A stretch of 42,672 bases of DNA from Antrihabitans cavernicola (GTDB taxonomy: Bacteria > Actinomycetota > Actinomycetes > Mycobacteriales > Mycobacteriaceae), in assembly GCF_008297975.1 (NCBI RefSeq), contig NZ_VLNY01000025.1, positions 1-42,672 of the forward strand, in the 5' to 3' direction. The notes beneath the pieces were generated by a model that worked only from the letters and a program-made list of their open reading frames with translations, ran no database searches and was not told the DNA's origin. Below, piece by piece: positions 1 through 42,672 of the stretch (position 1 is its first letter; every line of letters begins with the position of its first letter). The position numbers were made by a program, and so were the translations under genes.

Positions 1-1
1 T

Positions 2-151
2 ACCTACATCCGAGGGCATCACCGGTTCGACAGCAGCCCAGAACTCGTCAGAAATCACACCCATCCGCGTCATCGGCTAATACTCGCTGGTCAGGACGCA
101 AATATTCGGGAGACACGCCCTAGGCGCCGGGCAGCTCGATCCGCAAAGTAG
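2..151 (+). CDS. Possible -1 frameshift extension of the tail assembly chaperone (partial)
   Basis: A second frame, -1 relative to the frame ending at 80, is open from the left edge to a TAG at 149-151, nine bases before the tape-measure ATG. It ends in a very basic tail (RPRRRAARSAK). Tail assembly chaperones of long-tailed phages are usually made in a short form and a -1 frameshifted long form whose stop lies just before the tape measure, and this layout fits. No convincing slippery heptamer is visible in the window; it would lie to the left. The open frame could also be chance. Confidence 0.3.
   Translation, partial: TYIRGHHRFDSSPELVRNHTHPRHRLILAGQDANIRETRPRRRAARSAK
3..80 (+). CDS. C-terminal end of a phage gene, possibly tail assembly chaperone
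   Basis: An open frame enters from the left edge and stops with TAA at 78-80, about 80 nt before the tape-measure start. Only 25 residues are visible, Ser/Thr-rich and ending in TPIRVIG. In siphoviruses the gene directly before the tape measure is normally the tail assembly chaperone, so position alone suggests this role. Too little is visible for a family assignment. Confidence 0.35.
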   Translation, partial: PTSEGITGSTAAQNSSEITPIRVIG

Positions 152-160
152 GGGTTAATT

Positions 161-3100
161 ATGGCTGTCGAACTGGCTACCGCGTATGTGTCGCTGGTCG
201 CTGATGCGAGCAAGATTCCGGGGCAGGCTAAGCAAGCTTTTGGTGATGTAGAAAAGCAGGCTGCCGCAACGGGCACGTCGAGCGGCGAAAAGCTTTCGGG
301 CGGAATCGGTAAGGCGCTCAAGGGTGGCGCGCTCGCTGTCGGCGTTGCAGCGGGCGGAACGCTTGCAACTGCGTTCGCTAAGGGCATGGGGCGACTGACC
401 GCAATTGATGACGCGCAAGCGAAATTGGCGGGGCTTGGCAACGACACTAAAAGCGTTGCGGCGATTATGGATTCGGCGCTCGCGTCCGTCAAGGGCACGG
501 CGTACGGGCTGGGCGATGCTGCGGGCGTAGCAGCTTCGGCGGTAGCGGCAGGTATCAAGCCGGGCGAAGAGCTGACTAAGTATCTCAAGCTCACGGCGGA
601 TGCGGCAACTATCGCGGGTTCGTCGTTGGGCGAAATGGGCGCGATTGTCAACAAGGTTCAGACGTCAGGGCATGCGTTCACGGATAACTTGAATCAGCTT
701 GCGGACCGTGGCATTCCGATTTTCCAGTGGTTGCAAGATGAGTACAAGGTCAGCGCTGACGAGCTGGGCAAGATGGTGTCAGCGGGCAAGGTTGACGCTG
801 CGACCTTTCAGAAAGTCATTCAGGAAAACATTGGCGGCGCGGCGCTCAAGTCGGGCGATACAGTCAAGGGCGCGTTCAACAACGTCGAGGCGGCTCTTGG
901 CCGTCTAGGTGCTGCGGCGCTCAAACCGACGTTTAGCCGGTTATCGACCGGGCTGACGGGCACGACCGGGCTTATCGACAAGGTAACGCCGAAGATCGTT
1001 GACCTTGCGGGCGCGCTCGATTCCAAAATCTTCGATGACTTTGCGCCACGGATTCAAAAGGCGTGGGCGTCCTTCAAGGACTCCGACATTGCCAAGGGTT
1101 CTATCGCGAGCATCACTGGTGTAGTCCAAGATTTGTTACAGGCGGGCAAGGATGCGGCGCCCGCCATCGGGGCAATCGTCAAGTCTCTCTCTACTGCCGG
1201 TGCGGCAATCGGCATTTCAACGTGGCAGTCCCTACTAGCTGCGCTGGACGCTGCGGCTTCGATTGCTAACGGCGTGCTTGTGCCAGCGCTGCAAACGGTT
1301 TCGTCCCTGATGGATGACAACCAAGTGGCGGTTGTCGCCCTGGTCGCGGCGTGGGTTGGTTTCAAAACGCTGCCGTCGTTGATTTCGCGGGTAGGCGATT
1401 CGATTAGTCCTGTCACGTCCAAGCTTCGCGGCTTTGGCGACACGATGAAGTTGCAGCAGAAACTTGCGGAGAACGCGGGTGCGTCTGTCGGCAAGTTCGG
1501 TGCGGCGGTTGGTGCGTTGCAGTCGCACGTTCCTGTTCTTGACCGCGTTGGTACGTCGTACCGGAGTGCGGCGGACGGCGCGGAACGGTTTGGCAGGACT
1601 GCGGGCACTGTTGCGGGTTCGCTGACTGCGATTAGGTCGGCGGGTAGCGGCATCGTTGGCATGTTGGGCGGATGGGCTGGCATTGGGTTAGCCGCTGGCG
1701 GCGCCCTGTTGGCCGCTAACGCAAGTTCTGCGGGTTCAGCGAAGAGCGCACAGAACGCCCTCACTGAGGCGGTTACGGCTGGCGCTAAGGCGCAGAGCGC
1801 GTTTCGGGCTGCGGTGGGTGCGGCGAATGGTGCCCTGAACGATCAGGCGATTGCCGCGAGCGGCGAAATCGTCAAGTCGGTTCTGGCGGACATTACGACG
1901 CTGGGCGAGCGTGGGCACACGAACAGTGAGACGTTCGGGCACACAATCGACAACCTGACCGGAAACGTTCTTGGGCTGAATAATGCGTGGGAAGAAAACT
2001 ACGACAAAGTAACCGCGAACGTCGAGCGCAACGACGCGCTCAAAAAAGTCCTGTCTGACATGAAGTTGAACGTGGACGACTTGGGCAAGGTCGTTGCCGA
2101 GGGCGGGCCGCAGTACGACCAATTGACGGGCAAGCTGCGCGAGACTGGCGATGCCGGTTCCGCTGTTGCCGACAAGTTGGGTGATGCTCGCAACGAGATT
2201 CGACAGGCGCAGGATGAGGCGAAGAACTCCACGCCCGGATTCTTCGGGTTGCAGGATGCCGTAAAGGTTCTGGCTGACGAATCGTCTACGGCGGCAGACC
2301 GACTCGGCGCTATGAAACGCGCGTTGGACGTGTTGTCTGGTAAGCCGGTCGAGCTTGGCGACGCGATGCAGTCGTACAACAAGACGGTTCGCGAGACGGC
2401 GGCGGCTGCGGGCGCGCTGGCTGATCAGTCGAAGGGTTATGGCGACGCACTGGTCAATGCTGACGGTTCGGTCAATACCGCGACTGAAAACGGTGACAAG
2501 CTGCGAACAACGCTCACGGGTCTGCTTGATGCGACCTTGGACGTTGCGAAGTCTGGCGGCGATCTGGGGCCGATCTTCGCGCAAAACGATCAGGCGTTTG
2601 TTGATTTGGCGGCGTCTACCGGGTTGAGCATCACTCAGCTCAAGGAAATGGCTGCACAAATCGGCTACATGCCGGACAAGATTGAGATTCTGGCCGAGCT
2701 AAAGGGCGCTAAGAGTTCCGAACAGCAGCTAGTTGTTTTGCGTGGGTTGCTGGACTCGAACGCTGAGGGCGTTGAGATTCCGGTCAGCGCGCTTACCGAT
2801 GAAGCCCGCGCGGAGCTGGACAAGGCTGGCGCGAAGGTTGATGAGGTTACCGGCAAGCCGGGCGTAATCAAGATCAGTGCCCCGAATGAGGCTGTGCTCA
2901 AAAAGCTTCAAGAGGTCATTGACAAGAACATTCCGGATAAGCGCTTCAACATCATTGCCAATTCGCAGGGTGCAGAGGCGCGACTTGCGGCGTTCGGTGC
3001 GGCGGAAGTTTCGGGTCCGTTGCCTGTGTACCGGGCGGCTGGCGGCGCCGTGCGCGGACCTGGCGGTCCAACGTCGGATTCGATTCCGGCGATGCTTTCG

Positions 3101-4621
3101 GACAACGAGCACGTCCTAACCTCTGACGAGGTTGACGCGGCTGGCGGTCACGGAGCGATCTACGCACTGCGCCAGCGGATTCGAGCCGGTGCGCTGCGGC
3201 GGGCCGAAGGTGGGGCAGTCAGCAAGGACGGCATTCAGGCGGCGCTTGACGCCGGGCGTTCCAAGAACGGGCATGAGTACGTTTGGGGCGCAACAGGTCC
3301 CGACAACTTCGATTGTTCAGGCTGGGTCGGCTGGTTGCAGCAGATCGTTATGGGCATCGTCGGGTCTACCAAGCGCCTGTACACGACGTATAGCTTGCTC
3401 GATGGGGCAACTGAGGGCTTGGAACCGGGGCTTGGTCCCGCTGGCACGCTGTTTCAGGTTGGCGTTTCGCAGGAGCACATGGCGGCGACTATCGCAGGCC
3501 ATGACGCCGAATCTGGCGGCGCATACGGGACTTCGGGCATTGATGGTGGGCGCGCAAACGCTCAGGACTCTCAGTTTCCGTACAAGTTCCACCTGCCGAA
3601 CAGTCTCATTGCGGGGTTCCGTGCGGGCGGCAAGTACGGGAAAAAGGCGAAGCTCGCTGAGTGGGATGACGACAAGGAACTTGACCTTGAGTCGGCAAAG
3701 CTCGCTGTCGAGAAAGCGCAAGCGTCCCGAGACAAGGACTATGCGGACGCGAAGAAATCCGATATTGACCGCAGAGAGTCGGACCTAGAAGTCAAAAAGG
3801 CGCAGCAGAAAGTTCTTGAGCTGCAAGGCGAAAAGGACGAAGCGGCCAATGGTGTCGAGGGCGGGCCTGCGCCGGAAGCTCCCGCGTTGTCGAAGGCGTA
3901 CAGCGATACGGAGCTTGAGCGCATTGATTTGCAGACTGCGGTTGAGGACGCGAAGAAGCGGCGCAATGAGGTCTATGCCGACTTGGAAGCGACGGACACG
4001 GACCGGCTCAAGGCTGACGCTGATCTTGCGCGAGCGCAAAACAAGATGGCGAAGGGCGTTGACGGCGAGGGGTTCGAGCTAAAGGGCCGGTTGCGTGACT
4101 ACGTGACGCAGGTTGCCGGTATCGGGTTTGACGCCGTGCTGGGGCAGTTGCCGGAAGGCATTGGGGATTCACGTTTTTGGGATATCGACTATTCGTCACT
4201 TGCGCCTAAAAGGGCAGACGGTACGGACGCTCTGCCTCAACCGCCGTTGTTCTCCGATCGGGACATTGCCGGTCAGCTTGGGTACACGCCCAAGGCTGGC
4301 GTTGATGATCCGGAATGGGTCAAGGCCGGACGCCGGAAGGCGCCGAAAGTCTTCGATACGGGCGGCTGGCTTGAGCCTGGCGAAATGGGAATCAACCTCA
4401 GCTCTAAGCCTGAGCCGATCTTCAATTCGCCGGATCAGTTGCGGAAGTTCGCGGGTGGCGGTTTGGAGCCTGCCGCGTCGAGCGGCGTGAGCCTGGATGA
4501 CCTCAAGCGGGTCTTGCAGAACCGGCCCAATGTCACGTTCCAAGTCTCCGATATGCGCGAGGCGATGAAGCAATACCAAACCGAAATGCGTTTGCAGAGT
4601 AGGTCTTACACAAGAAGGTGA
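161..4621 (+). CDS. Tape-measure protein with internal NlpC/P60-like peptidase
   Basis: This 1,486-residue protein sets tail length and is the longest gene in the window, as expected for a long-tailed phage. The start (MAVELATAYVSLVAD) is typical of actinophage tape measures and follows an AGGGG ribosome site. Residues about 1-900 are Ala/Gly-rich and helical with hydrophobic stretches around 330-420 and 490-520. Residues about 958-1000 hold the Gly-rich segment AGGAVRGPGGPTSDS that is common near the end of these proteins. An NlpC/P60-like domain follows, with Cys1052 in DCSGW and a likely catalytic His1106 in EHM. Residues about 1165-1330 are charged and predicted coiled coil. The peptidase probably opens peptidoglycan locally during DNA injection; that role is inferred. 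Confidence 0.93.
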   Translation: MAVELATAYVSLVADASKIPGQAKQAFGDVEKQAAATGTSSGEKLSGGIGKALKGGALAVGVAAGGTLATAFAKGMGRLTAIDDAQAKLAGLGNDTKSVAAIMDSALASVKGTAYGLGDAAGVAASAVAAGIKPGEELTKYLKLTADAATIAGSSLGEMGAIVNKVQTSGHAFTDNLNQLADRGIPIFQWLQDEYKVSADELGKMVSAGKVDAATFQKVIQENIGGAALKSGDTVKGAFNNVEAALGRLGAAALKPTFSRLSTGLTGTTGLIDKVTPKIVDLAGALDSKIFDDFAPRIQKAWASFKDSDIAKGSIASITGVVQDLLQAGKDAAPAIGAIVKSLSTAGAAIGISTWQSLLAALDAAASIANGVLVPALQTVSSLMDDNQVAVVALVAAWVGFKTLPSLISRVGDSISPVTSKLRGFGDTMKLQQKLAENAGASVGKFGAAVGALQSHVPVLDRVGTSYRSAADGAERFGRTAGTVAGSLTAIRSAGSGIVGMLGGWAGIGLAAGGALLAANASSAGSAKSAQNALTEAVTAGAKAQSAFRAAVGAANGALNDQAIAASGEIVKSVLADITTLGERGHTNSETFGHTIDNLTGNVLGLNNAWEENYDKVTANVERNDALKKVLSDMKLNVDDLGKVVAEGGPQYDQLTGKLRETGDAGSAVADKLGDARNEIRQAQDEAKNSTPGFFGLQDAVKVLADESSTAADRLGAMKRALDVLSGKPVELGDAMQSYNKTVRETAAAAGALADQSKGYGDALVNADGSVNTATENGDKLRTTLTGLLDATLDVAKSGGDLGPIFAQNDQAFVDLAASTGLSITQLKEMAAQIGYMPDKIEILAELKGAKSSEQQLVVLRGLLDSNAEGVEIPVSALTDEARAELDKAGAKVDEVTGKPGVIKISAPNEAVLKKLQEVIDKNIPDKRFNIIANSQGAEARLAAFGAAEVSGPLPVYRAAGGAVRGPGGPTSDSIPAMLSDNEHVLTSDEVDAAGGHGAIYALRQRIRAGALRRAEGGAVSKDGIQAALDAGRSKNGHEYVWGATGPDNFDCSGWVGWLQQIVMGIVGSTKRLYTTYSLLDGATEGLEPGLGPAGTLFQVGVSQEHMAATIAGHDAESGGAYGTSGIDGGRANAQDSQFPYKFHLPNSLIAGFRAGGKYGKKAKLAEWDDDKELDLESAKLAVEKAQASRDKDYADAKKSDIDRRESDLEVKKAQQKVLELQGEKDEAANGVEGGPAPEAPALSKAYSDTELERIDLQTAVEDAKKRRNEVYADLEATDTDRLKADADLARAQNKMAKGVDGEGFELKGRLRDYVTQVAGIGFDAVLGQLPEGIGDSRFWDIDYSSLAPKRADGTDALPQPPLFSDRDIAGQLGYTPKAGVDDPEWVKAGRRKAPKVFDTGGWLEPGEMGINLSSKPEPIFNSPDQLRKFAGGGLEPAASSGVSLDDLKRVLQNRPNVTFQVSDMREAMKQYQTEMRLQSRSYTRR

Positions 4622-4625
4622 ACCC

Positions 4626-5525
4626 TTGCCGGAAATGCTGATTGAGGTTGAGGGGCATAACGGCGACGTAATCACAATCCACGGTAAGGGCAAGGGCTCT
4701 CAGGGTGCTGTGCTAGGTGAGCATCCTGAGGGCATTTACGACGAGCCAACTGAGTCGATTTGGAACAGTCACGCCTTTCAGACGGGCGCCGATTTTGGCG
4801 GTATCCGTGTGAATAAGCGTGACGTAGTTCTTGGCATGGAGTTCGTACCTCAGCCCGGTTTGGGCTTGGCGGACAGTATGAGTCGCTTTCGTCAGGCGTG
4901 GTCGTATAAGGCTGATTCCAAGCTGTGGATTGAGACACCGGATACGCGGCGGCATGTTCCGCTGCGCATTTCGGAGACGTTGAAGTGTGCCCCTGATGTG
5001 GACGTGTTTGTACAAGAGCACGCCCACGTTATCTATTCGCTGACAGCGGGAAAGCCGCGTTGGCTTGAGCCTGACGTTACGAAGAAGTGGAAATCGACCA
5101 CGGACACAACGGACGGTTCCACGGCTGTTGGTTATGTGCCTGTGTCGAATCCGACTGCACAAAATATGTGGCTCAAGTGGACGGTTCAAGCGTATCCCGG
5201 CGCGGTGTACAAGCTGGCTGATTATTCGTTTGGTGATGACCGTTATGAGCGCGCGGAAGAGGATGCGACCCGAATGGTTCCTTTGCCGTCTCTTATCGCT
5301 GGTGAGCACTTGGTTGTCAATACCGATGAAGAAGAGGACCAGGTTACCTCTTCGCTCGATACGCAGGTGTGGATGCGCATGGAAGGGCGGACGTTCTGCT
5401 ATCCAGTGCCGCCCAACACAAAGAAAACCATGTTGCGGGTTGAGGTAACCGGGGCGCCCGCTGGCGTTGGCGTTCAGGTTCGTTGTCCTCGCGAGTACGC
5501 GCACCCTTTCCTGATGGAGTCGTGA
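4626..5525 (+). CDS. Minor tail protein, distal-tail type (L5 gp27-like)
   Basis: This 299-residue protein is probably the distal tail protein that links the tail tube to the tip. The order tape measure, then a 300-residue protein, then a 550-residue protein matches mycobacteriophage L5 genes 26-27-28. The N-terminal half contains the segment IRVNKRDVVLGMEF, consistent with the phage tail (Siphovirus tail component) fold. The start chosen is TTG at 4626, seven bases after AGAAGG and four bases after the tape-measure stop; no ATG fits as well. Assignment rests on gene order and general similarity. Confidence 0.75.
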   Translation: MPEMLIEVEGHNGDVITIHGKGKGSQGAVLGEHPEGIYDEPTESIWNSHAFQTGADFGGIRVNKRDVVLGMEFVPQPGLGLADSMSRFRQAWSYKADSKLWIETPDTRRHVPLRISETLKCAPDVDVFVQEHAHVIYSLTAGKPRWLEPDVTKKWKSTTDTTDGSTAVGYVPVSNPTAQNMWLKWTVQAYPGAVYKLADYSFGDDRYERAEEDATRMVPLPSLIAGEHLVVNTDEEEDQVTSSLDTQVWMRMEGRTFCYPVPPNTKKTMLRVEVTGAPAGVGVQVRCPREYAHPFLMES

Positions 5526-5526
5526 G

Positions 5527-7170
5527 TTGGCTACAACGGTTGAGGAAATTGATTTTGATGCGGTATTCGAAGAGATTACCGGGCGGCTCAAGAAGGAGAA
5601 AGAGCGCCGGTTAATCCCTCCGCTTGTGCGGTTGTGGGATGGGGATTGGAACCTACGCGGCATTGTCAAGCGCGAGAATGAGGCTAGCTTTCAGTTTCTC
5701 GATAATGAGACTGGCGTTGGTTCTCTGGACTTGCCGCTCGATTACTTTTTGTCGCGGTGGATGACGGACGTTAAAAAGCGTGCGACCACGAATATCCACA
5801 TTACCGTGGACAAGGACGGCTCTCGTTGGTCTGGCCGCATGGAAGAGCTGCTAGTAATCAAGGATGAGACGGGGCGTAAGTTCGTTCGCGCTTTGTTCAA
5901 GCATGATTACGAAGAGCTTAAGCATATCCTGTGCTGGTCGAATCCTTGGCTGCCTGCGGAAGTGCAATTTCCGCGTTTATGGGTTGTTTTCGGACGAGCG
6001 CGTTGGGGTCTGAAAACCACATTGCTGTGCAACATTATGCGGCTGGAATCGTCGCTTTGGATGCTGCCGGATAATCCGCTTGATGCGTCGCAGTGGTTCA
6101 ATTTCAATCAGAGCACTTGGAGCATGGTCGTAAAGCCGGACACGACTCCAGATACTTCCGTTGCGGCAATCGTGCATTCGCGGTTCAAGACGATGCATGA
6201 TGTGTCAAAGAACATTGCGGCTGACGCCCAATTGTCTTGGGAGGCGCGGCGTTACCTCGACGGCGATGAGCCGCCGTGGGAGGGTGCGGACCTGCGGCAC
6301 GGCTGCCTTGTGTTCGATCTGATTGATAAATCTGGCTGGAATACGGGCACGTCGTTTGGTGGCGATCTGTTTTCCGGTCTGATACACGCATTCACTAGTA
6401 TTGGTGGGAACGGTCTTACGCAGAGTGTCGAAACTCTGCCTGATCCGAATATGCCTGCCGAATACTACGAGCCGGGATTTAAGGGCTCGATGCCGTCTGT
6501 GCCGGGTGTCATTTTCCGCGAGGGTGAGCACACGGGCATTCAGTCTTCTGAGTTCTCCTGGAAACCTGCCACTGACGTTGGCGTTGTAGCGGGCGGGCAC
6601 TCGATGCCTGGCGTTAATGAGTTGATCAGCGCTACGGTGCAAATGATTGGCGATTTGACCGCCATGATTCCGGGCGTTCCCCCCCTTGGGGGTGTTGCCG
6701 ATGCAGTCTTGCGTCCTTTATATCAGGACACGATATTAGCATTCGCTAAGTGGAAAGACCCAGCGCGAGCGCAAAGGCTTGGCTGGTCTCATTACCATGA
6801 GAAATGGGCCGATGGCGCCGATGCCGCTTATACGCTTGCGTGGCTTTTGGCTATGCGCACCGGCATGTGGCAGACGCGGGAAACTACGCGGCACACCTTA
6901 ACGATTGCTGATTCGGCGCCGTGGCGTGTTGGTCAACGTGGGCATGGTCATTTCTTTTTGGGTGACCGTATCGGGTCAACCGTGTTGGGTATGCCACCGG
7001 GCGAAATTTTCGTTGACCGCGTTTCTGAGCTGACGATTTCGTGGAGTCGCAAAAGTTCGCCTCTCTGGAAAATCGTTATCGGTCAGCGGGAACCTGAAGA
7101 CCCAATCATTAAGGCGTTCGAGCAGATGCAAGAAATGTTGTCGATGCTGCGTGATCTAGGAGTGATTTAA
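5527..7170 (+). CDS. Tail-tip protein, Gp37-like / L5 gp28-like
   Basis: This 547-residue protein belongs by appearance to the actinophage tail protein family named after ReqiPepy6 Gp37, related to L5 gp28. Features seen are an N-terminal WDGDWN segment, a duplicated beta-rich pattern (LDLPLDYFLSRW), and the C-terminal run PPGEIFVDRVSELTISWS, all characteristic of that family. It probably builds the baseplate hub around the tail tube. The TTG start at 5527 sits one base after the stop of the previous gene, so translation is likely coupled. TTG is used as the start in both this and the preceding gene. Confidence 0.8.
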   Translation: MATTVEEIDFDAVFEEITGRLKKEKERRLIPPLVRLWDGDWNLRGIVKRENEASFQFLDNETGVGSLDLPLDYFLSRWMTDVKKRATTNIHITVDKDGSRWSGRMEELLVIKDETGRKFVRALFKHDYEELKHILCWSNPWLPAEVQFPRLWVVFGRARWGLKTTLLCNIMRLESSLWMLPDNPLDASQWFNFNQSTWSMVVKPDTTPDTSVAAIVHSRFKTMHDVSKNIAADAQLSWEARRYLDGDEPPWEGADLRHGCLVFDLIDKSGWNTGTSFGGDLFSGLIHAFTSIGGNGLTQSVETLPDPNMPAEYYEPGFKGSMPSVPGVIFREGEHTGIQSSEFSWKPATDVGVVAGGHSMPGVNELISATVQMIGDLTAMIPGVPPLGGVADAVLRPLYQDTILAFAKWKDPARAQRLGWSHYHEKWADGADAAYTLAWLLAMRTGMWQTRETTRHTLTIADSAPWRVGQRGHGHFFLGDRIGSTVLGMPPGEIFVDRVSELTISWSRKSSPLWKIVIGQREPEDPIIKAFEQMQEMLSMLRDLGVI

Positions 7171-7173
7171 CGA

Positions 7174-7713
7174 ATGAGCGGTTACCCAACTCTTGAGAGT
7201 TGCGACCAGTCGGACCCGAAGTCCGCTTTTCAGTGGGCTTTCGTCGCTCTGCCGTTCTCTGGCAGTACGCCGTTGATGGTTCAAGACGAAGTACGTCCGG
7301 AGTGGTCGGCACTGTTTCACGATTTGGGTTTTCGCCATCACCCAGAGTTGCAGACCAAGAAAGTGCAGATGCCTTTCCGTGGTCAGCAGAACACGATGAA
7401 CGGCGCCGTGCGCGTGGTTGGCATTGACGAACCTGACGCGGATGCGTCGGTTATTCAGGACCCGGCTGCGCTGACGGCGTTCGAGCAGGAAATGCAGCTT
7501 GAGCGGTACAGGCAGATTGGTCGCATTGGCGGCAGGGATGCGGAGTCTGACGGCGCTGCGGTTTGGGATGACTTCAACCCTGCCGATCACACGGTTTCTT
7601 ATGTGTGCGGCTATTTGCATCGCGCACCGATTGCGGTTAAGCGTCGGGTTATCGCGGCTGAGCAGTTGGGCAAGAAACGCCAAGGAATCTTGAACAGGTT
7701 TCGCGGTATCTAG
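7174..7713 (+). CDS. Minor tail-associated protein (L5 gp29-like position)
   Basis: This 179-residue protein has no signal peptide or membrane segment and contains the Trp-rich stretch FQWAFVALPF near the start. A helix-rich middle and a basic C-terminus (KKRQGILNRFRGI) follow. It lies three bases after the Gp37-like gene, in the place held by L5 gene 29, and resembles the uncharacterised actinophage family DUF2744; I recognise this only loosely. A tail-tip or baseplate role is inferred from position. Confidence 0.6.
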   Translation: MSGYPTLESCDQSDPKSAFQWAFVALPFSGSTPLMVQDEVRPEWSALFHDLGFRHHPELQTKKVQMPFRGQQNTMNGAVRVVGIDEPDADASVIQDPAALTAFEQEMQLERYRQIGRIGGRDAESDGAAVWDDFNPADHTVSYVCGYLHRAPIAVKRRVIAAEQLGKKRQGILNRFRGI

Positions 7714-7725
7714 GAAAGAGGACAT

Positions 7726-8736
7726 ATGGCGGTATTGCGCCAGAATGTAGAGAACACGAAGGCTTATCTGCGTGCGCGCAATGGTCTGCCTTACGGTTAT
7801 GGCGGCACGTTCAGCAACACGAACTTGAGCGCGTCAACGGACTGTTCCGGTCTCGCGTTTGGTGTTGTGGCCGGTTGTGTGGGTAAGCCCATGAATACGC
7901 GTTACGGATCGACTGAGGCGCTGCGCGTGGGTTCGTGGGAGTACGGCAACGCTGGCGTCAATTCGCTTGGACTTGTCCACGCGGGCAGTAATCGAAGTGC
8001 GGTTCCGGCTAATGCTGCCGTCAAGGTGGGCCTGATGCATGGCGGCGGCGGCGAGGATTCGCACGTTGCTTGCACGGTGGATGGGCTGAATGCGGAGTCG
8101 CGCGGTATGCCGGGTGGCGTAATCATCGGCTCCGTGAATCGTGGCGGGACTACGTACTGGGCGCGAGCTTGGGACGATTCGCTGTTCCACGATTTCTGGT
8201 ATCTGCCGGGGCCGATTGTGGGCGAGATTGATCCGAACGTGTTCCCGCTGCCGGACGGTTTCTATTACGGCTGGTATTCGGGGCCCGAGCAGTCGGTTAG
8301 CGGGCGAGCCGGTGAGCCGGTGCCGTGGCTGGACGGGCTTGCGCGGGCACAGGAGAAATTGGGTGTGCCGGTTACTCGGGTGTATGACGCAGCGACCAAC
8401 AAGGCGGCTATGGATTTCCAGCGCGCCAAGGGGTTTGCGTTGGTTGACGGATTCATTGGGGCTAAGACGTGGCCGCTGTTGGTTGGTGGCGGCGCAGTCG
8501 ATACGGGAGATTTGAGCGTGGCAGACGCGAACAGCATTATCACTTTCATCAAGGCGTACGTCGGGCCGATTGGCTCTGATGTGAAGGACATTCGCCAGCA
8601 GCTCACGGGCGGGCGGGACGCGGGCGACTATCGCGGGTTCCCCCAACTTGGGCATAACGCGGACGGCTCGAATAAGACGGTTGTCGATTCGATTGCCGAT
8701 CTGCGCGACCGCGTTATTGCATTGGAGGGCAAGTAA
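7726..8736 (+). CDS. Endolysin: NlpC/P60-like peptidase plus peptidoglycan-binding domain
   Basis: This 336-residue lysin A cleaves peptidoglycan at the end of the lytic cycle. The N-terminal domain (about 5-165) has the cysteine-peptidase signature STDCSG with Cys40 and a matching His112 in DSHV. Residues about 195-265 form a peptidoglycan_binding_1 type repeat (AQEKLGVPVTRVYD ... FQRAKGF ... GAKTWPLL). The C-terminal 60 residues are unassigned. It is preceded by GAAAGAGG and overlaps the holin start by one base. There is no signal peptide, so export depends on the holin. Its place between tail genes rather than at an end of the genome is noteworthy. Confidence 0.88.
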   Translation: MAVLRQNVENTKAYLRARNGLPYGYGGTFSNTNLSASTDCSGLAFGVVAGCVGKPMNTRYGSTEALRVGSWEYGNAGVNSLGLVHAGSNRSAVPANAAVKVGLMHGGGGEDSHVACTVDGLNAESRGMPGGVIIGSVNRGGTTYWARAWDDSLFHDFWYLPGPIVGEIDPNVFPLPDGFYYGWYSGPEQSVSGRAGEPVPWLDGLARAQEKLGVPVTRVYDAATNKAAMDFQRAKGFALVDGFIGAKTWPLLVGGGAVDTGDLSVADANSIITFIKAYVGPIGSDVKDIRQQLTGGRDAGDYRGFPQLGHNADGSNKTVVDSIADLRDRVIALEGK

Positions 8737-8990
8737 TGCCAACTCAGGTAGATCATTCGTGGCGGGCTACGGCTCGAACCGTGTTCGCGGTTCTCGTTGG
8801 CGTGCTGAGTGTTGTTCCAACGGTGCTGATTTCGGGCGGCTTGGACACTACGGTCCTGGGCGCGCAGTTGATTGTGATTGCCGCGACGGTTACTAAGTTG
8901 CTGGCGAATCCGTTGGTCAACGCGCTCATTGAACGCTATTTGCCTTTCCTTGCGGCGGTTCCGCCTCAGGGTGGGCGTCACTCCGTGTAG
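8736..8990 (+). CDS. Holin (two membrane segments)
   Basis: This 84-residue protein has two hydrophobic helices, about residues 14-34 and 38-56, followed by a hydrophobic stretch ending in FLAAVP and a charged tail. It has the size and layout of an actinophage holin, which would permeabilise the membrane at lysis. Its ATG overlaps the endolysin stop (TAATG), so translation is coupled. Assignment is by topology and position next to the endolysin. Confidence 0.8.
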   Translation: MPTQVDHSWRATARTVFAVLVGVLSVVPTVLISGGLDTTVLGAQLIVIAATVTKLLANPLVNALIERYLPFLAAVPPQGGRHSV

Positions 8991-8999
8991 TCGGCGCGG

Positions 9000-9407
9000 G
9001 TGCCGTCCGTGGATGCGCATCCTTGGGTTATTTGGGCCGGGGTCATAGGGGCAATCATCACGGTTGCTTCTGTGGCTTTCCCCAAGGTGCGTGATATGAG
9101 CAAGCCGGTCTTGCAATACGTTTCAGAGTTCCGCGTTCGGAAGATTGAGCGGCAGGCGCGCATTGAAGCGGCTGCGCAGGTTCTCAACGATCAGCGGGTT
9201 TCCACCCTTTCTATCCAGTTATCGGGCGTGTCCTTGCAACTGACCGCTGTGCTTGAGCAGGGCCGCATTGATGCTGTGAGGTATCAAGCCGAAATCAGCG
9301 CCATGCGTGAGCAATTGACGGAGACGCAGGAATCGCTTGCGGCTGCGATGGTCGAGCTGACGACGCTGCGCGCGGAGTTGGCGGAGTACCGGGAGGCGCA
9401 CGAATGA
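9000..9407 (+). CDS. Membrane-anchored coiled-coil lysis-cassette protein
   Basis: This 135-residue protein has one N-terminal membrane helix (about residues 8-30, WVIWAGVIGAIITVASVAF) and then a long charged helix from about 40 to the end with heptad-like spacing (QLTETQESLAAAMVELTTL), likely a coiled coil. The GTG start at 9000 was chosen because no ATG is in frame ahead of the membrane helix. Small proteins of this layout follow holins in many actinophages and are discussed as second holins or LysZ-like factors that help disrupt the mycolic envelope. That role is inferred here. Confidence 0.7.
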   Translation: MPSVDAHPWVIWAGVIGAIITVASVAFPKVRDMSKPVLQYVSEFRVRKIERQARIEAAAQVLNDQRVSTLSIQLSGVSLQLTAVLEQGRIDAVRYQAEISAMREQLTETQESLAAAMVELTTLRAELAEYREAHE

Positions 9408-10144
9408 CAACGCCCGGCGTAATCACCGGGCCGAATGGCGCCTTTACGTGGGGCGGCAGGTTCGGTCAGGACGTGACGCAGGCGGCTGTGATCAATGCGG
9501 CTACAGGTGGCGTGAAAACGAAATACTCTGAGGCGCAGGATAATTTGCACTTGGTCACGGGTTCGCTGCAAGAGCTGGGTGAGCAAATCCGCGACGGCCA
9601 GGTTGAGATGAATGACCGGCTCGATTTGCTTGAGGCGGTCGAGGGCTATTGCTCATTGTACATGAGTTACAACTGGAACGTGGCCGGGGGGCATTTCGTC
9701 AAGCTGCCGTTCGATGCAGTGCTTGGGCCTAACAAGGGCGCGGTCCTGTACAACAACGGAATCCGGTTGCAGGGCAAAGGGTTGTGGAGGTCAGACGCTC
9801 ATGTCACGTTCAAACAACCGCCTTCCGATTGGTTCACTAACGGCACCGTTGCGGCTCAGTTGTACCTGAGTGTTTGTGCGGTGGGCAACGATTCGGTTTT
9901 CAGTGAACATGAGTTTGACATCGTTATTACGCCCCAGGGCGCGGAGACTGCATCGTTTTCGCACACGTTCGTTGTGCCCACGGATGACGCGTTCTATGTT
10001 CGCGTTGGCGTGGCGCATCCGAAGGCGAGCGCATGGATTTATGGGGGCACTGCGCGTTCGTCGCTGTCGGTTAATAAGTGGGACAACGGAACCGTTCACG
10101 CGGAGGTTGTTCCGGTTGCGCCGGACGGGGGCGCTTTGAGTTGA
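9404..10144 (+). CDS. Minor tail or tail-tip protein, paralog 1
   Basis: This 246-residue protein starts MTTPGVITGPNGAF and shares this N-terminus, a central helix ending in RLDLLEA, and the C-terminal pattern GGTxRSxL ... PDGGAxx with the next gene. The N-terminal third is helical (about 20-75) and the rest is beta-rich, as in receptor-side tail proteins. The ATG lies in an ATGA overlap with the preceding stop and follows GGGAGG. It probably forms part of the adhesion tip; no catalytic motif is visible. Confidence 0.7.
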   Translation: MTTPGVITGPNGAFTWGGRFGQDVTQAAVINAATGGVKTKYSEAQDNLHLVTGSLQELGEQIRDGQVEMNDRLDLLEAVEGYCSLYMSYNWNVAGGHFVKLPFDAVLGPNKGAVLYNNGIRLQGKGLWRSDAHVTFKQPPSDWFTNGTVAAQLYLSVCAVGNDSVFSEHEFDIVITPQGAETASFSHTFVVPTDDAFYVRVGVAHPKASAWIYGGTARSSLSVNKWDNGTVHAEVVPVAPDGGALS

Positions 10145-11007
10145 CGACACCGGGCGGTGTTGCGCCGGGTGGCGCGCATCAGCAGGGCGGTAAGTTCGGT
10201 CAGGATGAGACCGAAGCGTCTGCCCGGCAAAAGATTACGCAGCCAACGCGCGACGTTTGGCAAATTGTTCAGGATGCTTGGAAGGGCCGTTTCGAGGATC
10301 AAGGCGCGGTACTTGCCGATCAGAAGGACGGGCAGGTTGCGTTAAACGGTCGGCTCGATTTGTTGCAGGCGACTGCGGGTCATGCGTGCGCGTTCATGAG
10401 TCATACGTACACGGTTCCGCCCTCAACCGTGGTGAGGATTCCGTTCAATACACAGTTGGGGCCGATGAAAAAGGCTGGCGTGGATACCAGTGCGGGCCGA
10501 TTGGTGTTGAAGGCTGGCGGGCTGTGGCGGGTCGATTCCCAAACGTGCATTGAGGGCTACACGCTCAATCAAACGATCATTCCTACTTCGACGGCACCGT
10601 TTTTCACGGTCATTACGACGTATGACGCGATTGTTCCGCACTACGTCATTCAGGTTATGCGCGCGGATGGGTCCATCTTGTCGTCGCGCGTTTTCGATGG
10701 CGTTACTGGTGTCAGCATGGGCGCTAGCGGTTTCAGTGCTGTTGCCGCCCCTAACTCTTCGCACTTCTCGCATACTTTCGTGCTGGACAACATGCCACCC
10801 GAAGATGACCCTTCGGCGCCCGAACATTGGGTGTACGTGCAGGTTTCCATGATTTACACGCCTGTCGCTACAGGCACTTTTTCCAATGCATTTTGCACGT
10901 TGAACGGTGGCACTAAGCGTTCAGCTTTGACCGCTTCGCGGTGGTCCCGCGACGTGGCGAACATTGTAAACGCTCCGACGGTTCCCGATGGTGGGGCTAT
11001 TACTTGA
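10141..11007 (+). CDS. Minor tail or tail-tip protein, paralog 2
   Basis: This 288-residue protein is a paralog of the preceding gene. It starts MTTPGGVAPGGAHQQGGKFG, has the same helix with RLDLLQA, and ends in the same GGTKRSAL ... PDGGAIT pattern. I chose the TTG at 10141, which overlaps the upstream stop as TTGA, because translation from there reproduces the paralog's N-terminus; an in-frame upstream start at 10078 would lie inside the previous gene. The middle is longer than in paralog 1 by an insert around residues 130-200. The role in host adhesion is inferred. Confidence 0.7.
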   Translation: MTTPGGVAPGGAHQQGGKFGQDETEASARQKITQPTRDVWQIVQDAWKGRFEDQGAVLADQKDGQVALNGRLDLLQATAGHACAFMSHTYTVPPSTVVRIPFNTQLGPMKKAGVDTSAGRLVLKAGGLWRVDSQTCIEGYTLNQTIIPTSTAPFFTVITTYDAIVPHYVIQVMRADGSILSSRVFDGVTGVSMGASGFSAVAAPNSSHFSHTFVLDNMPPEDDPSAPEHWVYVQVSMIYTPVATGTFSNAFCTLNGGTKRSALTASRWSRDVANIVNAPTVPDGGAIT

Positions 11008-11022
11008 TTATTAGGTGGCGCA

Positions 11023-11349
11023 ATGGCTTACAGCCCAAAGGATGCCGGGTTACCCACTCCGGTCGGCAACTTGTACGTGACGGTTCACGGCGATTTTGAA
11101 TGGACTTATCACTGGGGCGCTGGCGACTTCCCGCCCGGCGTCCAGTTGTACTACTTGGTTGGCGACACTCCCGGCGAAGAAACGCGATTTGATTACGTCA
11201 TTTCAGGCGGCACGGCGTCGATTCATATTGAGTCGGAAGCATTTTCAGGCATTGAGGACCGAACCGGGTTTTATCTCATGTTCAAAGACGGCGTAAAAGA
11301 CTTCCCGGTTCTCATGGGTCTTGTGCGGAAGGGTGTCGCGAAGCGATGA
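11023..11349 (+). CDS. Small tail protein, LtfC/Gp6 beta-sandwich-like
   Basis: This 108-residue protein has the layout of the LtfC/p132/Gp6 beta-sandwich family: an N-terminal strand before DFEWTYHW, a central PPGVQLYYLVG, a charged IHIESEAFSGI segment, and a closing hydrophobic strand ending LVRKGV. Members are found between tail-fibre genes of actinophages. It is preceded by AGGTGG and its stop overlaps the next ATG. The family match is a judgement by eye. Confidence 0.6.
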   Translation: MAYSPKDAGLPTPVGNLYVTVHGDFEWTYHWGAGDFPPGVQLYYLVGDTPGEETRFDYVISGGTASIHIESEAFSGIEDRTGFYLMFKDGVKDFPVLMGLVRKGVAKR

Positions 11350-12341
11350 GTTCGACATTGAACGGTGTTGCGCCGGGCGCGCCTGGGCTTGGTCCGGTCG
11401 AGATTCCCTCTGGCGGTTTACTTGTGCCTGTCGCGGGGCGCGATGGCGCTAGCGTTAAGGGCGATAAGGGTGACGCGGGTCCCGTTGGCCCGCAGGGCAT
11501 TCAGGGGCCAAAGGGCGACGCGGGCAGCCAGGGTTTGAAGGGTGACACGGGCGCACAGGGCGCGAAGGGTGACACGGGTACCGGCGTCGAGCTGGCGGGG
11601 TCCGTAGCGACCTATGCGGCATTGCCTGCGCCTGGGCCTACGGGAACGGCTTACGTGGTGAATGCGGACGGCTTGCTCTATGTGTCGAATGGGTCTGCGT
11701 GGCCTCCGGACGGGTCCGGCGCGCCGTTTCGCGGCGCGACTGGGCCGCAAGGCGTCAAGGGCGACAGCGGATCGCAAGGGCCTAAGGGGGATACCGGCGC
11801 GGCTGGATCGCAAGGCGTCAAGGGCGATACCGGCGCGGCTGGACCACAAGGCGTCAAGGGCGACACGGGCGCACAGGGGCCTAAGGGAGACAAGGGCGAT
11901 GCTGGTTCGGCGGGTTCGGTTGGCGCACAGGGGCCTAAGGGAGACAAGGGCGATGCTGGTTCGGCTGGTCCGGCTGGCGTGGGCGGTTCCGCCTACGACA
12001 TGAGCCTGCGCGCGTTTGGCGCGATGACTCCACGTGTTGCGGCCTCTTACGGCGACATTGCACAGTCCGTAAAGCTCCAGCGCGCTATCGGTGTGGCGTC
12101 CGTGACCTTTCGGTGCGATACGGCGGACAGTTCGGGCAACTTGGTGGTCGAGTTGCGTAAGAATGGCGCGCAGGTTGCGGGTTCGCGGGTCACGATTGCA
12201 CAGGGTTCCCAAATCGTCGGGGTGAAGGTGACCGGCCCGTGGCCGTTCGCTAAGGGCGATGTTATTGCGGCGTATGTAGTTTCGGTCGGGACTACGTCGG
12301 GCGCAGGGTTGACAATGGACGTTGAAGCGGTGGCAACGTGA
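11346..12341 (+). CDS. Collagen-like tail fibre protein
   Basis: This 331-residue protein contains long runs of Gly-X-Y triplets, at about residues 36-78 and 130-215 (for example GPKGDKGDAGSAG), which form a collagen-like triple helix. The runs are separated by a globular insert with PAPGPTGTAYVVNADGLLYV, a motif seen in phage fibre proteins. The C-terminal 115 residues form a beta-rich head domain likely used for trimerisation or binding. The ATG overlaps the upstream stop. The triplet DNA is internally repeated, so copy number may vary between strains. Confidence 0.9.
   Translation: MSSTLNGVAPGAPGLGPVEIPSGGLLVPVAGRDGASVKGDKGDAGPVGPQGIQGPKGDAGSQGLKGDTGAQGAKGDTGTGVELAGSVATYAALPAPGPTGTAYVVNADGLLYVSNGSAWPPDGSGAPFRGATGPQGVKGDSGSQGPKGDTGAAGSQGVKGDTGAAGPQGVKGDTGAQGPKGDKGDAGSAGSVGAQGPKGDKGDAGSAGPAGVGGSAYDMSLRAFGAMTPRVAASYGDIAQSVKLQRAIGVASVTFRCDTADSSGNLVVELRKNGAQVAGSRVTIAQGSQIVGVKVTGPWPFAKGDVIAAYVVSVGTTSGAGLTMDVEAVAT
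11868..11975 (+). repeat. 54-bp tandem repeat in the collagen-like fibre gene
   Basis: Two adjacent 54-bp units begin at 11868 and 11922; the first 44 bases are identical. Each unit codes for six Gly-X-Y triplets. Shorter, more diverged copies lie just upstream (about 11751-11867). Repeats of this kind change number by slippage or recombination and alter fibre length. Confidence 0.85.
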
Positions 12342-13834
12342 TCGTTCAAGCGCCTACAATCCCGATCCCTGTTTTCGTCCCTGCGGGCATTACGAAGTGG
12401 AATACTCAGCCGCTCTCGGGTTCGCCGAATTACGCGCAAATCGTCAGTTGGACTACCGATCCCGGCTCTGCGTCGGACTCGAACGGCCTTAAGCCGAATA
12501 GCGCCAGCCCTGGCACTGTGATCACGGCAAGCGTCAGTTGGTCTGGTAGTTCCGTCGTTAACTCTGCGGTTACGGTCCGGTTGTTGATTAACAACGTAGT
12601 TGTCGCGACTGGCGACACGACGACGGGCAAGAACACGCAGGTTTCGAGTTGCACCTTTACGGCTGATTTACAGCTCAGCGATGTGATTAAGGTTCAGGTG
12701 TCGTACACGGGATTTGCGCCGACTGTCAACGCGGGTTCCGGAACGTACATACGAACTAGTGCGCCTGCGTCAACGGTTGAACCTGAGGTCAATTTGCCCG
12801 CGCCAACCGGCCCGTACAGGATTGGCGCGCAAGACGTTTTCTTGACCCAAACGGGTCGGTCCGATCCGTTTGTGCCCGCGAACACGCGGCGGATTTCCAC
12901 GACGGTTTGGTATCCGACAACAGCGTCATTCGGTCGCATGGCGCGGTATCTGTCGGAGGTATCGGCCACTGAAACGACGATGGCGACGAAGGACCAAGCG
13001 ACTCATGCGTCGGGAGGTCCCGCACCTGCCGTGATGGTGGGGAAAGTCACGCATTCGTTTCTGAATGCGCCTGTGCGTACAGATTTGGGGCTGTTGCCGG
13101 TTGTGATGTACTCGCCTGGTTTGAACGTGGGCAAGGAGCACGGCACGGCGATATGTGAAGAGTTGGCGTCGTATGGGTACGTCGTGATTTCGATTGCCTG
13201 TAACTATGAGTCTCCCGCAACGGAGTTCCCTGACGCGCTGTACTTCACGGACACCCGCACGGAGACGCCCGCTATTCGTGATATGAAGCTTTATGCCCGC
13301 ATTGACGATGCCCGGTATGTGATGGACAAGCTGACTGATCCGGCTGTGTTCGGCAACGGCATTGCTGGGCTTGTTGATGCGTCCAAGGTTGGCATGATGG
13401 GTCACTCGAATGGTGGGTGGACAGCGATTGAGGTTGCGGCGCACGATGCCCGCTTGAAGTGCTGTCTCGATTATGACGGTCAGTTCACGTCGTCGGGGCA
13501 GGTCAACTATGCGTTCAACAACGGTGTGGATCAGCCGCTCATGGCGTTTATCGAGCAGGGGATTACCAGCGCTGATTGGTCGGCGTTCAAGTCGCGGATT
13601 CGCGGACCGCTGTATCAGATCGAGCTTGCGGGGTCGAAGCACTACGCGTTTACCGATTTGGTTTCGCTTGCGGATTCGAGCTTGTCGGGAACGATCACGC
13701 CCGCACGGGCGCACATTTGTTGCCGTGCGTACACGCGCGCGTTCTTTGATAAGCACTTGAAGGGGTCCGCGCAGGTGTTGCTTGACGGCCCGTCTGGTAC
13801 GTATCCAGAGGTTTCGTTCAACACTCTTGGTTAA
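12338..13834 (+). CDS. Tail fibre fused to a PAF-acetylhydrolase-like esterase
   Basis: This 498-residue protein has two parts. Residues about 1-145 are a beta-sandwich resembling the head of the collagen-like fibre. Residues about 160-498 are an alpha/beta-hydrolase of the platelet-activating-factor acetylhydrolase type: nucleophile Ser357 in GHSNGG, probable acid Asp378 in CCLDYDGQF, and His435 in GSKHYAFTD, followed by the family's C-terminal FFDKHLKG. All three catalytic residues are present. The GTG at 12338 overlaps the previous stop. As the last gene of the tail operon it is probably virion-bound and may hydrolyse an ester in the host envelope; the substrate is unknown. A LysB-type mycolyl esterase role is possible but not shown. 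Confidence 0.85.
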   Translation: MIVQAPTIPIPVFVPAGITKWNTQPLSGSPNYAQIVSWTTDPGSASDSNGLKPNSASPGTVITASVSWSGSSVVNSAVTVRLLINNVVVATGDTTTGKNTQVSSCTFTADLQLSDVIKVQVSYTGFAPTVNAGSGTYIRTSAPASTVEPEVNLPAPTGPYRIGAQDVFLTQTGRSDPFVPANTRRISTTVWYPTTASFGRMARYLSEVSATETTMATKDQATHASGGPAPAVMVGKVTHSFLNAPVRTDLGLLPVVMYSPGLNVGKEHGTAICEELASYGYVVISIACNYESPATEFPDALYFTDTRTETPAIRDMKLYARIDDARYVMDKLTDPAVFGNGIAGLVDASKVGMMGHSNGGWTAIEVAAHDARLKCCLDYDGQFTSSGQVNYAFNNGVDQPLMAFIEQGITSADWSAFKSRIRGPLYQIELAGSKHYAFTDLVSLADSSLSGTITPARAHICCRAYTRAFFDKHLKGSAQVLLDGPSGTYPEVSFNTLG

Positions 13835-13890
13835 CGCAAACTGCCCCGCTCTACCCCTTTGGTTGGGGGTGGGCGGGGCAGTTCTTTGCG
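13835..13890 (+). terminator. Hairpin ending the late operon
   Basis: A long hairpin starts directly after the esterase stop. The left arm CGCAAACTGCCCCGC pairs with GCGGGGCAGTT-TTTGCG on the right with a two-base bulge, and an inner CCCC/GGGG pairing extends the stem. A T-rich patch lies within the right arm. It probably stops transcription of the whole tail and lysis operon and may also act on the opposing reverse genes. Confidence 0.8.
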
Positions 13891-13897
13891 TTGGGGC

Positions 13898-13978
13898 CTA
13901 TGCGCCGGGGAGCCGGTTCGCGGGTAGTTGGCGGTGGAACTTGTTGCCGCAACGCAGGCATTGCTTAACTAGTGTCAT
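13898..13978 (-). CDS. 26-residue CxxC peptide
   Basis: A short reverse reading frame begins with ATG after a GAGGA ribosome site and codes for 26 residues with one CLRCG (CxxC) motif followed by a basic segment (NKFHRQLPANR). It resembles half of a zinc ribbon. A longer frame exists with starts up to 14143, but the ribosome site supports the short form. Function unknown; small zinc-binding peptides are common in actinophages. Confidence 0.4.
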   Translation of the reverse strand: MTLVKQCLRCGNKFHRQLPANRLPGA

Positions 13979-14126
13979 CGTGTCCTCATGCGAGTTGGCT
14001 GGGAACGCGCGACGTGTTGGCGAGTTGCGCGCGTGGATTCCGATGGCGCAAAGCGGGTTGGCTGTTTTACCGCTGAGCTGTAGCGGTCGAGGGAGTGTTA
14101 CCAAAGTTTTACGCGCCCTTTCGGAG

Positions 14127-14303
14127 CTATGGGTATTGGTCAAGGTTGAACAAACTTACGTCAATATCTTGGGTGTCCGCCTGGAGTTCGTCTAACCGGG
14201 CTTGCGCGTTACGTATCGTTCGGCGTAGCTCGATGGCTTCGCGTTCGTTGCGTCGTCGCCGTTGGTTGAGGGCGTGGCGGGCTTCACGGGCGGTTATCTG
14301 CAT
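14127..14303 (-). CDS. 58-residue basic coiled-coil peptide
   Basis: The protein starts MQITAREARHALNQRRRRNE and is almost entirely one long, highly charged helix, likely a coiled coil, ending NLDQYP. The ATG at 14303 was chosen because GGAAAGG lies six bases upstream; the longer in-frame start at 14384 would sit deep inside the neighbouring DNA-binding gene. It overlaps the end of that gene by 20 bases, so the two are probably co-expressed. Function unknown. Confidence 0.6.
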   Translation of the reverse strand: MQITAREARHALNQRRRRNEREAIELRRTIRNAQARLDELQADTQDIDVSLFNLDQYP

Positions 14304-14544
14304 GGGCGCCTTTCCGGCTCGCTGGGTGTTCCTGTGCCCACCAATCAAGGATTGTCTTGGGCAGCCAACCGTTGTTGCGTCCAACTCTGGCGTCGTAGGC
14401 GGGCATGAGTCCGTCGCGGTCGTATGCCTTGATCGTGTTTACGCTCAGCCCGATCAGTTTGCCTACCTCTTGCTTGGATAGGTAGTGGATCACGTTGGCG
14501 TCGCCTTTCGGATTGGGGGGCGGAATTAAGACCTTCTCCACCAT
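14284..14544 (-). CDS. AlpA/MerR-type DNA-binding protein, possible excisionase
   Basis: This 86-residue protein contains a winged helix-turn-helix of the excisionase or AlpA kind: LSKQEVGKLIGLSVNTIKAY, then DGLMPAYDARVGRNNGWL and ILDWWAQE. Such proteins in prophages serve as recombination directionality factors or as regulators. An alternative GTG start at 14493, preceded by GAAAGG, would give a 69-residue protein that begins just before the helix-turn-helix. It lies about 1 kb from the right attachment site, but no integrase is in view, so excisionase activity is only a possibility. Confidence 0.7.
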   Translation of the reverse strand: MVEKVLIPPPNPKGDANVIHYLSKQEVGKLIGLSVNTIKAYDRDGLMPAYDARVGRNNGWLPKTILDWWAQEHPASRKGAHADNRP

Positions 14545-14555
14545 TGAGTTAAGTT

Positions 14556-14571
14556 ACACCCTTACGGGTGT
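14556..14571. promoter_or_regulatory. Inverted repeat upstream of the DNA-binding gene
   Basis: ACACCC-TTAC-GGGTGT is a perfect 6-bp inverted repeat with a 4-bp spacer, 12 bp before the ATG of the AlpA-like gene. Its position suits an operator for that gene or its own autoregulation. It could also be an RNA hairpin in the leader. Confidence 0.4.
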
Positions 14572-14618
14572 TCGCGCCTGGCGCGCGACTGGGAGGACGA
14601 AGGCTTCTATACGTCCGA

Positions 14619-14723
14619 ATGGGGGGAAAGAACCGGCGCCACACGTACGGCGAGGCGAACAGTGTCACCATCCGCAACGCGGACGGCAACCCGGTTCGGC
14701 GGTACATAGCGAAGGCGGAATAA
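14619..14723 (+). CDS. 34-residue basic peptide
   Basis: A forward frame starting MGGKNRRHTYGEAN codes for 34 residues with a plausible beta segment (SVTIRNADGNPVRRYIA) and directly precedes a strong terminator. A GGAGGACGAAGG run lies about 15 bases upstream, rather far for a ribosome site, and no better start codon is in frame. Function unknown; the terminator right after its stop supports a real transcript. Confidence 0.4.
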   Translation: MGGKNRRHTYGEANSVTIRNADGNPVRRYIAKAE

Positions 14724-14727
14724 GAAA

Positions 14728-14760
14728 GAGGGGCACCCTTCACCGGGTGCCCCTCTTTTT
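14728..14760. terminator. Strong intrinsic terminator
   Basis: GAGGGGCACCC and GGGTGCCCCTC form a perfect 11-bp stem with a 6-base loop, followed by TTTTT. It lies five bases after the 34-residue forward frame. On the reverse strand the same stem is followed by a short T-rich stretch, so it probably also ends the reverse membrane-protein transcript whose stop is at 14774. Confidence 0.9.
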
Positions 14761-14773
14761 GTGTTTGGCGCGT

Positions 14774-15013
14774 CTACCGCTTAGCTGGGCGGGCGTAATG
14801 CACGGCGAGCAGAACGATTAACCCAATGGCGCCGATGACTAGGCCGCGCGCGTTGGGGGAGTCCTTGACGCACGTACCGGCTGCGCAGAGTTGCGGCGCG
14901 TTGGCGTAATCGAGGGCGTAGAACAGGATGCCTAGGGCGAGCACGGCAAAGCCAATTATGTTGGCGAACCGGAATGCTGTGTTGCGGTTGTCGAGCTGGG
15001 TTGCCGCGGTCAT
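14774..15013 (-). CDS. 79-residue two-helix membrane protein
   Basis: The protein has two hydrophobic helices (IIGFAVLALGILFYAL and GLVIGAIGLIVLLAVHY) joined by a loop with two cysteines (LCAAGTC), which may form a disulfide outside the membrane. The ATG follows AGGACG by about nine bases. It lies downstream of the phage tRNA-Lys on the same strand, with 37 bp between. Small membrane proteins at prophage ends often block superinfection; that is only a guess here. Confidence 0.75.
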   Translation of the reverse strand: MTAATQLDNRNTAFRFANIIGFAVLALGILFYALDYANAPQLCAAGTCVKDSPNARGLVIGAIGLIVLLAVHYARPAKR

Positions 15014-15049
15014 TGCTGTGCGTCCTGTTCTTGTGTTGTTGCTTTGGCG

Positions 15050-15125
15050 TGGTGCCCCCAGTAGGACTCGAACCTACGACCTGCTGATTAAAAGTCAGTA
15101 GCTCTACCAACTGAGCTATGGGGGC
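15050..15125 (-). tRNA. tRNA-Lys (TTT), complete, inside the prophage
   Basis: The reverse strand folds into a full cloverleaf: acceptor GCCCCCA pairing with TGGGGGC, D arm with GCTCAGTTGGTAGAGC, anticodon loop CTTTTAA giving TTT (Lys), T arm with GGTTCGAGTCC, and an encoded CCA at 15050-15052. It lies about 390 bp inside the prophage from the truncated tRNA-Lys at the junction and has the same anticodon. It may supply lysine tRNA if the host copy is broken by integration. Confidence 0.95.
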
Positions 15126-15167
15126 CTGGCAGGCGGTCAGCCTACCAGTCTGCCTATCCGGTGTCGC

Positions 15168-15324
15168 TCATTCGGAAACCTCGCTTATGGTGGCCTGGAT
15201 TGCTTTCAGGAGTGCCTTCGGATTCTCCCACGCGAGTTGGCCAATCACTGCGGCTTGCCCTAAGTGGTCGAGGTTATACCACTGGTCGAGTGCCTCATTT
15301 TTGCGGTCGGTTTCGGGCGCTCAT
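15168..15324 (-). pseudogene. 51-residue phage protein interrupted by a +1 frameshift
   Basis: The reverse strand starts with ATG at 15324 in an ATGA overlap with the upstream gene and reads MSARNRPQ, then reaches a stop right after a run of five A. If one A of the run (15298-15302) is skipped, reading continues through EALDQWYNLDHLGQAAVIGQ and onward to a natural stop at 15168, giving 51 residues. The continuing sequence looks like genuine protein with good codon use. The shift may be a mutation, a sequencing error in a homopolymer, or programmed slippage. Function unknown. Confidence 0.6.
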
Positions 15325-15449
15325 GCGTGCCAGCCTGCGGCCAGGAGTATCCACGTGAGTGCGTAGAACAGGCATATGTAGGCGATCAGGAATGCGGCGA
15401 CGGCGAGGCTGATTGCGGCGCGTTCCCACTTGGTCGAGTTGTCGTTCAT
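15321..15449 (-). CDS. 42-residue single-helix membrane protein
   Basis: The protein begins MNDNSTKWERAAISLAVAAF and is mostly one long hydrophobic segment (about residues 13-40, ending LTWILLAAGWHA). The ATG follows AGAGGGG by nine bases. It is the first gene of the reverse cassette at the right end of the prophage and ends overlapping the start of the next gene. Its promoter must lie in the 65 bp before the broken tRNA-Lys, or transcription enters from the host tRNA promoter. Function unknown. Confidence 0.65.
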   Translation of the reverse strand: MNDNSTKWERAAISLAVAAFLIAYICLFYALTWILLAAGWHA

Positions 15450-15475
15450 CTTGTTTACCCCTCTGCCCCACGTTT

Positions 15476-15489
15476 GCCCCATGCGGGGC
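15476..15489. promoter_or_regulatory. Short palindrome between attR and the reverse cassette
   Basis: GCCCC-ATGC-GGGGC forms a perfect 5-bp inverted repeat with a 4-bp spacer, flanked by a second TGCCCC copy 11 bp away. It lies 26 bp from the truncated tRNA-Lys. It could be a regulator site for the reverse cassette or a recombinase arm site; nothing more can be said. Confidence 0.3.
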
Positions 15490-15514
15490 TTGTTTGGGCT
15501 GGTCAGTTGGTCTA

Positions 15515-15562
15515 GACCTGCGGATTAAAAGTCCGTAGCTCTACCAACTGAGCTAAAGGGGC
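15515..15562 (-). other. Truncated tRNA-Lys (TTT) marking the right attachment site
   Basis: The reverse strand carries the first 48 bases of a tRNA-Lys: acceptor 5' strand GCCCCTT, the D arm, a complete anticodon arm with loop CTTTTAA, and the variable-loop start AGGTC. The T arm and acceptor 3' strand are missing and the sequence turns into unrelated DNA (TAGACCAACTG). Prophage genes lie on one side and chromosomal genes on the other, so this is the phage-host junction. The exact crossover point is not determined but lies within or next to these 48 bases. Confidence 0.8.
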
Positions 15563-15615
15563 GCGGCTGGACAGCCTACCGGACACCACGCAAGCCCATG
15601 AGACAGACGCAACGG

Positions 15616-16104
15616 CTAGCCGACCTGCTGGACCTCGACGGCCGATGCTGCGAGTTTCTCCGACGCTGCGCCGAAGCTCACGCTCAGATCGGCATCGGCC
15701 GTTCGCGCGGAAATCGACGCGAACGCGAGTGCCGCCACTGCGTACATCTCGGCGAGATCCCACGGGTCGGGCTGCGGACCGCGAGGCCCGACGCCAGGCG
15801 GGACCGGCCACTTGTGCGGCCACGGGATCGGTCTGCCGGGTACCGGCGTTCCGCACCAGTCCTCGATCGCCTGCTCGAGCAGGCGCGATTCTGCGCCGTC
15901 TGCTGCCGAACTCGCGGCGGCAGCGATTTGCTGTGCGACGTTGGCCGCGCCCACCTGCAGCGCGATCCTCGGTGGCAGCGGTTGCGGATTCAGCGAGACC
16001 CGATCGATGCGCGACGTGATTGCTGGACCGTGCGGAATCAGCCAATCCCACAGTTCCGGAGGGAAATTGGCGATGATGCTCAAGATCGATTGCTTGTTGT
16101 ACAT
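15616..16104 (-). CDS. Hypothetical protein with Pro-rich centre
   Basis: This 162-residue protein starts MYNKQSILSIIANFPPELWD and contains the segments LNPQPLPPR and WCGTPVPGRPIPWPHKWP. I recognise these as part of an uncharacterised actinobacterial family with Pro/Trp-rich repeats but know of no function. There is no clear signal peptide. It is the first chromosomal gene beyond the prophage and ends 54 bp before the start of the host tRNA-Lys, on the same strand. The 199 bp to the divergent SDR gene hold no recognisable site. Confidence 0.7.
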   Translation of the reverse strand: MYNKQSILSIIANFPPELWDWLIPHGPAITSRIDRVSLNPQPLPPRIALQVGAANVAQQIAAAASSAADGAESRLLEQAIEDWCGTPVPGRPIPWPHKWPVPPGVGPRGPQPDPWDLAEMYAVAALAFASISARTADADLSVSFGAASEKLAASAVEVQQVG

Positions 16105-16303
16105 TGCGACTCCTGGAGCTCGTGGACAAGGTCAGCTCATAGCGTCGGCTCCGCGTCGACATCGGGCATGAGTACGGACTACCCGATTCGGCCGCGCTCT
16201 CGGCGCGATCCGATCGAGTAGTCGCGCGATCTGCCTTCACCATTCCGGCTTCTCGGCGACCACAATGATGTGACGATCTGTTCCAGTACTTCCAGCACTT
16301 TCG

Positions 16304-17323
16304 ATGGGATCGAAATCGATGAATCCGCTCGAGCAAGTTCGGTCAGTAGTCGGCAAACCTGTCCAGGCAGTCAACAAGGCTCTCAACCGGCCGTCGTCCA
16401 CCACACCGCACGGCGTAGCCCGCCTGTTGTTCCCCAAACCGTCTTTGGAGAAAGCGCTCGCGGACAAGGTCGTGATGATCACGGGTGCGTCGTCGGGCAT
16501 CGGTAAGGCCGCGGCACTCGAGATCGGCAGCGCAGGCGGCACCGTCCTCCTCGTCGCGCGCGGTGAGGAGAAGCTGCGTGAGACGGAAGCGGAAGTGGTC
16601 GCAGCCGGCGGAACCGCGTTCGTACACCCCTGCGACCTGACCGACCTGGACGCCATCGACGCACTGGTCTCCGAGGTGATCAACAAGTACGGCCACATCG
16701 ACATCCTGGTCAACAATGCGGGTCGTTCGATTCGGCGGTCGCTGACGCTGTCCTACGACCGGTTCCACGACTTCGAGCGCACCATGCAGCTCAATTACTT
16801 TGCGCCCCTTCGCTTGATGCTCGGCCTGTTGCCGGGTATGCGCGAGCGCGGGTTCGGTCATGTCATCAACATCTCGTCCATCGGTGTACAGACCAAGGTG
16901 CCGCGCTTCGGTGCCTACATCGCGTCGAAAGCGGCACTCGACACCGTCTCCGACGCCTTCCAGGCCGAGACTCAAGACGAGGGTGTTCGCTTCACCACCG
17001 TGCACATGCCGTTGGTGCGGACGCCGATGATCGCGCCGACCACGCTGTACGACAACTTCCCGACGCTCAGTCCCGAAGAAGCCGGACACGTCATCTGCGA
17101 TGCGATCATCGAACGGCCTCGTCGCTACAGTCCGGCGTTCGGTCGGGTCGCGTCGTTCGCCGACTCGATCACGCCGGAGATCATGGACTACGTACGCAAC
17201 AAGGGGTTCAAGATGTTCGCGGACTCGGCATCCGCGTCCGCGCCCGCGCCTGCCGAAGGCGAGGAGAAGGTCTCCGGTGGCAAGAAGATCTTCGTCGATA
17301 TCACCACCGGAAACCACTGGTAG
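16304..17323 (+). CDS. SDR reductase, Rv1543-like (fatty acyl-CoA reductase type)
   Basis: This 339-residue NAD(P)-dependent short-chain dehydrogenase has the cofactor motif TGASSGIG at 60-67, NNAG, and the catalytic Tyr205/Lys209 in YIASK. The N-terminal 55 residues before the Rossmann fold and the C-terminal extension rich in Ala/Pro/Glu match the length and layout of M. tuberculosis Rv1543, annotated as a fatty acyl-CoA reductase. The next gene resembles Rv1544, so the pair is conserved. It probably reduces a lipid carbonyl or thioester; the substrate is not defined. An in-frame ATG at 16319 is an alternative start. Confidence 0.82.
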   Translation: MGSKSMNPLEQVRSVVGKPVQAVNKALNRPSSTTPHGVARLLFPKPSLEKALADKVVMITGASSGIGKAAALEIGSAGGTVLLVARGEEKLRETEAEVVAAGGTAFVHPCDLTDLDAIDALVSEVINKYGHIDILVNNAGRSIRRSLTLSYDRFHDFERTMQLNYFAPLRLMLGLLPGMRERGFGHVINISSIGVQTKVPRFGAYIASKAALDTVSDAFQAETQDEGVRFTTVHMPLVRTPMIAPTTLYDNFPTLSPEEAGHVICDAIIERPRRYSPAFGRVASFADSITPEIMDYVRNKGFKMFADSASASAPAPAEGEEKVSGGKKIFVDITTGNHW

Positions 17324-17347
17324 CAAACCGATGTCAGGAGAGCGTCG

Positions 17348-18151
17348 ATGAGTTTGCCCAACCCCACCACCGATTCGCAGGTGGTGGTCACCGGCGCGTC
17401 GTCCGGCATCGGGACCGAGTTGGCCCGCGGGTTCGCCGCTCGCGGTCACAATGTCGCGCTGGTCGCTCGACGCCGAGACCGGCTGGACAAACTCGCCGAC
17501 GAACTCCGGTCGCGCAATCGCATCAACGTCGAAACCTATCCTCGCGATCTGGGTGATGCGGCACAACGGAAGTCGCTGGTCGACCAGTTGCGGCAGAGTG
17601 TGCGTCGAGTGTCCGGCCTGTGCAACTGCGCAGGATTCGGTACTGCCGGAACGTTTGCCGAGCTTCCTGTCGATCGTGAGCTGGATCAGATCGAGCTGAA
17701 CGTCACGGCGATCGTCGATTTGACGCATGCCTTCGTCGGCTCGATGGTGGAGCACGGTCGCGGCGCAATCCTCAACGTCGCATCCGTCGCCGCCTTCCAG
17801 CCGATTCCGGGACTGGCAACCTATTCGGCGACAAAGGCATTCGTGCAAACCTTCTCCGAGTCGGTGCACGAGGAACTGCGGGGGACAGGCGTGTCGTGCA
17901 CCGTGGTCAGCCCAGGTCCGGTACAGACCGAGTGGGCCGATATCGCGAATGCGCAAGCGGTGATGGTGGGTCCGACGCAAATGGACGCCGAAGATGTTGC
18001 TGAAGCTGCCATCTCGGGCATGGAGAACGGGAAGCGCACCGTCGTACCCGGTTTGGTGCCCAAGGCAATGACATTGGGTGGTCGCTACGCGCCGCGTACG
18101 CTGCTACTTCCGGCGTTGAGTATCGGACGGCGCGTTCGTAAGGGACGCTGA
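17348..18151 (+). CDS. SDR oxidoreductase, Rv1544-like
   Basis: This 267-residue short-chain dehydrogenase has TGASSGIG at 15-22, the motif NCAG in place of NNAG, and Tyr159/Lys163 in YSATK. Length and position next to the preceding SDR match M. tuberculosis Rv1544, a putative ketoacyl reductase. The ATG follows CAGGAGAGCG, 24 bp after the upstream stop, so the two SDRs are probably one operon with the CorA-like gene five bases downstream. The C-terminus is basic (RRVRKGR). Lipid substrate is inferred. Confidence 0.82.
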   Translation: MSLPNPTTDSQVVVTGASSGIGTELARGFAARGHNVALVARRRDRLDKLADELRSRNRINVETYPRDLGDAAQRKSLVDQLRQSVRRVSGLCNCAGFGTAGTFAELPVDRELDQIELNVTAIVDLTHAFVGSMVEHGRGAILNVASVAAFQPIPGLATYSATKAFVQTFSESVHEELRGTGVSCTVVSPGPVQTEWADIANAQAVMVGPTQMDAEDVAEAAISGMENGKRTVVPGLVPKAMTLGGRYAPRTLLLPALSIGRRVRKGR

Positions 18152-18155
18152 GGGA

Positions 18156-19175
18156 GTGGCTGCCCCGTCGGTGTCGTGTGAACTCAACAACCGTGTCTAC
18201 CGAGGCGATGCCTTGGTGGCGCACAATGTTTCGCTCGACGAGCTGACCGAGTTGCGACACGACGATTCGCTGGTGGTGTGGTTCGACCTGCTCGCGCCGT
18301 CGAGCGACGACTTGAAGAACCTCGGCCCTTTGCTCGGCGGTCAGGTGGAGTTGCATCGATTGGCGATCGAGTCGGCGTTGTCGTCGCGGAGCCGGCCTCG
18401 GCTGGTGCGGTTTGCGGGTCACAAGATGCTGCATACGCGATCGGCACGGCTCGCCGACGAGGATCTCGAGCGCGACGATCGAATTCTCACCACCGACATC
18501 ACGCTGTTCATCCTCGATCGGACGCTGGTGACGATCCGGTCCGACGACGGCTTTCCACTCGCTCCTGTACTGGAAGCGTGGGACGACAACGCCGATCTGG
18601 CCGGGCACGGCGTGCCATTTCTGCTGCACGGACTGCTCGACAAGGTGGTCAGCGGCTATCTCGATGTGCTCGACACGCTCGACGAGCGGATCAGCGATCT
18701 GGAAGACGAATTGCTCGAGTCGTCGGCCCCTATCCGTGTCATCCAGCGGGGTACCTTCACGCAGCGTCGCGCGGTGACCGGTTTGTCGCGAATCGTTCTG
18801 CCGATGAACGAAGTGTTCGGAACTCTCGTCCGCAGCGGCGCGCACCCCAACGATTCGGACATGGTGCCCTACTACCAGGACGTTTACGACCACGCGTTGC
18901 GGGCGACCGAGCGCATCGACGGACTCCGCGACACGATCGAATCGATCCTGTCGACCGGGCTGGCGATGCAGGGTAATTCGTTGAATGAAACAATGAAGAA
19001 GCTCACCGCGTGGGCCGCGATCATTGCGGTACCGACGGGCGTCACTGGCTACTTCGGCCAGAATGTCCCTTTTCCGGGATACGACGCGCGTCTAGGATTT
19101 TGGCTCAGCACGGTGCTACTGCTTGGACTCGGGTTCGGCCTATGGTTGAGTTTCAAGCGGCGCGATTGGCTGTAG
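18156..19175 (+). CDS. CorA-like divalent cation transporter with GQN motif
   Basis: This 339-residue protein has the CorA layout: an N-terminal alpha/beta cytoplasmic domain, a long helical stalk (about 150-280), and two C-terminal membrane helices (about 280-300 and 312-330) with a basic end KRRDWL. The loop that normally reads GMN is YFGQN here, with Gly301-Gln302-Asn303. The replacement is seen in some actinobacterial CorA/ZntB relatives, so selectivity for Mg, Zn or another ion is open. The GTG start lies five bases after the SDR stop, suggesting one transcript. Confidence 0.85.
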   Translation: MAAPSVSCELNNRVYRGDALVAHNVSLDELTELRHDDSLVVWFDLLAPSSDDLKNLGPLLGGQVELHRLAIESALSSRSRPRLVRFAGHKMLHTRSARLADEDLERDDRILTTDITLFILDRTLVTIRSDDGFPLAPVLEAWDDNADLAGHGVPFLLHGLLDKVVSGYLDVLDTLDERISDLEDELLESSAPIRVIQRGTFTQRRAVTGLSRIVLPMNEVFGTLVRSGAHPNDSDMVPYYQDVYDHALRATERIDGLRDTIESILSTGLAMQGNSLNETMKKLTAWAAIIAVPTGVTGYFGQNVPFPGYDARLGFWLSTVLLLGLGFGLWLSFKRRDWL

Positions 19176-19276
19176 GCCAATTGCGGCTCGACCGACATAT
19201 GATGCCGCAGGAGGCAGGAACCGCGTTGTAGCAGAATGCCCGGGTGCGCACCCCCTGCAGCGCACCCAGGCACCCC

Positions 19277-19298
19277 AAATATACCACTCGGTGTGTTT
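19277..19298. promoter_or_regulatory. Possible autoregulatory element for the butyrolactone-receptor gene
   Basis: Two 11-bp half sites, AAATATACCAC and TCGGTGTGTTT, match as an inverted repeat at 7 of 11 positions. The AxACC/GGTxTxT character resembles the ARE sites bound by ArpA/ScbR-type receptors. It lies about 150 bp before the TetR start. The rest of the 274-bp gap (19,176-19,449) shows no gene. Confidence 0.35.
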
Positions 19299-19449
19299 TC
19301 GGTTTTGTCACCCAGCGTACGTATCGCGAGCTCGCGGCGGTGCCCGTAACCTGGTGATTTCCCCGTGAACCGCCACGATGACGTCGCCGCGTTGCACGAG
19401 TCCTCTCGTACTACGTAAAGGGCGTCAGGGCTTCGGAGGCGATTGAGGC

Positions 19450-20115
19450 ATGGCACGGCAGCAAGAGCGGGCCCGCCGTACCCGCGCGGCGATCATCGGA
19501 TCGGCCGCTGTCGAGTTCGGCAAGAGCGGGTACTCCGCTGCGTCCTTGAATCGAATTCTGGAAGGGTCGCATGCCACCAAGGGTGCGATGTATTTCCACT
19601 TCGACTCGAAGGAAGATCTTGCGCGGGCTGTCATGGAGACGGCGCTGGAGCGCTACGCGCAGACCACCGATCGGTGGATGGCGCGTGGCGAGCTGGAACC
19701 CTTCGAGATTCTCCACGGCATGCTCGACGAGCTGGCTCTTCGTTTTCAGACCGACGCGGTTGTGCAAGCCGAGTTCCGACTGATCATCGAGCCCGAGTTC
19801 TACAGCGATGTGCAGTCCGGTGGCGGCAGCGTGTGGGGCAAGGCGACGTACGTCCTCGCCACGCGTGCCAAGGAGCGCGGAATGCTGCGAGCCGACACGG
19901 ATCCCGAGAAGTTCACGCGCATGCTTGCCGCGGTGACGGCGGGCCAGCGCTATATGACGGATCTGCTGTCCGAACGCGACGACCTTCGCTCCCGCTTCGA
20001 AGAGGGCTTCGGCGTGATCCTCGAGGCCATGGCGACACCCGAATGGTTGGAGCGATGGAAGCGCACCGGATGGCAGTTCGGAGCTCGCATCGAAGACGTC
20101 GATACAGGCTCCTAG
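19450..20115 (+). CDS. TetR regulator of the gamma-butyrolactone receptor type (ScbR/ArpA-like)
   Basis: This 221-residue protein has an N-terminal TetR helix-turn-helix (RTRAAIIGSAAVEFGKSGYS ... GAMYFHFDSKEDLARAV). The phrases RARRTR near the start, YSAASLNRILEGS and KGAMYFHF are typical of receptors that bind gamma-butyrolactone signals. The C-terminal ligand domain includes the Trp-containing stretch GSVWGKATYVLATRAKERG. Related receptors control quorum-like signalling and secondary metabolism, and a gbl system is known in Rhodococcus jostii. No synthase gene lies nearby. The ATG at 19450 follows a GGAGGCGATTGAGGC leader. Confidence 0.78.
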   Translation: MARQQERARRTRAAIIGSAAVEFGKSGYSAASLNRILEGSHATKGAMYFHFDSKEDLARAVMETALERYAQTTDRWMARGELEPFEILHGMLDELALRFQTDAVVQAEFRLIIEPEFYSDVQSGGGSVWGKATYVLATRAKERGMLRADTDPEKFTRMLAAVTAGQRYMTDLLSERDDLRSRFEEGFGVILEAMATPEWLERWKRTGWQFGARIEDVDTGS

Positions 20116-20224
20116 CCAGCGAATTTGGGAATTCGTTCACGGGTGTCTTAAGCTATCCCAGCTCCCAACGGAACGCCGTTGGAGGTACTGGTCGGAGTGC
20201 TGAGATAGCGTAAGTACACGGCAG

Positions 20225-20297
20225 GCCCCCTTCGTCTAGCGGCCTAGGACGCCGCCCTTTCAAGGCGGTAGCGCGGGTTCGAATCCCGTAGGGGGTA
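20225..20297 (+). tRNA. tRNA-Glu (TTC)
   Basis: A full cloverleaf with acceptor GCCCCCT pairing with AGGGGGT, D arm TCGTCTAGCGGCCTAGGA, anticodon loop CTTTCAA giving TTC, and T arm GGGTTCGAATCCC. It is the first of three tRNAs in the order Glu-Asp-Phe common in Mycobacteriales. CCA is not encoded. Confidence 0.97.
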
Positions 20298-20370
20298 CGC
20301 ACGGCCGGTTTTACAGTTTTACAGAGCTCGAAAAAGAAGTTCGAAACACAGCTTTGCAGCAACAACGCAA

Positions 20371-20444
20371 GGCCCTGTGGCGCAGTTGGTTAGCGCGCCG
20401 CCCTGTCACGGCGGAGGTCGCGGGTTCGAGTCCCGTCAGGGTCG
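20371..20444 (+). tRNA. tRNA-Asp (GTC)
   Basis: The acceptor GGCCCTG pairs with CAGGGTC, the anticodon loop CTGTCAC gives GTC, and the T arm reads GGGTTCGAGTCCC. It follows tRNA-Glu by 73 bp and is probably co-transcribed with it. Confidence 0.97.
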
Positions 20445-20501
20445 CAAATCTCGTTGGCAACAACGATTTATGCGATTGGCATTGAAGTTCGGGTGCCGTC
20501 C

Positions 20502-20578
20502 GGCCAGGTAGCTCAGTTGGTACGAGCGTCCGCCTGAAAAGCGGAAGGTCGCCGGTTCGATCCCGGCCCTGGCCACCA
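20502..20578 (+). tRNA. tRNA-Phe (GAA)
   Basis: The acceptor GGCCAGG pairs with CCTGGCC, the anticodon loop CTGAAAA gives GAA, the T arm reads CGGTTCGATCCCG, and CCA is encoded at 20576-20578. It is the last tRNA of the cluster. The following 188 bp hold no recognisable gene. Confidence 0.97.
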
Positions 20579-20766
20579 ACACTTGTTTACTGCAACGCGC
20601 AGGTTGTGTACGCATCGCACCCGTAGCAACCGAAGCGGGATGTGCAGAAAGTGCGTGGCGTCGTCGCATCCGTCCCACACGCTCGGTTCGTCAACCTGAT
20701 CCGCACATCGGCTGAAAGTGACACAGTTGCATGAGTGACTTGTCCAATTTCAGCTGAGGCGGGTGG

Positions 20767-21150
20767 ATGAACCTAGAAAAAGTGGTCTTCGGATTCTTCG
20801 TGTTGCTCGCTGCGACATTGAATTTCGGGTTCTTCATCGGTGACATGTCCGATCCGGCGCTGCACAACATCTTCGAGCTGTTTGCCGCGTTGACGATCAG
20901 CCTGATCGCGACCGTACTGAAGTTCGGCGACCGGACTCAGCTCGGTGCGATTCATCTCGCCACCAGCCTGGTAGCGGATCTCCAGCTCGCCGCGGCCGGG
21001 CTGGTCTGGGTGTTCGCCGAACAGATCGTCGGACACGGCATGACGGCAGGCTCGACAGCCAGCATGGTGTCGTTGTCGGGTGGCGCACTGCTCGCGAACC
21101 TGGTCTCGGTCGTTCTGCTGGTTTCCGAGACTCTGACGTTCCGCCGCTGA
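20767..21150 (+). CDS. DUF6394-like four-helix membrane protein
   Basis: This 127-residue protein starts MNLEKVVFGFFVLLAATLNF and has about four hydrophobic segments (4-25, 37-54, 72-95, 102-124). The segments TVLKFGDRT and HLATSLVADLQL are characteristic of the uncharacterised DUF6394 family as I remember it. It lies 15 bp before the potassium channel gene and is probably co-expressed, which suggests an accessory subunit; that is inference. Confidence 0.7.
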   Translation: MNLEKVVFGFFVLLAATLNFGFFIGDMSDPALHNIFELFAALTISLIATVLKFGDRTQLGAIHLATSLVADLQLAAAGLVWVFAEQIVGHGMTAGSTASMVSLSGGALLANLVSVVLLVSETLTFRR

Positions 21151-21165
21151 CCGGACGCTGCGACC

Positions 21166-23004
21166 ATGGCCAACCCGCTGCTGATCGCGCTGCGCCAGTT
21201 CGGTGCCCGAAAGCCGGTGCGGCTTCCTGCGTCCGAGCTGGAGCAACAGGATTTCACCCCGCCGTCTGCCGCGATCTTCCTCGTCATGCGGCGTATGCGC
21301 GCACCCCTGATCACCCTCATCGTCCTGTTCGCGATCAGTGTGATCGGCCTGGCGCTCATTCCGGGTGTCGATGCGGACGGCAACCCGGCCCGGATGACGC
21401 TGTTCGACTCGTTCTACGTGATCAGCTACACGGCCACGACGATCGGGTTCGGCGAATTGCCGTTTCCGTTCACTATCGCGCAACGGCTCTGGTTGACGAT
21501 CTCCATCTATCTTTCCGTCGTCGGCTGGGCCTACGCGATCGGATCGGTGCTGACGATGTTGGGCGACTCCGCATTCCGTCGGGCGTTGGCGTTGCAGCGC
21601 TTCGCCCGGAAGGTGTCGCGGCTGCGGGAGCCGTTTCTGTTGTTGGCGGGCTACGGGCAGGCGGGTCGGCTTTTGGTGACGGCGTTCGACGAACTGGACC
21701 AGCGTGTCGTGGTCGTCGACAAATCCGACGAGCGGATCGAGGCGCTCGATCTCGAGCCGCTCCACGCCGACATTCCGGTGCTCGTTGCCGATGCCGCGAG
21801 TCCGCACCTGCTGAGTCTTGCCGGGCTCGGCAACGCGAATTGCGTTGGCGTCCTTGCACTCACCGACAACGACGAGACCAACCTGACTATCTCGATGACC
21901 GCAGCCCTGCTGCGCCCGGAACTACCGGTGTTCGCGCGCACAGATTCGGCAACCACCACCGAAAGACTCCGCGCGTTCGGTACCCCGACGGTGGTCAACC
22001 CATTCGATCTGTTCGGTGACCATCTGCGGGTGGCGCTGCGTGCTCCTGCCACGTATCAACTGCTCGAATGGCTCGAGGCTGGGCCGGGTGCGCAACTGCC
22101 GCAACGGGGAAGGCTCCCACCGAACGGACGCTGGATCATGTGCGGCTACGGCCGATTCGGCCGCGAACTGACCGAAGATCTGCGCACGGCCGGGCTGGAA
22201 GTGACCGTCATCGAATCGGCGGAAACCGACGAAGAGGTGATCGCAGGGGATGCGTCCGAACTGCGCGTTCTGGAACAGGCCCGCCTCGATACTGCGATCG
22301 GTCTGGTCGCCGGAACGGACAACGACACGACGAACCTGTCCATCCTCGCCAACGCGCGGCAGCTGAACTCGGAGCTGTTTCTCGCCGCCCGGCAGAATCG
22401 GCGATCCAATGCCGCGCTGTTCCGGGCAATGCATGTCGACACCCTGCTCGTGCCGACCGAAGTGGTTGCGCACCAGGTCTATGCGCAGATCAGCACGCCC
22501 CTGCTCTGGCGATTTCTGCGCGAGGTACCCGCCCGCGGCAACGACTGGGCCGCCGAGTTGGTGGATCGGCTCCACCGACACTGCGGCCAGGCGCTGCCCG
22601 CGTTGTGGAAGGTTGCGCTCGACGGTACCCACGCCCCAGCCCTCGTCGACCTGTTGCAGGAAGGTCAGGTCACGCTCGGCGGGTTGCTTCGCGACCCCGA
22701 GGACAGAAATCGGCGGCTGAGCATCGTGCCGCTCTTGCTTGCTCGGGGCGAGGGGACCATCCTCTGCCCCGACGACGACGTTGAACTCGCCATGGGCGAC
22801 GAACTCCTGTTCGCGGGTAACGGCCACGCTCGACGAGAACTCAATCTGACGATGATGGTCGACTCGACTGCCATCTACGTCGTGCTCGATCGGCATGTTC
22901 CGTCGGGCCTGCTGTGGCGGACGCTGTCCCGCCGATTCGGACCAGGACGGGGACCTGATCGAGTGACATTCCTCCCGGTATCCGGGAGGAATCGCAACCG
23001 ATGA
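21166..23004 (+). CDS. Two-RCK potassium channel protein
   Basis: This 612-residue protein has two membrane helices flanking a pore loop with selectivity filter TIGFGE at 92-97, then two regulator-of-conductance (TrkA-N) domains. RCK1 begins about 162 (LLLAGYGQAGRLLV) and RCK2 about 324 (IMCGYGRFGRELT). TrkA-C-like parts lie near the C-terminus. The layout matches prokaryotic ligand-gated K+ channels but with two RCK units in a single chain. It follows the DUF6394-like gene closely. The final residues are encoded inside a perfect hairpin, so the exact C-terminus overlaps a terminator. Confidence 0.88.
   Translation: MANPLLIALRQFGARKPVRLPASELEQQDFTPPSAAIFLVMRRMRAPLITLIVLFAISVIGLALIPGVDADGNPARMTLFDSFYVISYTATTIGFGELPFPFTIAQRLWLTISIYLSVVGWAYAIGSVLTMLGDSAFRRALALQRFARKVSRLREPFLLLAGYGQAGRLLVTAFDELDQRVVVVDKSDERIEALDLEPLHADIPVLVADAASPHLLSLAGLGNANCVGVLALTDNDETNLTISMTAALLRPELPVFARTDSATTTERLRAFGTPTVVNPFDLFGDHLRVALRAPATYQLLEWLEAGPGAQLPQRGRLPPNGRWIMCGYGRFGRELTEDLRTAGLEVTVIESAETDEEVIAGDASELRVLEQARLDTAIGLVAGTDNDTTNLSILANARQLNSELFLAARQNRRSNAALFRAMHVDTLLVPTEVVAHQVYAQISTPLLWRFLREVPARGNDWAAELVDRLHRHCGQALPALWKVALDGTHAPALVDLLQEGQVTLGGLLRDPEDRNRRLSIVPLLLARGEGTILCPDDDVELAMGDELLFAGNGHARRELNLTMMVDSTAIYVVLDRHVPSGLLWRTLSRRFGPGRGPDRVTFLPVSGRNRNR
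22968..22992 (+). terminator. Hairpin overlapping the end of the channel gene
   Basis: ATTCCTCCCGG and CCGGGAGGAAT form a perfect 11-bp stem around the loop TAT. It lies 12 bases before the channel stop. No T tract follows. It may act as a terminator for the channel operon or as an mRNA 3' end stabiliser. Confidence 0.55.
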
Positions 23005-23022
23005 CCAACGAGGCCGGAACCC

Positions 23023-23039
23023 ACCGACATATCGTCGGT
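23023..23039. promoter_or_regulatory. Inverted repeat just before the MpaB-like gene
   Basis: ACCGAC-ATATC-GTCGGT is a perfect 6-bp inverted repeat with a 5-bp spacer, ending three bases before the ATG at 23042. It occupies the usual ribosome-site position, so it could hide the start in a hairpin or serve as an operator. Confidence 0.35.
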
Positions 23040-23041
23040 TC

Positions 23042-23923
23042 ATGAGAGGACTCGCCTCGCGGCGCTGGGCGCGCGATTCCATCGCCGCCCTCGATCCCGT
23101 CGCCGACAACGAGCGGATCACGCACCTGAGCGCGGAAGTCCGCTACGGCGACCCGATGTTGACCGCGGCGTTGTATACCGTCGCGTTCTGCCGACAGATG
23201 GCTGTTCCGTCTATCGCGAAGGTGGTCCATCGCGGTGGCCGCGGTCCGATCATGCGTGATACGCGCAAGCGCAACGACGACACCATGGTGTTCTTCGGTG
23301 AGTTCATGCGCAGTGGGTATTCGTCGGATCGTGGTCGAGCCGCGATCGAGCGGCTCAACCGGATCCACGCGCCATTCCCGATCACCAACGATCAAAGCCT
23401 CTACACGTTGGCGTCGCTGGCTTTCGAAGCCGATCGCATTCCGGCGCGGTTCGGTGTGAAGTTGTTGTCCCGCAACGAGATGGAGGCGAACTATCGCTTC
23501 TGGTGCGGCGTCGGAACGGCGATGGGCCTGCACGATATTCCGCCTACCTACGACGAATTCTCGGCGTGGGCGCGCGAGTACGAACGCGCAAATTGGGCGT
23601 ACTCGCCGGGTGGGAGCGCGGTTGCACGGACCATGATCGACGACTATGCCGCGCGGTGGTTACCTTCTCGACTGCGCTTCCTCGCCCGCACGTTCGTCGC
23701 GACCCTGTGCGACGACGAGTTGCTCGACACGCTCGAACTTCGTAAGCCAAGCCGGTCCGCGCGTGCGTGCACCGGTATCGCATTGCGCGCGTACACCATT
23801 GGGCGCAGGGCCCTCCCGACGCGGCCGATCGGTCGTGGAGCGATCATTACGGTCAGGTGTACGGGAGTTGCCCGCACATCGCCGACGTCGGGTACCGCGG
23901 GGGCGCTCAGTAATCTGCTTTGA
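23042..23923 (+). CDS. MpaB-like oxygenase (DUF2236 family)
   Basis: This 293-residue protein shows the DUF2236/MpaB' signature: LTAALYTVAF ... RDTRKRNDDTM ... NRIHAPFPITNDQSLYTLAS ... SRNEMEANYRFW ... PPTYDEF. The family includes latex-clearing protein and the mycophenolate oxygenase MpaB and is thought to use haem with conserved His/Arg. The Asn-Arg-x-His segment is intact. No ribosome site precedes the ATG, and a short out-of-frame ATG frame at 23001 overlaps the start. The last 55 residues are Arg/Thr-rich and less family-like. It overlaps the convergent lipoprotein gene by 17 bases. Confidence 0.75.
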   Translation: MRGLASRRWARDSIAALDPVADNERITHLSAEVRYGDPMLTAALYTVAFCRQMAVPSIAKVVHRGGRGPIMRDTRKRNDDTMVFFGEFMRSGYSSDRGRAAIERLNRIHAPFPITNDQSLYTLASLAFEADRIPARFGVKLLSRNEMEANYRFWCGVGTAMGLHDIPPTYDEFSAWAREYERANWAYSPGGSAVARTMIDDYAARWLPSRLRFLARTFVATLCDDELLDTLELRKPSRSARACTGIALRAYTIGRRALPTRPIGRGAIITVRCTGVARTSPTSGTAGALSNLL

Positions 23924-24419
23924 CGGTGAGGTTGGTCAGCTGCAATGCCGCGTTGCACGGGTCGGGCCGGACATCGCGGTTCTCGTCCCGCACACCCCAC
24001 GTGACGACACCCTGATCCTCGGCAGCCAACTTGCACTCGTCGGCGTCGTGGGGATTGCGCGCGTAGAAACCGCTGCCATGCTGCAAGTCGACGGGTTCTG
24101 TGGTGTAGCCCTGCTGCTTGGCTGCCGTCTCCGCGGTCCAGAGCGTCGCGTGTCGAGACCAGGTGAAGCTGATGTCGGTCGCACCGTCGGGCCCCTGCGC
24201 ATGCCAGGTGCACGAGGTGTGGTCGATCAGATGTTTACTCGCACTGGCGTCGACGACAACGCCGATCTCGGCGTCGGTCACCGCTCGGCAGTCGATCAAG
24301 GGATTGTCTGGACTAGCGTCACCCGCGGACGCCGCCGGAGACGCGTTCGACGAGCAGGCCGCGACGCCGAACGTCAGCGCCGCAGCCGCTGCCAGGACCA
24401 TGCGCCGATGGCGTTGCAT
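23907..24419 (-). CDS. DUF3558-type lipoprotein
   Basis: This 170-residue protein has a signal peptide with lipobox VAAC and lipid-anchored Cys22, then a Ser/Ala-rich linker. The folded domain starts NPLIDCRAVTDAEIG and contains cysteine pairs (DCRA, SCTWHA, DECK, DPCN) in the pattern of DUF3558, a family of mycobacterial-type cell-envelope lipoproteins. Role unknown, probably at the outer face of the membrane. The gene is convergent with the MpaB-like gene. Confidence 0.8.
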   Translation of the reverse strand: MQRHRRMVLAAAAALTFGVAACSSNASPAASAGDASPDNPLIDCRAVTDAEIGVVVDASASKHLIDHTSCTWHAQGPDGATDISFTWSRHATLWTAETAAKQQGYTTEPVDLQHGSGFYARNPHDADECKLAAEDQGVVTWGVRDENRDVRPDPCNAALQLTNLTVKADY

Positions 24420-24480
24420 GCGCCGATCTTAGCTCGAACGGCCGATTCGCGATTTGCCGATCTTCCGCTGATGAGCAAAT

Positions 24481-24496
24481 TGTCCGTTGTCGGACA
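24481..24496. promoter_or_regulatory. Inverted repeat upstream of the lipoprotein gene
   Basis: TGTCCG-TTGT-CGGACA is a perfect 6-bp inverted repeat with a 4-bp spacer, 62 bp before the lipoprotein ATG. The position fits an operator. It lies in a 331-bp gene-free stretch (24,420-24,750) shared with the divergent desaturase promoter. Confidence 0.4.
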
Positions 24497-24689
24497 GTAA
24501 CTTTCGCGACATTTCGCGCATCGCCACAGCGACGCTCAGTGCGCGGGCGCCGCCGCCCGTCGTCGATATTGTGCGGCAGGGTGGTTGTCCCGACTGCCCT
24601 GCCGAGCGTCCACAGAATCACATTCTTCAGCCGAAGCAGGTTGGCAACATCCTCAACAGATCGACAAATTCATGATGATGCACATTTGG

Positions 24690-24717
24690 TTGACAAATGG
24701 CACAATTTGTCTAAGAT
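24690..24717 (+). promoter_or_regulatory. Desaturase promoter with operator between -35 and -10
   Basis: TTGACA (24690-24695) and TAAGAT (24712-24717) form a sigma-70-type promoter with a 16-bp spacer, 33 bp before the desaturase ATG. The spacer is filled by GACAAAT-GGCACA-ATTTGTC (24692-24711), a perfect 7-bp inverted repeat that overlaps the -35. A further GACAAAT half site lies at 24663-24669. A repressor bound there would block RNA polymerase, so lipid- or temperature-dependent repression is likely. Confidence 0.65.
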
Positions 24718-24750
24718 TGAGCTTTCGTGTTGCCACGCCTTGGAGGATCC

Positions 24751-26976
24751 ATGACGCTCGCCGGACCGACGGTCGCCGACCGAAGCCTTGCGACGGATGT
24801 TGCGGAACTTTACGAGCGGACGCGCGCACGAATGGGCGACGAGGATCTCGAGCACATCCGAACCGTTGCCGCGTATTCGCAGGCGATCAAGAAGTGCAGC
24901 CGCGAATTGCTCCAGCAGGGTGGCTCAGCGGATGCAATGCGACGTGGCGTCGTGCTCTACGCACTGCATTCGCTGCTCGAATTCTCGGAGCTCGGGCACA
25001 ACATCCTGCACGGTAGCTACGACCACCTGTCCAACTGCGGCGAGTTCCATTCCGATCGGTGGGTGTGGGACTTCAACATCGACCCGCACGAGTGGAAGGT
25101 GATGCACCACCAGAATCATCACCCTTTCACCAACATCACCGACAAGGATCACGACCTCGGGTACTCGATCGTCCGTCTGCAACCCGGTCAGGACTGGTAC
25201 GCCCACCACGTGGTCCAGCTGGCGTTGATCGCCCCGGCCTTGCTGTCATCGATGTCGTACTACATGGGCGTCTACACCGCGATGTCCGCGGCGCGCACCG
25301 AAGGGCGGAAGGTGCTGCGGCCGTCAACGTTCCCGGCGACGTCGAACATCATCGCGCAACACGCTTCACGCGACTATGTCCGTGAACCATTCGCCGCGGG
25401 GCCTCGGCTGCTGCACACCGCGCTCGGCAACGCGCTGGGCGCAACGCTCGGGCACATGGCGGTGTTCTTTCTCGTCGCTCTCGAACATCACGCGCCGAAC
25501 GTCGAACTGTTCCACGACCCGGGCCCGGGCGAGACGCCGGACCAGTACTACGAGCGTCAGATACGCGGGACAACGAACTTTGAACGGTCGGAGCGGTTCG
25601 ACAACTGGCTGCAATTCATCCTTGCGGATGTCGATTTTCCGAACCCGCCGGACTTTCGGATCTTCTACGGAGGCTTGGACACTCACCTCGAGCATCACCT
25701 GTTTCCGGATCTGCCACCGAACCGCCAGCGTGAGATCCAGGACGATGTGCGTGACCTTTGCGCGCGGCACGGGCTGCCGTACAACACCTATCCGATCAAC
25801 ACCTACATTCCGCTCGCCTTTCGCAAACTCGGAATACTTGCGCTGCCTATGGGCGAGCGGGAGGTCCGAAACCCGCTGCGGCTGCTACGCGCACCGATCG
25901 ACGCCGTAAGGCGTCTCGCGTACGGCGTCCGCTTCCAGCGGAACCCTTACGAGCCGTATCTGGAGGCGCCGAAGTTCTTCGACGCCAAAGCGAAGGTGAT
26001 TCGCACTCGTCGCGAGGCACGCGGGCAGGCGCACACCTTCCGGATCGCCAAGCCCGCTGGGTGGGACGACATCACCTGGGACGCAGGCGCTTTCCTGTCG
26101 GTCCGGGTTCCTGTCAGGGACGAGACCCTAGTGCGCCAGTACAGCTTGGTCCGCGACAGCGTCGACTCCGACGTCTTCGAGATCTGCGTCAAGCGCGTCG
26201 AGGACGGCCGGGTGTCCAACCATCTCAACGACGCGCTGCGCTCCGGCAAGCGGATCATGCTCGTCGGTCCGCCGACGAGCGACGGACCGTTCGTGATGAA
26301 AGACCTGCCCGAGCGTCCGCTGTTCATCGCCGGCGGCGTCGGAATCACTCCGATCATCAGCATGATTCGCAAGATCGCGCGCGAAGCGCCGGATACCGAC
26401 GCGGTGCTGCTTTACTTCAACCGCGACGAGCATTCGATCGTCTTCGACGACGAGATCCGGCAACTCACGGAGCAGACGAACCTGCGAGTCGAGCACTTCT
26501 GCGACGTGGCGCCCCGCTCGCGCGACCATCTGCGCCAGGGCCGGATCTCGGTGAACCTGTTGCGCGAGTTCGTCCCCGACCTCGCGGACCGCGACGTCTA
26601 CGTCTGCGCGCCGGGTGTCGTCGTCGATCTAGCGCGCGACTTCTGCACCGAACTGGGACTGCCCGCCGACCGATTCCACACCGAGTCGTTCAGCCCGCCT
26701 GCCCTGGTCCGCCCGGCCGAGGGCGCCGACGACCGCTACCGGGTGAGATTCCGGCGCAGCGACACCGACATCGAAATCGACGGCTGCACAACGCTGCTGG
26801 AGGCCGCGCGGTCTGCCGGGGTGACCGTGCCGTCGGGGTGTGAGCGTGGACTGTGCCGTGCGTGCGTCTCACCGAAGCTGCGCGGTATCACTCAACTCGA
26901 GAGCGACGGCGCACAATTGGCCAGGATCACCGTCTGCAACAGCCTTCCGCGTTCGGACATCGAACTCGATCTCTGA
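24751..26976 (+). CDS. Single-chain membrane fatty-acid desaturase with fused reductase and ferredoxin
   Basis: This 741-residue protein combines three modules. Residues about 1-370 are a membrane di-iron fatty-acid desaturase with His boxes HNILH (83-87), HHQNHH (119-124) and HLEHH (312-316). Residues about 400-650 are a flavin reductase with the FAD motif RQYS (462-465) and the NAD-binding GGVGITP (528-534). Residues about 660-741 are a plant-type [2Fe-2S] ferredoxin with Cys697, Cys702, Cys705 and Cys729. The complete electron path from NAD(P)H to the di-iron site is thus in one chain. All motifs look intact. The ATG at 24751 is chosen over an upstream GTG (24727) because GGAGG lies five bases before it. 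Confidence 0.9.
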   Translation: MTLAGPTVADRSLATDVAELYERTRARMGDEDLEHIRTVAAYSQAIKKCSRELLQQGGSADAMRRGVVLYALHSLLEFSELGHNILHGSYDHLSNCGEFHSDRWVWDFNIDPHEWKVMHHQNHHPFTNITDKDHDLGYSIVRLQPGQDWYAHHVVQLALIAPALLSSMSYYMGVYTAMSAARTEGRKVLRPSTFPATSNIIAQHASRDYVREPFAAGPRLLHTALGNALGATLGHMAVFFLVALEHHAPNVELFHDPGPGETPDQYYERQIRGTTNFERSERFDNWLQFILADVDFPNPPDFRIFYGGLDTHLEHHLFPDLPPNRQREIQDDVRDLCARHGLPYNTYPINTYIPLAFRKLGILALPMGEREVRNPLRLLRAPIDAVRRLAYGVRFQRNPYEPYLEAPKFFDAKAKVIRTRREARGQAHTFRIAKPAGWDDITWDAGAFLSVRVPVRDETLVRQYSLVRDSVDSDVFEICVKRVEDGRVSNHLNDALRSGKRIMLVGPPTSDGPFVMKDLPERPLFIAGGVGITPIISMIRKIAREAPDTDAVLLYFNRDEHSIVFDDEIRQLTEQTNLRVEHFCDVAPRSRDHLRQGRISVNLLREFVPDLADRDVYVCAPGVVVDLARDFCTELGLPADRFHTESFSPPALVRPAEGADDRYRVRFRRSDTDIEIDGCTTLLEAARSAGVTVPSGCERGLCRACVSPKLRGITQLESDGAQLARITVCNSLPRSDIELDL

Positions 26977-27002
26977 CATTCGATCTTGCCGGCACGTGCG
27001 GA

Positions 27003-28028
27003 CTAGTGCTGCCGCAGAATCTCCAATCCCGCAACGGCAGTCGATTCGACCTCGGCACTGAGATCGCCGAAATCCTGGCCTGCCATCGCACCGGATGCGA
27101 CGCGGGCAGCGATGCCCTGGGCGATCACGGCGAACTTGAAATGTGCGAATGCTCGATACACATCGAGGGTGGCGAGATCGGCGCCGGTTTGCGCGGCGTA
27201 TCGCTGCGCGACATGCTCGCGGCCGGGAAAGCCGGGCAACGCGGTCACGGCCGGGGTGAGGGCGGGAATCGGGTCGCCCGATTCGCGCCAGTAGAACAGC
27301 AGCATGCCCAGATCTGCGAAGGGGTCACCGAGGGTCGACATCTCCCAGTCGAGCACTCCGGTGATCCGGCCGGGGTCTTTGCTGTCGACCATGCAGTTGT
27401 CGAGCCGAAAGTCGCCGTGCACCAGTCCGATCGGGCCGTCGTCAGGCAGCAGTGGTGCGAGCTCTTTGCCGAGTTCGTCGACGGGGGAGACGCCGCCGTC
27501 GCGGCTGGCTTCCCACTGTGCGGTCCAGCGGCGCAGCTGGCGTGCCATGAACCCGTGTGGCCGGCCGAAGTCCTCCAGGCCCGCCGCAGCGCGATCGACC
27601 GTGTGGATCGCTGCCAGCGTGTCGACGAGCGTGTTCGTCAGCGTCGTCTTCTCGGCCGGGGTGTCGGCGAAGCCCGTCGGCAACTCGTCGCGGATGATCA
27701 GGCCTTCGACCTTCGACATCACATAGAACGGCGCGCCGACCACGGCACCGGTCCGGTCCTCGAGCAGGATCTCGGGGACCGGCACGGCCGTGGGCCCGAG
27801 TGCGCGGATGACGCGTGCTTCACGGCCCATGTCGTGTGCACTGGGCAGCACGTTGCCGGTCGGGGGACGTCGCAGGATGACGGATCGATTGCCTGCGGTC
27901 AGTTCGAACGTGAGGTTGGACTTTCCGCCCGCGATCAGCTTGGCATCGGCATGCAGCCAGGCGTCATCGCCGAGGGTGTCTGCCAGCAGTCGCCATAGTT
28001 CGCCGTCGCCGAGCGCGTGCTCAGACAT
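27003..28028 (-). CDS. APH-family phosphotransferase (FadE36/ACAD10-type)
   Basis: This 341-residue protein has the aminoglycoside-phosphotransferase-like kinase fold: a Gly-rich ATP loop AGGKSNLTFEL near residue 33, the catalytic LVHGDFRLDN and the metal-binding VLDWEMSTLGDP. In Mycobacteriales this group sits in lipid and acyl-CoA gene sets (the M. tuberculosis relative is annotated FadE36), and the human relative ACAD10 phosphorylates hydroxyacyl-CoA. The substrate here is probably a hydroxyacyl thioester, not an antibiotic. It is convergent with the desaturase gene and followed upstream by the hydrolase gene on the same strand. Confidence 0.82.
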   Translation of the reverse strand: MSEHALGDGELWRLLADTLGDDAWLHADAKLIAGGKSNLTFELTAGNRSVILRRPPTGNVLPSAHDMGREARVIRALGPTAVPVPEILLEDRTGAVVGAPFYVMSKVEGLIIRDELPTGFADTPAEKTTLTNTLVDTLAAIHTVDRAAAGLEDFGRPHGFMARQLRRWTAQWEASRDGGVSPVDELGKELAPLLPDDGPIGLVHGDFRLDNCMVDSKDPGRITGVLDWEMSTLGDPFADLGMLLFYWRESGDPIPALTPAVTALPGFPGREHVAQRYAAQTGADLATLDVYRAFAHFKFAVIAQGIAARVASGAMAGQDFGDLSAEVESTAVAGLEILRQH

Positions 28029-28066
28029 TGCTGTTGCCTGTCATGATCATCGAAAGTCCTTGGTCG

Positions 28067-29323
28067 CTAGGCCCGGTCGCTATCGACGTTAACCGACTTC
28101 CCCGCTGTGGACGACACCGTTGCCGACATCGCCGACCACGCATCGCGGGCAGCAGGTGACAGCAGCGGTGCCAGCCGGGCGAACAGGTCTGACAGCTCGG
28201 CACCGTGTTCGGCCGCCACCGACTGACTGTGTGCGACGACGTCGAGCTCGTTGGCGGCTGTGAGCTCCACGAATGCTCTCAATTCCGTTGCCGTCAGCAG
28301 AAATTGCTCACCGGTGTGGCGGTCGACGATCATCGGGCTGTCGGTGCGGAAGGTCGCGTAGCTACGGGTGCGGTCGCATCGGCCGTACAGATCCACCAGG
28401 CGTTCTGTCTCGACCCCTGCCGCCGCCACGATCCTCGCGGGTGCGAGGCCCGGCATCGCTTGCGGAAATCCGTCGGTGCCGTATGCGGCATGCACCCTGC
28501 CCGCGTCCGCGACCCAGCCGGGAGCGCCCCAGGATTCCAAGGTAGCGGCAGTGCGATCCAGGTGATTGCGCAGCTTTCCGCCTGGATGCGCGATGTCGTC
28601 GATGCAGACCGCGTCGAGCAGCAGGTCCATTCGGCGGCGACGCGCCTGGGGGGAGTTCAGAAACGTCAGTAGTAGCTCGGCAAGGTCGGCAGGCGCATCC
28701 CGCGCGACGAGATGACCTGCGCCGCGAACAGTTCTGATGACGGCGTGGGGAACCTGGGCGGAGAAGCGTCGACTCTCGTGATCGGTGACGGGCGAGAGTT
28801 CGCCGCGCACCAGCAGCGTGGGCAGCTCGGCCAAACCGGTGGTTGCGTTTTCGAGCTCGGCGCGTCGACGCAGTGTGTCCAGCACCAGTGGGCGATCACC
28901 GTAGCCGTCGCGGAGACCGTTGAGGAAGCCGCGCACTCGGCCGGGGTCCAGGTAGGGAACAACATCGACCAGCGCCATTCCCGAGATGCGGCGTCGCACG
29001 TCGGGGTCGGCGAGGGCGAGCACGGAGGCCAGGCCGCCCAGCGATGCGCCGACCAGGGTGATCGGATCGGGCTCCGCAGCGATCATCGCTACGACATCGT
29101 CTACATGGGTGGCAAGCTCGTCGGAACCTGCGCTGTCGCTGTCGCCGTGTCCCCGCAAGTCGTAGGCGATGCAGCGATATCCGTTGGCGGCCAAGCTTTC
29201 CGCGATCGGCTGCCACACGTCACGCCGCTCACCCCCGGCGTGCAGAAGTAGTACCCCTGGGCCGTCGCCGGTGCAGGTGCCGACCAAGGTCGCGTTCGGG
29301 CGCTCGAGCGTGATCCGGTTCAT
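28067..29323 (-). CDS. Alpha/beta-hydrolase fused to a DUF6817-like domain
   Basis: This 418-residue protein has an N-terminal alpha/beta-hydrolase (1-225): oxyanion segment LLLHAGGERRDVW, nucleophile Ser94 in GASLGG, acid near RGELSPVTD and His in GAGHLV. Residues about 232-410 resemble DUF6817, an HD-like domain with HPGGKLRNHLDRTAATLESW and GRVHAAYGT. The joining of the two domains in one chain is unusual. It is divergent from a TetR gene, and two palindromes in the 75-bp gap suggest direct repression. Substrate unknown. Confidence 0.78.
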   Translation of the reverse strand: MNRITLERPNATLVGTCTGDGPGVLLLHAGGERRDVWQPIAESLAANGYRCIAYDLRGHGDSDSAGSDELATHVDDVVAMIAAEPDPITLVGASLGGLASVLALADPDVRRRISGMALVDVVPYLDPGRVRGFLNGLRDGYGDRPLVLDTLRRRAELENATTGLAELPTLLVRGELSPVTDHESRRFSAQVPHAVIRTVRGAGHLVARDAPADLAELLLTFLNSPQARRRRMDLLLDAVCIDDIAHPGGKLRNHLDRTAATLESWGAPGWVADAGRVHAAYGTDGFPQAMPGLAPARIVAAAGVETERLVDLYGRCDRTRSYATFRTDSPMIVDRHTGEQFLLTATELRAFVELTAANELDVVAHSQSVAAEHGAELSDLFARLAPLLSPAARDAWSAMSATVSSTAGKSVNVDSDRA

Positions 29324-29338
29324 TGCGATGCTCCTCGT

Positions 29339-29386
29339 TACCTTGGTAGCTCAAGGTAAACGATTTACCTTGACATGTCGAGGTAA
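29339..29386. promoter_or_regulatory. Two palindromic operators in the TetR/hydrolase divergent promoter
   Basis: Site 1 (29339-29358) is TACCTTG-GTAGCT-CAAGGTA, a perfect 7-bp inverted repeat. Site 2 (29365-29386) is TTACCT-T-GACATGTC-G-AGGTAA, a palindrome over 20 of 22 bases. Both carry the same core ACCTTG or ACCTYG and lie 26 bp apart centre to centre, between the two divergent start codons. They almost certainly bind the adjacent TetR protein, giving autorepression and control of the hydrolase. Confidence 0.8.
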
Positions 29387-29398
29387 GATCGTGGACTC

Positions 29399-30013
29399 AT
29401 GTCGCCCACTCGTATTCGCAGGTCCCCCGAGGAATCGAAGAGGCTGATACTGCACGCCGCCGAGGACCTGCTGATCGCGCGCGGACCGAGCGCCGTCGGA
29501 GTTCGGGCCGTTGCCGACCGAGTGGGGATGACCGACGCGGGCGTGGCACATCACTTCGGCGGCCGCGAAGACCTTCTCGTGGCGCTCCTGCACCACGGCG
29601 GGCGAAAGATTCGCGACGCTGTCGAGGGTGCGGTGAGCGCCTGGGCCGACGATCGGGCCGACGTCGACTCCCTGATCAACGCGATCGCCCACGTCTACGA
29701 CCAGGGCTACGCGGCCTTGGCGGTCTCGCTGCACGCCGCCGGTTGGCGGGACCCGGGCGCGGGCTTCCTGGAACCGGTGGTCGCCGTCGTGCACGACACC
29801 CGAATGCGCGCCGGTAACGCAGGCCCGGTGGCGGACACCAGGTTGGCGGTCGCTGCGCTACACCAGGCACTGGCCCTCGATCCTGTGTACGGTGCCGCCT
29901 TTCGTCGTAGTGCGGGCATCGGAGAGGTTGCGGCACGTCGGTCGGGCCCCCAATTGGCTTGGTGGGCATATGCGTTCAAGGCTGCGCTCGGTCTCGAGGA
30001 TGCGAGCACCTGA
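29399..30013 (+). CDS. TetR-family repressor of the divergent hydrolase
   Basis: This 204-residue regulator has an N-terminal helix-turn-helix (SPEESKRLILHAAEDLLI ... VRAVADRVGMTDAGVAHHF) and a C-terminal ligand-binding domain with no recognised ligand. It is divergent from the hydrolase-DUF6817 gene across two palindromes. The local control arrangement is clear from position; the inducer is unknown. Confidence 0.85.
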   Translation: MSPTRIRRSPEESKRLILHAAEDLLIARGPSAVGVRAVADRVGMTDAGVAHHFGGREDLLVALLHHGGRKIRDAVEGAVSAWADDRADVDSLINAIAHVYDQGYAALAVSLHAAGWRDPGAGFLEPVVAVVHDTRMRAGNAGPVADTRLAVAALHQALALDPVYGAAFRRSAGIGEVAARRSGPQLAWWAYAFKAALGLEDAST

Positions 30014-30084
30014 CTCGCTGGGTGTGGGATCCTCATCCCGAGGGGCGGGTTGGGCCACCCCCAGGGTGTGTAGTGCCGGGGGCG

Positions 30085-30108
30085 GAAATGCCGGATCGTT
30101 TATCTCAC
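30085..30108 (+). repeat. Conserved upstream element of DUF732 gene 1
   Basis: A 24-base stretch (AAATGCCGGATCGTTTATCT and flanks) occurs word-for-word at 35023-35046 before the second DUF732 gene. It begins 67 bp before the start codon. Conserved CCCAGGGTG motifs lie upstream in both. It probably holds the shared promoter or leader. Confidence 0.7.
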
Positions 30109-30151
30109 ACCGGAAACGGTCACCTTCCCCCTGACAGAGAAGAGAAACCCC

Positions 30152-30478
30152 ATGTTCAGCACCCGCACCCGTAACCGCGTCGCCGCTTCGATCTTCGCCT
30201 TCACCGTCGTCGGTCTCGGTGCCGGAGTGATGGGCGCCGGTACGGCGATGGCGGATCCGGTGTCGTTCATGGACGAGATCACCATCAACGGCGCGACGTT
30301 GCCGGGCATGACGGCGGATCAGATGATCGCCGCCGGCTATGCGACGTGTGATCACCTGCGCGCCGGGGTTTCGGTTCTCGACGAAATGTCTGCGGTCGAG
30401 CAGACCTACCACTTCAACCAGGGCACCCTCTTCGTCAGCGCTGCCACGACGAACCTGTGCCCCAACTTCGCGGGCTGA
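30152..30478 (+). CDS. Secreted DUF732 protein, copy 1
   Basis: This 108-residue protein has a signal peptide (about 1-34, cleaved near AMADP) and a small mature domain with two cysteines (ATCDHL and LCPNF) that likely form a disulfide. The pattern AAGYATCDHLRAG ... NLCPNFAG is the DUF732 signature found in mycobacterial secreted proteins. It is almost identical in its mature part to copy 2 at 35083-35409. The start follows GAGAAGAGAAA. Function unknown. Confidence 0.85.
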   Translation: MFSTRTRNRVAASIFAFTVVGLGAGVMGAGTAMADPVSFMDEITINGATLPGMTADQMIAAGYATCDHLRAGVSVLDEMSAVEQTYHFNQGTLFVSAATTNLCPNFAG

Positions 30479-30515
30479 TCCGCCGTAGCCCGCTGATCAC
30501 GAGCCACCTTGAATC

Positions 30516-30549
30516 CTTTCCCGTCGGCCGTACGCGGCCGGCGGGAAAG
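30516..30549 (+). terminator. Hairpin after DUF732 copy 1
   Basis: CTTTCCCG-T-CGGCCG and CGGCCG-G-CGGGAAAG pair with one mismatch around a TACG loop, 37 bp after the DUF732 stop. There is no clear T tract. Confidence 0.65.
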
Positions 30550-30596
30550 TGCTGTGTGCCCGTCGAGTTGTGTAAGAGTCGCTAGTCTCTGGAGGC

Positions 30597-31061
30597 ATGT
30601 CGTACGCAGTGGATTTCAAAAACGTCTCGACCGTCGGATTGGAGTCGTCGCCAGTGGCGGACGCTCTTGCCGGTCTACGGGCGAACGAGGCCCGCTACTT
30701 CAAGAACAAATACGACTACACGTTCACTGTGGAGTCCGCAGGTGACGCCAAAGCCACGGTCGACTGGGTGCACGGGATCCTGGAGCAAGAACGCGACATC
30801 GTCATCGCCTCTCGCCCGCTGGAGGCCACCGAATTCGAGGTCGACGGCATCCGGATGGCGTACGTCTTCTACGAGAGCGGCCTCTCGATCAACGTGATGT
30901 ACACCCTTGCCGACGAGGGAAAGCGGGCAGTCGGATTCAAGCTCTCCGACGGGATGGAAGTCCCCGAGGAGCTTGCCTCACGTTTCAAGTTCGCTCGACA
31001 GAAGTCGAAGTTGGCCGGGACAATTCGCGGTTCGTACTTCGTGATCAAGAACGAGCACTGA
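30597..31061 (+). CDS. Hypothetical cytoplasmic protein
   Basis: This 154-residue protein starts MSYAVDFKNVSTVGLESSPV, has no signal peptide or membrane segment, and mixes helices and strands with a basic C-terminus (FARQKSKLAGTIRGSYFV). The context gives no clue: it is alone between a terminator and a convergent hydrolase gene. I do not recognise the family. Codon use is host-like, so it is probably a real gene. Confidence 0.7.
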   Translation: MSYAVDFKNVSTVGLESSPVADALAGLRANEARYFKNKYDYTFTVESAGDAKATVDWVHGILEQERDIVIASRPLEATEFEVDGIRMAYVFYESGLSINVMYTLADEGKRAVGFKLSDGMEVPEELASRFKFARQKSKLAGTIRGSYFVIKNEH

Positions 31062-31075
31062 CGTCGTAGATCACG

Positions 31076-32893
31076 CTATCCGGCGTGGGGAATCGGTATC
31101 GGCTGGCCAGCCACGCATGGATGCGGTTGCGGTTCGTTGTACAACAAGTCCAGTGCGGCCCTGATCGGTCCGGCGATGGCGGTTTCCAGACTTTGCTTGG
31201 TCGGGACGTTGAGGCAGTAGCTGGGTCCCGGGCCTCCGTTGGGTGCGAATTCGGCCGCAACCGACTCCGACAATCCGGTTGTGGGAGTGACGACTTGGGT
31301 GCACGCCGCACCGACATCTTCGATGTTGCAATCGAACCAGGCGAGCGCGTAGTCCGATGACGTCTTGCGCGATTCGAGCGTCTGCGGATAAATGAAATCG
31401 AGATCTTGAGTGTCGAAGTGGCTGCCGCCCTTGATCGTCAGAAACTCCAGCGGGGCGTGCCCGGTTCCGTGGTCGCGAACCCAGTCGTACCAGGATTTGG
31501 TGCCGATCGGGCCGTCGGTCGGGTCGTAGATGTCGTTGATCGGGAAGACGCTGCCGCTGGTGATGCCGGGGATGTCCAGATCGGCGGTGATCGTCTGGGT
31601 CGGCACATCGCCGTTGGTCGGCTCGACTCCGGAGAGCAATACCGCCGCAGCAGGTTTGGGTAGCGGACGCCCGTCCATGCCGTGGCCCCGACCGACGTCC
31701 CACAGGTAGTGGCTGGTCGCGACCGATCCCAACGAGTGCCCCCAGACGCCGATCCGATCGACGTCGATCTTGTCGAGCACCGGATTGCGAACGTTCATAC
31801 CGGCCGGCGCGTAAGCGGGGTTGTACCGCTGGCCAATTCGTGGAAACCGCAACGTATTCCAGAGACTGCCGAGGCTGGATCCGTCGGGGAGTTCGCTGTT
31901 CAGATCGACGGACGGCACCACGTCGTCGCCGACCGCCCAATGCATCACGTCCTCGATGTCGCGACACGGACCGGAGGCGAAACAGTGTGGGGTGTTGTAC
32001 GGCACCACCAGATCGAGAGCCGTTCCGTCGCTGCTGCCTTGGCCGGCCTCGTCGTATGTGAGGCCGATGTAGCCGTGGCGTACCGCGGTCATCGTGTACA
32101 GGTAGTACGACGACTGGATCGAGCCGACGCCGTCGGTGAAGACGGTCATCGGGAACTTCTTGGTGTTGCCCGGCTGCAGCGCTTGTTCCGGCAACCACAG
32201 AGTCGCGGCCAGGCGCATTCCGCGTGAGTTGACGATCTGGATCTTGCGGGCCTCGCCGTATTTGAAATCGGCGCCTGGGGGGTTACCGGGAACGCAAGCG
32301 CCGCTGCGGGTTTCGTAAGTGACGCTGCCGTCCGCGGCGGTGCACGGGTAGCGGAACTTGGCGGTCAGTCCCACGTTGCCCGCGTGAGCGACGTCGAGCG
32401 CGTCGCTGTCGAGAGCGCTGTCGGCGGCGGTGCCGAAGCGGCCGTTGTTGCTCCAGTTCGGCAGGTAGTCGGGGTTGGCCGGGAGAGTGGATGCGCCGAC
32501 GAGCGTGGGATTGAGATGGGCGGTGTCGTCGATGAGTTTTTGCACGTTGTCGCGCAATCGCAGTTGACCGTCCGGGCCCTGATACTGCGCCGGGTCCAGC
32601 ATGTGCTGGAGGCTCTCGCCGACACGACCCGGGAGGCTCAGCAGGTGCTCAGCCCAGAACTGCAACGACGCGGGAGTGAAGTCTCGCTGGTATCCCTCCA
32701 GCAGCATCAGCGCGTTGAAGAGCATGTACAGCGGATCGACCTGCGTTGCCGTCGTCGGCGTATCGGCCACGGGTGGCGGCTCGGCGACCGCGGTGGCGCC
32801 GCCCGCGGTCACCAACAACGCGCTGGCGCAACTCGCCACGATCCCCCGGACAACGACCCGTAGCCGACGCCGCATGCGCGCTCCTAGTGCCAT
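31076..32893 (-). CDS. Secreted alpha/beta-hydrolase
   Basis: This 605-residue protein has a signal peptide (about 7-36, cleaved after VAEP or similar). The catalytic domain has nucleophile Ser387 in GHSLGS, a DEAGQGSSDG segment, and a late His in GGSHFDTQD. The N-terminal 150 residues are a helical region found in other large actinobacterial exported hydrolases. At least six cysteines in the mature part suggest disulfides. Substrate unknown; lipid or polyester esters are likely. An internal ATG at 32875 is an equally good start for the signal peptide. Confidence 0.75.
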   Translation of the reverse strand: MALGARMRRRLRVVVRGIVASCASALLVTAGGATAVAEPPPVADTPTTATQVDPLYMLFNALMLLEGYQRDFTPASLQFWAEHLLSLPGRVGESLQHMLDPAQYQGPDGQLRLRDNVQKLIDDTAHLNPTLVGASTLPANPDYLPNWSNNGRFGTAADSALDSDALDVAHAGNVGLTAKFRYPCTAADGSVTYETRSGACVPGNPPGADFKYGEARKIQIVNSRGMRLAATLWLPEQALQPGNTKKFPMTVFTDGVGSIQSSYYLYTMTAVRHGYIGLTYDEAGQGSSDGTALDLVVPYNTPHCFASGPCRDIEDVMHWAVGDDVVPSVDLNSELPDGSSLGSLWNTLRFPRIGQRYNPAYAPAGMNVRNPVLDKIDVDRIGVWGHSLGSVATSHYLWDVGRGHGMDGRPLPKPAAAVLLSGVEPTNGDVPTQTITADLDIPGITSGSVFPINDIYDPTDGPIGTKSWYDWVRDHGTGHAPLEFLTIKGGSHFDTQDLDFIYPQTLESRKTSSDYALAWFDCNIEDVGAACTQVVTPTTGLSESVAAEFAPNGGPGPSYCLNVPTKQSLETAIAGPIRAALDLLYNEPQPHPCVAGQPIPIPHAG

Positions 32894-32964
32894 GCCGCAG
32901 CGTTGCGACGCGGCGCGTTAACTATGCACGTCGATCGGGGTGTTGCGAAGGCGAATGCGCAGTC

Positions 32965-34899
32965 CTAGACGTCGATCCGCGATCCCATGATCACTGTTCG
33001 ATCGCGCGGGAGGCCGAAGTACTCGGCGGCGTCCGCTGTGATGTGGGAGGTGGCGATGAACAGGTGCTTTCGCCACGCCGCCATGGTGGCTTCCGGGCCC
33101 TTCGTCAGCTCGATCGTGGAGAGGAAGTACGACGCGTCGTCGACCGCGATCGGCCCTTCGGTCTGCGCGTGGTCGAGCAGTCGCAACACGTCCGGGATGT
33201 TCGGCGTTTCCATGTACCCGAAGTGTGCGGTCACGTGGATGATCCCGTCTTCGACGTAGCCGAGGGCGTCGACCTCGGTCCGCTCGGCATCGGGCACGCG
33301 CGGAACCGGCAGCGTGTCGATCGACATGATCACGACGTATTCGTGAAGCACGCGGTTGTGCTCGACATTGGCGCGCATCGCCAGCGGTGCAGTCTCGTTG
33401 CCGCGGTTGAGGAACACCGCAGTGCCGGCGACCCGCACCAGCGGCGGCTGATAGTCGTGGAGGTGGTCGATGAACTCGCGCAGCGATCCCTCGGCGGTTT
33501 CCCGTGCGCGGGTGACAATCTGGCGCCCACGCTGCCAGGTGGTCATCACGGTGAATGCCGTGAGCCCGATGAGCAGCGGCAGCCATGCGCCGTGCACCAG
33601 TTTGGTCAGGTTCGCCGCGAAGAACGCGAAGTCGACTGTGAGCAGGAAGCCGCCACCGATCACGACCAGCCAGAGCGGAGTGCGCCATTTGGTGTGGGCG
33701 TAGTACAGAAACAGCGTGGTCGTGATGGTGATCGTCCCGGTGACGGCCATGCCGAACGCGAACGCCAATGCTGCCGAACTTCGGAACGCGAAGACGAGGG
33801 TGAGTACCGACACCATCAGCACCCAGTTGATCCACGGCACGTAGATCTGGCCGATCGTCGACTCGGACGTGTGCGCGATTCGCAATCTGGGCAGGTAGCC
33901 GAGCTGCGCGGCCTGCGACGCCACCGAGAAGGCGCCGGTGATGACCGCTTGCGACGCGATCACCGTTGCAGCCGTGGCCAACAGCACCATGGGCCAGCGG
34001 GCCCAGTCGGGGGTGAGCAGAAAGAACGGCGCGCTCACGTTCCTTTCGTCGCCGAGGATGAGCGCTCCCTGGCCCAGGTAGCTCAGGACACAGGCCGGTA
34101 GTACCAGCCCCAGCCAACCGTAGGTAATTGCTTTGCGGCCGAAATGGCCCATGTCGGCGTACAGCGCCTCGGCGCCGGTAACCGAAAGCACGATCGCAGC
34201 GAGCGCAAAGAAGGCAATCCCGATGTGCCCGAACACGAATGACAGCGCGTACGTCGGCGAGAGCGCCTTGAATATCGCCGGATGATCGACGATGCCGACC
34301 ACGCCGCACGCGCCGATCGCTGTGAACCAGGCGATCATCACGGGCCCGAACAGCCTGCCGATCGAGGCCGTACCGCGGCGCTGAAACGAGAACAGCACGA
34401 CGATGATCACCACGGTGATCGGAATGATCAGCCGTTCCATTCCTGGTTCGACGACCTTCAGGCCCTCCACAGCGGACAGTACCGAAATTGCCGGTGTGAT
34501 CATGCTGTCACCGAAAAACAATGCGGCACCGAAGATCCCGAGGACGGCCAGCAGAGCCGCCGCTCGGCCCGCGGAACGACTCATCCGGCGCAGCAGCGTG
34601 ATCAGGGCCATGATGCCGCCCTCGCCGTCGTTGTCGGCCCGCATGACGAGTAGGACGTAAGTGAGCGTCACGATGATCATCACCGACCAGAAGATGAGCG
34701 ACACCACGCCGTATACGTTGTCGATGCTGATCGGCACCGGGTGCGGATCAGCCGGATTGAAGACGGTCTGAATGGTGTAGATCGGGCTGGTACCGATGTC
34801 GCCGAACACGACGCCGAGTGCTCCGACTACAACGGCAGCGCGAACGCCTTTTCGGCCGGTCGGGTGGATCGCTGGCCTTGCTTCGGTATCGGTATCCAC
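32965..34899 (-). CDS. kup: Kup-type potassium transporter
   Basis: This 644-residue protein is a Kup/HAK potassium-proton symporter. It has the N-terminal signature GDIGTSP at 33-39, about 12 membrane helices up to residue 440, and a cytoplasmic C-terminal domain. Segments such as DNDGEGGIMALITL and FGDSMITPAISV are characteristic. The GTG at 34899 was chosen because GAAGGAG lies five bases upstream; the longer in-frame start would add 31 unrelated residues. It is transcribed alone and shares a divergent region with the second DUF732 gene. Confidence 0.93.
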   Translation of the reverse strand: MDTDTEARPAIHPTGRKGVRAAVVVGALGVVFGDIGTSPIYTIQTVFNPADPHPVPISIDNVYGVVSLIFWSVMIIVTLTYVLLVMRADNDGEGGIMALITLLRRMSRSAGRAAALLAVLGIFGAALFFGDSMITPAISVLSAVEGLKVVEPGMERLIIPITVVIIVVLFSFQRRGTASIGRLFGPVMIAWFTAIGACGVVGIVDHPAIFKALSPTYALSFVFGHIGIAFFALAAIVLSVTGAEALYADMGHFGRKAITYGWLGLVLPACVLSYLGQGALILGDERNVSAPFFLLTPDWARWPMVLLATAATVIASQAVITGAFSVASQAAQLGYLPRLRIAHTSESTIGQIYVPWINWVLMVSVLTLVFAFRSSAALAFAFGMAVTGTITITTTLFLYYAHTKWRTPLWLVVIGGGFLLTVDFAFFAANLTKLVHGAWLPLLIGLTAFTVMTTWQRGRQIVTRARETAEGSLREFIDHLHDYQPPLVRVAGTAVFLNRGNETAPLAMRANVEHNRVLHEYVVIMSIDTLPVPRVPDAERTEVDALGYVEDGIIHVTAHFGYMETPNIPDVLRLLDHAQTEGPIAVDDASYFLSTIELTKGPEATMAAWRKHLFIATSHITADAAEYFGLPRDRTVIMGSRIDV

Positions 34900-35022
34900 G
34901 CGTGCTCCTTCATCGAGTGAGTCCAGACGCTTGCCTGATGATGTCAGCTGGGACGTCAGGGTGCGATAACGCCACCCCGGGGTCGGGTTCACCCAGCCCC
35001 AGGGTGGGTTTCAGGTATGTGC

Positions 35023-35046
35023 GAAATGCCGGATCGTTTATCTCAC
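35023..35046 (+). repeat. Conserved upstream element of DUF732 gene 2
   Basis: This is the second copy of the 24-base element at 30085-30108, identical, and begins 60 bp before the second DUF732 start. Together with the coding identity it shows that the duplicated segment included the promoter region. Confidence 0.7.
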
Positions 35047-35082
35047 GCCGCAAAGGCGCCCCACAGACCGAGAAGAGGACAA

Positions 35083-35409
35083 ATGCCCAACACCCGGATC
35101 CGCGCCCGTATCGCCACTTCGATCTTCGCTCTGACAGTTGCCGGTCTGGGTGCCGGCGTTCTCGGGGCAGGCACGGCTATGGCCACCCCGGGATCGTTCC
35201 TCGACGAGATCAGCATCAACGGGGCGACGTTGCCAGGCATGACGGGGGACCAGATGGTGGCGGCGGGTTATGCGACGTGTGATCACCTGCGCGCCGGGGT
35301 TTCGGTTCTCGACGAAATGAGCGCCGTCGAGCAGACCTACCACTTCAGCCAGGGCACGCTCTTCGTCAGCGCAGCGACGACGAATCTCTGCCCCAACTTC
35401 GCGGGCTGA
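35083..35409 (+). CDS. Secreted DUF732 protein, copy 2
   Basis: This 108-residue paralog of the gene at 30152-30478 has the same length, signal peptide layout (cleaved near AMATP) and cysteines. The mature parts differ at only a few positions, and 51 bases (35269-35319 versus 30338-30388) are identical. I chose the ATG at 35083 after GAAGAGGAC because it aligns with copy 1; an upstream in-frame ATG would add 22 unrelated residues. Function unknown. Confidence 0.85.
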   Translation: MPNTRIRARIATSIFALTVAGLGAGVLGAGTAMATPGSFLDEISINGATLPGMTGDQMVAAGYATCDHLRAGVSVLDEMSAVEQTYHFSQGTLFVSAATTNLCPNFAG

Positions 35410-35437
35410 TCTGGAGCTTCCTTCACCCACACGCACG

Positions 35438-35470
35438 ACGGCTCCGCATCGGTTACCGATGCGGAGCCGT
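35438..35470 (+). terminator. Hairpin after DUF732 copy 2
   Basis: ACGGCTCCGCATCGG and CCGATGCGGAGCCGT form a perfect 15-bp stem around TTA, 28 bp after the DUF732 stop. No long T tract follows. It probably ends both this transcript and the opposing HNH pseudogene. Confidence 0.8.
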
Positions 35471-35482
35471 GCTGTGTAGTTG

Positions 35483-36738
35483 TCAGACCCGTACAGGTGC
35501 GCCGCGGTTGTTGGCGGGTATGGGTCTCGTTGTACGGGTGGGATGAACCACGGGTGGCGATCCTCCCCGATGACCACCTCCCAGCCGCTGTGATGAATCA
35601 TCCGGTGATGAAACCGGCAGAGCAGCACCAAATTATCCAGATCTGTGGGCCCGCCATCTGCCCAATGCTTGACATGATGTCCGTCGCACCAGGACGGGGG
35701 TCGTCCGCAGCCGGGGAACGCGCAGCCGTGATCCCGAGCGACCAACGCGCGCCGCAACTTTCGGGAAATCACTTTCGTAGTTCTGCCGAGATCGATCGGG
35801 GTGCCGTTCTCGTCCAACAAAATCGGTGAGAGGGTGCAGTCGCAGGCCAACCGGCGAACCGTATCGACCGATAAGGGTCCCATCCAGGGCGTCCAACCCA
35901 CATCCGTTTGGGCGAACATCTCGTCGTACGCACCCCGATCCGCAGCAGGCCTTTCGACGAGATCGTTGGCGTTGATGTGGACGTGCAGGTGTGGGCGTTC
36001 GTTGCCTTCGTCGGGTCCGCACGCGGCATCGTGGTAGCGGCGCAGCACCTCGGTCAACGCATCCGCACGGCGTTGCGCTGGGGGTGCGTCGGTCGGGTTC
36101 GGCATCGGAGGTGGGTCGGGGTTTCGACAACGGGGACAACGCGGAGAGCAGCATCTCCCCGGTCTCGGCGTCGACATCACCCTTGAGCACCACCCGCCCG
36201 TTGCTGGTGGGAGAGGCGAAGAACTCGTTGCGATCGACATCTTCGGCGGGTGGCGGATCATCGGTTTCGAAGACCTGCTTCAACTTTACGACCGCACCCC
36301 GCAACACCCGAGTATCCCGATCCGTCGCAGCATCCAACAGAAACTTCAGGGCAGCGGGTGCCGCCTCCTCTGGCATCGCCGCCGGGGGTCGTTCCATAAA
36401 CGAAATGATCATCGCGGCGTGATCGGCACAGATGTCGTCGGCTTCGAACGCTGCCCGCACCTCCGGACTACTCCGCAACGCATCCGCGCGCCGTTCGATC
36501 CGAACCGCCTCGCGGGTATTCAGCGAGGTGCTGCACGCCAACCAGGCGGCGACACTGGTGTACCCGGACGGGAGGCACCCCGCTCGTTCATGTCGCTGAT
36601 CAACCGGTACCGCAACGCTTCGAGACCATGAATGGCGGAGCAGACATCGAGAAGAGATGACGCCAACGCGTCGTCGGTCAGCTGCCACGACACGCGGCCC
36701 ACCGACCTGATCTCCTCGAGAATCTCCCCTAAACCCAT
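35483..36738 (-). pseudogene. DUF222/HNH endonuclease pseudogene (13E12 family)
   Basis: Three reverse-strand segments together make one DUF222-HNH protein. Segment 1 begins at ATG 36738 (MGLGEILEEIRSVGR). The frame changes at a C4 run (36578-36581), where one base is missing, and continues with GYTSVAAWLACSTSLN. A second change at a G4 run (36118-36121), one base too many, returns to the first frame. The C-terminus has an intact HNH site (CAFPGCGRPPSWCDGHHVKH and DNLVLLCRFHH). The true stop is uncertain: the current frame runs on through the terminator, and a TGA at 35483 lies in the other frame. Both shifts are in homopolymers, so sequencing error is possible. Confidence 0.8.
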
Positions 36739-36898
36739 GCCCGAATTGTATCGGCGACCACCGACACGAAACTCCTGAAACTGTTGGGGCTCAAGAGGTC
36801 TGCCGGGCTCCGGTTTCTGGAAAGTCTCCACGCACGAATTCCAATCTCGCTGCGCGCAATCAGTGAATCGCGCGGCCCACAGGACGACGATCCGGTGC

Positions 36899-38104
36899 AT
36901 GACTCAGATTGCCCAGAAGCAGTATTCCGATGTCGAGCTGGACGAGATCTTCGCGCCGATCTTCGAGCGCATCGCCGCAGGCGCCGTCGAGCGCGAGATC
37001 GACCGCAGGTTGCCATATGACGAGGTCGGCTGGCTGAAGGAGAAGAAGTTCGGCGCCCTGCGCGTGCCGGTCGAGCACGGCGGCTATGGCGTCAGCGTCC
37101 GCCAGCTCTTCCGACTGCTCATCGACCTGGCGGCCGCGGAGTCGAACTTGCCGCAGGCATTGCGTGTGCATTGGTCGTTCGTCGAAGACCAGTTGTTGGC
37201 CGAGCCGGGGCCGGTACGTGATGGATGGCTCCGTGCCGTGAGCGACGGCACTCTGGTCGGCAACGCGATCACCGAGCCCGGTGTGGGCGCGGTGGACCGG
37301 TATCGCACCGCCCTCACCGCCTCGGGCGACGCGTGGGCGCTCAACGGGGTGAAGTACTACAGCACCGGATCGTTGTACGCCGATCACATCCTGGTCGCCG
37401 CGGACCGTGACGGCGAGCGGCTCGGGATTCTGGTCGATGCGGACGCCGAGGGCGTGCGGCAGAACGACGACTGGGACGGCTTCGGTCAGCGACTGACCGC
37501 CAGCGGCACAACCGAATTCACCGACGTCGCAGTCGCCGAGGATCGCATTCTCGGGCCGGGTTACGGCATCGCCGGTCCGACGTACGCGACGTCGTACCTG
37601 CAGCTGGTCCAGCTGGCTGTGCTGGCCGGAATCGCGCAGCGTGCCGAGCGCGACGCGAAGGACTACGTCGAAGCTCGCACCCGCACGTACACCCATGGCA
37701 CCGCTGACCTGCCCCGCCAGGACCCGCTGGTGCAGCAGGTGATCGGCCGACTGTCTGCTGCCACCTTCTCGGCGCGTGCCAGCGTGCTTGCGGTTGCCGA
37801 CGTGCTCGACGAGGTCTTGGACGGCGGCGCGAAGGACGAAAAGGTAATCGTCGCAGCGGAGTTGGCGGCCGGGCAGGCTCAGCTCGGCGTGATCGATACC
37901 GTCCTTGCTGCGACCACCCAGTTGTTCGAACTCGGGGGTGCGTCGATCGTCTCGGAGCGGCTGCGGCTCGATCGGCACTGGCGCAACGCCCGCACCATCT
38001 CGGTGCACAATCCGGCGATCTTCAAGACCCGCTCGATCGGTGACCACCTGCTGAACGGCACCGATCTGCCGTTCGGATGGAGTGCAGGCGAGCGCAAGAG
38101 TTAG
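36899..38104 (+). CDS. DszC/SfnC-like flavin monooxygenase of the acyl-CoA dehydrogenase fold
   Basis: This 401-residue protein has the acyl-CoA dehydrogenase fold but resembles the FMNH2-dependent monooxygenase branch (DszC, SfnC): LRVPVEHGGYGVSVRQLFRL near 60, GNAITEPGVG near 120, NGVKYYSTGSLYADH, and the C-terminal TQLFELGGAS ... LDRHWRNARTIS. The conserved RNART/HN segment near the end is typical of this branch. The likely reaction is oxygenation of a sulfur or nitrogen compound with reduced flavin from a separate reductase, which is not in view. The ATG at 36899 was preferred to an upstream in-frame start. Confidence 0.8.
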   Translation: MTQIAQKQYSDVELDEIFAPIFERIAAGAVEREIDRRLPYDEVGWLKEKKFGALRVPVEHGGYGVSVRQLFRLLIDLAAAESNLPQALRVHWSFVEDQLLAEPGPVRDGWLRAVSDGTLVGNAITEPGVGAVDRYRTALTASGDAWALNGVKYYSTGSLYADHILVAADRDGERLGILVDADAEGVRQNDDWDGFGQRLTASGTTEFTDVAVAEDRILGPGYGIAGPTYATSYLQLVQLAVLAGIAQRAERDAKDYVEARTRTYTHGTADLPRQDPLVQQVIGRLSAATFSARASVLAVADVLDEVLDGGAKDEKVIVAAELAAGQAQLGVIDTVLAATTQLFELGGASIVSERLRLDRHWRNARTISVHNPAIFKTRSIGDHLLNGTDLPFGWSAGERKS

Positions 38105-38559
38105 CGGCTGAGGCTTTCCAGGTACACCGCCGCGATCGCTTCGAGTCCGGCCCGATCGGTTCCGTCGAATCGATCGGGCACCGGGCTGTCGATATCCAGC
38201 ACACCGATCAGCTCGCCGTCATGAACAAGCGGCACAACGATTTCCGATCGGCTGTCCGAATCGCAGGCGATGTGTCCGGCGAAGGCGTGCACGTCCGGCA
38301 CCAGCTGCGTCTCGCGCGTCGAAGCCGCCGTGCCGCATACGCCTTTGCCGAGGGGGATTCGGATGCAAGCGGGTTTGCCCTGAAACGGGCCCACTACCAG
38401 CTCGAGCCCGTCGTAGAAATAGAAGCCTGCCCAGTTCACATCAGGCAATTCCTGGAACAGCAGCGCAGACAGGTTGGCGGCGTTGGCAATTCGATCGGAC
38501 TCGCCCGCAACCAGCGCCTCGGCCTGCGCTGCGATCTGACGATAACTGGTCAACGACAT
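38101..38559 (-). CDS. msrC: Free methionine-(R)-sulfoxide reductase (GAF domain)
   Basis: This 152-residue GAF-domain enzyme reduces free methionine-R-sulfoxide in the cytoplasm. Three cysteines, Cys65, Cys75 and Cys99, are spaced 10 and 24 residues apart, as in E. coli fRMsr (Cys84/94/118). The family motifs WAGFYFY, IPLGKGVCGTAA, HIACDSDSRSEIVVP and GVLDIDSP are intact. It overlaps the convergent monooxygenase gene by four bases and is divergent from the StyA-like gene. Confidence 0.93.
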   Translation of the reverse strand: MSLTSYRQIAAQAEALVAGESDRIANAANLSALLFQELPDVNWAGFYFYDGLELVVGPFQGKPACIRIPLGKGVCGTAASTRETQLVPDVHAFAGHIACDSDSRSEIVVPLVHDGELIGVLDIDSPVPDRFDGTDRAGLEAIAAVYLESLSR

Positions 38560-38655
38560 CGGTCAATCGTAGATCGTCGAGAACCGCAGGCATGGAATCG
38601 ATTCGCGCTGATCGCAACTCTGCTGATACGCGCGCGCCAGCGCGAGACTTCGACC

Positions 38656-40038
38656 ATGACATCACCTACTTCCGCATCCCGATCCACCCGTACGGCCACC
38701 GTCGTCGGCGCCGGTCAGACCGGAGTGACCGCCGCCCTCGGACTGCTCGACGCCGGGTTCGACGTCACGCTCTACAGCGACCGCGACCAACGATCGTTGT
38801 GCGACGACGTGCCTGCCACCGGCACCGCGCTCGAGTTCGGCGAGGCCCAGCAAGCCGAGGTCGCGCTCGGACTGGATACCTACACATCACGGGCGCCACG
38901 GCATTCGGGCCTGAGCGTTCGGATCGCCGGCCCCGAGAACGCCGAACTCATTGCCTTCGACGGCAACTTCGACGGCTATGTCGGCGTCGCAGTCGATACC
39001 CGACTCAAGGCCGACGAGCGCCTCACTGCGTTCCTGGAGCGCGGCGGCAAGTTCGTCGTCGAGCCCGTCACGCCCGAGTCGCTCGACGACATCGCGGGTC
39101 GTAGCGACCTGACGCTCGTCGCCACCGGTCGCGGCGGACTCTCGGATCTGTTCGCCATCGACACCGATCGCACCGTCTACGACGCGCCGCAGCGCACCCT
39201 GCTGACCGTGACCGTCAAGGGCCTCGGATTCGACGAGGGCGTCTTCGCGCATCGCAGCCCCGCAGGTGGCGGGCACAGCCTGTTCTCCATCTTTGCCGAG
39301 CAGGGCGAAGCGTGGTGGGGCCCCTACCTGCACAAGGATGCAGGACCCAGTTGGGCATTCCTCGGTTGGGCGCGACCGGGCAGCGATTGGGAAACCCGCT
39401 TCGCCGCAGCAGATTCCGCAGAATCCGCGCTGGCCATCGTCAAAGATCTGTACCGCGACTACATCGACTGGGATCTGCCGGAGGTGGAGACCGCCGAGGT
39501 CATCGCCGAGGACCCGCACTCGTGGCTCAAGGGCGCCGTTCGTCCCGTCGTGCGTGCGGGCTTCGGCCGGACCGCGAGCGGCCACGTCGTCGGCTCGCTG
39601 GGCGACACGTCCGTTGCCTACGACCCGATCGCGGGCCAAGGTGCACAGAGCGGTCTGATCCAGGCGCAGCGGTACGTGGCCGCGGCGGCCAACCACGACG
39701 GGTCGTTCGACGAGGCGTGGCTGACCGAGCAGTACGAATCGTTCCTTGCCGCACGCTCTGATGCTGCCGCCAAGGTGACCCGGTTGTTCCTCAGCGATCC
39801 CGAGTTCGCCGATATCGGTGGCCAGTTCTTCGCCACCGCCGCCGTCGACCCCAAGTTCGCTTCGGCGTTGGTCGGCCTGCTGCACCGCCCGCAGTCCTTC
39901 CTCGACGTCGACTCTGCGGAGGATGCGGGCGCCTACGTCGCGCGGGTCACCGGCGAGGATCCGGCAGAGTTGTTGTCTCGCTTCGCCCCGGCAGGCAGGT
40001 TCGAACGGTCGTCGTTCGCACCGGCATACGCCCACTGA
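38656..40038 (+). CDS. styA: StyA-like FAD-dependent styrene/indole monooxygenase
   Basis: This 460-residue flavoprotein has an N-terminal FAD-binding motif (VVGAGQTGVTAALGLL, Gly-x-Gly-x-x-Gly at 18-23) and the internal VATGRGGLSDLF and GDTSVAYDPIAGQGAQSG segments of styrene monooxygenase oxygenase subunits. It probably epoxidises styrene or oxidises indole with FADH2. The reductase StyB is not adjacent. The ATG at 38656 follows a weak ribosome site; a longer frame upstream is the antisense of the neighbouring gene. The last 30 residues are repeated in a gene fragment at 41419-41543. Confidence 0.85.
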   Translation: MTSPTSASRSTRTATVVGAGQTGVTAALGLLDAGFDVTLYSDRDQRSLCDDVPATGTALEFGEAQQAEVALGLDTYTSRAPRHSGLSVRIAGPENAELIAFDGNFDGYVGVAVDTRLKADERLTAFLERGGKFVVEPVTPESLDDIAGRSDLTLVATGRGGLSDLFAIDTDRTVYDAPQRTLLTVTVKGLGFDEGVFAHRSPAGGGHSLFSIFAEQGEAWWGPYLHKDAGPSWAFLGWARPGSDWETRFAAADSAESALAIVKDLYRDYIDWDLPEVETAEVIAEDPHSWLKGAVRPVVRAGFGRTASGHVVGSLGDTSVAYDPIAGQGAQSGLIQAQRYVAAAANHDGSFDEAWLTEQYESFLAARSDAAAKVTRLFLSDPEFADIGGQFFATAAVDPKFASALVGLLHRPQSFLDVDSAEDAGAYVARVTGEDPAELLSRFAPAGRFERSSFAPAYAH

Positions 40039-40055
40039 CCCTTTCCCGCCGACAC

Positions 40056-40087
40056 CGCCACCCCGGATGTCTCCTGCCGGGGTGGCG
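40056..40087 (+). terminator. Hairpin after the StyA-like gene
   Basis: CGCCACCCCGG and CCGGGGTGGCG form a perfect 11-bp stem with a 10-base loop, 17 bp after the stop. It separates the StyA-like gene from the convergent lipoprotein gene. Confidence 0.8.
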
Positions 40088-40093
40088 CTGTGT

Positions 40094-40130
40094 TGTGCAA
40101 CTACTTCATCGCTGTGCAACTACTTCATCG
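40094..40130 (+). repeat. Tandem 19-bp repeat at the end of the lipoprotein gene
   Basis: TGTGCAACTACTTCATCG occurs at 40094 and again at 40113. The second copy holds the stop codon (reverse TAG at 40120-40122) and last codons of the beta-lactamase-like lipoprotein gene. It looks like a simple duplication by slippage. Confidence 0.8.
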
Positions 40131-41355
40131 GTGGTGCATCATCCGGCGCCAGCACGGCCCCGATCTTGCGGAACAACACATCGCCGCCATTGGGGACGCC
40201 GCCCGATCCGCTGAACGCTGCTTCCGAGTACGTGACGGCCACCGCGATCGCGATCTTCTTCGAAGGCAGGTATGCCTCGGACGCGGCGTAACCGTAGAAC
40301 AGCGGATTCTGCATCAACCAATCGCCGATGACCCAGACGCCGAGCCCGTAGGTCTGGTTCTTGTCGAACGGCCGGCAGGTGAGACACCCCGGCAGGGCTG
40401 TCGTCTTGCCGCGGAGGTCCGTGGTGGTCATCGCCTTGTACGACTCTGGGGACAACAGCTTTCCGGTGCCGAGCGCGACGGCAGTGTCGTGCAGGTCGTC
40501 GATGTTGGTCGTCTCGATGGCGCCGTGATTGATGGTCCACGACGGGTTCCAGTAGGTCGATTCTTCGTAGAACGGTTGATCCGCAGGGATATTGAGGAAT
40601 TGCTTGCGCTCAGAAGTGAAGGCATGGAGGACTGGCTGCGGAATCTCTGCTGTCAGGTTCGGGACCGTGTTCTTCAGACCGAGCGGGCCGAGTACGTTCT
40701 CCTGCAACAGGTCGGCCATCTTCTCGCCGGTCGCCTTCTCCAACGCGAGGCCCAAGATGACATAGTTGGTGTGGGCGTAATTCCAGTTGGTGCCCGGCTC
40801 GTAGAGCAGTGGCTTGTCGATCGCTAGCGCCAACTGGTCGTCGGTGCTCCATGCCTGGAACGGATCGGCATACGCCTTCTTCGCGAATGCCTCGTTGCCG
40901 AGGACGAAATCCTGGTAGCCAGAGGTCATTTGGGACAGCTGGCGTAGGTTCACCCGGTTGGAGTTCGGAAGATCGGGCAGGTACTTGGAGACCTTGTCGT
41001 CGAGGCTGACCTTCTTCTCGTCGACCAACTTCAGCAACAGCGTCGAGACGTAGGAAATCGCGACGGCTCCATTGCGGAAATGCATGTCGGTCGTCGCAGG
41101 CACGCCGGTCATGGATTCACCGAGCGCCTTCGTGACGATTTCCTTGCCGTCGACGGAAACTCGCAGAATCACGGACCGCATGTGCGCTTCCGCCATGTAG
41201 TCGCGTACGACCTTCAGCACGGCATCGGCCTGTGCGGGGTTGGACGACAACGCCGCCGAGGTTGTCGATGAATCGTTAGAGTGATCATCCGTCGTGCAAC
41301 CAGCGACCAAACCGAGTGCGCATATAAACAGGATCAATTTCCGCGAAATGGGCAT
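40120..41355 (-). CDS. Beta-lactamase-like lipoprotein with lost catalytic residues
   Basis: This 411-residue exported protein has a signal peptide with lipobox LVAGC (Cys20) and the fold of class C beta-lactamase or DD-peptidase relatives: KVSLDDKVSKYLPDLP, TSGYQDF, YEPGTNWNYAHTNYVILG. The active-site SxxK is replaced by Ala97-Val-Ala-Ile100 (aligned GSVTK to GAVAI), the YxN motif is YAH at 193-195, and no HxG/KTG is found in the FYGYAASEAY segment. The usual serine and lysine are therefore absent. It is probably a binding or structural protein rather than a hydrolase. The ATG follows a region derived from the neighbouring styA remnant. Confidence 0.85.
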   Translation of the reverse strand: MPISRKLILFICALGLVAGCTTDDHSNDSSTTSAALSSNPAQADAVLKVVRDYMAEAHMRSVILRVSVDGKEIVTKALGESMTGVPATTDMHFRNGAVAISYVSTLLLKLVDEKKVSLDDKVSKYLPDLPNSNRVNLRQLSQMTSGYQDFVLGNEAFAKKAYADPFQAWSTDDQLALAIDKPLLYEPGTNWNYAHTNYVILGLALEKATGEKMADLLQENVLGPLGLKNTVPNLTAEIPQPVLHAFTSERKQFLNIPADQPFYEESTYWNPSWTINHGAIETTNIDDLHDTAVALGTGKLLSPESYKAMTTTDLRGKTTALPGCLTCRPFDKNQTYGLGVWVIGDWLMQNPLFYGYAASEAYLPSKKIAIAVAVTYSEAAFSGSGGVPNGGDVLFRKIGAVLAPDDAPPMK

Positions 41356-41418
41356 ACTCGAAAGTGTGCGCCTGCCGCGCTACTCGCGGCGGAGTTTCGG
41401 CATCTGGGCGTTCCTCTA

Positions 41419-41543
41419 CGGAGGATGCCGGTGCCTACGTCGCGCGGGTCACCGGCGAGGATCCGGCAGAGTTGTTGTCTCGCTTCGCTCCTGCAGGCAC
41501 GTTCGAGCGGTCGTCGATCGAGCCGGCGCTCGCGCGCTCCTGA
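41419..41543 (+). pseudogene. 3' fragment of a second styA-like gene
   Basis: About 98 bases (41419-41516) match 39917-40014 of the StyA-like gene with 6 differences by eye (about 94%), in direct orientation 1,502 bp away. The frame is still open and reads [20 protein letters not shown] onward to a stop at 41543 (ending IEPALARS). Nothing styA-like precedes it. It is the leftover of a duplicated or deleted styA copy. Confidence 0.85.
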
Positions 41544-41893
41544 AGTTCTTCCACCAGAATCGGCACGCCGATGTTGCAGGAGTGAATGCCGACAACGGTG
41601 GCCAACTTCAGGACTTCGAGGATCTCTTCGCCGCTGACGCCGAGTTCCAAGGCGGCGCGAATATGTCGGCGAACTCCTGGCGCATACATGTGCGTGCAGG
41701 CGGCATCGACTGCGATGCAGAGCAACTCGATGACCTTCGGCGAGAGAACGTCGCTCCGCCACGGCTGGGTCGCAGTGGTCATGTACTGCTCGATCCAGCC
41801 GGGGTCCATCTCCGCGAGTCCGTTCCATTGCGGATTCCACTGACCACTACTGCGCATGTGGTCTATGACGGGAGTGGAGGGATCGTCGGTCAT
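41435..41893 (-). CDS. Carboxymuconolactone decarboxylase family protein
   Basis: This 152-residue protein carries the AhpD/PcaC-like helical domain: [21 protein letters not shown] and [18 protein letters not shown], with His in HSCNIGV. In the beta-ketoadipate route PcaC decarboxylates carboxymuconolactone; many relatives have other roles. The start at 41893 overlaps the CoA-transferase stop as ATGA, so the two are one operon. The last 20 or so residues ([20 protein letters not shown]) are the antisense reading of the styA remnant, so the native C-terminus was replaced. Confidence 0.82.
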
Positions 41894-42540
41894 GCGAGCA
41901 ACGCTCCCGTTGCCGCGCGCACCGACTCCTCGGACACGCCTGGCGCACATTCACGCAGAATGAGGCCCGTTTCGGTGACGTCGACGACGGCGAGGTCCGT
42001 GATGATCCGGTGCACCACCCCCTGCCCGGTGAGGGGCAACGTGCACTCGCGCACGATCTTCGGTGCACCGGATCTGTCCGTGTGTTCCATCAGCACGATC
42101 ACCTTGCGCGCACCGTGGACCAGGTCCATCGCCCCGCCCATGCCCTTGATCATGGCGCCGGGAACCATCCAGTTCGCCAGGTCGCCCGACTCGGACACCT
42201 GCATCCCGCCGAGGATCGCTGTGTCGATGCGTCCGCCCCGAATCATTCCGAACGACAGCGCGGAGTCGAAGAAAGCGGCGCCGGCGTTGACGGTGACCGT
42301 TTCCTTGCCCGCGTTGATCAGGTCGGCATCGATATCGTCCGCGTCCGGATACGGCCCGGTCCCGAGAATCCCGTTCTCGCTGTGTAATACGACGTCGATG
42401 CCCGCCGGAAGGTGATTGGGAATCAGCGTCGGTAGCCCGATGCCGAGGTTGACGTACTCACCCGCAGACAGCTCCAATGCGGCTCTGGCCGCCATCTGTG
42501 CCCGAGTCCACCCCACTGTCTCGGTCAGGGTAACGGTCAT
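41890..42540 (-). CDS. 3-oxoacid CoA-transferase subunit B
   Basis: This 216-residue beta subunit has the catalytic glutamate Glu55 in SENGILG and the segments [14 protein letters not shown] and [14 protein letters not shown] characteristic of the family (PcaJ, AtoA, ScoB). It transfers CoA to a 3-oxoacid such as 3-oxoadipate or acetoacetate. The ATG at 42540 was chosen because AGGAG lies nine bases upstream; a GTG at 42549 directly abuts that site. The partner subunit A is expected upstream but is not recognisable in the remaining 130 bp. The decarboxylase gene downstream favours a PcaJ-like role. Confidence 0.88.
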
Positions 42541-42672
42541 ACGATGCACTCCTAATCGTTTAGTAGGGATGGGTGGCCGGTCGACTGGCCGGGATTTGTT
42601 CCTTGTGGGTCTGCCGCTCGGTGATGCCTGTGTTGTCCCGTCGTTCGACGGCTTACGAAAGAACGGCGCGCC
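42541..42672. other. Upstream region of the CoA-transferase gene (window edge)
   Basis: No recognisable gene is visible here. A palindrome CCGTCG-TT-CGACGG (42638-42651) and a GGCCGGTCGACTGGCC stretch lie in the region and may be regulatory. A reverse frame ending in TAA at 42654 might be the last residues of an upstream gene, but only five codons are visible. Confidence 0.4.

Follow-up and report, generated by a model that had tools for sequence, protein, structure and literature searches.

A prophage that splits the host tRNA-Lys(TTT) gene and carries a complete copy points strongly to tRNA-dependent lysogeny in Antrihabitans cavernicola

Results

A host tRNA-Lys gene split at the prophage junction

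The window analyzed here is the whole of contig C18 (42,672 nucleotides) from the draft genome of Antrihabitans cavernicola, which comprises 5.66 Mb in 41 contigs and is listed as 100% complete. The features at issue, together with an integrase gene on contig C39 of the same genome, are as follows.

1-80, minus strand: one end of the repeated insertion sequence at which the assembly is interrupted within the prophage
1-15535: prophage portion on this contig, with tape measure, minor tail, and endolysin-like genes as far as the junction; the remainder is C39:1-28188
15050-15125, minus strand: complete prophage tRNA-Lys(TTT) with CCA encoded (ARAGORN, ttt; Rfam, 74.5 bits)
15139-15144, minus strand: -10-like box TAGGCT, 13 nt upstream of the prophage tRNA, a putative promoter recognized by eye
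15464-15481, minus strand: a pair of TGGGGCA repeats spaced 11 bp apart, which may be arm-type integrase sites for this side of attP
15515-15535, minus strand: common core of 21 bp, lying within the host tRNA's anticodon arm, with an exact copy at C39:28168-28188
15515-15562, minus strand: 5' part (48 nt) of the host tRNA-Lys(TTT) at the prophage junction
15563-20578: host 5' flank to a tRNA-Glu/Asp/Phe cluster; it is colinear with the region 5' of the intact tRNA-Lys in a relative (G002)
C39:26889-27992: tyrosine integrase, 367 aa, without stops (PF00589, 2.6e-22; phrog_1, 6.5e-62)

The original prediction held that the host tRNA-Lys is cut after base 48 and that a complete tRNA-Lys with the same anticodon lies about 390 bp inside the prophage on the same strand, and both points were borne out. 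Positions 15562 to 15515 of the minus strand are identical in 48 of 48 nucleotides to the start of the intact tRNA-Lys of G002, and past base 48 the window sequence departs from tRNA-Lys into phage DNA. The complete prophage copy called by ARAGORN is separated from the host fragment by 389 bp and differs from the rejoined host gene at 10 of 74 positions, CCA left out. A longer stretch (15475-15562) scores 38.2 bits in Rfam, yet ARAGORN calls no tRNA there; we rejected it as a real tRNA and regard it as the host fragment run on into phage DNA. Boxes like TAGGCT were seen by eye upstream of most of the tRNA-Lys genes compared, and none was seen by eye at the matching place ahead of the tRNA-Lys copies of another genome, G010.

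The missing 3' half of the host tRNA-Lys is located at C39:28168-28214, where it adjoins the uninterrupted tyrosine integrase. Searching the genome for the 21-base core with up to three mismatches returned three places, namely, the window junction, the phage tRNA (two mismatches), and the exact copy on C39. At this last place, the host tRNA 3' half followed by host genes lies on one side, and 175 bp followed by the end of the integrase lies on the other. When the two host flanks are joined, ARAGORN calls a normal tRNA-Lys(ttt); attB is inside the host tRNA gene, and the tRNA-Lys is split across the two junctions. No tRNA was found by ARAGORN in attL, attR, or the deduced attP, and the 21-bp core is too short for a tRNA to be rebuilt at attL or attR.

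Structure of the prophage

The prophage consists of C39:28188-1 followed by C18:1-15535, about 43.7 kb without the gap. Proteins matching those of Gordonia phage TinaLin are found on both contigs, including a helicase (56%), an HNH endonuclease (57%), a major tail protein (28%), and the integrase (62%) on C39, and an endolysin (77% over 172 aa) and a weakly matching tape-measure protein on C18. The ends of C39 and C18 show no overlap. Other contigs also end in the first 80 bp of C18 or of C39, and contig C12 has the two 80-bp sequences at 94-97% identity, about 0.9 kb or less apart. One multicopy insertion sequence of about 0.9 kb therefore lies between the major-tail and tape-measure genes; it interrupts the assembly at several contig ends and may damage the prophage. 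A search of phage DNA with positions 13900-15535 gave at most 6% query coverage among the 20 matches listed, all of them at tRNA-Lys.

Two further observations concern the prophage. A gene on its side of the window (12338-13834) matches a platelet-activating-factor acetylhydrolase-type esterase (PF03403, 7.2e-16) and has no PHROG match. In addition, an IMG/VR record of 27,992 bases (IMGVR_UViG_2906964848_000002) has an identical integrase, and its length equals the distance from C39:1 to the integrase stop codon, so that the att core is cut off.

An intact site in a relative

The genus was represented by four genomes, this one included. In G002, the tRNA-Lys is intact and identical to the joined sequence of the split halves. 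Of the two flanks of the G002 tRNA-Lys, one matches the host DNA of C18 and the other that of C39, with 69-82% identity in the aligned blocks; thus, C18 and C39 represent two sides of one locus. In the other two genomes, G001 and G003, the tRNA-Lys is split as in this genome and accompanied by an element-borne tRNA-Lys, and the two halves in G001 are on one contig.

The only complete tRNA-Lys(TTT) found is in the prophage

Rfam gave 48 tRNA places in the genome, one of them the host fragment and the other 47 complete tRNAs, whose types were assigned with ARAGORN (43 + 4). Among the complete tRNAs, there is one Lys(TTT), the prophage copy, and one Lys(CTT); no other intact tRNA-Lys(TTT) was found in the draft genome by Rfam and ARAGORN. 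The codon AAA is present in 11 of the 17 host ORFs examined on C18 and in 13 of 20 on C39. Under general decoding rules, AAA should not be read by a CUU anticodon. With one Lys(TTT) gene, a CUU anticodon that does not read AAA, and AAA codons in host ORFs, the lysogen would be expected to depend on the phage tRNA-Lys for its AAA codons. The prophage part of C39 also has a second tRNA-Trp(CCA) (C39:12205-12280; Rfam, 49.3 bits), the other tRNA-Trp being on contig C5.

Relatives of the integrase

Integrase relatives at an E value of 1e-40 or better were found in 22 of 401 genomes of the family. Five of these 22 loci, those of this prophage, G001, G003, G364, and G077, are nonrestoring and have their own tRNA-Lys. 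Ten adjoin a tRNA 3' half that has been displaced (BLAST confirmed three of these, and the others were recognized by eye from the T-arm motif), three adjoin an intact tRNA, and four were assigned to no class.

A tree was built from 15 of the 22 family integrases (leaving out G263, G343, G235, G347, G362, G293, and G360), six phage integrases, and the integrase of mycobacteriophage Fionnbharth, that of LeBron having been dropped. The rows for G010 and MinS1 were labeled as canonical from a nearby tRNA or 3' half. All eight tRNA-dependent integrases, namely, the five listed above and those of TinaLin, Vendetta, and Catfish, lie on one side of a branch with a support of 89/93, which is short of the program's firm mark. 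A single origin of the tRNA-dependent integrases is therefore likely on the evidence of this branch. The integrase of this prophage is 65% identical to that of G001. It shows no close similarity to the integrase phamily of Fionnbharth and LeBron, with 24% identity to each, and for the Gaia integrase, the five best matches in the set show 27-29% identity. A split tRNA-Lys was also observed in G010 (G010:C1:25842-67629), accompanied by its own tRNA-Lys, which lies close to the 3' half at a distance of 41.7 kb; the related integrase is located elsewhere in that genome, and a different integrase is probably used at the split tRNA-Lys.

Gordonia phages with the same arrangement

Fourteen phage records with a 60-62% identical integrase represent nine distinct Gordonia phages, among them Vendetta, Splinter, TinaLin, Catfish, and kin (Ruthgordonvirinae). 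Judged from the phage records only, all nine have one tRNA-Lys(TTT) in the stretch examined and a short core about 110 bp ahead of it; since the nine phages are kin, they do not represent nine independent events. While these features resemble those of our prophage, the distance from att to the integrase is about 1.7-2.9 kb in Vendetta, Splinter, TinaLin, Catfish, and kin, compared with 175 bp here. The tRNA-Lys(TTT) genes of Huffy and DinoDaryn (L204:7285-7358 and L207:7285-7358) are ARAGORN calls without annotation in the records. Gsput1, Dardanus, and Schmidt, which are portal-protein relatives without this integrase, have no tRNA in the 12-14 kb examined. For Vendetta and Splinter, PMC5559632 gives sites in both tRNA-Lys and tRNA-Arg without deciding between them, and Vendetta, TinaLin, and Catfish are not named in PMC10865867.

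Elements beyond phages

In G001, the tRNA-Lys halves are 120 kb apart on one contig (G001:C1:1511741-1632083), and the intervening element has its own tRNA-Lys, which is located between the core and the integrase and reads in the reverse direction. Among 20 of its 113 ORFs of at least 100 aa, in which conjugation genes were sought, are a TrwC relaxase with a helicase domain (L098:13228-19155; PF08751, 1.4e-79) and a TraG/TraD-type coupling protein (L099:12060-13868; PF12696, 9.7e-24). Other genes of the element encode an Mce-type transporter, a P450, and a transposase. When 15 TinaLin proteins and a Catfish fragment were compared with the element, the integrase was the only match. These genes suggest that the 120-kb element of G001 is probably conjugative and uses tRNA-dependent integration.

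G003 is arranged like G001 at the core, and no conjugation genes were seen among 10 chosen ORFs. For the 22.4-kb element of G364, 11 ORFs were scanned for conjugation genes and no element class was assigned. Neither of two G001 conjugation proteins had a tblastn match in the pieces of G003 or G364 examined. G077 has a 42.4-kb prophage, as judged by portal, capsid, and tail matches. About 45 kb past its first displaced tRNA-Lys 3' half is a second one (G077:C1:1426978-1427025), which suggests a second element in tandem.

Repeats around the attachment core

In this prophage, copies of TGGGGCA are located at -170, -148, and -136 on one side of the core and at +54 and +65 on the other. The corresponding offsets, accurate to about 3 bp between records, are -169, -147, -135, +74, and +85 in TinaLin and Vendetta, nearly equal to these in Catfish, and -167, -147, -135, +75, and +86 in G077. 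On the far side of the core, G364 has copies at -171 and -138, and an exact repeat is absent in G001 and G003. The 7-mer is frequent, with 19 copies in the 43.7 kb (including the five at the att site), so the argument rests on shared spacing, which is 22/12 bp and 11 bp in this prophage and in the three Gordonia phages examined (TinaLin, Vendetta, and Catfish). We consider these repeats to be putative arm-type integrase sites.

A possible takeover of the native tRNA-Lys in genus g22

In another genus, g22, 24 of 118 genomes have the very tRNA-Lys sequence found in TinaLin, Vendetta, and the G364 element. For this count, each tRNA-Lys was the only match in its genome at an E value of 1e-12, and at most seven candidates were scored per genome. 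An integrase lies beside the element-type tRNA-Lys in six of the 24 (one a short piece). Six others, at L190:8450-8523 (G368), L209, L214, L218, L223, and L226, have an inverted tRNA-Lys with both flanks of the native locus kept and no integrase within 1.5 kb, and one more is inverted as judged by one flank. The remaining 11 are in native orientation (nine by both flanks and two by one). The bases CCGA precede all seven inverted copies and four of the six with an integrase; CGC precedes all 11 native ones. In G368, a native-type tRNA-Lys query finds no halves, and the tRNA-Lys with 46 bp upstream is 92% identical over 124 bp to the G364 element. The inverted copies are possibly scars of a vanished element, reflecting a permanent takeover of the host gene. 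Against this, the element may have taken its tRNA from the 11 genomes in native orientation, and a single event may account for all six scars.

Discussion

We consider it very probable that this is a case of tRNA-dependent lysogeny, in which a prophage of about 43.7 kb split the single host tRNA-Lys(TTT) and the lysogen lives on the phage copy. A temperate siphovirus-like phage would have used its own tyrosine integrase to insert into the anticodon arm of the sole host tRNA-Lys(TTT). The attP and attB sites would have 21 bp in common and the phage att site would be without the tRNA 3' half, so that no tRNA would be encoded at either junction. The phage tRNA-Lys(TTT), 389 bp from the core, would then serve the AAA codons of the lysogen, and it is predicted to be expressed from its own promoter, charged, and needed. 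Two points temper this reading. The core of 21 bp is longer than the published 8-17 bp (passages of PMC10865867), which counts against tRNA-dependent lysogeny, and the prophage lies on two contigs of a draft assembly broken by a repeated insertion sequence.

Two readings had been offered in the original prediction, and it is the first, in which the phage breaks the host tRNA and supplies its own, that is supported by the split gene and by the phage-borne position of the sole complete Lys(TTT). The second reading, in which duplication of the core leaves a rebuilt full tRNA at the left end, does not agree with that end, which consists of the 21-bp core and the host 3' half with no tRNA called by ARAGORN. 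It is barely conceivable that integration was canonical, a phage-carried 3' half restoring the host gene at one end: same-family integrases elsewhere mostly look canonical (10 of 22 by a 3' half and 3 of 22 by an intact tRNA), but neither junction nor the deduced attP gives a tRNA and the assembly has no second complete Lys(TTT). The draft state of the assembly, the division of the prophage between two contigs, and the many phages with tRNA-Lys genes unconnected with integration could be taken to mean that the host fragment is an old relic or an assembly artifact and the prophage tRNA-Lys an unrelated lytic-cycle tRNA. This is extremely unlikely, as the junctions lie about 15.5 and 28 kb from the contig breaks, the core is exact at both ends, and two congeners (G001 and G003) are split at the same locus with an element-borne tRNA-Lys. 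We rejected a relic because the gene is intact with colinear flanks in G002, a relative in which the same truncated tRNA would have spoken against the first reading, and an artifact because G001 and G003 are split likewise.

We also judge it very unlikely that the split is real and the phage tRNA dispensable, with Lys(CTT) or an undetected gene covering AAA. The genome does have one Lys(CTT) gene, but its CUU anticodon is, as general knowledge, not expected to read AAA. In the published system, moreover, loss of the phage tRNA gave clear plaques, according to passages of PMC10865867.

With tRNA-dependent lysogeny as the preferred reading, our prophage joins, as far as its sequence indicates, a phenomenon that is already known, and does so with another integrase group. 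Williams reportedly described an anticodon-loop sublocation class of integration sites. In passages of PMC10865867 (2024), anticodon-loop crossover is described as common for mycobacteriophage att sites, and the location of the crossover, which the original prediction had called atypical, is thus not odd in itself; the unusual feature is the lack of a phage-carried 3' half for restoration. The same passages demonstrate tRNA-dependent lysogeny with mutants, the cases including mycobacteriophages Fionnbharth (K4) and LeBron (L1) and Gordonia phages BrutonGaster, OneUp, and Mollymur. Those systems, as described there, share with ours a tyrosine integrase, an attB in a host tRNA (often tRNA-Lys-TTT), a short core, no rebuilt tRNA, and a phage tRNA of the same isotype. 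They differ in the integrase (24% to Fionnbharth and LeBron), in the core length given above, and in involving isolated phages, whereas ours is a resident prophage recognized by sequence analysis.

ICEMh1 (in the passage of PMC6861422 drawn on) and the K8 phage Boilgate (in that of PMC10865867) likewise involve a tyrosine-integrase crossover in the tRNA 3' half or anticodon region, but the element's tRNA 3' part rebuilds one working tRNA there and none is rebuilt here. At neither of our junctions was a tRNA found such as canonical tRNA-restoring integration leaves. In phage-related sequences of Sinorhizobium meliloti, an alphaproteobacterium unlike our host, a host tRNA is inactivated by integration and an isoacceptor comes from the element; the Sinorhizobium case, in which a phage-borne tRNA takes the place of an inactivated one, is discussed in a passage of PMC11476347. 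Within the open-licence PubMed Central literature, we found no report of this integrase group, of a conjugative carrier, or of scars, and no recognized equivalent element or island bringing its own replacement tRNA.

Taken jointly, the relatives incline us slightly toward a broader reading, in which a further integrase group uses tRNA-dependent integration, the module of integrase, att site, and tRNA-Lys is common to phages and conjugative elements (the 120 kb of G001), and the element tRNA can outlive the element, permanently replacing the single tRNA-Lys of the host. Our confidence in this was lowered because of the Sinorhizobium passage and the g22 genomes in native orientation.

A resident prophage thus owns the only complete gene found for an apparently indispensable tRNA, with an integrase group that lies outside the two groups treated in the 2024 paper (PMC10865867). 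If the tRNA is needed, prophage loss other than by clean excision should be lethal. In light of the relatives, two questions become testable: do conjugative elements likewise rely on a tRNA that they bring with them, and is turnover among single-copy tRNA genes driven by mobile elements?
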